Part shown: positions 1-34,692 of the stretch, piece by piece
Numbering within the stretch: the first letter of the stretch is position 1
Layout: each line of letters starts with the position of its first letter
Virus record (IMG/VR): IMGVR_UViG_3300011114_000680
Location: 1-34,692 of that record
Length of the DNA stretch: 34,692 bases
Reading direction: 5' to 3' (one strand)
Source of the DNA: a virus
Notes under the pieces: model-generated
What the model was told of the DNA's origin: nothing
Database searches by the model: none
What the model saw: only the letters and a program-made list of their open reading frames with translations
Translations under genes and position numbers: made by a program

Positions 1-111
1 GTACCTGGTTGGCTTAAAGCTGGCCCAGCCGTGGACGATGATGCCGTCCATGGGTCTGCAGGCCCAGCCAGTGGTGGTGCCCAGGTCAAGCGCCAGCACC
101 TGCTCATTCAT
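1..111 (-). CDS. RuvC-like resolvase, N-terminal fragment (duplicate from contig overlap)
   Basis: This is the first 37 codons of the resolvase that is complete at 34153-34620, cut by the contig edge. The ATG at 111-109 is preceded on the minus strand by the 45-aa gene, whose stop overlaps it in an ATGAATGA junction. It is the same gene as the one at the right end, not a second paralogue. Confidence 0.9.
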   Translation of the reverse strand, partial: MNEQVLALDLGTTTGWACRPMDGIIVHGWASFKPTRY

Positions 112-183
112 CTGCAGGCTCCTGGTGCAGGGCAGGGCAGATGTCGCCCGTGGCCATGAGCGCGAGCTCGACCAGGTAACCTG
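1..183. repeat. Terminal direct repeat, left copy (contig closure)
   Basis: These 183 bases recur at 34510-34692. Only two positions differ: 127 (g, against t at 34636) and 179 (a, against c at 34688). The repeat runs across coding sequence (the 3' part of the resolvase gene as far as its start, then most of a 45-aa gene), so it looks like assembly overlap of a circular or circularly permuted genome. A dedicated terminal repeat with packaging signals is not excluded. Removing one copy gives about 34,509 bp. Confidence 0.93.
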
Positions 184-241
184 GCACAGGTTGTCCATCA
201 CGCAAACGGTCGAGTAGCTGATTGGCCTGTTGCAAACTCAT
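104..241 (-). CDS. Small hypothetical protein, 45 aa
   Basis: A 45-codon frame starts at ATG 241, overlapping the TGA of the upstream ribbon-helix-helix gene as ATGA, and ends at TGA 104-106, overlapping the resolvase start by 8 bases. Tight coupling on both sides is the main evidence that it is a gene. It begins MSLQQANQLLDRL and is mostly helical in appearance, with one cysteine and no recognised domain. The two overlap mismatches fall in this gene: one is silent (Gly) and one changes His to Asn, which resembles natural variation more than random error. The product is unknown. Confidence 0.6.
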   Translation of the reverse strand: MSLQQANQLLDRLRDGQPVPGYLVELALMATGDICPALHQEPADE

Positions 242-426
242 CGCGGTTGCCCCAACATGCGTTGCAGCCGGTCATTTACATCAGCGTAACGGTCGCGCAG
301 CGCATCCCTGATGAGTTCATCAACAATGCTGGCGCGAGAGCGGCGTTGATCCAAAGCTGCTTTATCTAACAGCTCCCTGGTGCTTGGCCGTAATCGCACG
401 ATCATTGGCTTGTTTATCACTTGCAT
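238..426 (-). CDS. Ribbon-helix-helix (CopG/Arc-type) DNA-binding protein, 62 aa
   Basis: A small basic protein of 62 aa. A short beta-strand segment (KPMIVRLRPS, about residues 5-14) is followed by two helices (ELLDKAALDQ, then RASIVDELIRDALRDRY), the pattern of a ribbon-helix-helix dimer that inserts a beta ribbon into the major groove. The reading frame stays open upstream, but ATG 426 is chosen because AGGGGAG lies just before it and a TTGGAT-N17-TAGAAT promoter lies farther upstream. It is the first gene of the leftward operon and is divergent from the serine recombinase, so it may repress itself and that gene. It could also be an unpaired antitoxin-like regulator, but no toxin is recognisable next to it. 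Confidence 0.8.
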   Translation of the reverse strand: MQVINKPMIVRLRPSTRELLDKAALDQRRSRASIVDELIRDALRDRYADVNDRLQRMLGQPR

Positions 427-455
427 TGACTCCCCTTGATTGCAAAGTGACATCA

Positions 456-484
456 ATTCTACCGATTGGGTTCTGTACATCCAA
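456..484 (-). promoter_or_regulatory. Leftward sigma70-like promoter for the RHH gene
   Basis: On the minus strand TTGGAT (484-479) is separated by 17 bp from TAGAAT (461-456). Transcription would start near 449, leaving a short leader with an AGGGGAG ribosome site before ATG 426. It lies about 50 bp from the rightward promoter and points away from it, so it is a natural start for the leftward transcript. Confidence 0.55.
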
Positions 485-530
485 CACCAAACAAGGGAAA
501 ACACCTACAAAATTGTCCAAAATAAGGGGC

Positions 531-560
531 TTGCACAGCTTTTGAGTTTTGTACTAGAAT
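531..560 (+). promoter_or_regulatory. Rightward sigma70-like promoter for the serine recombinase operon
   Basis: TTGCAC (531-536) is separated by 18 bp from TAGAAT (555-560), giving a start near 567. The GATATC dyad at 570-586 lies directly on or after the predicted start, a usual operator position. The recombinase ATG follows at 614 with GGAG at 604-607. Confidence 0.6.
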
Positions 561-568
561 TCATCCAA

Positions 569-587
569 CGATATCAATCCGATATCG
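569..587. promoter_or_regulatory. GATATC-N5-GATATC dyad, candidate operator
   Basis: Two GATATC palindromes (570-575 and 581-586) are separated by 5 bp and flanked to give inverted arms CGATATC / GATATCG. It sits just downstream of the rightward -10 box. An equally spaced pair occurs at 29403-29419 near another promoter. The RHH protein is a plausible ligand. A recombinase binding site is the alternative. Confidence 0.4.
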
Positions 588-613
588 GAACCACCGAGAT
601 ACAGGAGTTCAAT

Positions 614-1297
614 ATGTCAACACCCCACACCGGCAAATTTGTTGCCTACTACCGGGTCTCAACTGACCGCCAAGGCCAATCCGGCCTTGGCCTTGATGCG
701 CAGCGCCAGCTGGTAACCACGTTCCTCAACGGTGGCCGCTGGTCACTGATCGGTGAGTTCACCGAGATTGAGTCCGGCACCCGAAAGCGCCTCAAAGAAC
801 GCCCCATGCTACAGGCGGCTCTTGATCTGGCGCGCAAGCAGAAGGCCACCCTGGTGGTCGCCAAGCTGGATCGCCTGGCCCGTGATGTTGAGTTCATCAG
901 CACACTGCTCAACGGCAAGGTGCCATTCGTCTGTGCCGATATGCCAGAGGCCGACAAGACTTTCTTGCAGATGATGGCCGTGTTCGCTGAGTACGAAGCC
1001 AAACGCATCAGCGACCGCACCACGCAAGCGCTGGCGGCACTCAAGCGCCAGGGCAAAACGCTGGGATCACCCACGCCAGAAGTTGGCTCCGCTGCCGGTG
1101 TCAAAGTAATTCGCGCCAAAGCAGATGCTTATGCCGACAAGGTTGGCCCCATCGTGCGCGACATCATCAAGAAGTCGGGCGCTGATACCTTGCGCGATAT
1201 TGCCGAAGCCTTAACAGCTCGCGGTGTAGCCACCCCTCGCGGCCGCACCGATTGGTACCCCAGCCAGGTATCCAACTTGCTCAAAAGGATCAAGTGA
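614..1297 (+). CDS. Serine recombinase (resolvase/invertase family), 227 aa
   Basis: A site-specific recombinase of the small serine class, which cuts both strands through a 5'-phosphoserine link. The N-terminal catalytic domain (about 8-150) shows YYRVS with Arg14 and the nucleophile Ser16, and the D86-R-L-A-R90 motif. A short C-terminal helix-turn-helix (about 190-225) carries DIAEALTARGVATPRG, typical of resolvases. At 227 aa it is the size of resolvases and invertases, not of the roughly 500-aa large serine integrases. ATG 614 is chosen for its GGAG and for the conserved catalytic start soon after; the open frame upstream runs through the promoter. It is the only recombinase able to resolve multimers, invert DNA or integrate this phage. 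No inverted fibre segment is visible. Confidence 0.93.
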   Translation: MSTPHTGKFVAYYRVSTDRQGQSGLGLDAQRQLVTTFLNGGRWSLIGEFTEIESGTRKRLKERPMLQAALDLARKQKATLVVAKLDRLARDVEFISTLLNGKVPFVCADMPEADKTFLQMMAVFAEYEAKRISDRTTQALAALKRQGKTLGSPTPEVGSAAGVKVIRAKADAYADKVGPIVRDIIKKSGADTLRDIAEALTARGVATPRGRTDWYPSQVSNLLKRIK

Positions 1298-1494
1298 TGA
1301 ACAGCATATGCAACAGCACTTCTTGTTGGATCCTTTGGGTCATTGTTTTATTTGGCATTGTTGGCCAGGCAACTTTTATTTGGTGGTCTCACCGCCGCGC
1401 AGATAAGCGCCTGAGTGACGCTATGCGTCAGGCGCGCAAAGAACAGGCCAACCTGATTGAAAACGAATTTGACAAACTGAAGGGTTCTGAATGA
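1297..1494 (+). CDS. Small single-pass membrane protein, 65 aa
   Basis: Starts at ATG 1297, overlapping the TGA of the recombinase by one base, and ends in an ATGA overlap with the next gene, so it is translationally coupled on both sides. Residues about 10-30 (from CWILWVIVLFGI to WW) form one strong membrane helix, followed by a charged helical tail rich in Arg, Lys and Glu. The topology resembles small phage inner-membrane proteins with a cytoplasmic tail. No family recognised; a holin or superinfection role cannot be told from sequence. Confidence 0.65.
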   Translation: MNSICNSTSCWILWVIVLFGIVGQATFIWWSHRRADKRLSDAMRQARKEQANLIENEFDKLKGSE

Positions 1495-1820
1495 CTACCG
1501 AATATTTCAAGCCCTTTGACGGGCAGTCAAACCTACAGCGAAAAGAGCTGGCCAAGTATTTCAACCGCGTCGGCAGGGGTGTCAATTGCCGCTTGGATGT
1601 GCCCATCCTGGTCATGTCCGACCTCAAATGGGCAGCTAAGGTTTTCTCTGATTTGAGCAAGACCTTGACAGAGCTAGGATGGGAAGACGACCGCAGCGAG
1701 ATCTGGCGCATCCTGGCTGCCAGGCATGCCATGGAGTCGGCTAGGTATGAGCTGGCTCAAACCAACAAAAAAGAGACCAGCCAGGAGCTGGCAAAACGCG
1801 CCAGGGATGGCCGCCGCTAA
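1491..1820 (+). CDS. Hypothetical protein, 109 aa
   Basis: Starts in an ATGA overlap with the upstream membrane protein; an AAGGG lies before the ATG. The protein is soluble, charged and mostly helical, with a basic C-terminus (AKRARDGRR). It has no cysteine cluster or known motif. It is the last gene before a small intergenic space with a hairpin, in the early rightward operon. Function unknown. Confidence 0.7.
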   Translation: MTTEYFKPFDGQSNLQRKELAKYFNRVGRGVNCRLDVPILVMSDLKWAAKVFSDLSKTLTELGWEDDRSEIWRILAARHAMESARYELAQTNKKETSQELAKRARDGRR

Positions 1821-1837
1821 CCACTACAGGTAGTGGT
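1820..1837. other. Short inverted repeat after the 109-aa gene
   Basis: ACCACTA and TAGTGGT, 7-bp arms with a CAGG loop, directly follow the stop codon. No T-run follows on either strand, so it is a weak hairpin or attenuator candidate or a protein site, not a standard intrinsic terminator. Confidence 0.35.
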
Positions 1838-1914
1838 AGGCTCATCCCTTGACCCTTGAGTTTTGTAACGTGCATTTAAAACAACAAATTACAACCACCA
1901 ACGAAAGGATCTTC

Positions 1915-2262
1915 ATGCAAAACAACCTGTTAAACGCTGGTCACCAAACCGAAAAACGCGCATATGTGTATTCAGGTTATTCCGGTACCAACCACAACAT
2001 CTCGTGTTCCACTTTATACGATGCATATTGTGATTATTCTCGGCCTGACGCTACATCTAGCGTAAGCAAAAAGGTTGATACAGGTAAGGTCATCATTGGC
2101 CTGACTTGGAGTGAAAACCGCAACCTGGTCAGCCTCGACCAGGTCTGGCTGCAGCGCCTCTTGCTGCATCCAATCAAGCCCCAACCTCAAACACCTTTGC
2201 ATGAGCGCGTGCTGTGGCTGCTGTATGTAGTCGCAGCTCTTGTGATTTTTATCACGCTCTGA
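1915..2262 (+). CDS. Hypothetical protein with C-terminal membrane helix, 115 aa
   Basis: ATG 1915 is chosen because AAAGGA lies 6-7 bases upstream; the frame remains open a further 22 codons but without a ribosome site. The N-terminal part is rich in Tyr, Ser and Asn, and the C-terminus (about 95-115, VLWLLYVVAALVIFITL) is one hydrophobic helix that ends the protein, as in tail-anchored proteins. The base composition of the first half is more AT-rich than that of its neighbours. No family recognised. Confidence 0.6.
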   Translation: MQNNLLNAGHQTEKRAYVYSGYSGTNHNISCSTLYDAYCDYSRPDATSSVSKKVDTGKVIIGLTWSENRNLVSLDQVWLQRLLLHPIKPQPQTPLHERVLWLLYVVAALVIFITL

Positions 2263-2271
2263 GGCCCGGCT

Positions 2272-2595
2272 ATGCAAGTCCAAGCCGAGCAAATTGGGCG
2301 TGTGCTGCGTGATGCCCAACTAGATCTCTTTGAGCACAGAGACACAGCGTTTCTGAGTCGCTGCCGAGCACTAGCGGTAGAGATCTGCCGCCAACAGGGC
2401 ACCGTCAGCATCAACGACATCAGAGCCCAACTGCAAATACCTGCAGACATGCACCCGTCCGTCCTGGGCGCGGTGTTTCGCAACAAGCAATTTCAAAAAG
2501 TCGGCCTTATTGAGGCCATCCATCCCCAGGCTCACGCTCGCGTGATCCGGGTTTATTCGCTGACCAACCAAGAAGGAGAAACTAATGGTCAATAA
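2272..2595 (+). CDS. Hypothetical protein with winged-helix-like fold, 107 aa
   Basis: Starts at ATG 2272 after GAGG and runs 11 bases into the exonuclease gene. Residues about 40-85 (TVSINDIRAQLQIPADMHPSVLGAVFRN) look like a helix-turn-helix followed by a wing and a short strand, a pattern seen in small phage DNA-binding proteins next to recombination genes. It may regulate or assist the exonuclease/RecT module. The fold is judged by eye only. Confidence 0.6.
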   Translation: MQVQAEQIGRVLRDAQLDLFEHRDTAFLSRCRALAVEICRQQGTVSINDIRAQLQIPADMHPSVLGAVFRNKQFQKVGLIEAIHPQAHARVIRVYSLTNQEGETNGQ

Positions 2596-3544
2596 AGTCA
2601 CCCCCGACACCATGCTGTCGGCATCCCGCCTGCCAGCCATCATGGGCTTAAGCAAGTACCGCACAGCCAACGAAGAGTTGGAGCACAGCATCAACGCTTT
2701 GCGCGGCATTGAGTTTGAATTTGAAACAAAAGAGGCTATGGAGTGGGGAAACACCTTAGAACCCGTCATCTTGGCTGAAACAGCTCACCGGTTGGAACTC
2801 TCCGAATTAGAGACCGAACACCCCGAAGCCAAATACCACGACACCTTGCCCCTATGCTGCAGCCTGGATGGCACAGCCAATGGTCGTGGCCAGATCCTGA
2901 CTACAGATCCCGATGCTGGCATATACGTCATTGGCCAGGACAGCATCCAGCTCGATGGCATTGGTGCCTTAGAAGCCAAGCTCACAGCCATGCCAGCCGA
3001 AGATGTGCCGCCACTGTGGCGTGGCCCCATCCAACTGCAGGCACAGATGGACATCATTAAAGCCAAATGGGGGGCCATCGCAACTTTGTATCGAGGCACT
3101 GAGCTCAGGATCTTTTTGTTTGCTCCGCACCAGGCAGCTGTTGATCAAATTGCCCAGGTGGCCAAAGACTTCCAGGCCAAATTGGATCACTGGAGTGAGA
3201 CCGGCGAGATTGATTACTACCCGCCTGCTGACAGTGAAAAGTGGCCAAGTTATCGCGGCCAGTATCCGATAGATGAAGAGCCAATTATTTTGGATGCAAG
3301 CGCCAGCGAGCTCGCGCAACTAATCATTGGTGCAAACGCTGCCATCAAACAAAGCGAAGCCTTCAAGGAAGAAGCTGAAACCAAACTCAAAAAATTGATT
3401 GGTGATCACACCAAAGCAGTGGCTGGCCAGTACAGCATCAGTTGGCCAACCCGCTCGTACAAGGCGCAGCCCGAAAAAATTGTCCCAGCAAAAGAGGCCT
3501 ACACCATTCGCCAATCAACATTGACCATCAAGGAGCAAGCATGA
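2585..3544 (+). CDS. YqaJ/lambda-type viral exonuclease, 319 aa
   Basis: Processive 5'-3' exonuclease that makes 3' overhangs for the annealing protein. Motifs in order: SRLPAIMGLSKY (about 14-25), a typical opening of the family; EWGNTLEP with Glu59; CCSLDGTA with metal ligand Asp95; and GALEAKLT with Glu130 and catalytic Lys132, giving the PD-(D/E)xK core. An amphipathic coiled segment follows at 240-280. Length is normal for the family. GGAG precedes ATG 2585 by 6 bases. It is coupled by ATGA to the 59-aa gene and followed by the RecT-like gene, the usual exonuclease-annealase pairing. Confidence 0.93.
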   Translation: MVNKVTPDTMLSASRLPAIMGLSKYRTANEELEHSINALRGIEFEFETKEAMEWGNTLEPVILAETAHRLELSELETEHPEAKYHDTLPLCCSLDGTANGRGQILTTDPDAGIYVIGQDSIQLDGIGALEAKLTAMPAEDVPPLWRGPIQLQAQMDIIKAKWGAIATLYRGTELRIFLFAPHQAAVDQIAQVAKDFQAKLDHWSETGEIDYYPPADSEKWPSYRGQYPIDEEPIILDASASELAQLIIGANAAIKQSEAFKEEAETKLKKLIGDHTKAVAGQYSISWPTRSYKAQPEKIVPAKEAYTIRQSTLTIKEQA

Positions 3545-3720
3545 ACGATCCAATGCTTACCGAATCGCTCGTCGAAGCACACAACCGAGCCATTGTGGCG
3601 GTGATGAACGCAATGCCAAATGCCAACGAAGACCAGGCCGACGAAGTGGTGACAGCTATCACCAGTTTGGTATTTGAAACTTTGAAGCAATACCTACCGG
3701 GAGAAGACACATGCAACTGA
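3541..3720 (+). CDS. Small acidic hypothetical protein, 59 aa
   Basis: Starts in an ATGA overlap with the exonuclease stop and overlaps the RecT-like gene by 10 bases at its own end. It sits between the two recombination partners and is acidic and helical (MNDPMLTESLVEAHNRAI onwards). It may be a cofactor of the pair or simply a translation coupler. No family recognised. Confidence 0.65.
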   Translation: MNDPMLTESLVEAHNRAIVAVMNAMPNANEDQADEVVTAITSLVFETLKQYLPGEDTCN

Positions 3721-4688
3721 CTACAACTCCCCGTCAGGGCTTTGCCCCAGCCACCATCACCGAAGCCATCCAGTTCAGCGAAATGCTGGCCAAGTCACAG
3801 ATGGTGCCCAAGGCCTACCAGGGCAAGCCGGAAGACATCATGGTCGCCGTGCAATGGGGCTTTGAGATCGGCCTGGCACCGCTGCAGGCGCTGCAAAACA
3901 TCTCTGTGATCAACGGCAAGCCATCGGTCTACGGCGACGCAGCCATGGCCCTGGTGCAGGCCAGCCAGGTCTGCGAAGGGGTGGATGAAAGCATTGAGGG
4001 TGAAGGCACACCCAATCCCGTGGCCGTCTGCATTGCCCGCAGGAAGGGCCGTAACCCGGTGATCGTGCGGTTCAGTGTCGAGGATGCCAAGCGGGCTGGT
4101 CTGTGGGGTAAGCAAGGCCCATGGTCTGCCTATCCCAAGCGCATGCTGCAGATGCGTGCTCGCGGCTTTGCGCTGCGCGACGCATTCCCTGATGTACTCA
4201 AGGGTCTGATCACGGCAGAAGAGGCGCAGGACTACCCTGATGAGGCCAAGCCACGGCCAGCCAAAGACATCACACCACGCAACCCGCTGGACATGGTGGC
4301 CAAGCCTGTGCCGGTGGCCATACCCGACCAGAGCACAGACCCGGTGGTGATTGCTGAAGCCATGGCCGACACGGTTGACCCTGTGCCTATAGAGCAGCCA
4401 GTTGAAGACCTGGCACCCGTTGGCTACCAGCTCATGGTGCCCGGCAAACAGCAACCCTTCTCAGTCCACCAGACCTTGGACGAATGGCAGGATGCCTACG
4501 AAGACCTGGCCGAGAAGACGGCCATGGCTGGCAAAGTTCCACCCCGCGAGCGCATGACCAAGCTCAAAGAGCTGCGTGAGGTCAACGAAACGACCATACA
4601 ACGCATCGATTTGGTTAAGCGGATCCGACACACGGCAAGCTACAGCCAGCGCATCAAAGCGCTGGGTGCAGCCCAATCAGGCAACTAA
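3711..4688 (+). CDS. recT: RecT-family single-strand annealing protein, 325 aa
   Basis: Anneals complementary single strands made by the neighbouring exonuclease. The core (about 10-180) has the family features: TITEAIQFSEMLAKS, a helix region with ALQNISVINGKPSVYGDA, and the motif PWSAYPKRMLQMRARGFALR (about 137-156) shared by many phage RecT-like proteins. The C-terminal third is Pro/Ala/Glu rich and probably flexible, ending in a basic helix. GGGAG precedes the ATG. It ends the rightward operon and overlaps the convergent endolysin gene by 12 bp. Confidence 0.88.
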   Translation: MQLTTTPRQGFAPATITEAIQFSEMLAKSQMVPKAYQGKPEDIMVAVQWGFEIGLAPLQALQNISVINGKPSVYGDAAMALVQASQVCEGVDESIEGEGTPNPVAVCIARRKGRNPVIVRFSVEDAKRAGLWGKQGPWSAYPKRMLQMRARGFALRDAFPDVLKGLITAEEAQDYPDEAKPRPAKDITPRNPLDMVAKPVPVAIPDQSTDPVVIAEAMADTVDPVPIEQPVEDLAPVGYQLMVPGKQQPFSVHQTLDEWQDAYEDLAEKTAMAGKVPPRERMTKLKELREVNETTIQRIDLVKRIRHTASYSQRIKALGAAQSGN

Positions 4689-5141
4689 GCCTGGCAGGTA
4701 TTGAGTCTTACCGGCCACCTTGGTGGCGGTGAGCTCTTGCTTCTTGAGATTGTCAGCGTCGTAGGACACATGCACCCAGCCTGAGTCAGGCACGCCTGGG
4801 GTGTAGAACTCCAGGATCAGCTGCGTGTACTCCAGGTTGTCCATGATCCACTGCGCGAGGTCAGCATTGGCCACGCCGGGGATCTCGATGTCGGCAGCCA
4901 TGCCTTTGCAATGGTCAGAGGTTTTCGATCCCCCAACGGCACTATTGGATTCTGGACTGCGGTAAGCAGAATTCACTTTGACACCCTTGCCGTAGTGATC
5001 TCTGATCGGCTGCAGCACCTTCTCGCAAAGCAGGCGCAGGTTCTCGATCTCGGCTTCACCGGGCGTGTTGTCCAGCCCCATGCGCAGGGCTGTCTCGCTC
5101 TTGGTCATTTCATGCAGGCTGAAGTTGGCAGTCAGGTTCAT
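4677..5141 (-). CDS. Endolysin, M15A (D-Ala-D-Ala carboxypeptidase-like) peptidase, 154 aa
   Basis: Zinc peptidase that cuts the peptide cross-links of peptidoglycan. The zinc site is visible: SDHCKGMAADI with His77 and Asp84 (the family SxHxxGxAxD pattern) and GWVHVSY with His124; Glu111 is a plausible catalytic base. No signal peptide or membrane helix, so it needs a holin to reach the wall. Full length for a single-domain phage M15A enzyme, with no binding domain. ATG 5141 overlaps the i-spanin stop as ATGA. It is the last gene of the leftward operon. Confidence 0.95.
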   Translation of the reverse strand: MNLTANFSLHEMTKSETALRMGLDNTPGEAEIENLRLLCEKVLQPIRDHYGKGVKVNSAYRSPESNSAVGGSKTSDHCKGMAADIEIPGVANADLAQWIMDNLEYTQLILEFYTPGVPDSGWVHVSYDADNLKKQELTATKVAGKTQYLPGLVA

Positions 5142-5596
5142 GGTTTCCTTTCAGTGGTTGGCCAGGCATTGGTCAGTGTTCTTGAATCAGTGGCGTGTCC
5201 ATCAGCTTTTGTCGCCAGCTCTTCAAGAGCTGCAGCACATTGCTCGAATACGGCTGTGGCGGTTGCGGCGTAGTCTCTTGCGGAGCTGCAGGTAGCTGTG
5301 GGCAAACTGCTGGTGGCGGTGTTGATCTGGTCGCGCAGCCTGTCGCGCTCAGAGCGAGCAGCAGCAGCGGCAACAGCATTTTCTTGAGACCGTTTGTTTG
5401 CGAGTCTGAGTGCATCGTCTTTCTTCCTTTGCATTTCGGTGGTTTGCTCCATGGCCTGGGCGGTGGCTGCGGCCACGGCAGCAGAGTTGGCAGCCTCGAT
5501 CTCCGCGATCTGTGCATCCTTGCGCCAGCCCTGCACAGCAAAGCCAGACGCAAAGGCAGCAGCCAGCATTGCTGCAGCAATGGCCAGCTTAAGCAT
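5138..5596 (-). CDS. Rz: i-spanin (Rz-like), 152 aa
   Basis: Inner-membrane spanin subunit that, with the lipoprotein partner, joins inner and outer membranes at lysis. An N-terminal membrane anchor (about 2-22, LKLAIAAAMLAAAFASGFAV) is followed by a long Ala-rich, charged coiled-coil periplasmic domain. Two cysteines lie in the C-terminal half. It lies directly upstream of the endolysin and contains the o-spanin gene in another frame, the classical embedded Rz/Rz1 layout. It starts in an 8-base overlap with the EF-hand gene. Confidence 0.85.
   Translation of the reverse strand: MLKLAIAAAMLAAAFASGFAVQGWRKDAQIAEIEAANSAAVAAATAQAMEQTTEMQRKKDDALRLANKRSQENAVAAAAARSERDRLRDQINTATSSLPTATCSSARDYAATATAVFEQCAAALEELATKADGHATDSRTLTNAWPTTERKP
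5173..5415 (-). CDS. Rz1: o-spanin (Rz1-like lipoprotein), fully nested in the i-spanin gene, 80 aa
   Basis: In another frame inside the i-spanin gene. After KK a hydrophobic stretch leads to the lipobox LSATGC, so Cys27 would be lipidated and the protein sent to the outer membrane. The mature part is proline-rich (STPPPAVCPQLPAAPQ, then PQPPQPY), as in Rz1. ATG 5415 is chosen because AGGA lies upstream and it gives the lysines needed in the signal n-region; the ATG at 5379 is the alternative (68 aa). Confidence 0.85.
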   Translation of the reverse strand: MHSDSQTNGLKKMLLPLLLLALSATGCATRSTPPPAVCPQLPAAPQETTPQPPQPYSSNVLQLLKSWRQKLMDTPLIQEH

Positions 5597-5918
5597 CGTT
5601 CATCTTTCCGCGAATGTAGGCAGTGGCTGCCATGAAGGCGACCACGATGGTGCCCATCGCTGCAGCAAAGGTTGTGGCCAAGCCCATCACCAGCTGCACC
5701 CGCGAGTCAGCAATGTAGGGCAGGCATAAGAACATGATGATCAGGAACGGTAGACCCATAGCCACCCAGGCCATGACCCGCTGCTGGTCAGCGAGCTTGT
5801 CCATATTCTCGATCTGCATCATGCGCTCGCTCTTAGCGAGCTCGTCATCAGTCACGATGCCATCATGGTTAGTGTCAAACTGGTCGTAGACCGATCCTTT
5901 CTCAAGCTGCTTAGTCAT
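5589..5918 (-). CDS. EF-hand membrane protein, holin candidate, 109 aa
   Basis: The N-terminal cytoplasm-type segment contains one complete 12-residue EF-hand loop, DTNHDGIVTDDE (15-26, with Asp15, Asn17, Asp19, Gly20, Thr23 and Glu26), followed by two membrane helices (about 48-70 and 75-103). Position between small membrane genes and the spanins makes it a strong candidate holin or pore partner. A calcium-binding loop on such a protein is unusual; whether it binds calcium is not known. Overlaps both neighbours by 8 bases. Confidence 0.75.
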   Translation of the reverse strand: MTKQLEKGSVYDQFDTNHDGIVTDDELAKSERMMQIENMDKLADQQRVMAWVAMGLPFLIIMFLCLPYIADSRVQLVMGLATTFAAAMGTIVVAFMAATAYIRGKMNDA

Positions 5919-6216
5919 CCTGATTCCCCTTTCTTTGTTGCTGTTCCATCTGTCGTCTGAGCTTTTGCAAGCTCTTCTTTTCGTCCTTTAGTTCTGCAAG
6001 CGCTGTCTTGGTCTCCAAGTACATGTCCACCACAATGGGAGCCAAGCCCAGCAGCAACACCACCAGCAGCACGATGACCACTAGAGAGGCGGTGTCGTCG
6101 TTGTCTTGAGGCGCAGGATTGCTAGCCATAGGTGGAGGTATCCAACTAGGAAGATCGCCGCCAGGAACACTGCGATTCGCACCTGCAGCCTTCCCTGTTT
6201 TTGGTTTTGTTGCCAT
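5911..6216 (-). CDS. Small membrane protein with coiled-coil tail, 101 aa
   Basis: A basic N-terminus, a Pro-rich linker, one membrane helix (about 44-66, SLVVIVLLVVLLLGLAPIVV) and a charged coiled-coil C-terminus (ALAELKDEKKSLQKLRRQ). It begins 136 bp inside the upstream 238-aa gene, a long overlap; the later ATG at 6129 would shorten it to 72 aa but has no ribosome site. It is in the lysis block and could be an antiholin or holin partner. No named family. Confidence 0.65.
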   Translation of the reverse strand: MATKPKTGKAAGANRSVPGGDLPSWIPPPMASNPAPQDNDDTASLVVIVLLVVLLLGLAPIVVDMYLETKTALAELKDEKKSLQKLRRQMEQQQRKGNQDD

Positions 6217-6797
6217 TGCATCAACCGTTTCCTAGCCTCTTGTTTCAGCCTTGCCTGCTCTTGCTCCTCTTGAATGACCTCTCTCATCTTGAACACCTCT
6301 GAGTACAGCGCCCCCATCTCAGGTGGCGATTGGTACACCATGGTTTCTCTGATCTGCACTTCAAGCTCTGCCATCTGCTGCGCTGCCATGACCCGCTTGA
6401 GCGCGGCCTCCATCAGGTTTTGGTCAGGGTCATAAACCGTCTGACTCTTTTCTTCTTCTTCTCTGATGTGAGCAGCGAGCTGCTCTTGCAATTTGAAAAA
6501 CTCTGTCAGGTTCTTGACGATGTCAACTTTGACCTGAGTCTCATCAACAGCGACATAAGCAGACTTCTTGTTCTTTGCCACAGGCTTTGCAGCTTGTGGC
6601 TTGGGTTTAGGTTTGCTGCCAAAGAACGCAAGGAGCTGGCCCCAGAATCCATGCACCTCTTTGCCAATGGCAATGACTTCATCAGCAGTTGCTTTGATCT
6701 CGACAAAAGATTCTTTAGCCTGCTTGTAAAGCTCGCACCCAGCTTGGATCTGTTTGACCAAGCCTGCCGCAAGAAGGCAGATGCTGATTGGATCCAC
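6081..6797 (-). CDS. Coiled-coil protein with C-terminal membrane helix, 238 aa
   Basis: Starts at GTG 6797, one base after the stop of the 53-aa gene. It has a hydrophobic N-terminus (ISICLLAAGLVKQIQAGCEL), a Lys/Pro-rich linker (about 60-80), long charged helices (95-205) and a membrane helix near 210-230. The last 45 codons overlap the 101-aa gene in another frame. It lies between the C1q fibre gene and the lysis genes. Function unknown; a membrane-tethered lysis accessory or virion protein is possible. Confidence 0.7.
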   Translation of the reverse strand: MDPISICLLAAGLVKQIQAGCELYKQAKESFVEIKATADEVIAIGKEVHGFWGQLLAFFGSKPKPKPQAAKPVAKNKKSAYVAVDETQVKVDIVKNLTEFFKLQEQLAAHIREEEEKSQTVYDPDQNLMEAALKRVMAAQQMAELEVQIRETMVYQSPPEMGALYSEVFKMREVIQEEQEQARLKQEARKRLMQWQQNQKQGRLQVRIAVFLAAIFLVGYLHLWLAILRLKTTTTPPL

Positions 6798-6798
6798 A

Positions 6799-6960
6799 TC
6801 ACAGCTTCAACACCAGCGTCGTCAACATGCCAATAATGGCTGCGCAGCTGCCGATCAAGATCTGCTCAATGCGCTTGAGCCTGGCATTGATGCTGTCGTA
6901 TCTGAGCTCGCACACTGCTTCATGCGTATCGAGTCTTGCTTCTACTGGTGTCACCATCAT
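6799..6960 (-). CDS. XhlA-like small membrane protein (holin accessory candidate), 53 aa
   Basis: Starts at ATG 6960, overlapping the C1q gene stop as ATGATG, and ends at TGA 6799-6801, one base before the GTG of the next gene. An amphipathic N-terminal helix (VEARLDTHEAVCELRYDSIN) and a basic turn (LKRIEQ) are followed by one C-terminal membrane helix (about 34-52). This layout is that of XhlA-type haemolysin/holin accessory proteins, although shorter than usual (they are about 70-90 aa). Easily missed for its size. Confidence 0.7.
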   Translation of the reverse strand: MMVTPVEARLDTHEAVCELRYDSINARLKRIEQILIGSCAAIIGMLTTLVLKL

Positions 6961-7400
6961 GCGGCCCTCACTAAGTAACCATCAAACCGAGTCGCGTCAG
7001 CAGCGGCGTTGGTGTTCACAGCACTGCCTGTCAGGTGGTAGCCCATAGCCTCCACATAGTCGGTCGTGCCATTCATGTAGACCAGGCCGCTGACTGTGGC
7101 AACAGGGCCTGTGAATGTTCCTGGGATGAAGTTTCCGCATAACACCTGCGTGCCGTTTTTCTGAATGTAGGCAAGTGGATTGATGGTGCTGCCGCTGAAT
7201 TGAATCCTGGCATTGAGCTGGTAGTACCCAGCCACGGTTGGAGTGAACCGCGAGCTGGCGAAGTTGCTGTTGGTGTCGAAGTCCTCGACCTGGAAGTTAA
7301 CCTTGGTCTGAGCTCCGCTGGTCAGTGATGTACCGGCATTGGCATACGCACTGAACGCTGGCGCGTTTGGCAATCTAGCGATCTCTCTTGACTTTCCCAT
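6957..7400 (-). CDS. C1q/TNF-like tail fibre or receptor-binding protein, 147 aa
   Basis: The frame opens upstream but ATG 7400 follows AAAGGAG at good spacing. A short N-terminus (ARLPNAPAFSAYANAGTSLT) leads into a jelly-roll pattern with the C1q hallmarks: FDTNSNF, FTPTVAGYYQLNARIQFSG, paired strands, and the closing DGYLVRAA. Such domains trimerise and bind surface ligands. It lies at the end of a run of adhesin genes, so it probably decorates the fibre tip. The fold assignment is from the pattern, not a search. Confidence 0.8.
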   Translation of the reverse strand: MGKSREIARLPNAPAFSAYANAGTSLTSGAQTKVNFQVEDFDTNSNFASSRFTPTVAGYYQLNARIQFSGSTINPLAYIQKNGTQVLCGNFIPGTFTGPVATVSGLVYMNGTTDYVEAMGYHLTGSAVNTNAAADATRFDGYLVRAA

Positions 7401-7425
7401 TTGGGACTCCTTTCGATGTTCTGAA

Positions 7426-7441
7426 AGTCCCAAGCGGGACT
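7426..7441 (-). other. Small GC hairpin between the 60-aa and C1q genes
   Basis: AGTCCC and GGGACT form a 6-bp stem with a 4-base loop. On the minus strand it is followed only by TTTC, so it would be at most a weak or leaky terminator after the 60-aa gene. Confidence 0.35.
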
Positions 7442-7455
7442 ATTGCATGTTGTAC

Positions 7456-7638
7456 TTACGCAGGCGCACCCTCGTTTGGCTGTTCCACCTGCGGCTCAGG
7501 ATCCGGCACTTCAGTGATGCCAATGGCTTGCTTCTCTGCCAGGCTAGTCAACCGTAACCAGTTGGCTGGGTAGCTGTTGCCTTCAGCGTCCTTGAATGGT
7601 GTGTCGAGAGGGAGTGGTGAGCCGTTGAGTAAAAACAT
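7456..7638 (-). CDS. Small fibre-associated protein, 60 aa
   Basis: ATG 7638 follows GAGGTAACCC. Starts MFLLNGSPLPLDTPFKDAEG and continues SYPANWLRLTSLAEKQAIGI, then an acidic Pro-rich tail (PDPEPQVEQPNEGAPA). Small proteins with this opening occur beside fibre genes in aquatic phages, and the first half resembles the N-terminus of some fibre-assembly proteins. The role is unknown; chaperone or fibre adaptor are guesses. Confidence 0.7.
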   Translation of the reverse strand: MFLLNGSPLPLDTPFKDAEGNSYPANWLRLTSLAEKQAIGITEVPDPEPQVEQPNEGAPA

Positions 7639-7641
7639 GGG

Positions 7642-10029
7642 TTACCTCGCAAGTGAATATTTAAATGGGTTTTCGGCAAATGCGGCAAAGATGATAGTTC
7701 CGCTACTAGTGTTCCAATTTGTATTTGTGGTGCGAACCTTAAAACCGTTGGAAGTTACATCTATCATTTGCAACACTAATTCAGCGCTTGAAAGATTAGC
7801 ATCAAGGCGAGCATCTGCCACGTTGTAAGTGTTTCTAGAGGTGTCAACCATTGACCAATCACCAACTCCGCCTGCGTATTTCACCATCACCCAACGTGGC
7901 CTAAACCCGCAATACACAAAAGGCCCGTCAGTACTACCATTGCCTGTATAGCTACCAAATGCAGAGTAGCCAGCTACTGCGGAGAAGCAATAGGCGACAA
8001 GATTGTTTGTACTGCCATTTATATTGCTGTTTGTGCCAACGCTAAAAACTGTGCTAGTTGGTGCTTGTCTAAAAATAGTGCTAGCACCATTTGTGTACTT
8101 AGCCCCTGTATCAAACTGGAAATAATCAGAAGACCAAGTAAATCCGCTGTAATCAACAGCAATCATCCATGATGAAACAGCACTTCTGTTTTTCACAATA
8201 ATCATCTTCGGCGCAACACCCAGTCCGTGACCCACAGTAGCATTTGCACCTGTACCCGTATAGGTAACGATACTAAATCCAGCAGTTGCATTCACAGACA
8301 CTGTGCTGGTGATAGAACCAGATGTGTTTGATGATGTAGAGCCTTGTCCTGCTTGCCACTGCCAAGCGACTAAGCTACCACCATTAGTATTAACTTCAGG
8401 AGCAGACCCTATAGAAAAACCATTTGAATTAAATGACGAAAGAGAATTGGCGTTAAATCCTTCTGCATTTGTAAGATTGGAAATTAAATTTACGCCAACT
8501 CCACGAACAGAATCATTCAACCAATGGTTAAATGCAGAGCTTCTGATTTTAATCCACACGAAATCAGGTTTGAATGACACACCATTGACGGTGTTCGTGA
8601 TGCTCTGCGTCCCGCCGTTACCTGTGTAAGTAGATGCCGCCATCACAGTTGCACCATTACTGATAGTAGGCGTAGGCAGGTTCTGCGTGTTCAGTGCTTT
8701 GAAGCCTGTGGGTGGTGTGTAGGTGAATGGGCGTTGACCGAAGTTGGCATCCCATGTTTTGACTGAGGTCGTATTTCCGTTTGCAACAACAGGCGCAAAG
8801 TTTCCACTTAGGCCAGTAAAGGCAGTGCCTTGACTAACGCCATTTTTGTAGAACGCAACTGTCCCAGCATCCATATCCAACGCAACACCGATATTGTCGT
8901 TCAATGCCCATGAAGCTCCATATGCACTTGCGGTTGAGTTTGTGTATTTGTTTCCATCAATACGATATACAAATCCGTCAGTAGTGTTTCCAGCATATGC
9001 AGTTGTTGCTTCAATTTTTGATACGCCAATCACATTATTAGTGGTTGATCCGCTAGGTGCAGACGTTGGCGTTATTTCCCAGTACCACTTACCGCTAGAC
9101 ACAGCAATCGTTCCAAAAATAGTTCCATCAGTACTGAGAGAACCTGTTAAGTTGGCGTTTGAGTATGTACCAGCCACGCCAGTGGTCTTGAGAGGATTAA
9201 GCGTTGCATAGTTGCCCCGGCCATTCCCACCATCAGCCCACATCGTAGGCACATCTATCATGGAGTCATACGTTGCACCAGCAGTCACGCTGATGTTGTT
9301 GGGTGTCCAGTTGTTGCCGTTACCAGAATAGTCCTTACCAATAGCGGCGGCAGTAGCGGCAGAGTTGTCGCTAAAGTTCAGATAGAACCCGTTAGTGCCG
9401 TATGTACCTGTGTACTTTATAGGTTGCCATACGCCAGTAACAGTGTTTGTTTGCCCAAACGATGATGGTGTCAGAGCTTGACCGTCTATGAAGTTGACTT
9501 CAGTCATGTAGCCATCAAAAAATTGACTCCAGCTTCCGGGGAAGTTTGCGCCAATACCTGCGGCTGTTGTATTGTTTACATATGTATCAAGATTTAATGT
9601 CGGATAGTTTGCTGTAGAAAACGATGTGATTTGAACGCCATTCACATATATCTTTGTTCTGTTTGATGCGGTTGCTTGAGTTGTGTCCATTGCAACAACA
9701 ATGTGATACCAAGCGGAAACATCTCGATACAAAGATGTTGTGTCAATCGTGTAAACATCGGATGCGCCATTAAAGTCATAGACATCAATACAGTTGGTGC
9801 TAAGTAAGCGAATGCCGCCCTGACTAGTAGAGCCTCCAGTTGAGCCAAATAAAATTTGGTTGGTACTGAGCGTTCCCCGCTTAATCCACCCGCTCCAAGT
9901 CCAAGTTTTTCGATTGCTTGCAGTCGCAGGCGTTCTGCTGAAATAAGCACTTGCACTTGAACGCAGACGAACAGAGCGGCTGATTTGGTAGCCCTCTGGG
10001 CCGAGCAGTAATGGCAGGGCATCAATCAT
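7642..10029 (-). CDS. Large tail adhesin with LamG-like, SPRY-like and repeated C-terminal modules, 795 aa
   Basis: Domains in order: a concanavalin A/LamG-like jelly roll (about 20-220, WTWSGWIKRG, WYHIVVAMDTTQ, DGYMTEVNFIDGQALTP); a SPRY-like domain (about 300-440, GKWYWEITPTSA, NIGVALDMDAGTVAFYKNG); then three related modules that open with YTGNG or YTGTG, followed by a conserved KPDFVWIK / APKMIIVK / RPRWVMVK strand (from about 468, 600 and 700). It ends in FAAFAENPFKY. I relate these to the domain called DUF7483, from memory. The gene is clearly more AT-rich than its neighbours, which suggests separate acquisition. Its ATG overlaps the fibre gene stop. Confidence 0.85.
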   Translation of the reverse strand: MIDALPLLLGPEGYQISRSVRLRSSASAYFSRTPATASNRKTWTWSGWIKRGTLSTNQILFGSTGGSTSQGGIRLLSTNCIDVYDFNGASDVYTIDTTSLYRDVSAWYHIVVAMDTTQATASNRTKIYVNGVQITSFSTANYPTLNLDTYVNNTTAAGIGANFPGSWSQFFDGYMTEVNFIDGQALTPSSFGQTNTVTGVWQPIKYTGTYGTNGFYLNFSDNSAATAAAIGKDYSGNGNNWTPNNISVTAGATYDSMIDVPTMWADGGNGRGNYATLNPLKTTGVAGTYSNANLTGSLSTDGTIFGTIAVSSGKWYWEITPTSAPSGSTTNNVIGVSKIEATTAYAGNTTDGFVYRIDGNKYTNSTASAYGASWALNDNIGVALDMDAGTVAFYKNGVSQGTAFTGLSGNFAPVVANGNTTSVKTWDANFGQRPFTYTPPTGFKALNTQNLPTPTISNGATVMAASTYTGNGGTQSITNTVNGVSFKPDFVWIKIRSSAFNHWLNDSVRGVGVNLISNLTNAEGFNANSLSSFNSNGFSIGSAPEVNTNGGSLVAWQWQAGQGSTSSNTSGSITSTVSVNATAGFSIVTYTGTGANATVGHGLGVAPKMIIVKNRSAVSSWMIAVDYSGFTWSSDYFQFDTGAKYTNGASTIFRQAPTSTVFSVGTNSNINGSTNNLVAYCFSAVAGYSAFGSYTGNGSTDGPFVYCGFRPRWVMVKYAGGVGDWSMVDTSRNTYNVADARLDANLSSAELVLQMIDVTSNGFKVRTTNTNWNTSSGTIIFAAFAENPFKYSLAR

Positions 10030-11828
10030 TTGACATCACTCACAAGGCGGGCTGTGATCCGAGATGCGCTTTCCACAAAGTAGACCAGCACATCCACTGC
10101 ATTGGCAGTCGTGGTTAGCACCGGGGCTGACCCGTTGCTGAATTTGAAATTAGAGCCATAGGCCAGCGTCCTGCTGCCTGTGCCATCTTGTGTGATCACA
10201 ATGGCACCAGACTGACCAGCAGTCAGGTTGGTCGGATTGGCCAGGGTGCGGTTGCCGCCCAGCGTCAAGCTGAAGTTGTTGCCAGCAGAGAAGTCAGGCG
10301 TGATGGTCGCGCCATCAGTCAGCGCCACAATGGATCCGCGCTGTGCCTTGGTGAAGGACTGCGTCACATTGAGCTTGGCAATGTTGGCATCGTAGGCCTG
10401 GACATCTGTGCCAATGGCTAAACCAAGGTTGGCGCGAGCTGTGGCCTTGGTCGGGATGTCAGACAGGTTGTTGGCCAGCTGCGCATAGCGAGCATCAGAC
10501 TGCGCCTGGGTGTAGGTGTTGGCCACGTTGAACGATGAGAATGCGTAGATGCAAACCTCATCACTTAGTGCAGCTGCAGATACCAGCACAACGCTGGTGC
10601 CGCTGGTCGCGGTGTAGTCATCTCCTGGCCGCTGGATCACACCGTTGACGCTCACGATCAGACCGCCAGCGATGTAGGACAGTGTCAGGCCATTGGCATC
10701 AGCTCCGCTGAATGTGGTCTGGCCAGCCGTGGCCACATACTCATAAGTCACCAGCGCGGCCTGCTGTGCAGCGGAGGCCTCCAGCCACTGAGCGCCGTCG
10801 TAGACCTTCATGCCAACGGGTGAGGTGGTGCGGTAGTACAGAGCACCCGTCACCAGCGCATTGCCGTCATTGTCCAAAGTTGGGTTGCTGGACTTGGGGC
10901 CAAGGTAGCGGTCGTCAAAGTTGTCCAGCGCGGTAGCAGCTGCTGCAGCAGAGGTTGCCGCATCAGATGCTGAAGTGGCTGCAGCTGATGCGCTGGAGCT
11001 GGCATTGGACGCTTGGGTGGTGGCGGTGGACGCGCTGCTGGACGCGCTGCTGGCAGAGCTTGCAGCTGCACTTGCGGAGCTCGCTGCGTTTGTTGCACTT
11101 GTTGAAGCTGCGCTGGCTGAGTTGGCGGCATTGGTTGCCGCAGTTGTTGCTGAACTTGTGTCCACCAACAGCGACCACTTGGCGACATCTGCATTGGAGC
11201 TGATGGGCTGTGAGCCGCTGGATGTGTGCTGGGTAATACACTGGTAAATGTTGTTGTTGCTGGTGTCTTTGATGATGTCTCGGACGTAGTACAAAACACC
11301 GGCAGACCAGTTGCCACGGTTGGTGCCTAGCGTGTCGCCCAATGTCGGGTTTCCGTTGGAATCAAAAGCCAGGTTCTTGCCAGCTCGCAACGCGGCACGG
11401 GGCAGCGTCATGTTGATTGTGGTTGGGTCTGTCTGCGGAGCCGTCAGCGCTCGCTGGATACCTTCGGCATTTTGCTGGGCAAAGATGGTCTGCTGGTCGA
11501 GCTCGTCGTTCAGCGTGTTGGCAAAGAAGTCGCCGCCTGTCGTGAAGTCAGTTGACCTGGAGATGGTGCGGTTGCCGACAATGGCGTACTGGGTAGGCGA
11601 GGTAGGTGTCAGCGCCAGGCCAGCTGCAGTGATGGTCACAGAGCCCGTGCCGTTGGCGTTGATGGTGACCGTGTAGTGGGTGGTCAGCGTCAGCAGCGTG
11701 TCGTCCTTGTAGACGGCAATGTCGGTGTTGGCCAGGATCTCAAAGGTGAACGCATAGGGGCCAGCTCCACCAGCTCCGCTAGGTGCGTATACCTGTCTGC
11801 GTGTTACGTTGCTGATTGGTATGGCCAT
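10026..11828 (-). CDS. T7-type tail fibre protein, 600 aa
   Basis: The N-terminal 150 residues match the T7 gp17-like virion-attachment domain: VYAPSGAGGAGPYAFTFEIL, HYTVTINANGTGSVTITAAG, GDFFANTLNDELDQQTIFAQ. A Ser/Ala-rich coiled segment follows (225-301), then NFDDRYLGPKSSNPTLDNDG, a second beta-rich module, and a C-terminal fibre module (SFTKAQRGSIVALTDGATIT, TLGGNRTLANPTN). It attaches to the tail and carries or positions the next two adhesins. GGAAGGA precedes the ATG. Confidence 0.92.
   Translation of the reverse strand: MAIPISNVTRRQVYAPSGAGGAGPYAFTFEILANTDIAVYKDDTLLTLTTHYTVTINANGTGSVTITAAGLALTPTSPTQYAIVGNRTISRSTDFTTGGDFFANTLNDELDQQTIFAQQNAEGIQRALTAPQTDPTTINMTLPRAALRAGKNLAFDSNGNPTLGDTLGTNRGNWSAGVLYYVRDIIKDTSNNNIYQCITQHTSSGSQPISSNADVAKWSLLVDTSSATTAATNAANSASAASTSATNAASSASAAASSASSASSSASTATTQASNASSSASAAATSASDAATSAAAAATALDNFDDRYLGPKSSNPTLDNDGNALVTGALYYRTTSPVGMKVYDGAQWLEASAAQQAALVTYEYVATAGQTTFSGADANGLTLSYIAGGLIVSVNGVIQRPGDDYTATSGTSVVLVSAAALSDEVCIYAFSSFNVANTYTQAQSDARYAQLANNLSDIPTKATARANLGLAIGTDVQAYDANIAKLNVTQSFTKAQRGSIVALTDGATITPDFSAGNNFSLTLGGNRTLANPTNLTAGQSGAIVITQDGTGSRTLAYGSNFKFSNGSAPVLTTTANAVDVLVYFVESASRITARLVSDVK
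10926..11156 (-). repeat. Ser/Ala-coding microrepeat in the tail fibre gene
   Basis: About 77 codons that alternate Ser and Ala with some Thr and Asn, producing an imperfect short-period GCTGCAGC-type DNA repeat. It encodes a trimeric coiled coil or shaft between the attachment domain and the beta-rich part. Length variation by slippage is likely. Confidence 0.7.
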
Positions 11829-11861
11829 GATGCAATCCTTCCTCTTGGAAATTGTACGGTT

Positions 11862-14726
11862 TTAGTCTGGTTTGTAGAAGAGTCCATTGGCCTTTTTGAG
11901 CTCTTTCAGCTCATCGATCTTGGCCTGCAGGCTGGGCTCTTCTGTCTTGAGTTGTTGTTTGGCAGCGTCCATGAATTTGGAATGCACGCGCTGCACGGTC
12001 TTTTGCTGGTCATCCAGCGATAGCAAGTCAAAGCCTGGTGTCTGCATGACATCCAGGATCGATTGCTTGGAAGGCAGCTCCTTGCCATAGATGGTCAGCA
12101 GCCGGTTGTATTGGTATGCGTCCATCTCCACGCCGTCGATCTTGCGCTCTGGCATACCCAGCGGTGAGCCCAGGCGCACCAGCGCGTCGTCCACATCAGA
12201 GAATTGCTGGGGTGTCACACGGGTCGGCAGCACAAGCTCATACCATGAGCCCGTGCCAGACTTGGTTGGATCGCCCCACAGGTTGAGCGCTTCCGGCAGG
12301 TCGGCGTTGAAGTATGGGATCCTGGACTTGTATTTGTTGAAGGCCTCGACAAAGCCACGCACACCCATGGGTAGATCTGGGCTGGCGCGGGTGTCGCGGT
12401 TGGTCGGATCAGACAGTCGCTCAATGCCAGCCACCAGGGAGCTGTATGCGCCAGCTGGTGAGCCACCGATCACAAAGCCACCAAACTGTTTGACCAGGCC
12501 GTCAACGATCTTCTTGCCGTCCACCTGGCCGGACTGATTGGTGCCAATCAGCTTGGCCACATCGGCCACGCCCTGCAGGTAGGGCTGCTCCTTGAGGTAT
12601 TCGTACAGGCCGTAGGTCGCGCCCAGGAAGACCTCCTCGATCTTGCTGGCATCCTGCTCATGCTTGGCATATTCGGCATAGTCGGACGCAATGGCCATTA
12701 GCGCAGAGATGGGCTCCATGCCGCTGTAGCTGTAATAGCTGTCGCCGATCTTCATGGAGTAGGGCTGCCAGCCATCGCGGATCAGCGCGTCGCGGTCAGC
12801 CTTGCGTTCTGGGCCCCTGCCGGTCATCAAGCCTTCAGCAGACATGGCAGCAAAGGTTGCCAGGATGGCAGATCCCAGTGTCACCTTGGCCAGCGCCATG
12901 TCGCGGTACACGCCACCCTTGGCGATCTCCTCACGCCATTGCGATGACAGCGGGGCAAACGGGGTGCGCTCGATAACCTCCAGGCCAATGTTGGCCGGGG
13001 TCTTGAAGAAGGGCACCACGACCTTGAGAGCCGGGTGGTTGAAGGTCTGCTGCAGGTTCTTGAGAGCTGGCGGCAGATCGGCGGTGAAGGTGCCCTTTTG
13101 GGCAAACAAGGCAGCAGCTTCGTCAAGATCACGGGGTGGGTTTTGGAACAGGCTAACAGCCTCGGCCTCGGCTTTGGCCATTGCGTCGGTCTCAGACATG
13201 CCAGCGTCCAGCGCGTCGCGGTAGACCTGCTTGCCTCGCCTGGTGATCTGGGTGTTGAGCTCCATGCGGTAGAGCGCACCCTTGAAGAATTCGTCCTCTG
13301 ACATCAGGGCCCGGCCAGGCAGGGTGATGGCTGTGCCGTAATAGTCAATGGCCTTGGCCAGCCATTTGTCCTGCTCAATACCGAAGGCAGCCGAGCTGAT
13401 GGACGGCACGCTGGTGCCGCGCTGCGCCTCGATCTTGCTCATCAAGTCGTTGGGCTGGTTCTTCTTGAATGCAGTGCTGGCCAGATCAAAGCCTTCAACC
13501 AAGCCATTGCGCAGCGACTGAATCATGGTCAGCGCTTCGTCGTAGGCGATCTTCTCGGACTCGCTGCCGGGCACCAATGCCTTCCAGGAGCGCACGCCAT
13601 CGGGCAGGGTGTTGCTGTAGAAAGACGCGACCAGGCGCTCAGGAATCTGATACAGGCCAAACATGGTGTTGGACACAATGTTCTTGGCGTGTGACACGGG
13701 GCTCGACAGCAGCCCGTTGATGTAGGTCGTGAACCAGACATCCTTAATGCCAGACATCATGGACTTTTCAACCAGGGCATTCTTGGCTGCACGCGACTCC
13801 AGCGTCAGGTATGACTTTGCCATATCAGACAGGGCAGCGTCGCCACCGTACTCGTCAATGACCTGGCGCACCACAGCTGCATTGCCATCGCGGGGAATGC
13901 GAAACACGGCCAGCGCTCTGGCGGTTTCGGTCTGGATACCTTTGACACCGCGCTGGATCAAGCCGTGGAATGCGATCTGCTGGCGCAGCACCAGCTTATC
14001 AACGTCGGTGGCATTGCCAGAGTCAACCAGCTTGAAGAGCCGGTCGAGCTCGTTGGCGCTGGACTCCAACACCTCAAGCGCTTTGTAGGTCTCCACGGCG
14101 CTGGGTAGCATCTTGCCGTCATTGCTCACCAGGCGAGACAGGAAGCTCTCACTGATGCCAGACTCGGCAGCCTTGGCCTTGATCTCGTCAAAGGTCACTG
14201 CCTTGGTGCGGATATTGAGCGCGTCGGCCACGCCGCCCACAATGGCTGCAGCGTCCTCGGTCTGGTAGCGCGACAGGTTGAATGGCTCAACCGGCACACC
14301 GGCTTTGACCTCGGCTGCGGTTGGGCTTGGTTTGCCAATGTTAGGCGCAGCTGCTTTGCGACCTTTGACAGCGCCGGTCACCGTGTCTGTCAATACCTGG
14401 TCTGCTTCTGGGATCAGCTTGTACCGGCCAGCCTTGGCGGCATCCGGCAGCGCACCCTCTGCAGCGCGAGCAGCATCCGGCACCAGGTTGCGTGTTGCTT
14501 TGGGGGCTTGTTTGGTGACCAGGCTGCGAATGGCTGACATCGGCCCAGCGACCTGGATGCCTTCGTCCATGCTGGGCGTGCCGGGCTCGGCAGCCATTGG
14601 AGGCTCGGCCATCATGTCCTGGCTTGCACCAGGCATGGGCTCTAGGGGTATGTCTTCAGCAGGCGTGGTGGACGCTGCTGGCAGGATGCTGCTTAGACGT
14701 TGTTCTAAGGGGGGGATGGCCATCAT
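11862..14726 (-). CDS. Large presumed internal virion / DNA-ejection protein, 954 aa
   Basis: It occupies the T7 gp16 position, between the other internal proteins and the fibre. A Pro/Ala/Met-rich N-terminus (1-80) leads to a helical body. Around 340-370, FTTYINGLLSSPVSHAKNIV resembles a sequence seen in giant ejection-type proteins of aquatic phages. A hydrophobic segment (about 625-650, LGSAILATFAAMSAEGLM) could cross a membrane. No peptidoglycan hydrolase motif is evident, unlike T7 gp16. ATG 14726 overlaps the upstream stop. Confidence 0.65.
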   Translation of the reverse strand: MMAIPPLEQRLSSILPAASTTPAEDIPLEPMPGASQDMMAEPPMAAEPGTPSMDEGIQVAGPMSAIRSLVTKQAPKATRNLVPDAARAAEGALPDAAKAGRYKLIPEADQVLTDTVTGAVKGRKAAAPNIGKPSPTAAEVKAGVPVEPFNLSRYQTEDAAAIVGGVADALNIRTKAVTFDEIKAKAAESGISESFLSRLVSNDGKMLPSAVETYKALEVLESSANELDRLFKLVDSGNATDVDKLVLRQQIAFHGLIQRGVKGIQTETARALAVFRIPRDGNAAVVRQVIDEYGGDAALSDMAKSYLTLESRAAKNALVEKSMMSGIKDVWFTTYINGLLSSPVSHAKNIVSNTMFGLYQIPERLVASFYSNTLPDGVRSWKALVPGSESEKIAYDEALTMIQSLRNGLVEGFDLASTAFKKNQPNDLMSKIEAQRGTSVPSISSAAFGIEQDKWLAKAIDYYGTAITLPGRALMSEDEFFKGALYRMELNTQITRRGKQVYRDALDAGMSETDAMAKAEAEAVSLFQNPPRDLDEAAALFAQKGTFTADLPPALKNLQQTFNHPALKVVVPFFKTPANIGLEVIERTPFAPLSSQWREEIAKGGVYRDMALAKVTLGSAILATFAAMSAEGLMTGRGPERKADRDALIRDGWQPYSMKIGDSYYSYSGMEPISALMAIASDYAEYAKHEQDASKIEEVFLGATYGLYEYLKEQPYLQGVADVAKLIGTNQSGQVDGKKIVDGLVKQFGGFVIGGSPAGAYSSLVAGIERLSDPTNRDTRASPDLPMGVRGFVEAFNKYKSRIPYFNADLPEALNLWGDPTKSGTGSWYELVLPTRVTPQQFSDVDDALVRLGSPLGMPERKIDGVEMDAYQYNRLLTIYGKELPSKQSILDVMQTPGFDLLSLDDQQKTVQRVHSKFMDAAKQQLKTEEPSLQAKIDELKELKKANGLFYKPD

Positions 14727-17515
14727 TCAGCTCCAGATTGCGGAGCTGCGCGGCCCCGGTTTACTGTTGTGGATTTGTTTGCTTTTTTACGGAGCCGGTC
14801 AGATACAGCTCTTGAAAAGTCTTGTCCGACTTCTCCGCTTCGATTTGATTGCGCAGCATTTGCACCGCTGGGTGATCCTTGCCCAAGCGCTGTTCCCGTT
14901 CCTTCAACATTTCTTCCAAGGTAAGCATCGTAGTCACTCCTAAAGAAGACCTTAGTGTCGTACCAGACCAACCTGGCATCTGACACATTACCTTCGCCAA
15001 TTATATCTGTAACGACCTGATCGAAAAGCCTTTGTTTATCAGCCATGATTTTTGCCCGGTTGGCGGCGTTGTAGCCGTCGTCAAATTCCGGGATGTACTG
15101 AAAACGCAGGCCATTTAAACCTGCCGTGTCAGGCGCTCCAGGTCTGGCCTGCACATTGATGCGGTCGCTGAACCGCATGTCTGTGACATAGGTAAACCCA
15201 TCAACCCCATACTGGCGTAGCTTCTCGGTCACTTTTGCCATTTGGTCTGGGGTGATCTTCTGCTTGAAGTAAATTTCCACGCCTGGTCGCGCATTCGGGC
15301 TGGCTCCATTCCTGACAACTTTGGAGATGAAGACGGCATCCTGATCGTATTGTTTGCCTTGCTCAATCAAACGACGCTCAAGCCCAGCAGGATTGAAATT
15401 TTGACGCGCAACAAATTCAGCGTTGAGCGCACGCTCGGTTTGAGCCATGAACGAACCGTAGGTATTGGCCAGGTTGTAGGTCATAACACTTGGATCATTG
15501 CGAACCACATCATCAAATTCAGCGGCCAACTCTGCTTGCGCATAATTGCTCATTGGTTTGTCTGGTCTTTCACCTGACACACCCAATGTGTAGCGCTCAA
15601 CATCGGCTTGCTTGCTGGCCAACATGCTTTGGCTCTGAGCTTTATTAGAGTCATACGCCACTTTTGCATCTTGTACGCGCTGCGCATATTGCTCATCAGT
15701 TTCAGTCTTGCGGCGTGTAGGCAGTTTAAATCCCTGGTTAATGTCTCGGCGCAAGTCTTTAACTGCTTGCGGATCAGCAGCGCCAGCAAGCGACATCTCG
15801 TAGTCAAGAGATCCACCTTCACCTGCCTTACTTGTCCAACCGTTATTTGTCCATTTTTCTTTTTCAATGAACCAGGCAACGGCTTGCAGATCATCAGGCC
15901 CAAGGTCACCAATTTGTGGTGCCACGTTCTTGATGATGCCGCTGTTGTTGATCTCTGCTGCAGCTTCTCTGAATACGTCTTGGCCAAAACCAAACTCGCT
16001 GCCTACCTTTGGGTCATACAAAGTTGACCCGACCAAGTGTTTGCCAGCTACACCTTTTTCAGCTGGTGGAGGGATGCGCGGCAAATCAGCCAGGCGACGC
16101 AACATGCGAGCAGCCCACACATCAATGGTTGCTTCGTTGGTCAATCCAATCAAGTTGCCGGTGAAGTTAGGTGTCTTTGGTGAATCGCCTGCTTTGACTG
16201 CGCGGAACATATCAAGCAAAGCACCCATAGACGCGGGACTGTTGGCATTGAACAGTTGACCACCGGCTTTGGTAATCAATGGGAATTCACCTTTTTTAAA
16301 CAGCTCGGTGAGAGTCTTTGCATCCATTGGTTCGCCCGACTTAAGCCTGCTTTGATAAGCAGATAGCTCAGTGTCGTATTCACCACGGGAGAACCGCCGC
16401 AATATTTCGACGGCATTGTCAAAGTTTTGCTCAACTCCAGTTTGTGCGGATGTCGTGCCAAGCACATCAGCAAATACATCACCGATACCGCCAAACTCTG
16501 CGCGCAAACGATCACGCATTGACCTGTACCAGCTTGCTTGATTCAGTATGTCAATGGCTGCTTGGTCGCCAGCTTTGGCGCGATCAACAACAGACTGAAC
16601 TTCTTCAAACATGCGAGCTGACAACGTAGATTGCCAAACGTCTTTTGGCACACCATCAGGCGGGGTGTGGAAGTCATAAGGAATTTTTCCAACCTCAACT
16701 TCTGCAATTGGCGCGCCTTCTTTTGACTCTTTGAATGTAATCTTGTTGGCTTCAATCGGTGTCCAACCTTCTGCCTCTGGAAAGTTTGCGTGCAAATCTT
16801 CTACTGCTGTTGTGGCTGTTTGTTTTAGGGCGGGCTTTCTGCCTGCAGCTTTGGTCACAACACTGCGTTCTGTGCGCGTAAGGGTAGGAACAATTGACGG
16901 CCCTTCTGGCACGATGTTCATTTGCAAAGGCGTGCCCAGCTTTGACATGCTTTTACTGACCATCTTTCCAGCAGTTGGGGCAAGAGTTTTTGCTCCAGCT
17001 TTGATACTAGCAACGCCAACATCAATTGCACCAGGCAGCGGAGCGAGCTCACCAAAGGTTTGCCCATACCCTGCGCTGCGTGAGCGCATAGCTGCATCAG
17101 GCGCGCCAGGTGGTACCACGGGTGGAAGTATCTCTCCCATGCGCTCAGTGGTTGGTAATAGCGTGCCTTCGTTCAATCCTTTGGCAAATGCATCCAATCG
17201 ACTTTGATCTTCTGGCCGGTTGAAGATTGACTTCAACCCGTTGTAGAGCATTTGCAGATCACCAGGCAGGCCAAGCGTTTGAGCCACTGCACCACGCACA
17301 ACACCGGCACCTGTATCCAACAAAGCCATTGGGACATCAGTCATTGGTCTGTCGGAATTGCGGCCAGCAGCATTGCCACCCATAGCCAGCATCACATCAC
17401 CAGGCTGCCTGCCTGGCATGGTTTGCTCTGGCATCGCAGGCTCAATCGGCGCGTCAGGAAATTGGACAGCGGTCAGGGCCGACAGGTATTTGTTTTCAAT
17501 TGAACTGTAGGCCAT
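14723..17515 (-). CDS. Large presumed internal virion protein, 930 aa
   Basis: ATG 17515 follows AAGGG; a TTG two codons earlier is also possible. The N-terminal 130 residues are Pro/Met/Gly-rich, with an amphipathic helix at about 60-110. The middle (about 310-720) has motifs such as GGIGDVFADVLGTTSAQTGV, NLIGLTNEATIDVWAARML and DDLQAVAWFIEKEKWTNNGW, which I recognise as recurring in uncharacterised virion proteins of marine podoviruses, with no known activity. The C-terminus is low complexity. The DNA from about 15000 to 16900 is more AT-rich than the flanking genes. A 55-aa gene lies nested near its 3' end. Confidence 0.7.
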   Translation of the reverse strand: MAYSSIENKYLSALTAVQFPDAPIEPAMPEQTMPGRQPGDVMLAMGGNAAGRNSDRPMTDVPMALLDTGAGVVRGAVAQTLGLPGDLQMLYNGLKSIFNRPEDQSRLDAFAKGLNEGTLLPTTERMGEILPPVVPPGAPDAAMRSRSAGYGQTFGELAPLPGAIDVGVASIKAGAKTLAPTAGKMVSKSMSKLGTPLQMNIVPEGPSIVPTLTRTERSVVTKAAGRKPALKQTATTAVEDLHANFPEAEGWTPIEANKITFKESKEGAPIAEVEVGKIPYDFHTPPDGVPKDVWQSTLSARMFEEVQSVVDRAKAGDQAAIDILNQASWYRSMRDRLRAEFGGIGDVFADVLGTTSAQTGVEQNFDNAVEILRRFSRGEYDTELSAYQSRLKSGEPMDAKTLTELFKKGEFPLITKAGGQLFNANSPASMGALLDMFRAVKAGDSPKTPNFTGNLIGLTNEATIDVWAARMLRRLADLPRIPPPAEKGVAGKHLVGSTLYDPKVGSEFGFGQDVFREAAAEINNSGIIKNVAPQIGDLGPDDLQAVAWFIEKEKWTNNGWTSKAGEGGSLDYEMSLAGAADPQAVKDLRRDINQGFKLPTRRKTETDEQYAQRVQDAKVAYDSNKAQSQSMLASKQADVERYTLGVSGERPDKPMSNYAQAELAAEFDDVVRNDPSVMTYNLANTYGSFMAQTERALNAEFVARQNFNPAGLERRLIEQGKQYDQDAVFISKVVRNGASPNARPGVEIYFKQKITPDQMAKVTEKLRQYGVDGFTYVTDMRFSDRINVQARPGAPDTAGLNGLRFQYIPEFDDGYNAANRAKIMADKQRLFDQVVTDIIGEGNVSDARLVWYDTKVFFRSDYDAYLGRNVEGTGTALGQGSPSGANAAQSNRSGEVGQDFSRAVSDRLRKKANKSTTVNRGRAAPQSGAE
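14761..14928 (-). CDS. Nested small coiled-coil protein, 55 aa
   Basis: Lies in another frame of the same strand within the last 210 bp of the 930-aa gene. ATG 14928 has AGGAG 8 bases upstream, a better ribosome site than many genes here. The protein is charged and helical (MLTLEEMLKEREQRLGKDHP, then AVQMLRNQIEAEKSDKTFQE), with a protein-like composition, while the overlapping frame is low complexity there. Function unknown; perhaps a virion-assembly helper made with the ejection proteins. Confidence 0.55.
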   Translation of the reverse strand: MLTLEEMLKEREQRLGKDHPAVQMLRNQIEAEKSDKTFQELYLTGSVKKQTNPQQ

Positions 17516-17517
17516 GC

Positions 17518-19311
17518 TCAATACCCTTCCGCTCTTGTAAGCAGCTTCTCGATCTCAGCGATTTGCCGCAGTTTGTTGGGATCGTTGCCAGCTTTTTGCT
17601 TGAGCGCAGGCAGGGTCTCGCGTGTCACTGGGCCAGTGATCCAATCGCGGCCAGGCTTGTAGCTACCGTCTGGTCGCTTGGCAAACTCATCGAGTTGGCG
17701 CTGTGCAGCCTTGGCATCTTCAGTGCTGCGACGCTTGGTCAGGCCGTCTTCCAACTGGGTCAGGATTTGACGCGGTGTCAGGCTCTTACCTTCGCCAGCA
17801 GCTTGAGCTTGAATTTGAAATGCTTGTTTTTGCAATTCAGAACGGCGCTTGAATTCTTCACCCTTGGGGTCGAGGACAACCACACTGCCAGGAATCACAG
17901 GGATGCCAGCCAGCCTGGAGATGCCGCGATCAAGCTCTGAGCTGTCGCGCCGGTCTTCGCTTTGCAAGATCTTGAGCGCAGCCACCGCATCTTTGCCGGT
18001 CAAGCCTTTGCCAACCAAACCCCAGATCTGCTTGGGATCGGTGATGGTGTTGTTGTAGATGCCAGACAGCAGATTGAACTGCACAACTGGATTGCTCTCA
18101 CCCTGTGGTGACAGCAAGTCTTTGAGTGTGCCAATGGGCACCGAGCCCTCTGGCAGAGCGGTGAGCTGGTCAATGAGCTGCTTCTTCTTGGGGCTGCCAT
18201 CCGGCAGCGGGAAGATCTGCTCCAGCAAATTGATGGCCTGAGCTTCGCCTTGCTTCTTGGCTTCTTCAGCCTTGGCATCTTTGATTGACTTGCGGTTGTT
18301 GACGGCCACCATGAAGTTGGCAGTCACCTTGGCCACAGCATCAAAGTCATTGACGATCATGGATTGCAGCACCGGACTCATGCTGCCCAGGTCGCCGCTT
18401 CTGATCTTTTGCAAGGTGCGCTCTGGATCCATCATGTTCTCGTCTTTGATCAGCGCCTTGGTCACCGCATTGATCTTGGCATTGCGCAGCGCTGTCTCAA
18501 ACTTGGTGCTGTATTCGGTCTGCAGCGCCTTGTCACCCAGCAGCAGGGATTGTGTCAGCACGTTCTTGCGGAACACATCAGCGAGCTCGTCAATAGATCG
18601 TTGCTGGCCATTGGCATCAGTCCAGCTGCCTTGCGAAATAGTTGCCTCAAGCAGCCTGGTGCTGTTGTCAAAGTCAGAGTCAAACTTGGCAATGCGTTGG
18701 GCTTTGGCGCGGTCGAGCTCGGACTTGTATGCAGCATTGAGCACGGTGTTGCCGTGCGTGGCCATGGTGGCTCTGAACTTGATTGCAGCTTCTGGGTCAA
18801 TGTTGGCCAGCGACTTGGCATAGCCTTCAGACATGACTTTGATCTTGTCGCTTACCTGGGTAGAGGTTGCATTTCCAGCTTCAACATCAGTCAACAGTTT
18901 GGTCAACTCGTTGCGGCCTTCGATCTCAAAGTGGCCAGCAAGCTCCAGGCTGCGAGCCTTGGCCACAGCCTTAGCAAAATATCCAGCTGAAGCGACAGTT
19001 GGTATTTGCGCCTGTTCACCATTTGGCCCCATGAACCAACCTTCTGGGTTGACTCCATCTTTTGCCAATTGCACTTGCTGTGATGTCAGCGGGTTTTGAG
19101 CAGCAAACTGCAAACCTTCTTGCTGGCGCATTTCCGCAGCAGTTTGAAAAAGATTTGCGCTCATGCGATCAAGAATCTGAGCCAGTTGATTGTTGGTCTG
19201 TGCAGCAGCTCGCGGGCCAATGAAGTCAACCGGCTGCTGTTGCACTTGCACCATTGGCGCATTGCCAACACCGCGCACTTGAATTTGTCCTGATTCGATT
19301 CTTGTTGCCAT
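17518..19311 (-). CDS. T7 gp15-like internal virion protein, 597 aa
   Basis: It follows the gp14-like gene as gp15 does in T7 and is similarly long and helical. It starts MATRIESGQIQVRGVGNAPM, then a Gln-rich N-terminus, and contains GWFMGPNGEQAQIPTVASAG and a helical repeat-like body (ANIDPEAAIKFRATMATHGN). No membrane helix. In T7 such proteins form part of the channel through which DNA crosses the envelope. The assignment rests mostly on order, size and composition. Confidence 0.72.
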   Translation of the reverse strand: MATRIESGQIQVRGVGNAPMVQVQQQPVDFIGPRAAAQTNNQLAQILDRMSANLFQTAAEMRQQEGLQFAAQNPLTSQQVQLAKDGVNPEGWFMGPNGEQAQIPTVASAGYFAKAVAKARSLELAGHFEIEGRNELTKLLTDVEAGNATSTQVSDKIKVMSEGYAKSLANIDPEAAIKFRATMATHGNTVLNAAYKSELDRAKAQRIAKFDSDFDNSTRLLEATISQGSWTDANGQQRSIDELADVFRKNVLTQSLLLGDKALQTEYSTKFETALRNAKINAVTKALIKDENMMDPERTLQKIRSGDLGSMSPVLQSMIVNDFDAVAKVTANFMVAVNNRKSIKDAKAEEAKKQGEAQAINLLEQIFPLPDGSPKKKQLIDQLTALPEGSVPIGTLKDLLSPQGESNPVVQFNLLSGIYNNTITDPKQIWGLVGKGLTGKDAVAALKILQSEDRRDSSELDRGISRLAGIPVIPGSVVVLDPKGEEFKRRSELQKQAFQIQAQAAGEGKSLTPRQILTQLEDGLTKRRSTEDAKAAQRQLDEFAKRPDGSYKPGRDWITGPVTRETLPALKQKAGNDPNKLRQIAEIEKLLTRAEGY

Positions 19312-19314
19312 GAC

Positions 19315-20007
19315 TTATGCGCCCGAAATGGTTTTGTATGCTTGAATGGCACCCTGGCTGAGTGTTGCCCCAGCAAGAATGCCACCAGATCTGCGAGCAG
19401 CAGAGGCGGCAAAATTGAGTTGGCCAGCCTGGCTTCTCGCGCTGTACAGGTTGAGCATGTTTTGCATGTCAGTAGACTGCAGCATGGCGGTGGCATCCTC
19501 AAAGCCCATGACCCTTGCGGTCAGTGCATTGAGGTCTGCAATGCCTACATCGCGCATGGTGGCTGCCACGTTCTCGGTCTGCACAGCCTGCACAGATCCC
19601 TCACCCAGCACGACACCGCTTGCAGCAGCTCTGGCACGCATAGCCGCATTGGTAGCACGCATGTTCTTAAGCAGGCTATTGCCAGCAATGGTGTAGTTCT
19701 GTGCCTCAATCTCAGCCTTCTTGACGGTGCGGCCAGTTTGGATCAAGGCATACTGCTCAGACATGTCAGCACGCACTTGGGCCACAGCCAAGGTGTCACG
19801 CGCCTGCAGCAGGTAGCTGGTCTGTTGGTTGATTGCAGCAGCCTTTTGCGCTTCTGCTGCACCGTAAGCACCAATTAAGCCTGCAACACCCATGGCTTGC
19901 CCGGCGCTCACGTTTGGTATCCAGCCTGGTCTCATAGATGGATCAAACCCGCTTGTTGCGTAAGGGATCAATCCGGCTGAAAGTGAATTTGAAGTATCAA
20001 CGGCCAT
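19315..20007 (-). CDS. T7 gp14-like internal virion protein, 230 aa
   Basis: ATG 20007 is preceded by AGGA and follows the tail tube B stop; the frame opens earlier but inside that gene. A hydrophobic Gly/Ala segment (about 32-50, AGQAMGVAGLIGAYGAAEA) is followed by long Ala-rich helices (TYLL-type, RTVKKAEIEAQNYTIAGNSL, RATNAAMRARAAASGVVLGE). This resembles gp14-type proteins that insert in the outer membrane during ejection. T7 gp14 is 196 aa. Confidence 0.8.
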   Translation of the reverse strand: MAVDTSNSLSAGLIPYATSGFDPSMRPGWIPNVSAGQAMGVAGLIGAYGAAEAQKAAAINQQTSYLLQARDTLAVAQVRADMSEQYALIQTGRTVKKAEIEAQNYTIAGNSLLKNMRATNAAMRARAAASGVVLGEGSVQAVQTENVAATMRDVGIADLNALTARVMGFEDATAMLQSTDMQNMLNLYSARSQAGQLNFAASAARRSGGILAGATLSQGAIQAYKTISGA

Positions 20008-20008
20008 G

Positions 20009-21997
20009 TCATGTTCCTGAGAAAACAGCCACGCGGTAATCCAAACCAAGCAGATTCATCTTGAGCGGCAGGTCTTGCGACACCTCAATGGACTGCTCGC
20101 GGCTGTAACCAAGCACACCATTGACGCGCTTGATGCCAGTGAATTCGGGCACAGGATCATCCAACAGCGGATTATCAAAGAGCCGGAATGCGACCGGCTG
20201 TTGGTTGATGATCAAATTCTGGGTCTCGTTGACCACGGCGCTGATCTCCACAATGCGCTTCTTGAACGACACTCGGCTGCCGGTCTGCAGCTTGACCTCT
20301 GCTGGCATGGTCTTGACGTAGACGGTGATGGGTAAGCCCACCTCGTAGCTGGTGACTGATTCGCGGTCAAAGGTAACGGCACCGCCAGCGCTCACAGTCT
20401 CATTGCCCTGGGGCGAGCCGTCGCAGATCACGTTCAGCGACTTGCCAATGTGCGGCAAGCCAGACCCAACGCCACCAGCAGATCCACCGACAAACGCACA
20501 GTCGGTGAAATACTCATAGCCAAAGCGCTCAATGAAGTACCTGTCAACGCTGTTGAAGGTGCGCTTGGTCACAACGTAGATGGTGTTGACATCAATGCCA
20601 ACGTCGATGAACTGGCCATCTGTCGTGAACTCTGACGGGCTTGTCACCTGTTGGCTGCGCATGATGCTGAACACAGCCATGCTGCCGTCATCGGTGTTTG
20701 TCATCAGCAGCAGGTCAGCTTCTTCGGTGCTCGATGCCCGGCGCAAAGCAATGCGCTGCGGCCCCTTGAGCAAGTGGCCAGACAGCAGCGAAATGCGCTG
20801 GGTGATGTATGTGAGCTGGGTGTCGGAGAACACAAACTCATTGAGCGACTTACCCTGGCGCTGAATGTAAATTGAGCCGGACTCCACCGATTGCACGCGG
20901 GTGCCAGGCTTGATGCCATTGCGGCTCACGTTCTTGAATGTGAAGGTCAGCGGTGTCACTGGGTCGGTGCCCTGCTGCGGCACATAAAACTCACCGCCAG
21001 TGGTGAAGACTTGGAAGTCACGCGAACTAATGATGTCGGTGATCACGTTCAGATCGTTGGTGTCCAGCGTCGCCTCGACCGCATCGTCGTCCAACGATTC
21101 GCTTGGCACAAAGTCGTAGAAGAGGCCGATCTTGGAGCCCCACACGGTCGATGGCCGTGACTTGCTACCGCCAAAGTACAAGCGGCCTTCATGGAACGTG
21201 ACGCTGCGCGGCCAACCCTTGGTGCTTGACCAAACGCTTTCATATCCAGATTCAATTTCCCAGTTGCCTTGCGCAATGTTGCTGGTGTCAAAGAACGGGT
21301 ATTCAGTAATAGCTTTGACCACCGTACCGCTGACGTACTCCACAATGCGAGCTCGTCCCTGTGGTGAAGCGTTGATGTACTGATTCACACTACCGGAAGT
21401 GAAGATGCTGTTTTGAGCAGTCAGCGTCACATTGCCAGACACCGCACTAGGTGTTAGATGACCAACTGCCGGGGTTGTCACCGTTAGCGTGAATGCGTAT
21501 TTTGGGATAGAGTCAAACGTGATGGTGGTTGCCGTCCAGGCCGTGTCGCTGGTGCGAGTAATGCGCACCGGCTGCAGGTCAGGATGCACCACGATCAGGG
21601 TGTCAGCAGACTGCGTCCAACACATGTCATCAACAATGCTGCTGCCAATGGTGGTGGTCAGGTAGTTGTTGCCCGACGCATTGATGTTGGTCTGCACCAC
21701 ACCGTTCTTGATGACGTACATGCGGTTGTGGGTGAAGCACAGCATGTAGCTGTCATCAACCGAGAACTGGAAGGGCACCAAGCGCACGCCATTGCCTGCG
21801 CTGGGCGTAGAGCTGTTTGGCAGCTCCAGGATGTGTTTGGTGCCAGGCCTGCGGCGCAGACCACCCTGGGGCTGGATCAGCACGTTGGTGGCCTTGGCCA
21901 AGGCGTTGTTGTACGCCTGCAGATCCACACGCGCACGCAACAGCGGGTCGAGCTCGCCCGTCGCAAAGTTGGTGGTGAACTCTACAAAGCGCGGCAT
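20009..21997 (-). CDS. Tail tubular protein B (T7 gp12-like nozzle), 662 aa
   Basis: The frame opens 45 codons earlier inside the preceding gene, but ATG 21997 overlaps that gene's TGA as TGATG and has GAGGAA before it. The start MPRFVEFTTNFATGELDPLL and GGLRRRPGTKHILEL are typical of gp12-like tail nozzles. Later segments WSSTKGWPRSVTFHEGRLYF, then FGGSKSRPSTVWGSK are also diagnostic. It forms the distal tail tube and carries the fibres. Confidence 0.93.
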   Translation of the reverse strand: MPRFVEFTTNFATGELDPLLRARVDLQAYNNALAKATNVLIQPQGGLRRRPGTKHILELPNSSTPSAGNGVRLVPFQFSVDDSYMLCFTHNRMYVIKNGVVQTNINASGNNYLTTTIGSSIVDDMCWTQSADTLIVVHPDLQPVRITRTSDTAWTATTITFDSIPKYAFTLTVTTPAVGHLTPSAVSGNVTLTAQNSIFTSGSVNQYINASPQGRARIVEYVSGTVVKAITEYPFFDTSNIAQGNWEIESGYESVWSSTKGWPRSVTFHEGRLYFGGSKSRPSTVWGSKIGLFYDFVPSESLDDDAVEATLDTNDLNVITDIISSRDFQVFTTGGEFYVPQQGTDPVTPLTFTFKNVSRNGIKPGTRVQSVESGSIYIQRQGKSLNEFVFSDTQLTYITQRISLLSGHLLKGPQRIALRRASSTEEADLLLMTNTDDGSMAVFSIMRSQQVTSPSEFTTDGQFIDVGIDVNTIYVVTKRTFNSVDRYFIERFGYEYFTDCAFVGGSAGGVGSGLPHIGKSLNVICDGSPQGNETVSAGGAVTFDRESVTSYEVGLPITVYVKTMPAEVKLQTGSRVSFKKRIVEISAVVNETQNLIINQQPVAFRLFDNPLLDDPVPEFTGIKRVNGVLGYSREQSIEVSQDLPLKMNLLGLDYRVAVFSGT

Positions 21998-22611
21998 CAG
22001 TTCCTCACCGCGATCAGAGAATAATCTTCGATGATGCGCACAGGGTTGTTCTGACCATCGATCTGGGCTGCGGTGCGGAAGTAGCCACCACGACCGTTCT
22101 CGGAGATGTCGCCAGTGGCCACGCGCTGCCACTTGTTGGCCTTGTCCTGCTGTTCGGTGATGGTCTCGGCAATGTGCCAGGCCACCATGTACTTGAGCAG
22201 CTGCACAAAGTATTGCGGCATGGCGTACTCAGGCACGCTGTACTGGTAGTCAATGTAGACGTTGGTCAGGTTGGTGAGCAGGCTGTCACCCTGGATCTCC
22301 CAATCCTTTTGCACTGGGCTGCCAGGGTTGGGGCTGTTGTACACGGCGCGGGGGTTGGCCAGCTTGTCACCAGGCAGCTGGTATGCGTATGTCCAAACGG
22401 TGGTTGGCGCTGTGATGAGCTGCGCCAGCTGCACCTTCTTCATGCTGAAGCTCCACGGGTACATGACCAGGGTGGAGTCGCGGATATCTGGGTAGAGTCG
22501 GTCGCAAACGCTGGACTCGTCGGTGCCGTCATTGAAAGACGAAATAGCCTTGGCTCCAATCAAGAGCAAGGCATCAGAGCAGATCGATACACCAGTGTCA
22601 CCAGCAGCCAT
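21997..22611 (-). CDS. Tail tubular protein A (T7 gp11-like adaptor), 204 aa
   Basis: It joins the portal to the tail tube. Typical features: an N-terminal SICSDALLLIGAKAISSFND, then CDRLYPDIRDSTLVMYPWSF and LPGDKLANPRAVYN. Length is near T7 gp11 (196 aa). AGAGG lies 5 bases before the ATG. It is directly after the capsid unit terminator, so it must be served by read-through or by another promoter not seen. Confidence 0.93.
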   Translation of the reverse strand: MAAGDTGVSICSDALLLIGAKAISSFNDGTDESSVCDRLYPDIRDSTLVMYPWSFSMKKVQLAQLITAPTTVWTYAYQLPGDKLANPRAVYNSPNPGSPVQKDWEIQGDSLLTNLTNVYIDYQYSVPEYAMPQYFVQLLKYMVAWHIAETITEQQDKANKWQRVATGDISENGRGGYFRTAAQIDGQNNPVRIIEDYSLIAVRN

Positions 22612-22622
22612 ATGAACCTCTT

Positions 22623-22666
22623 AATGTAAGAAGAGCCAACCTCCGAGAATCCCCAGAGGCTGGCTC
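22623..22666 (-). terminator. Intrinsic terminator after the capsid unit
   Basis: On the minus strand GAGCCAGCCTC (22666-22656) pairs with GAGGTTGGCTC (22643-22633), 11 pairs including one G-U, over a 12-base loop, followed by TTCTTACATT. The U-run is imperfect, so leakage to the tail genes is expected, as at the T7 terminator after gene 10. On the plus strand the same position is an A-C mismatch, which supports action on leftward transcripts. Confidence 0.7.
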
Positions 22667-22684
22667 CATGTGAGTCAACTCCGA

Positions 22685-22972
22685 TTAGTCGGTGTTGGTC
22701 ACAGTTGCGGCAGTCGCGTCAGACGTATCAACCACGCCCGCAGCTGAGATGCTCATCACAACGTGCCAGCCTGCAGTGGACACGTTGCCACTGGAAGTTG
22801 TCACACGCCAGATCAGATCGCCAACCTTGAGCAAGGAAGAGATGCTGTTGAAGTAGCCGCTGGTGTCAACCGTAGCGGCAGCGTCGGTGGTGGTGTAAGT
22901 CCACATTTGCGGGGCATTGCCCGCTTTGGACTGAGCACCTGCGGCATTTAAGCCTGCTGCATCAAAAGCCAT
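22685..22972 (-). CDS. Small virion (head decoration-like) protein, 95 aa
   Basis: An excellent AGGAGG lies 8 bases before ATG 22972. Ala/Thr/Ser/Gly-rich with beta character (MWTYTTTDAAATVDTSGYFN, VGDLIWRVTTSSGNVS, GWHVVMSISAAGVVDTSDAT). It sits directly after the capsid gene in the same transcription unit, which suggests high expression and a capsid-associated role such as decoration. The assignment is inferred from position and composition. Confidence 0.7.
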   Translation of the reverse strand: MAFDAAGLNAAGAQSKAGNAPQMWTYTTTDAAATVDTSGYFNSISSLLKVGDLIWRVTTSSGNVSTAGWHVVMSISAAGVVDTSDATAATVTNTD

Positions 22973-22988
22973 TTTCAGACCCTCCTAA

Positions 22989-23843
22989 TTAGGCTGCAGC
23001 CGCAGTGTCGCGGGCAGTGATTTTGACGATACCCTCGGAGTCGATGCTAATTGCACCAGCCGAGAACACAGCGTTGACAAGCCAGCTGGTTTTCTCAGGG
23101 ATGTAATTGATCTCGGTGCGAGGAGCGATGCCTTCGGCGTAGCCAATGGCGCTGGTGTGGAATGCGTACAAGGTACGGTCGCTAGAACCGTCAATGGGCA
23201 AACCACCTTCGGTGCGATCACCCAGCACATGGAACTGGAAGCCCATGAACGTGGAGATTTCACCCTGTACCAAAGCCTTAACGGTGTTGAAGTCAGAGCT
23301 GGTGACAGAAGTCTGTTCCAACATTGCAGCCAAAGAGTTGGCGTGAATGATGATGTGACGACCGTCGCTGGGCACGTTCTTCGCGTTGAGGATCTTGGCG
23401 GCTTCGCGCAACTTGCTGATGTTCATGTTGGTGTTTGCGCCACCAATGCTGTTGGCCACAGTGCCAGTGCTGGTTGCTGCAGCCAGCGCGTCCAAGATCA
23501 ACTGATCTTGACGACGACCGATTGCGTTGCCAACAACTTGCACAAGCTCAGAACGCTCATCAAAGTTGACTTTGGCCTGGCTGAAGATGTCACTGTATTC
23601 AGCGGCATTCCAATCAGACAAGGTGCAGGTGACAGTGCTGAAACCCACATTGAGTGGAGTCACATCAGTCTGCGGGACACGGGCGGTGGCAACGCCACGA
23701 CCCACTTTGGGAAATTTAACAGTGGAGCCTTCGACACCACGACGCTGACGCACAGCACCAACCAGTTCTGCTTTGCCCTGGTAGGCTTGTTTGACCTCAG
23801 CATCGAATAGCGTCACAAAGGCGTTGGAAAGAGAAACGCTCAT
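22989..23843 (-). CDS. Major capsid protein, 284 aa
   Basis: Follows the scaffold gene as gp10 follows gp9 in T7. Starts MSVSLSNAFVTLFDAEVKQA; contains RRGVEGSTVKFPKVGRGVA, a segment FSQAKVNFDERSELVQVVGN and RRQDQLILDALAAA, matching the small HK97-fold capsid proteins of aquatic podoviruses. The C-terminus (SWLVNAVFSAGAISIDSEGI) fits the A-domain/P-domain strand pattern. A GAGGT ribosome site, its own promoter and flanking terminators indicate very high expression. Confidence 0.9.
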   Translation of the reverse strand: MSVSLSNAFVTLFDAEVKQAYQGKAELVGAVRQRRGVEGSTVKFPKVGRGVATARVPQTDVTPLNVGFSTVTCTLSDWNAAEYSDIFSQAKVNFDERSELVQVVGNAIGRRQDQLILDALAAATSTGTVANSIGGANTNMNISKLREAAKILNAKNVPSDGRHIIIHANSLAAMLEQTSVTSSDFNTVKALVQGEISTFMGFQFHVLGDRTEGGLPIDGSSDRTLYAFHTSAIGYAEGIAPRTEINYIPEKTSWLVNAVFSAGAISIDSEGIVKITARDTAAAA

Positions 23844-23983
23844 TTGGATACCTCATTCGGTTGTTGATCAGGGTTTATCGCGTCGGTGAGCCGCTGGTGC
23901 GGGCCTGTGCTTGCTGGTATCGCCAGCCACTCGGTGGTGTCTCGCCACTGGTCAGGGTCGGTTGCCCGATAAGCCTTGGCGCG
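23844..23983 (-). other. Capsid gene leader
   Basis: About 130 bases between the predicted capsid transcript start (near 23977) and ATG 23843. It contains a GCTGG/CCAGC hairpin (23913-23927) and ends in GAGGT before the start. One frame is open through the whole leader and stops over the capsid start, but it has no start codon with a ribosome site. A structured leader stabilising the capsid mRNA is plausible. Confidence 0.4.
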
Positions 23984-24010
23984 ATTGTAGAAGAAATTTG
24001 ACGTTGTCAA
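23984..24010 (-). promoter_or_regulatory. Strong sigma70-like promoter for the capsid unit
   Basis: On the minus strand the perfect -35 hexamer TTGACA (24010-24005) is followed after a short 15-bp spacer by TACAAT (23989-23984). The -35 lies in an inverted repeat TTGAC-AAC-GTCAA. It stands between the scaffold terminator and the capsid gene, the place of the T7 phi10 promoter. Confidence 0.6.
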
Positions 24011-24032
24011 TAGGGGGTGTTGGTAAATGGAC

Positions 24033-24059
24033 AAAAAAAGACCCAGCCGAAGCTGGGTC
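24033..24059 (-). terminator. Intrinsic terminator after the scaffold gene
   Basis: A perfect 8-bp GC-rich stem GACCCAGC/GCTGGGTC around a 4-base loop (24040-24059), followed on the minus strand by seven Ts (24039-24033). This is the clearest terminator of the genome. It ends the long leftward transcript before the capsid promoter begins a new one. Confidence 0.9.
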
Positions 24060-24094
24060 AAATGGCAACTGCCTGTCGGCAGACCTTGGAGTAA

Positions 24095-24871
24095 TTATTT
24101 GATGGACGCTTGAAACATCCTTTCGACCTTCTGCCGATAAGCAGGGTCGGTCTTGTATTTGGGATCGGCCACCATGGCATAGAGCTCTTCCTTGCTGGGT
24201 GTGCCTTCTGCAGGCATAGACTCAATGGGCACCCTACCTTCGTAGGCTTCGCGCACCTTCATCAGCGCGGTGAGGCCGCGAGCGGTGCCACCCATGATTT
24301 TGAACTCTTCAAAATCGTCCTTTGACCAGACACCCTTGTTGACCAGGCCGCGAGCCCAATCCACCATGCCGTTGACGATTGCGCCAGCGTTGGGGCCCAG
24401 CTGCTTCATCTCAACCGCAGGGTCAACCATGTCACCTTGCATGATCTCTTTGGCTTGGGTCTGCAGGTTGTTGACCAGGTCATCAAAGGCAGCCTGAGAC
24501 AGCCCATTGTCCTTAGCCCAGCCCGACAGGGTGGTGGCAATAGGGTTGGTGTCAGCCTCTTCTCCAAAGGCCTTGAGGTCGTACTTGCCATCGGCTGGCG
24601 CTTTGTGCTTGCCCTGGCTGATTTGCTTACGCAGATCTGACCAGCTCTTGGCAATGCCTTCCAGGTCGGGCTCGTTGGAGTCCTTCTTCCAGAAGTTTTC
24701 TGGCCAAAAGTCTGGACGCTCAAGTGGATCGTCAGGCGCTGGCGCACCTGCGGGAGCGGTCTTGTGGTCGATTTCGACGGCTTGTGGGTTTTGCGGCTTG
24801 GTGTCGTCAGTCACTTGCACATTGTCAAGTAGGCCGGTTCCACCGGGCTCGACGGTTGCTGTGTCGGTCAT
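24095..24871 (-). CDS. Scaffolding (capsid assembly) protein, 258 aa
   Basis: T7 gp9-like by position between the portal region and the capsid. ATG 24871 follows AAGGAA and overlaps the Bbp19-like stop as ATGA. Acidic and Pro-rich at the N-terminus, with PLERPDFWPENFWKKDSNEP (about 49-68), a hallmark of this scaffold family, then DLRKQISQGKHKAPADGKYD and helices, and a basic C-terminal helix (DPAYRQKVERMFQASIK) expected to bind capsid subunits. Confidence 0.9.
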   Translation of the reverse strand: MTDTATVEPGGTGLLDNVQVTDDTKPQNPQAVEIDHKTAPAGAPAPDDPLERPDFWPENFWKKDSNEPDLEGIAKSWSDLRKQISQGKHKAPADGKYDLKAFGEEADTNPIATTLSGWAKDNGLSQAAFDDLVNNLQTQAKEIMQGDMVDPAVEMKQLGPNAGAIVNGMVDWARGLVNKGVWSKDDFEEFKIMGGTARGLTALMKVREAYEGRVPIESMPAEGTPSKEELYAMVADPKYKTDPAYRQKVERMFQASIK

Positions 24872-25131
24872 AGTTTCCTTGCTGTGTTGATCCGTACCTC
24901 GATGTCCCGCACCACCGTCCTTTGCCCTTCGGCAAAGAAGGCGTATGAGGGGTCTGTGCCCGGCACGGCGATGGGCACATTCACATACATGTCTTTGAGC
25001 CACTGAAGCAGCTTCTGGCCATCCTCAGAGCCAAACACCCGCAAGGTCAGACGCGCCAGATCCTCGCGCTGCTGGGCCACATCCCGGATGTCTTCGGTTT
25101 GGCCAATGGCATTGATCTCGTCCCAGCTCAT
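24868..25131 (-). CDS. Bbp19-like structural protein, 87 aa
   Basis: A small protein between portal and scaffold, overlapping both by ATGA. The segment LRVFGSEDGQKLLQWLKDMY (about 30-49) matches the core of the family named for Bbp19 of Bordetella phage BPP-1 (as I recall it), followed by FAEGQRTVVRDIEVRI. Its role in the particle is not established; position suggests head assembly. Confidence 0.8.
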   Translation of the reverse strand: MSWDEINAIGQTEDIRDVAQQREDLARLTLRVFGSEDGQKLLQWLKDMYVNVPIAVPGTDPSYAFFAEGQRTVVRDIEVRINTARKL

Positions 25132-26741
25132 GCCATGGCTCCCTGTGGCGCTGGCAGCGCAGGCATACCGGCACCGGCTTGTGCCTGCATGGCCATGGCT
25201 TGCGCGATGGCTTGCTGCTGCTGTTGGTTCTTCATCTCTTCCATGAGCACGGCACGCTCGGCTGCGGTGTTGCGCACAGAGGCAGGCACGCCCAGCTTGT
25301 CGGCCAGGTAGTCCACCAGCATGTCGGTCTTGATGGCCAACTGGCCATCAGTGCCCAGGCCCTGGCTGATCTGCAGGTACTGCATGATGGCGTTGACCTC
25401 TTCCATGTTCTGGGCCATGGCCAGCGGGGCCACAGGGGTAACTTTGACTTCCAGCCCGTTGACGCGCAGGGGCATGTCAATCAAGCCGCGCTCGTCCATC
25501 ACTTCCAAGATCTTGGCGGTGACCGGGATCATGGTCTCGTTGATCAAGCGGCCAAAGGCAGAGCCCAGGTTCTGGGCCAGCTCCTTCATGCGCTCCACGA
25601 TCTCGGTGGCAGACCTGGCGCTCATGTTGTCTGGCGGCAACGATTCGTCCAACAGGATGCGCTTGACGTTGCTGCGCAGGTCATTGATCACCAGCTGGCT
25701 GACGTTGAAGTCGCCAGAGCGGGGCAGGGGCAACAGGGCAGGGCCTTGCGAGCCACCATTGCGAGCCACGGGGATGATGGCACCAGGCACGATCTTGACT
25801 GTGTTGGGATTGAGCACCCCGTCGTCTGCAGCAGTGTAGACACCGGCCACGGCCAAGCTGGCGTTCTTGAGCAGCAGCTCGATGGTCTTGTTCAGCGTCT
25901 TGATGTCGGGCAGGGCGGTCATCAGGGGGCCACGGCCATAGATCTCACCGGCCACTTTCATGTAACGGCTGATCACCCATGGGCTCATCTTGCGACGGCG
26001 GTAGACCAATTCCTCTTTGGATACCTTGTCAATAACGTGGTAGCAGTAGTCGCCACGCTTGTGGTCGTAGATGGTGGCTTCCAGCAACTCAATGTCGTCA
26101 GTTGGCTTGTTGTCAATGCGACGCTGCAATTCGTCTGGAATGTTGGCATCTGGCCATTGACGTTGGATGCTTTCGGCCTTCATGCGCATGCGACGGTAGA
26201 CGTTGTCCACCTGGCCGTTCGCTCCTTCCTCATAGCTCACCAGGAAAAGCGGCACGGGAATGAAGTTGAGCGGCTGCACATCGTCGCCCGGCTGCACCAT
26301 CATGCAAGCAGTGCCCACAGCCAGGTCGAGCAAGAACTCACCCATGGCAATGTCAAAGTTGGACTGATTGAGCACGGTGAACATCTTGTCCTGGTAAACC
26401 TCCAGGATGGCTTGGGCCTGCTGCCTGCGGTCAGCTGGAATGTCTGAGCCAGCTTCCAGCTTTGCCCACTTGCGCTGCGGCGGGAACACAACCGATTGCA
26501 GCCGGTTGGCAAAGCGCTGGGTACTGTTGATCGCGGTCGAATCAAAGACGCGCTGCATCTTCTTGCTGCCGGTGGCACCCCCTTCCCACAACCCGTAGAG
26601 CTGGCGCTGGGGCAGGGCAAACTCGTAGGCATCCTGGTAGAGCTGCTGGAATTCGTCCTTCTTGCGCTGGGCGAGCTCCTGGCGTTTCAAGATCTGTTCT
26701 GGTGTGAGGCGCATGCCTCCGGATGTGTTGTTTGTTGCCAT
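25128..26741 (-). CDS. Portal (head-tail connector) protein, 537 aa
   Basis: T7 gp8-like dodecameric portal through which DNA is packaged. Typical features: KKDEFQQLYQDAYEFALPQR, DSTAINSTQRFANRLQSVVF, then PPQRKWAKLEAGSDIP; later YMKVAGEIYGRGPLMTALPD, IKTLNKTIELLLKNA, and SARSATEIVERMKELAQNLG. The C-terminus is Gln/Ala/Met-rich. Length equals T7 gp8 (536 aa). AAGGA lies 7 bases before the ATG. Confidence 0.96.
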   Translation of the reverse strand: MATNNTSGGMRLTPEQILKRQELAQRKKDEFQQLYQDAYEFALPQRQLYGLWEGGATGSKKMQRVFDSTAINSTQRFANRLQSVVFPPQRKWAKLEAGSDIPADRRQQAQAILEVYQDKMFTVLNQSNFDIAMGEFLLDLAVGTACMMVQPGDDVQPLNFIPVPLFLVSYEEGANGQVDNVYRRMRMKAESIQRQWPDANIPDELQRRIDNKPTDDIELLEATIYDHKRGDYCYHVIDKVSKEELVYRRRKMSPWVISRYMKVAGEIYGRGPLMTALPDIKTLNKTIELLLKNASLAVAGVYTAADDGVLNPNTVKIVPGAIIPVARNGGSQGPALLPLPRSGDFNVSQLVINDLRSNVKRILLDESLPPDNMSARSATEIVERMKELAQNLGSAFGRLINETMIPVTAKILEVMDERGLIDMPLRVNGLEVKVTPVAPLAMAQNMEEVNAIMQYLQISQGLGTDGQLAIKTDMLVDYLADKLGVPASVRNTAAERAVLMEEMKNQQQQQAIAQAMAMQAQAGAGMPALPAPQGAMA

Positions 26742-26744
26742 GGT

Positions 26745-27068
26745 TCAGTCCTTGTCCATCTTGTATTTGTCCAGCAGGTTCCTGCCCTTTGCGGCCAGCC
26801 TGGCTGCGGCACCAGCTGTGCGCGGCACCGGCTCACCCCAAGCATTGGCTGCAAGCGCCAGCCTGGTCGGGTCGCCGTCCTTGTCCACCAAAGGCCCACT
26901 TGGGTTGGTGTAGAAGCGGGTCAAGAATGAACCCTTGCGGCGAGCACGCTCACCCAGCGGGCTGGATTCTTTGACACCAGGCTGCAGGTTCTTGCTCTCA
27001 CCAGAGCGCTCAAACTTGCGCCGACCGGCTTCGGTCAAACCACCCTCTGGGTCTTTGTACTTGCTCAC
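26745..27068 (-). CDS. DUF6321-like conserved phage protein, 107 aa
   Basis: Starts at GTG 27068, overlapping the previous stop as GTGA. Basic, with KDPEGGLTEAGRRKFERSGE, NLQPGVKE and a C-terminal KGSFLTRFYTNPSGPLVDKD, then GDPTRLALAANAWGEPVPRT. This pattern is that of the DUF6321 family often placed next to portal genes in aquatic podoviruses. Function unknown; the family name is from memory. Confidence 0.8.
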   Translation of the reverse strand: MSKYKDPEGGLTEAGRRKFERSGESKNLQPGVKESSPLGERARRKGSFLTRFYTNPSGPLVDKDGDPTRLALAANAWGEPVPRTAGAAARLAAKGRNLLDKYKMDKD

Positions 27069-27220
27069 TTCTTTGCTGCTGCCATGTTGTCAACCAGGTT
27101 TGGATATGGTCGCCCAGCTTTTGCAGCACGACGCATAGCCATTCGCTTTTGTGACGATGACAGCTCCTTTGGTTTGCCCAGGTCTTTGGGCCTTGGTTTT
27201 TCCCAGACTTCTTTTTCCAT
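27065..27220 (-). CDS. Small basic conserved phage protein, 51 aa
   Basis: ATG 27220 follows GAGGA one base after the stop of the Cys-rich gene. Starts MEKEVWEKPRPKDLGKPKEL and ends AAKAGRPYPNLVDNMAAAKK. Proteins with the AGRPYPNLVDN ending recur between terminase and portal genes of marine podoviruses. Basic and probably DNA- or virion-associated, but not characterised. Confidence 0.75.
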   Translation of the reverse strand: MEKEVWEKPRPKDLGKPKELSSSQKRMAMRRAAKAGRPYPNLVDNMAAAKK

Positions 27221-27221
27221 G

Positions 27222-27674
27222 TCAGTCCTCTTCTGCTTCATCGGTGATCGGGCCACCCACCAGCCATGCGTCACAGGTGCGCGAGGCAGCACACTTGAAG
27301 TGCAGCAACTCGCAATAGCCAAGATCGGCAGACTCAATTACGTCTTCGTCGTAGCCAGCTTCCTGCTCTGGGCGCTTGGCCTCGATGCCAGCCTTGATGC
27401 AGTCCAGCATCTGCTTGGTCTTGATGAAGGCAGAGCAGTTGCCGCAGCGCATGCCCATAGCCTCGGCCACGGTGCAATTGAGCATGGTGGCTTTCTTGAG
27501 CCAGAACACCTCGTTGTTCTTGGTGTCATTGGGATTTGCTGGGCCATAGCCGTAGTGCTCAAACGCAAAATTGCGGGCCTTGAGGTTTTCATCCAGGTCG
27601 CGTGTAGCGATGGGGCAGGAATACTCTTCTTGCTCCAGCTCTGCGTCCATCAGCATGGCGCGTTTGGTTGCCAT
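27222..27674 (-). CDS. Cysteine-rich, HiPIP-like protein, 150 aa
   Basis: Starts at ATG 27674 (a GTG one codon earlier is possible) in a TGATG overlap. The cysteines are arranged as C77-x2-C80, C92, C121, C128 and C134 in MRCGNCSAF, MLDC, GYCELLHFKCAASRTCDAWL, near GGPI. Similar proteins in cyanophages and other aquatic phages have been compared with high-potential iron-sulphur proteins, which need four cysteines for one 4Fe-4S cluster. Whether metal is bound is unproven; zinc is the alternative. Confidence 0.8.
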   Translation of the reverse strand: MATKRAMLMDAELEQEEYSCPIATRDLDENLKARNFAFEHYGYGPANPNDTKNNEVFWLKKATMLNCTVAEAMGMRCGNCSAFIKTKQMLDCIKAGIEAKRPEQEAGYDEDVIESADLGYCELLHFKCAASRTCDAWLVGGPITDEAEED

Positions 27675-27835
27675 CACTTGCCCTTCTTGAGTTTGTCTGC
27701 CTCGCTCATGGCAATGGCAATGGCTTGCTGACGGCCGCCGACCTTGTCGCCGCTGGAGCTCTTGAGCTTTCCAGCCTTGTATTCGCGCATGACCTTATGG
27801 ACTTTTTCTTGCATCTTTTCTTTCATGTCTTTCAT
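27674..27835 (-). CDS. DUF6496-like small basic protein, 53 aa
   Basis: ATG 27835 follows AGGAG with 7 bases and overlaps the previous stop as ATGA; its own stop overlaps the next ATG. The sequence KVMREYKAGKLKSSSGDKVG, then GRQQAIAIAMSEADKLKKGK is the pattern of the DUF6496 family of small basic proteins found in phages and bacteria. Possibly nucleic-acid binding. It is short but well supported. Confidence 0.8.
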   Translation of the reverse strand: MKDMKEKMQEKVHKVMREYKAGKLKSSSGDKVGGRQQAIAIAMSEADKLKKGK

Positions 27836-28437
27836 TGCTGTGCTCCTGCTAAAAGAGGTCTTGTTGCTTTGCGAGACACGGCACTCAACCTGGCCGAGCG
27901 GCGCTCTCCAATCTCGCGGCCTAGTTCGCTTTGGAGCCCAACCCTCTTGGCTTCAAACTGTGAGGAATCAAATTCTTCAATGGTTGGAGCGTTTGGTGTC
28001 TCCGGCGGGGTAGGTGCCTTTTCGGTGAACTTGGGAATTTCCTTGGGGACGTAGTAAGTGAACGGCTCGCGCTTGGTCTCGTATCCAGCCAAACCAAACA
28101 AGCCCCACCTTGGGGTCTTGGTTTCTTTGATGCCGGTCGCTTCAGTCACTGGATTGGCTTGGATGTCGGCGAGTAGCTTGTTGTAGTCATCGAGCTTTTT
28201 CATGTACGCGGCTTTTTGAGACTCGTAAGTCGGCAGCAGTGACTCTTTGTAGGTCGCCATCTGCTCTTCAAACGGTTTCATCTTTTCGGCCACGCCAGCC
28301 TGGTAGCCGGTAAATGCGGTTTCGTATTCACCCGTGATGCCTGCCACGTTTTTCTTGTACTGCTCGGCCAGGCGCTGGATGTCGGATGTGGTGCGCCGTG
28401 CGATCTGGCGCTGTTTGAATTGAGGTAGTGTGGCCAT
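27832..28437 (-). CDS. Coiled-coil protein, possible virion component, 201 aa
   Basis: Starts in a TAATG overlap with the upstream gene. N-terminal RRTTSDIQRLAEQYKKNVAG and a long coil (about 20-95) are followed by a Pro/Thr/Glu-rich linker (KAPTPPETPNAPTIEE) and a basic helical end (GREIGERRSARLSAVSRKAT). Comparable proteins sit between terminase and portal in aquatic podoviruses; a virion or packaging accessory role is inferred only from position. Confidence 0.65.
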   Translation of the reverse strand: MATLPQFKQRQIARRTTSDIQRLAEQYKKNVAGITGEYETAFTGYQAGVAEKMKPFEEQMATYKESLLPTYESQKAAYMKKLDDYNKLLADIQANPVTEATGIKETKTPRWGLFGLAGYETKREPFTYYVPKEIPKFTEKAPTPPETPNAPTIEEFDSSQFEAKRVGLQSELGREIGERRSARLSAVSRKATRPLLAGAQQ

Positions 28438-28886
28438 TATTGCAACCTCATCCCGCCACCACTCAAATCAACCGGCACGCCAAGCTCTGCGTCCATGCGT
28501 TCACCTGAGAGCAGGGATCTGCGGCCACCACGGGTGCGAGCTCTGAGTGCAGATGCTTCTTGTGATGCAGCTTTGCGGCGCTCTTCGTCTGCAGCGGCTT
28601 GCACCTCTTTGGCTTTCTTCTCCATCTCCAACTTATTGGTCTGGTAATTGAGCTGTGACTGCTCAAACTGCTGGCGAGCGGTCTGCGCCTGCTGTTCAAG
28701 CGACGCGCCTTGCTTGGCGTACTCAGCGGTCTGCTTGGCCAGCTCAGTGCGCATGGCAGCCTGGTCAGCGGCCTGCTGCGCCAGCAATGTGCGCTGGTCG
28801 TTCTCGGCCTGCTGCCTGGATTTACGCGCCTGATCGGCGCTGACAGCGGTGCTCAAAACAATGGCACCCGTGATCCAATAGGTCAT
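28437..28886 (-). CDS. Coiled-coil protein with N-terminal hydrophobic segment, 149 aa
   Basis: An AAGGAGG lies at ideal distance before ATG 28886, which overlaps the cupin stop. The N-terminal WITGAIVLSTAVSADQ may be a short membrane anchor. About 20-115 is a long Gln/Ala/Glu coil, then a basic turn (RARTRGGRRSLLSGER) and a Gly-rich end. It may partner the 201-aa coiled-coil protein. Function unknown. Confidence 0.65.
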   Translation of the reverse strand: MTYWITGAIVLSTAVSADQARKSRQQAENDQRTLLAQQAADQAAMRTELAKQTAEYAKQGASLEQQAQTARQQFEQSQLNYQTNKLEMEKKAKEVQAAADEERRKAASQEASALRARTRGGRRSLLSGERMDAELGVPVDLSGGGMRLQ

Positions 28887-29359
28887 TTGATTACCTCCTT
28901 GTGTTCAAAAACTTCCATGCCCAGCTCGGCGTATTCCAGCGCGGTGAACATGTTTTCCAGGGTCTCGATGTCGGTCTCGTTGGTCGGATTGGGGTGAATC
29001 GTTGTCCAGATCGCATCCTCATGCGTATGCACAACCCGCTTGGTGCCAGCCTCTGAGATGAATGACGCAGGGGCCTTGTGATGCTCCAGGCCAAACTCGG
29101 TGTAGCAGGTGATGCTGCCCTGGCTGATGATGTTGAAGTGGCGATGGCGGTGGATCTTGCCAACCACCACGGTGCCAGCAGGCAAGTGGATCTCGCGGGC
29201 ATAGACACCAGGCGCAAGCCAATGCCGCACAGGTGGCGATTCGTCCATACGCTGGCCATCAGGCAGCGCCTGGCAAGCCCTTTGAATGGCCATGATCTTC
29301 TGCCGCGCTATCGGCGCAGGCAGATTCGCTTGCGGCATTTCAATGATGGCTGTAGTCAT
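28883..29359 (-). CDS. Cupin-fold metal-binding protein, 158 aa
   Basis: A beta-barrel pattern with two histidine clusters: GKIHRHRHFNIISQG (His70, 72, 74) and VVHTHEDAIW (His111, 113, Glu114), as in the two cupin motifs that bind one metal. The substrate is unknown; a sensor or small-molecule enzyme are both possible. ATG 29359 has no ribosome site, and the predicted promoter would make the transcript start within a few bases of it, so it may be leaderless. Later ATG codons are alternatives. Confidence 0.75.
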   Translation of the reverse strand: MTTAIIEMPQANLPAPIARQKIMAIQRACQALPDGQRMDESPPVRHWLAPGVYAREIHLPAGTVVVGKIHRHRHFNIISQGSITCYTEFGLEHHKAPASFISEAGTKRVVHTHEDAIWTTIHPNPTNETDIETLENMFTALEYAELGMEVFEHKEVIK

Positions 29360-29361
29360 AG

Positions 29362-29395
29362 CAATAGATTCTATTGAGTGTTGTACACAATGCAA
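29362..29395 (-). promoter_or_regulatory. Promoter with overlapping palindromes before the cupin gene
   Basis: On the minus strand TTGCAT (29395-29390) is separated by 16 bp from TAGAAT (29373-29368). A 15-bp palindrome CAATAGATTCTATTG (29362-29376, one off-centre base) covers the -10, and TTGTACACAA (29381-29390) lies between the boxes. Both are good operator candidates, so the gene is probably repressed or switched separately from the long operon. Confidence 0.5.
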
Positions 29396-29401
29396 TAGCC
29401 T

Positions 29402-29420
29402 TGATATCTTTGCGATATCA
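29402..29420. promoter_or_regulatory. Second GATATC-N5-GATATC dyad
   Basis: TGATATC and GATATCA form an inverted repeat with a 5-bp spacer, directly after the terminase stop and 7 bp upstream of the cupin -35. The same GATATC spacing occurs at 570-586. No T-run follows, so it is more likely a protein site than a terminator. Confidence 0.4.
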
Positions 29421-29423
29421 CAT

Positions 29424-30977
29424 TTATGCAAACACATCAAAGTCGGTGCTGGCGCTGGTTTGGCCCATTGGCCTGCCACCGAGCTGGTGAGTGCGGGTCA
29501 TGCGGTTGTATTCGCCGCCACCCAGCATTAGGTAGCCGAATGAGTCGCCAATGTGTGAGTGTTCGTTTTTGTTTGGCGCGTCGCGGAACCGCTCTTGGCC
29601 AGCACCGACCGCGACGCGCTTGAAGTGGTAGCCACCGGCCAGCGATTTACGCAGCAGCTTGCACTCGCGGTTGACAATGAGCCCCGGCTTGCCGTTGATG
29701 AGCCGTTGCATGGGGGCGGCAGAGGCCTCACGGCGCACCTTGAAGTCGTTGCTGGCTGTCGGCTGCGCACGCAGGCCCAGGGTTTTCAAGTAATCAAAGG
29801 CTGTGACCTCATAGATTGCGTCCCTGGCCATGCCTGCTGGGTCGCCCCAGATCAAAACCTGGTGATTTGGGTAGAGCTGGTTCAATTCGGCCAGCAGCTG
29901 GTGGCCAAAGCGCTCTAGACCCATGTCAAAAGTGACGATTTCCTTGTGAATCAGCCAGCGACCGTTGGGCAAGCGCTGGCCAATGGTGGCTGCAGGGGTC
30001 AAACCAAAGTCGAGCCCCACCTGTATAGGCACCGTTGGGTCAACTTCAGTGTCACCAGACATGGTCGAGTCCTCATATTCTGGCCAAACAGGCCTGCCTT
30101 CCTGCACATAGGTGTACTCGCCGCCTGCATAACAGCGGATCCAATCCAAATTCTTGCCAAGCAGCATTTGCTGGTAGTAGCCGGACGGTAGGTTGTGGAC
30201 GTTTTCGGCCCTTGGGTTGATCTTCCACCACTTCCCCGAAGCAAAAATGTGGTCGTTGGCCTCTGGGTTGTCGGGCAGTTCATCGGGATCCACGCTCACC
30301 ACGCCACCAGGCTGCTTCCAAAACTTCCAGGCATACGCGCCTGTCATCTTTTCCTTCTCGGCCATGCGATGCCACCAATGGTCGTCGTCCATGGGGTTGG
30401 TATCCATCCAGATCCCGTGCCAGGTAGCTCCAGCATCACGCTTGGTGGGGTATCGACCAACCCGGTGGGTGAGCCCGTCGATCACAGCTTTGGGCAATTC
30501 ACGCGCCTCATTGACCCATGCGCCTGTCAACTCAAGCGACAGCAGCTTCCTGACATCTTTGGGCTGGTCAAGCGCCAGGAAGATGACCTCGCAATCAATG
30601 CCAGCGGCCTCACCGCGAGCAGGCAGCCGGATATGGTGAGTGATGGGTGGTGTCCACAGCATGGGGCCAAAGGTGGCCTCTGGGAAGAGTTCCAGCCAGG
30701 TCTTGATGGTGGTGGTTTTCAGCATGGGGTAGCTATTGCGCACCACCGCCCAGCGGGTATAGCGGATATTGTCAATCGGAGAAGGTTTCTGCTGCACTGC
30801 CTTGATGAAGATTTTGGCTGCGCAACCGTAGCTCTTGCCGGATCCCACCGGGCCCATGATCCCCTGGACGAAGTTCTTGCTTTGGATGAAGTCGTAGATG
30901 ACGGGGGAGCTGCTGAAGTCCAGGTTCAGCCCGGCCACCGGCACGGTCTTGTCTGAGGTTTCTTTGGTACGGGCCAT
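29424..30977 (-). CDS. terL: Terminase large subunit, 517 aa
   Basis: Packaging motor and nuclease. The ATPase domain has Walker A GPVGSGKS (42-49) and a Walker B region LSLELTGAWVNEA with catalytic Glu157. The nuclease domain has VGLDFG with Asp323, LIWGDPAG and the C-terminal HIGDSFGYLML with a further acidic ligand. Full length. The small subunit lies upstream with two small genes between, and the cupin gene follows. The sequence type suits podoviruses; the packaging mode cannot be told from it. Confidence 0.97.
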   Translation of the reverse strand: MARTKETSDKTVPVAGLNLDFSSSPVIYDFIQSKNFVQGIMGPVGSGKSYGCAAKIFIKAVQQKPSPIDNIRYTRWAVVRNSYPMLKTTTIKTWLELFPEATFGPMLWTPPITHHIRLPARGEAAGIDCEVIFLALDQPKDVRKLLSLELTGAWVNEARELPKAVIDGLTHRVGRYPTKRDAGATWHGIWMDTNPMDDDHWWHRMAEKEKMTGAYAWKFWKQPGGVVSVDPDELPDNPEANDHIFASGKWWKINPRAENVHNLPSGYYQQMLLGKNLDWIRCYAGGEYTYVQEGRPVWPEYEDSTMSGDTEVDPTVPIQVGLDFGLTPAATIGQRLPNGRWLIHKEIVTFDMGLERFGHQLLAELNQLYPNHQVLIWGDPAGMARDAIYEVTAFDYLKTLGLRAQPTASNDFKVRREASAAPMQRLINGKPGLIVNRECKLLRKSLAGGYHFKRVAVGAGQERFRDAPNKNEHSHIGDSFGYLMLGGGEYNRMTRTHQLGGRPMGQTSASTDFDVFA

Positions 30978-30994
30978 CGTGTTGTTCCAGTTGT

Positions 30995-31258
30995 TCAGCT
31001 ATTTGTCGCTTGCGCCACATCGTTTTTCTCTCTGATGCCGTGTGCTGTTTCTATGGCTCGGGCAAGTTTCAACAAGTGGTAATCTAGTTTGCCGTAGGTA
31101 AAACTCCAGCCCAGAGAGTTACGCTCAAAGCCCGAATCCAAACATTTATTAATAATTTCCTCATCAGTCAACGGCTTGCGCTGTGGTGTTCTAGTGCATG
31201 GCTCATTGCACAAAGATTGACAAGGCTCTCCTCCAATTGGGCAGTAATCTGGCCTCAT
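30995..31258 (-). CDS. Small Cys-containing hypothetical protein, 87 aa
   Basis: Starts in an ATGA overlap. The N-terminal cluster DYCPIGGEPCQSLCNEPC has four cysteines that could bind zinc. Then LTDEEIINKCLDSGF and YHLLKLARAIETAHGIREKN. Proteins with such an ARAIE.AHGI end are frequent accessory proteins of Burkholderiales phages. Function unknown. Confidence 0.7.
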   Translation of the reverse strand: MRPDYCPIGGEPCQSLCNEPCTRTPQRKPLTDEEIINKCLDSGFERNSLGWSFTYGKLDYHLLKLARAIETAHGIREKNDVAQATNS

Positions 31259-31440
31259 GCGCCTCTCCCTGTTTGATCCATCATGACTGTTCGTGCCAAG
31301 GCTTCACAGGTTTGACATGGCTGTGCCAAGGCTTCTTTGATGGCGGTGATGGCCTCCTCTGTTGGTTGGTGCAATTTTCCATGCACATCCCAGTATTCCA
31401 ACGCCTCAAGCGCAATCTTCAATGCCTCATCTTTTGTCAT
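31255..31440 (-). CDS. Small accessory protein, 61 aa
   Basis: Starts in an ATGA overlap with the small terminase stop. The sequence MTKDEALKIALEALEYWDVH, then EEAITAIKEALAQP matches a widespread type of small phage accessory protein of unknown function. Helical and acidic. A CQTC pair follows. Confidence 0.75.
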   Translation of the reverse strand: MTKDEALKIALEALEYWDVHGKLHQPTEEAITAIKEALAQPCQTCEALARTVMMDQTGRGA

Positions 31441-31856
31441 GCTTGTTCTCCTCTTGGTGCCACCACATTGATGTCAATCACTGATGGCTTGTCATCCTGG
31501 TCAGGGTTGTCTAACAGACCACTGGCCTTAGCCAGCAGTCGCAAAACACCCACCTTGTCATACAGCTCAATCTCCAACGTGCTGTTGCCGTCCTTGTCAG
31601 TCCGCACACGCACGTTCTTGATCGCCTGCAGCGCATGGTCAGGTATATCGCTGGCACGCTTGACACGCACATTGCCAGCATCATCCCAATCCATGATGTC
31701 TGTGATCTTGGTGTTGGCCATGCAAAGCAGCGCATAAGCCACCGCCTCACGGTTGGCCACAATGGTGCTAGAACGCTCCAGCCTCCTTTGCACAGACCTC
31801 ACCCCACCCCAGTTTGTCAGGGGCGGGATCACATTGGTTTGCTTCGGTCTTGCCAT
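31437..31856 (-). CDS. terS: Terminase small subunit-like protein, 139 aa
   Basis: It lies upstream of the large subunit and has the expected size. A basic N-terminus with a likely helix-turn-helix (GVRSVQRRLERSSTIVANRE) is followed by ITDIMDWDDAGNVRVKRASD and IPDHALQAIKNVRVRTDKDG, a common pattern in small subunits of the Terminase_2 type. It would bind the packaging site. TGATG overlap with the OB-fold gene. Confidence 0.75.
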   Translation of the reverse strand: MARPKQTNVIPPLTNWGGVRSVQRRLERSSTIVANREAVAYALLCMANTKITDIMDWDDAGNVRVKRASDIPDHALQAIKNVRVRTDKDGNSTLEIELYDKVGVLRLLAKASGLLDNPDQDDKPSVIDINVVAPRGEQA

Positions 31857-32119
31857 CAGAAGGGTATATCGTCATCGTTGTCCGGCACCATCGCCTTAGC
31901 CTGCGCATACGGCTGGCCACCACCCTGCTGCTGGCACAGGTCACCAATGGCCAGGCTGATCCAGGGCTCACCAGCGCTGGTCTTCTTGCTCCAGCCAGAC
32001 ACCCAGCGCACCTCACCGTTGGGCAGCATCACCCTGCCTTTCAAGTTCGGTTGGCGCTCCTCTGTCCTCTTGTCGTTCTTGAACAGGCTGCCCTGTCCAG
32101 CTCTCATCTCGTATGCCAT
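31856..32119 (-). CDS. OB-fold / single-strand-binding-like protein, 87 aa
   Basis: ATG 32119 follows AAGGAG with 6 bases; the frame upstream is in non-coding G-rich DNA. The start MAYEMRAGQGSLFKNDKRTE and NLKGRVMLPNGEVRWVSGWS resemble DUF736-like small OB-fold proteins, while the end PDNDDDIPF is the acidic tip by which single-strand-binding proteins recruit partners. Likely a phage SSB for the recombination and replication genes. Confidence 0.7.
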   Translation of the reverse strand: MAYEMRAGQGSLFKNDKRTEERQPNLKGRVMLPNGEVRWVSGWSKKTSAGEPWISLAIGDLCQQQGGGQPYAQAKAMVPDNDDDIPF

Positions 32120-32461
32120 CAAATGCTCCTTTTGGTGATTGTTACAAAAAAGTGGGGAAAATTTTGGGGAGGGCCCCGGTCGCCAGCGGTAGGGGGGAGG
32201 GGGCAAGGGTGCCGATTTCTACCCGGCTGCAGACCGACGACCGCCAGCGCCACCGCAGGCAGCATGCAGGCCTGGCACCGCCAGCAGCCAGACACCCCTC
32301 GATCTGCCCAGGCTGTACAAAATCCATACGTTCGTCTGCGATTTGGACAGACAGAATTACAGGCTCTACAACGCACCGAAAGGTCGAGTGGCTACCTACC
32401 CCTTGACCCGCCTTAGATCGTGGCTGGAAGGCTGGTTTCTGTGGCTTGGCGAGGCATTGGC
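32120..32461. other. 342-bp gap with G-runs, no convincing gene
   Basis: Between the initiator stop and the OB-fold start. The part 32152-32209 has runs of 4-6 G on the plus strand and an AAAATTTT core flanked by GGGG. A GTG-started frame (32119-32376, minus) opens with several Cys (CRACNSVC, YGFC) but has no ribosome site and runs into the G-runs, so I do not call it. A leftward promoter is expected here but no clear pair was found. A GGGG/CCCC stem before AAAATTTT on the minus strand is a weak terminator candidate. Confidence 0.5.
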
Positions 32462-33388
32462 TCATCGGACATCTGCCTGCAACTGCCGGATGCCAGCGAT
32501 CAGGACGGCGCTGCTGGGCTCGATACCCTCGGCCTTGTACAGCGGCAGCAGGGTGTCCAGGTTGTCGGCGATCTGCTTGGCTGTCATGCCTTCCGCGATC
32601 AACTCGTCAACTCCGACGATGCCTAAAACAGAATTCAGACTTGTTAATAACTCCTTACTTATATCCTGACTGTTACTAGTGTTCCCTGTGTTTCTCGCTA
32701 CCTCTGGATGTTGCCTATCATGTTGCCTATGTGATGAGTTATCCACAGCCTGTTGGTTGCTCTCATTGGCTACCTCTGGATGTTGCTTATGAGTGCCTTT
32801 GGATTGGTGCTTTTTGATGGCTTCCTTCATCTCTTTGACTGTCCTGGTTTCGCCTGTTTTTGGCATGTTGTAGACCTTTGTGGTTGGCTGCTTGAGTACT
32901 TTGCTGATTGCTTGGGCGACCCTGCGTTGGCCCTCTGGATCTGGCTGTTCTGCTTGCATGACTTGCTCCTTCTTGATGGCTGGTGGCCTGGTGTCTTCCT
33001 GCGGGCTGGTGATGGCCATGGCATCTTCTGCGCTCATGGTCGGATCGAATATGACCCTGAGCGTGTTGGATCGCTCGCCTCTGAAACCCTTGCGGATGAT
33101 CTCCACATAACCCGTGTCTCTGAGCTTGGCGATCTGCCTGGTGATGGCTTGGCGACTGAGCTTGAGGTCTTGCGCGAGTCTGGCCTGGCTCACCCAGGTG
33201 ATCCCAGCCCGGTTGCAGTAGCTGCACAGCACGATCAGAGCTCTGAGCGTTGCCCCATGCAGCCGCTCGTCTGTGCCAGCCCTGATCGGAATGACCGCCA
33301 AGCTGCGCTGATCCGGCGGCGCGTCCTTCTCTTTGATGCGCGGCTTCTTGGGCAGGTGAAATACAACCTGGTCAGGCATGGCACTCAT
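32462..33388 (-). CDS. Replication initiator-like winged-helix protein, 308 aa
   Basis: A winged helix-turn-helix domain (about 44-115) includes ITWVSQARLAQDLKLSRQAI and TRQIAKLRDTGYVEIIRKGF, as in phage replication proteins of the lambda O/RepA kind. A long Gln/Lys/His-rich linker (about 150-235) and a helical C-terminal domain (SKELLTSLNSVLGIVGVDEL) follow. The linker DNA holds iterons, a DnaA box and an AT-rich stretch, as in lambda O. ATG 33388 is chosen for its ATGA overlap; ATG 33403 is possible. It probably loads host helicase at that origin. Confidence 0.78.
   Translation of the reverse strand: MSAMPDQVVFHLPKKPRIKEKDAPPDQRSLAVIPIRAGTDERLHGATLRALIVLCSYCNRAGITWVSQARLAQDLKLSRQAITRQIAKLRDTGYVEIIRKGFRGERSNTLRVIFDPTMSAEDAMAITSPQEDTRPPAIKKEQVMQAEQPDPEGQRRVAQAISKVLKQPTTKVYNMPKTGETRTVKEMKEAIKKHQSKGTHKQHPEVANESNQQAVDNSSHRQHDRQHPEVARNTGNTSNSQDISKELLTSLNSVLGIVGVDELIAEGMTAKQIADNLDTLLPLYKAEGIEPSSAVLIAGIRQLQADVR
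32629..32690. other. AT-rich stretch, candidate DNA-unwinding element
   Basis: Clearly richer in A and T than its surroundings, with TTGTTAATAACTCC and TTACTTATATCC. It is on the 3' side of the initiator linker, adjacent to the iterons and DnaA box. Its position fits the melting region of an origin. Confidence 0.5.
32697..32790. repeat. Origin iterons: TGTTGC(C/T)TAT three times, in two GCTACCTCTGGATGTTGC units
   Basis: TGTTGCCTAT occurs at 32709 and 32721, and TGTTGCTTAT at 32781; spacings are 12 and 60 bp. Two 18-bp copies of GCTACCTCTGGATGTTGC begin at 32697 and 32769, 72 bp apart. The repeats code for QHPEVA-type repeats of the initiator linker, so part of the repetition could reflect the protein. 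Confidence 0.6.
32739..32747 (+). promoter_or_regulatory. Perfect DnaA box (TTATCCACA)
   Basis: A consensus DnaA-binding nonamer lies between the iterons and beside the AT-rich stretch. A chance match in one place of a 34-kb genome is possible, but its position inside the initiator gene and between iterons supports a working origin that uses host DnaA. Confidence 0.65.
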
Positions 33389-33678
33389 TTGCTCGCCTTC
33401 CAAAGCGCTGTGACCAGTTGTGCCAGCTCATTGGCTGCAGCCTCTCCGCGCTGGTCTTTGACCGACAGGATGTAGTCCCGCCTGCTGATCTGCGGTGTTG
33501 ACTTGCGCCTGCGGTTGACCGTGACCGGCAGCGTGTCCAGCACCCACTTGGCTTCGGTGTAGGCGCGGTATTGCAGGCTGTAGTTGCCCACCTGGCTGCC
33601 GTCGGGCAGCGTGATGAGCCTGGCATCTGGGTGCTGCTTGCCGCATGCATGGCAGGTGAGCTCATCTGCCAAGTACAC
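33385..33678 (-). CDS. Small CxxC hypothetical protein, 97 aa
   Basis: The frame is open to ATG 33768, but that would overlap the RHH gene by over 100 bp, so GTG 33678 is preferred, giving a 17-base overlap. Contains TCHACGKQHPDARLI with one CxxC pair, GNYSLQYRAYTEAKWVLDTL and a basic stretch (VNRRRKSTPQISRRDY). It lies just before the initiator. No known family; it may bind metal or DNA. The start is uncertain. Confidence 0.6.
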   Translation of the reverse strand: MYLADELTCHACGKQHPDARLITLPDGSQVGNYSLQYRAYTEAKWVLDTLPVTVNRRRKSTPQISRRDYILSVKDQRGEAAANELAQLVTALWKASK

Positions 33679-33862
33679 GGTTGATGATCCTGGCGCCAAG
33701 GCCGCTGTGCTTTGCTTGCCACTTGCGCTCCAGCTCTGCCGACAGCTGTTTGCGTAACCAGGCTGCACCGCCCAGCTCTTTGAATACTTCTTTTTGGCTT
33801 GCTGTCACGCGAACTGCGACGCTGATTTGCTTGCCGGTGATATCACTCTTTGGTCTTGGCAT
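33662..33862 (-). CDS. Small DNA-binding-like (ribbon-helix-helix type) protein, 66 aa
   Basis: A basic N-terminus (MPRPKSDITGKQISVAVRVT) that resembles the beta strand of ribbon-helix-helix proteins is followed by helix ASQKEVFKELGGAAWLRKQL. Overlaps the 71-aa gene by 20 bp. A GTGATATCAC palindrome (33837-33846) lies inside its own first codons. It may be a regulator of the early leftward genes. Confidence 0.65.
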   Translation of the reverse strand: MPRPKSDITGKQISVAVRVTASQKEVFKELGGAAWLRKQLSAELERKWQAKHSGLGARIINRVLGR

Positions 33863-34058
33863 TACTGTCCTTCAAAACTTCCTGATTCAATTCGTATGCA
33901 ATCCTGCGCACCGCATCCAGCAGCTCACGCAGGTCGTCAATGGTTTGCTGCTCTCGTTTGATCTGCTGGCGCAGCTGCTGGAATTCGCTGTCTGCTTCCT
34001 CGCTGTGCCGGACAACACCTTCGTCGTCGCAGAACAGCTTGACGTAACTTACATGCAT
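33843..34058 (-). CDS. Coiled-coil hypothetical protein, 71 aa
   Basis: ATG 34058 follows GGAG and overlaps the stop of the 33-aa gene as TGATG; the earlier open frame lacks a ribosome site. Starts MHVSYVKLFCDDEGVVRHSE; then a charged coil (FQQLRQQIKREQQTIDDLRE). Probably a dimer. Unknown function in the early replication block. Confidence 0.7.
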   Translation of the reverse strand: MHVSYVKLFCDDEGVVRHSEEADSEFQQLRQQIKREQQTIDDLRELLDAVRRIAYELNQEVLKDSNAKTKE

Positions 34059-34159
34059 CACTCGATCTCCAAGAATTTCAGCATCGCCCACAGCGCCAGC
34101 AAGGTGATGAGCGAGCCCAGCAACATCAGCAAAACAACCCAAAAAACAGTCATCAACAT
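34058..34159 (-). CDS. Small membrane peptide, 33 aa
   Basis: ATG 34159 has an excellent GGAGG site 7 bases upstream, lying in the resolvase end. Nearly the whole peptide is hydrophobic (VFWVVLLMLLGSLITLLALW), then a short charged end KFLEIE, that is, one membrane helix. Coupled to both neighbours by overlaps. It may affect the host membrane early in infection; no family recognised. Confidence 0.6.
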   Translation of the reverse strand: MLMTVFWVVLLMLLGSLITLLALWAMLKFLEIE

Positions 34160-34620
34160 AATTCCACCTCCAAAGCCCAATGCAGCAGTGCCAGCGCGTC
34201 TGCTTCGTTGTCGTCTGTCACCGGATGGCCACGCAGTTGCATGGCCTCGACCATGGCCAGCTTGTCAGCGTTGCCCCTGCCGGTCGCGTGCTTCTTGATG
34301 GTGCCCACCGGCACGCCCTGGTAAGGGATCTTGTGCTGCTCGCACCAGGCTGTGAGCGTGGCCATCAAGCCACCGTAAACGTGAGCCGAGTCGGTGCTGG
34401 CATGCCGCCTGACCTCTTCAAAGTAGACGGCCTGCAGCTCGCCATTAAGCGTGCCGTTGAGCTGGCCAAGCCACTGCTTGAAGCGCAGATAGCGCATGCC
34501 GCCACCTTCGTACCTGGTTGGCTTAAAGCTGGCCCAGCCGTGGACGATGATGCCGTCCATGGGTCTGCAGGCCCAGCCAGTGGTGGTGCCCAGGTCAAGC
34601 GCCAGCACCTGCTCATTCAT
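34153..34620 (-). CDS. RuvC-like Holliday junction resolvase, 155 aa
   Basis: Cuts branched DNA left by recombination and replication so that it can be packaged. The RNase H-like motifs are visible: LALDLGTTTGWA with Asp9, AVYFEEV with Glu68/69, and TDDNEADALAL with acidic ligands near 136-141. Full length for the phage type. In the first block of the leftward operon, it complements the exonuclease/RecT pair on the other arm. Confidence 0.9.
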   Translation of the reverse strand: MNEQVLALDLGTTTGWACRPMDGIIVHGWASFKPTRYEGGGMRYLRFKQWLGQLNGTLNGELQAVYFEEVRRHASTDSAHVYGGLMATLTAWCEQHKIPYQGVPVGTIKKHATGRGNADKLAMVEAMQLRGHPVTDDNEADALALLHWALEVELC

Positions 34621-34692
34621 CTGCAGGCTCCTGGTTCAGGGCAGGGCAGATGTCGCCCGTGGCCATGAGCGCGAGCTCGACCAGGTACCCTG
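34510..34692. repeat. Terminal direct repeat, right copy
   Basis: Matches 1-183 except at 34636 and 34688. The end copy cuts the 45-aa gene after its first bases. See the left copy for interpretation. Confidence 0.93.

Follow-up and report, generated by a model that had tools for sequence, protein, structure and literature searches.

A candidate structured leader RNA on the major capsid gene of a podovirus lineage

Genes and signals of the capsid unit

The analysed stretch of DNA, hereafter the window, is a virus record of 34,692 bases whose source is a podovirus. Its genes for the portal protein (PF12236), the scaffold (PF05396), the capsid (PF19821), and tail proteins follow a T7-like order. 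Also present are a gene resembling those of serine recombinases, RecE/RecT-like genes, and an O-like replication gene. Among isolates, the Methylophilales phage MEP301 has the most similar capsid (74% identity). None of the 30 window ORFs searched against PHROGs matched a phage RNA polymerase family, and the available part of the MEP301 description reports neither an RNA nor a DNA polymerase (PMC8024684). The serine-recombinase/invertase-like gene and the RecE/RecT-like genes occupy positions 440–1297 and 2585–4688 on the plus strand and possibly represent a lysogeny or recombination module. The features of the capsid region, in the order of transcription, are:

24033–24059, minus strand: predicted intrinsic terminator at the end of the upstream (scaffold) transcript (from sequence, likeness to P22-pbi, and relatives)
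23984–24010, minus strand: host-type promoter, with −35 TTGACA at 24010–24005, a 15-nt spacer, and −10 TACAAT at 23989–23984
23872–23979, minus strand: core of the predicted structured leader RNA, model R1, 106 positions (from the covariance model and covariation)
23955–23975, minus strand: P1, a type A module with a 4-nt loop CUUA on the 5' strand and a single C on the 3' strand
23934–23948, minus strand: P2 hairpin (five covarying pairs)
23913–23927, minus strand: P3 hairpin, whose pentaloop is CGAUA here and CGNAA in most relatives; a conserved CAAGC follows
23885–23905, minus strand: P4, a type B module with a single C on the 5' strand and a 4-nt loop CUCA on the 3' strand
22989–23843, minus strand: major capsid protein gene, 284 aa, PF19821 (from the family match and LME-1 chain 9eg4_A)
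22685–22972, minus strand: gene of a 95-aa protein, probable capsid decoration protein (from the fold match 9eg4_H; phrog_18004)
22632–22667, minus strand: 16-bp stem and a poor U-run, acting as a weak terminator or protecting the 3' end (predicted from its fold and relatives)

The capsid protein matched the capsid chain 9eg4_A of LME-1 with an E-value of 1e-37. The 95-aa protein belongs by its PHROGs match to phrog_18004, whose function is not annotated. Its AlphaFold model (pLDDT 88.7, 29 aligned sequences) resembled chain 9eg4_H of the LME-1 capsid cryo-EM structure (Z 10.9, rmsd 1.8, 77 aligned residues, 27% identity), whereas Foldseek listed no PDB match below an E-value of 0.15. From its place in the icosahedral capsid entry and from the entry title, we infer a decoration or cement role for chain H. 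The modeled 95-aa protein is thus probably a capsid decoration protein, and the unit probably comprises the major capsid and the decoration protein. An RNA-binding fold of the ASCH/YTH-like type was considered for the 95-aa protein and rejected (Foldseek E ≥ 0.15; VIA Z of about 4–6 vs. 10.9 for the LME-1 chain). Below the LME-1 chain, nearly all fold matches were beta barrels of the ASCH/YTH/EVE/RsmE type with Z of 4–6, which may reflect only a common arrangement.

The initial annotation had described the capsid gene as an isolated transcription unit between two terminators and had proposed that the elements be compared in related phages. In this comparison the layout of terminator, promoter, and leader recurred, as did the 16-bp hairpin. 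The strong upstream terminator, which reads GACCCAGC-TTCG-GCTGGGTC-T7 from 24059 to 24033, held up as the best of 20 terminator-like sites in positions 16000–34692; since 21.3 such sites are expected from shuffled sequences, the weaker ones are attributed to chance. A 32-nt segment around this terminator shares 90.6% identity with P22-type phages, and P22-pbi carries an annotated terminator there; by sequence, the terminators of the window and of the P22-like phages are likely shared or convergent. Among the relatives, a terminator was located within 140 nt 5' of the leader RNA in 47 of 58 loci, with 0.02 per shuffled sequence.

The TTGACA-N15-TACAAT promoter is present as proposed and is the sole site in the window that matches at least 11 of 12 consensus positions (both strands, spacers of 15–19 nt; 0.37 sites expected). 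Its spacer of 15 nt is short, and the site was therefore unlisted in a first scan that allowed spacers of 16–18 nt. Transcription is predicted to start with the A at 23977, which opens the sequence AAGG and coincides with the 5' boundary of the conserved leader. The best sigma70 match ended 4–6 nt 5' of the leader model in 39 of 56 distinct regions of relatives, and across 56 distinct regions the −10 matches peaked at a single fixed offset, with a mean of 3.14 of 6 positions vs. 1.88 overall. A −10 pattern lay near 85 of 100 aligned loci; in 74 of the 85, its end was 4–5 nt 5' of where the model begins. The −35 element of the relatives is looser and reads, as judged by eye, TTGACA or TTGCAN.

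The hairpin behind the 95-aa gene, which had been called leaky-looking, lies in a 76-nt stretch with a folding energy of −32 kcal/mol (z −4.5). Its 16-bp stem is followed by the tail CUUCUUACAUU, which is a poor U-run, so that the description is a fair one. All 64 distinct folded intergenic stretches 3' of the 95-aa gene carry a stable hairpin, as judged by eye without a shuffle control; a true U-run follows it in L089, L092, and L095 and is absent from the clade of the window.

No gap between the genes from 22611 to 7642 exceeds 33 nt, and the 3' hairpin and a ribosome site occupy the 73-nt interval between the capsid unit and the tail genes. As this leaves the tail genes without room for a promoter of their own, they are presumably expressed by read-through out of the capsid unit, as far as the gene arrangement indicates. 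In the gene list used, the 844 nt from 6797 to 7642, before the tail-fibre gene at 7642, contain no assigned late gene. The claim of an isolated unit thus stands with regard to its own promoter and the two conserved terminator-like elements, but needs correction on the downstream side, where the tail genes need read-through; the unit appears half insulated and open downstream. Conservation of the elements supports the proposal that a host-type promoter drives the capsid and 95-aa genes, no phage RNA polymerase family was hit among the 30 ORFs, and a capsid and decoration unit of this kind can be regarded as quite probable. The initial annotation does not mention the leader, although no element of the unit is better conserved or more unusual.

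Structure and spread of the leader RNA

The leader RNA lies within the 140 nt between the promoter and the capsid ATG. In a plain MAFFT alignment of 38 sequences (A1, which omits L004, L056, L071, L091, and L095 of 43 listed), 14 of the 22 pairs in the four hairpins changed on both sides, with 101 such cells as compared to 28 in shuffles and 2 to 20 when the partners were slid by 1–3 columns; the structure was derived from the same sequences and is therefore favoured over its slid versions. A second alignment (A2) was fitted to the model, contains 100 chosen matches (98 distinct), and leans towards the structure; here 21 of 25 pairs showed 480 two-sided cells vs. 151 in shuffles and 33–70 in slid versions. 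A third alignment, A3, omits L054 and L094. Folded alone, the leader was no more stable than shuffled sequences (z +0.48), so the case for the RNA rests on the covariation, from which the existence of a structured leader RNA is concluded with high confidence. Rfam contained no family that matched the window at its gathering score or any of five relatives at E ≤ 1, and a lax search around the unit returned only sub-gathering sRNA matches, all of them over the terminator. Literature searches listed no report of this leader, and within the scope of these searches and of Rfam it is uncatalogued.

Model R1 matched the window at full length. Of 80 relatives, 77 likewise gave full-length matches, one is cut by a contig end, and two lack upstream sequence. 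Scores reached 87 bits in MEP301, 105 bits in a Rhodoferax MAG contig, 33.5 bits in a Hyphomicrobiales MAG contig, and 21.7 bits in a Methylophaga MAG contig; the other 12 of the 17 sources searched gave no match. In addition, a gene-blind scan of IMG/VR with the P3-hairpin pattern yielded at least 120 stretches. R1 was applied to 79 of these and matched 78 times: 71 matches precede a capsid ORF, six lie at contig ends (in two of these the first residues resemble those of a capsid protein), and the last is a chance match within an ORF. Two scanned loci without an R1 match look like chance occurrences in coding sequence. R1 occurs once in the whole window record and once in the MEP301 record, and a search of 299 genomes from the family to which the Rhodoferax MAG belongs found it only in the phage contig of that MAG and in one chance match within an ORF. 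The RNA is thus a capsid leader.

Other locations were considered and dismissed. A candidate chromosomal copy in the bacterial genome G273 lies inside an ORF that by eye resembles a dTDP-glucose dehydratase gene and is thus due to chance; further leader copies in the window amounted to isolated weak module matches besides 23885–23905; and carriage on plasmids was rejected because the plasmid search returned no capsid match. A second, degraded-looking leader with a terminator was seen on the minus strand at positions 5–100 of L099/L060, at the opposite end of the contig from the first copy and 4 nt from the contig end, and is perhaps an assembly chimera.

P1 and P4 share one asymmetric 4 × 1 internal loop, in which GG, four bases, and C on one strand face G, a single C, and C on the other. 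The arrangement is mirrored, with the four bases on the 5' strand in P1 (type A) and on the 3' strand in P4 (type B). In alignment A2 the single C is kept in both modules in 100 of 100 sequences, and in 95 of 100 the first and last letters of both loops are C and A. Distant relatives have ANAC or ANAA as the loop, and their outer stems are longer, with compensating bases, and comprise 6–10 bp in L091, L240, L302, and L338. A first rule that requires an A module followed by a B module was satisfied in 27 of 80 leader clusters (0.6 in dinucleotide shuffles) and in none of 76 upstream controls. A second rule recovered 38 of the 80 clusters, compared to 1.1 in shuffles, 0 and 1 with decoy loop classes, and 0, 0, and 1 with other single bases. 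This rule was frozen beforehand and then run on the relatives of a new capsid query, where it detected the pair in 18 of 21 previously unseen leader clusters (0.40 in shuffles; decoys 0 and 0). In set 1, which includes the discovery clusters, the native rule held in 57 of 112 clusters (0.9 in shuffles) and failed in 55, the SI2 relatives among them. By eye, the leaders of the SI2 relatives look related but altered; the SI2-type leaders (L083, L376–L420; for example GCAGACCCGCGAGGAACGGCACCCGG) are strongly conserved among themselves, fail the module rule, and possibly constitute a third variant. In the relatives on Methylophaga contigs (L219, L228, L240), at least four A and B modules overlap in alternation, and one outer stem has 10 bp.

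A more remote form of the pair was encountered among the relatives of L097, whose capsid protein is 30% identical to that of the window. The frozen native rule held in just 2 of 15 clusters of this set. The architecture is the same, and in each of the two modules GUAG faces a single U. A GNAG/U rule, made post hoc after reading the L097 relatives, matched 7 of 14 clusters in the L097 set, as compared to 0 in shuffles. None of the 112 clusters of the first set satisfied it, and rules with mixed loops had no match in either set. The two modules therefore change together. In five L097-type loci (L541, L553, L566, L568, and L579) both modules fall within a small upstream ORF, which is similar in sequence among the loci, and span about −165 to −45 from the capsid start. 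The distance from the end of the B module to the capsid start is 44–50 nt in these five loci and 38–50 nt over the seven GUAG-type loci, and copies within an ORF at a fixed distance from the capsid gene indicate that the RNA is tied to this gene rather than to the promoter. Coding sequence and RNA structure overlap in the five loci, where compensating stem changes and GNRA loops were observed.

The pair also occurs in isolated phages. In CKB-S2 it was detected by the frozen rule, and none of 3000 shuffles equaled it. A looser rule, which was made post hoc and permits one outer mismatch, detected it in 3 of 13 isolates, namely the pelagiphages Greip, HTVC100P, and Lederberg, of which Greip and HTVC100P are near copies of each other in the leader stretch; CKB-S2 and MEP301 fail this looser rule but are recovered by the frozen rule and by R1. 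The leader stretch of Baldr contains type B modules only, and PG9A-2, Hodr, and SI2 have at most one B-like match each. In the leader stretches of the Vibrio phages 1.254, 1.179, and ZCVPP1 and of the pelagiphage HTVC028P the module was not found.

Possible roles of the leader

The fixed loop letters, the mirrored pair, the concerted change of both modules, and the lock to the capsid start fit an RNA whose two modules are recognised as a pair by one factor acting on the capsid mRNA. We tentatively favour a reading in which the leader is a cis-acting operator, bound by a putative factor that sets the output of the capsid mRNA. According to this proposal, the promoter would supply the capsid transcript, and a dedicated factor, encoded by phage or host, would read both modules as a pair and act through translation or mRNA stability, both the factor and its action being what we infer from the pattern of conservation. 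The synthesis of the shell protein would thereby be kept in step with assembly, and the 3' hairpin would end or protect most of the transcript and leave the tail genes to be fed by read-through. A switch that controls access to the Shine-Dalgarno site was rejected: folds, whether constrained or not, hide the site, but shuffles of synonymous codons do so equally (0.25 vs. 0.25; n = 45 of 82 sequences). A bolder form of the operator proposal, which we consider speculative and somewhat doubtful, is a device common to phages that infect OM43 bacteria, SAR11, Vibrio, and freshwater bacteria. Here a single factor, which may be a virion protein, would read the two mirrored modules together. Capsid synthesis would then be coupled to assembly by feedback on translation or mRNA stability, and the loop letters would coevolve with the binder in dialects.

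The start of the RNA at the predicted transcription start in the clade of the window recalls putL of HK022, which lies just downstream of PL in the available part of the description (PMC9378689), and could point to put-like antitermination by RNA only. The leader would then bind the transcribing polymerase and allow transcripts to pass the 3' hairpin into the tail genes, which indeed leave no space for a promoter. However, among the matches listed in the gene-blind scan the leader stands before capsid genes only, in the five remote loci it sits inside an upstream ORF and keeps its distance to the capsid start, the 3' hairpin of the window is weak and may need no antitermination, and 7.5 kb of HK022 (a sequence without put annotation) contained one weak module pair. 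Antitermination is thus an unlikely role. The position of P1 at the predicted 5' end and the strong hairpin that closes the unit would suit an mRNA stabiliser, in which a structure at the 5' terminus would prevent decay from that side and the 3' hairpin would guard the other end. A plain stabiliser does not need fixed letters in two mirrored loops that change in concert, and it leaves the copies within an upstream ORF unexplained, which makes this role likewise unlikely.

A riboswitch-like sensor with twin ligand sites would fit a compact folded RNA with two identical internal loops, but is very improbable in view of the absent Rfam family, a pairing of the ribosome site no higher than in synonymous shuffles, the absence of a recognisable switch platform, and the single unvarying gene context, the capsid. 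That there is no functional RNA and the likeness reflects ordinary common descent of promoter-proximal DNA agrees with the standalone fold equal to shuffles, but is hardly credible given compensatory changes far above the shuffled and slid controls and the holdout result of 18 of 21 clusters vs. 0.40.

Significance and comparison with known systems

The leader would represent an uncatalogued class of structured RNA on the major capsid gene of a large podovirus lineage, traceable to about 30% capsid identity and including isolated phages of abundant marine bacteria. The way in which such phages, where no polymerase gene was found, adjust the amount of capsid protein would become directly testable, and the paired module in two letter dialects would offer a ready mutational assay and a route to the binder. 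A family-wide leader points to a common control of the amount of shell protein among related phages, and the family-wide device, if true, would amount to feedback on translation or mRNA stability for the shell of a tailed phage.

Late control in phage T7 employs the promoter phi10 and the terminator Tphi around gene 10. As a comparison of layouts, the likeness to T7 drawn in the initial annotation is apt, since in both cases a strong promoter serves the capsid unit alone at its start and a terminator-like element that appears leaky lies behind it (here as judged by sequence and conservation). The window differs by its host-type promoter and by the lack of a phage RNA polymerase family among the 30 ORFs. 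We know of no counterpart of the structured capsid leader in T7. Structural RNAs near the start of a structural-protein gene are found in the translational operators of RNA-phage coat proteins and in ribosomal-protein leaders, and the present leader resembles these in its place and in being suited to feedback; it differs in that the phage is a tailed DNA phage, the module pair lies about 30 nt or more 5' of the start, and the binder is putative.

A structured regulatory RNA in a marine methylophage is also described, in the part of the report available, for the myophage Melnitz, which carries a glutamine riboswitch on ssrA (PMC9004378); the leader of the window differs from it by the absence of an Rfam match and of a visible switch platform. 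The put RNAs of HK022, as far as the available part of the source describes them, comprise about 70 nt, form two stem-loops with bulges, and occur in early transcripts, with putL just downstream of PL (PMC9378689). The leader shares with them the nature of a phage stem-loop RNA with bulges directly 3' of a promoter, but differs from what is described there by its 106 positions, its four hairpins, its twin mirrored modules, and its capsid context.

Follow-up and report, generated by a model that had tools for sequence, protein, structure and literature searches.

A probable replication origin, with iterons that covary with the recognition helix of their initiator, inside the initiator gene of a T7-like podovirus

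The stretch of DNA analysed here, hereafter the window, comprises the 34,692 bases of IMG/VR record IMGVR_UViG_3300011114_000680, which represents a freshwater-type phage. Because its last 183 bases (34510–34692) repeat the first 183 (1–183) with two mismatches, at 34636 and 34688, the window is probably a complete genome of approximately 34.5 kb; such a repeat points to a genome that is closed or has redundant termini, with variation between strains. The virion genes are T7-like and encode a connector, a major capsid protein, two tail tubular-like proteins, and an internal virion protein. The initial annotation had described a phage with T7-like virion genes and no polymerase or helicase of its own, and this is borne out by the annotated open reading frames (ORFs): among those searched, which covered the small ORFs in part, no polymerase, primase or helicase was found and none matched a P-type or DnaC-like helicase loader. 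The surroundings of the initiator gene encode a single-strand DNA binding protein (SSB), terminase, a RuvC-like resolvase, a RecE-like exonuclease, a RecT-like annealing protein, and a serine recombinase. The genes referred to below are:

440–1297, plus strand: serine recombinase (Resolvase PF00239 plus a weak Recombinase PF07508 match)
31437–31856: terminase small subunit, near the proposed origin
31856–32206, minus strand: SSB, beside the initiator gene (PHROG, 1.2e-8)
32462–33403, minus strand: winged-helix replication initiator gene, 313 amino acids from TTG
34153–34620, minus strand: RuvC-like Holliday junction resolvase (PHROG, 1.7e-27)

The serine recombinase, which lies on the plus strand with the RecE/RecT-like genes, could indicate a temperate lifestyle or serve as an invertase. 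In a scan with the portal gene (25128–26741), a 4.2-kb contig binned as Rhodoferax was 93% identical and a 3.4-kb contig binned as Rhodobacteraceae was 88% identical (L294 and L295), which is a weak hint of the host; the bins of short viral contigs are poor host evidence. Among 84,980 bacterial and archaeal genomes scanned with a profile, no relative of the initiator was recovered, so that the gene offers no connection to a host or prophage; a plasmid search returned weak helix-turn-helix (HTH) matches only, on two Skermanella replicons.

The likelier start of the initiator gene is the ATG at 33388, which has GGAAGG ahead of it and yields a protein of 308 amino acids. In a Pfam scan the protein matches HTH_36 (PF13730, 2.7e-8) along with other HTH families, and it also matches PHROG families annotated as 'replication initiation protein' and 'replication initiation O-like' (6e-10 to 7e-8), of which two O-like families, PHROG 678 and 391, match the winged-helix part and the linker (6–7e-8). 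Confidence in the AlphaFold model of the whole protein is low (pTM 0.36). A Foldseek search with the modelled winged helix gave 4pql, 4pt7 and 5kbj as its best PDB matches, with weak scores (E 2.7e-3 to 1.4e-2) and many repressors similar; we take these three entries, which Foldseek names only as initiator or Rep, to be RepA_N proteins. The linker is predicted with pLDDT below 50 over residues 210–247, and the iterons fall in residues ~204–236. The C-terminal domain is a three-helix unit for which the fold search returned no significant PDB neighbour and no DnaD-like match, and it is the candidate part for recruiting the host helicase or primase. A promoter scan found nothing. Within the gene lie the following features:

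33044–33286, minus strand: winged-helix DNA-binding domain, residues 40–120 (helices and wing in the AlphaFold model)
33152–33154, minus strand: Arg84 codon, first specificity residue of the recognition helix (residues 84–97), from covariation
33137–33139, minus strand: Arg89 codon, second specificity residue of the recognition helix, from covariation
32769–32790, plus strand: palindromic iteron 3, GCTACCTCTGGATGTTGCTTAT, from repeat search and relatives
32739–32747, plus strand: perfect DnaA box, TTATCCACA, the sole perfect match in the window
32720–32730, plus strand: direct half-site iteron 2, ATGTTGCCTAT, 12 bp past the right arm of iteron 1, a spacing conserved in relatives
32697–32718, plus strand: palindromic iteron 1, GCTACCTCTGGATGTTGCCTAT, from repeat search, its position kept in relatives
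32619–32690, no strand assigned: AT-rich stretch in frame in the initiator gene, a candidate DNA unwinding element
32465–32656, minus strand: C-terminal helical domain, residues 250–313, a confident fold (pLDDT 91.7)

The iteron sequence ATGTTGCCTAT occurs at 32708–32718 and 32720–32730 and ATGTTGCTTAT at 32780–32790, and besides these three iterons no exact match to ATGTTGCYTAT occurs in the 34,692 bases. The initial annotation had reported the iterons, the perfect DnaA box and the AT-rich stretch, and all are confirmed at the positions claimed. The internal palindrome of the iterons is new: repeats 1 and 3 are part of a 22-bp unit, GCTACCTCTGGATGTTGC[C/T]TAT, whose copies at 32697–32718 and 32769–32790 are identical at 21 of 22 positions and are both imperfect palindromes, and repeat 2 is a lone half-site. 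The AT-rich stretch originally delimited, 32629–32690, ranks in the top 1.6% of the 62-base windows of this DNA for AT content, and the most AT-rich 62-base window starts at 32619 (68% AT, top 0.2%). When the initiator gene was subjected to 200 synonymous-codon shuffles, its 60-nt AT maximum (70%) was reached in none and a perfect DnaA box arose at a rate of 0.025 per shuffle. Near-boxes number two in the whole window, below the chance mean of 4.7, for which reason we do not regard the DnaA box by itself as proof.

Relatives of the initiator were sought in viral contigs, where 221 were confirmed when the window protein served as query and 472 when a profile was used; 80 of the 221 and 80 of the 472 were retained, and the genes thus assembled were reduced to 137 unique ones. 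The iteron and AT-rich block is retained inside the initiator gene in these relatives. With close relatives included, the full genes contain 307 half-sites as opposed to 56.6 (maximum 78) in synonymous shuffles, and the AT-rich 60-nt maximum exceeds that of the shuffles (p<0.05) in all 123 full-length genes. The initial annotation had held that iterons lost from relatives despite a conserved protein linker would speak against an origin; we found the reverse, in that relatives retain the iterons, which vary in step with the recognition helix, and the linker amino acids that they encode vary with iteron type (HPEVA, NPEVV or HSGVS). This bears on the explanation that a conserved linker peptide produces the repeats and the box incidentally, which draws on their being in-frame codons (HRQ, HPEVA and VDN). 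Synonymous shuffles fail to reproduce the repeats and the box, the encoded peptides vary as described, and the box lies on the other strand in four relatives (L062, L066, L068 and L076); the shuffles and the opposite-strand boxes rule out chance or a by-product of coding, and we consider this explanation hardly credible.

The iterons of the relatives can be assigned to five types: A, GCAACC...GGTTGC; B, ACAACC...GGTTGT; C, GGACACT...AGTGTCC; D, GTCAACC...GGTTGAC; and E, GACAAC...TGTTGTC. One tabulation of palindromes, which was noisy for type B, was left out of the counts. Across the 137 unique genes, residue 84 of the initiator predicts the last base of the half-site GGTTGX (Arg with C, Gln with T, and Lys with A), and residue 89 predicts the core (Lys or Arg with GTTG, and Asn with AGTGT). 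Lys84 is paired with A in 12 of 12 genes, Gln84 with T in 42 of 43, and Arg84 with C both where residue 89 is Lys or Arg (27 of 27) and where it is Asn (25 of 25, with an AGTGT or GGTGT core in 23); the divergent helix KQQVARA is paired with T (GTTGT) in all 23 genes that have it. By half-site count this residue-to-base rule holds in 129 of 130 genes. The exception, L154, proved to be a counting error, as its true iterons are of type B and the C site counted is a stray AGTTGCCTAAT near the end of the gene. Six groups outside the set from which the rule was derived (L148, L152/L156, L160, L163, L175 and L286–L292) all fit it. Among 115 variable columns of the domain, column 84 is the best predictor of base X (adjusted mutual information, AMI, 0.73; the next, column 88, is also in the helix and scores 0.65), and column 89 is the best predictor of a GTTG versus an AGTGT core (AMI 0.69; next 0.35).

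Two further observations concern the iteron types. In a distant clade (L088–L111 and L190–L234), palindromic iterons and an AT-rich stretch are kept together with the helix KQQVARA and the half-site TGTTGTC, and there is no DnaA box. Type C loci (L002, L013, L018 and L037) often retain an A-type half-site 2, GGTTGCCTAT, between C-type palindromes, which the simple rule leaves unexplained and which could reflect mixed specificity or a fossil.

Because similar sequences are not independent, we built a tree without the helix and linker columns (80 rows, 130 columns). On this helix-free tree 12 changes were counted for helix class, and the same number for iteron type. Well-supported branches provide seven independent pairs for Gln, four for Asn and three for Lys, all of which change as predicted and none against; in a sign test only the Gln set can reach significance (p about 0.016–0.03), the Asn and Lys sets being too few alone. 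In one of the clearest pairs, L037, L085 and L087 (helix RQAITNQ, type C) lie beside L062 and L076 (QQAISKH, type B), the former being 69–76% identical to L076. In the other, L237 (KQAISKQLVKL, GTTGAC) and L286–L292 (RQAISKQLVKL, GTTGC) differ in a single helix residue and the matching base.

As helix and iterons covary, the comparison identifies the initiator as the predicted cognate binder of the iterons and its recognition helix as the element that would read them. The contact geometry of winged-helix recognition helices is well established in general terms, and it is on this knowledge that the placement of residues 84 and 89 on the DNA rests, given the low confidence of the whole-protein model. 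We consider it reasonably probable that these relationships constitute a recognition code that has been used repeatedly, in which residue 84 (Arg, Gln or Lys) reads the base C, T or A and residue 89 (Lys/Arg or Asn) reads the rest of the half-site. Protein and sites would switch specificity jointly because they share one gene, and DnaA boxes would be added or lost independently. If true, such a code would yield many mutually compatible replicon types.

Two other functions that the repeats might have were considered. A recombination or packaging site for the serine recombinase or the terminase small subunit would accord with the presence of both genes and the nearness of the latter, but the sites covary with the initiator's own recognition helix and not merely with the genome, and the related phage MEP301 has a resolvase, TerS and TerL yet is without the repeats; we regard such a site as very unlikely. 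Iterons that are no origin but operators through which the initiator regulates its own gene would suit a fold shared with repressors, and neither a promoter nor evidence of replication was found in the sequence. Their location in the middle of a coding region, beside an AT-rich stretch and often with DnaA boxes, is at odds with this role, as are the grouping of the protein with replication initiators in PHROG and the fact that the phage has no other origin-binding protein, and we consider autoregulation an unlikely function.

The initial annotation had further predicted a host-DnaA-dependent phage. In the first 80 loci, close relatives included, the 74.5 kb inside the initiator gene contain 48 perfect DnaA boxes and the 346.8 kb of flanking DNA contain none. 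Enrichment was assessed on 71 dissimilar full genes, 58 from the window's clade and 13 distant. The clade genes have 27 perfect boxes, distributed over 24 of the 58, against 1.85 expected (largest value 6; 300 synonymous shuffles), and 78 boxes with at most one mismatch against 20.7 in shuffles, although some one-mismatch boxes, TTATCTACA, belong to the flank of type B iterons and may be something other than boxes. No DnaA box occurs in the 13 distant genes, though iterons and AT-rich stretch are kept, and five of the window's nearest relatives (L003, L005, L010, L017 and L113) have none even at one mismatch. Box presence is patchy, with about 11 changes on the tree, and the position and strand of the box vary among relatives. 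L160, which has a related helix, has a box, and L064, L240 and L245 have two or three. In L240, L243 and L245, which have K-type initiators, one to three perfect boxes are clustered just beyond the last palindrome.

The enrichment within the clade gives the predicted DnaA dependence partial support, and the patchiness of the boxes and their absence from five near relatives and the distant clade count against this dependence, which is the weakest of the claims made initially. For the latter reasons DnaA is better regarded as a putative auxiliary than as central to the design, and the missing box in the nearest relatives argues against a strict need for DnaA in the family. An alternative would have the initiator bind the iterons and open the DNA alone, as lambda O does, with the DnaA box an optional add-on or weak regulator that comes and goes. 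The box-less relatives, the roughly 11 gains or losses and the shifting position and strand all speak for firing without DnaA; on the other side, perfect boxes are enriched about 15 times over shuffles, are restricted to the origin, with none in the 347 kb of flanking DNA, and occur two or three to a gene in some loci. We regard firing without DnaA as quite possible, if somewhat short of an even chance.

The architecture of iterons and unwinding element in the linker segment, the enrichment of its sites, and the covariation of helix and iterons, all drawn from comparison of sequences, argue for an origin inside the initiator gene, as proposed initially, the covariation strongly so. Cumulative GC skew, suggested as a check on that proposal, gave no support: over positions 1–34510 its range is significant, but the maximum (31.1 kb), not the minimum (9.3 kb), lies near the site, 1.6 kb away, a sign opposite to that usual for an origin at 32.7 kb, and the skew is confounded by gene direction. 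Overall, this is very probably the site at which a T7-like podovirus starts replication with a replisome borrowed from its host. That iteron binding would start replication here we infer from the family of the initiator, from the DnaA boxes and the AT-rich stretch beside the iterons, and from the fact that the phage has no other replication protein.

In the mechanism that we propose, of which the dimer stoichiometry, the contribution of DnaA and the role of the C-terminal domain are likewise predictions, a single phage initiator would bind the two palindromic iterons as dimers through its N-terminal winged helix, and a monomer or a further dimer would occupy the half-site, all of these sites lying within the DNA that codes for the disordered linker of the same protein. 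Binding would strain the AT-rich stretch at 32619–32690 and lead to its opening. Where a DnaA box is present, as in the window, host DnaA may aid opening or helicase loading. The C-terminal helical domain would then recruit the host helicase or primase, since none was found in the phage, and the phage SSB, RecE/RecT-like proteins and RuvC could serve later, recombination-linked replication.

For a large group of T7-like podoviruses, most of them uncultured, these results indicate where replication probably starts and by what probable strategy it proceeds; one scan alone confirmed 472 stretches that encode the initiator, and in the only annotated relative the gene is listed as hypothetical. The pairing of helix and iteron is directly testable because single amino-acid and single-base changes go together across relatives, so that the question of how replicon specificity evolves without broken replication becomes a defined test, with a single residue, a single base, many natural variants, and independent switches. 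Gain and loss of the DnaA box at the same origin also let the contribution of host DnaA be compared within one family.

Searches of the open-access literature, which takes in few subscription journals, found no description of such an origin or recognition code, and are weak evidence that none exists. Of the annotated phages, only the Methylophilales (OM43) phage MEP301, a cultured distant relative, has an initiator homologue that can be recognised (41% over 119 amino acids), and it resembles the window in its gene order, resolvase, YqaJ recombinase, SSB, and absence of a polymerase. The MEP301 paper notes that a polymerase is absent, and no description of an origin was found in it (PMC8024684). 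Unlike the window initiator, the MEP301 homologue is an unannotated hypothetical protein encoded by a shorter gene with a short linker and without iterons or DnaA box; an embedded site is therefore not a feature of every member of the protein family.

Among iteron plasmids with DnaA boxes (P1 oriR and F), iterons, AT-rich stretch and DnaA box are close together, as they are here. The origin of P1/F-type plasmids lies outside the initiator coding region, whereas that of the window lies within it, and the window initiator has no Rep_3 match. At the P1 plasmid origin one DnaA box suffices (Abeles 1990, as cited in PMC5043065), and the iterons of iteron plasmids bind monomers (PMC5043065).

A further comparison is with RepA_N plasmid initiators. 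The Rep boxes of pSK41 are central in rep and encode a dispensable linker between the winged helix and a host-interacting domain, the chimeric Rep of pPR9 carries a PF13730 HTH head, and DnaA boxes have not been detected in the staphylococcal plasmids (PMC5703833). The window initiator shares a modelled N-terminal winged helix and origin boxes in the linker-coding segment with pSK41 and pTZ2162, and membership of the PF13730 family with pPR9 Rep; a C-terminal host-interaction domain is a RepA_N feature with a predicted counterpart in the window. It differs in having no match to the RepA_N domain in the Pfam scan, a weak structural score (E 2.7e-3), and a three-helix C-terminal domain with no DnaD-like match.

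In lambda the AT-rich tract lies 3' of the iterons in the gene sense. The window has the same layout, its iterons and AT-rich tract being central in the initiator gene with the tract 3' in the gene sense, and the winged-helix part of its protein matches the PHROG O-like families. As in the window, ori-lambda lies inside the initiator gene, and its iterons, which are imperfect inverted repeats accompanied by an AT-rich tract, are bound by O dimers (PMC7466680, PMC5043065); the covariation suggests that the window initiator would likewise bind its iterons. Unlike ori-lambda, which has four iterons, the window has two palindromes and one half-site, an array of four or more equivalent palindromes being absent, and its DnaA box lies inside the iteron array. 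DnaA acts in lambda through pR transcription and competition for DnaB (PMC7466680). The window also differs from lambda in that no P-type loader was found in it and its virion is T7-like, not that of a siphovirus. Because four iterons and a P gene are missing, as is a RepA_N match, we file the system as neither, and in its working it is like both lambda O/ori-lambda and the RepA_N initiators.
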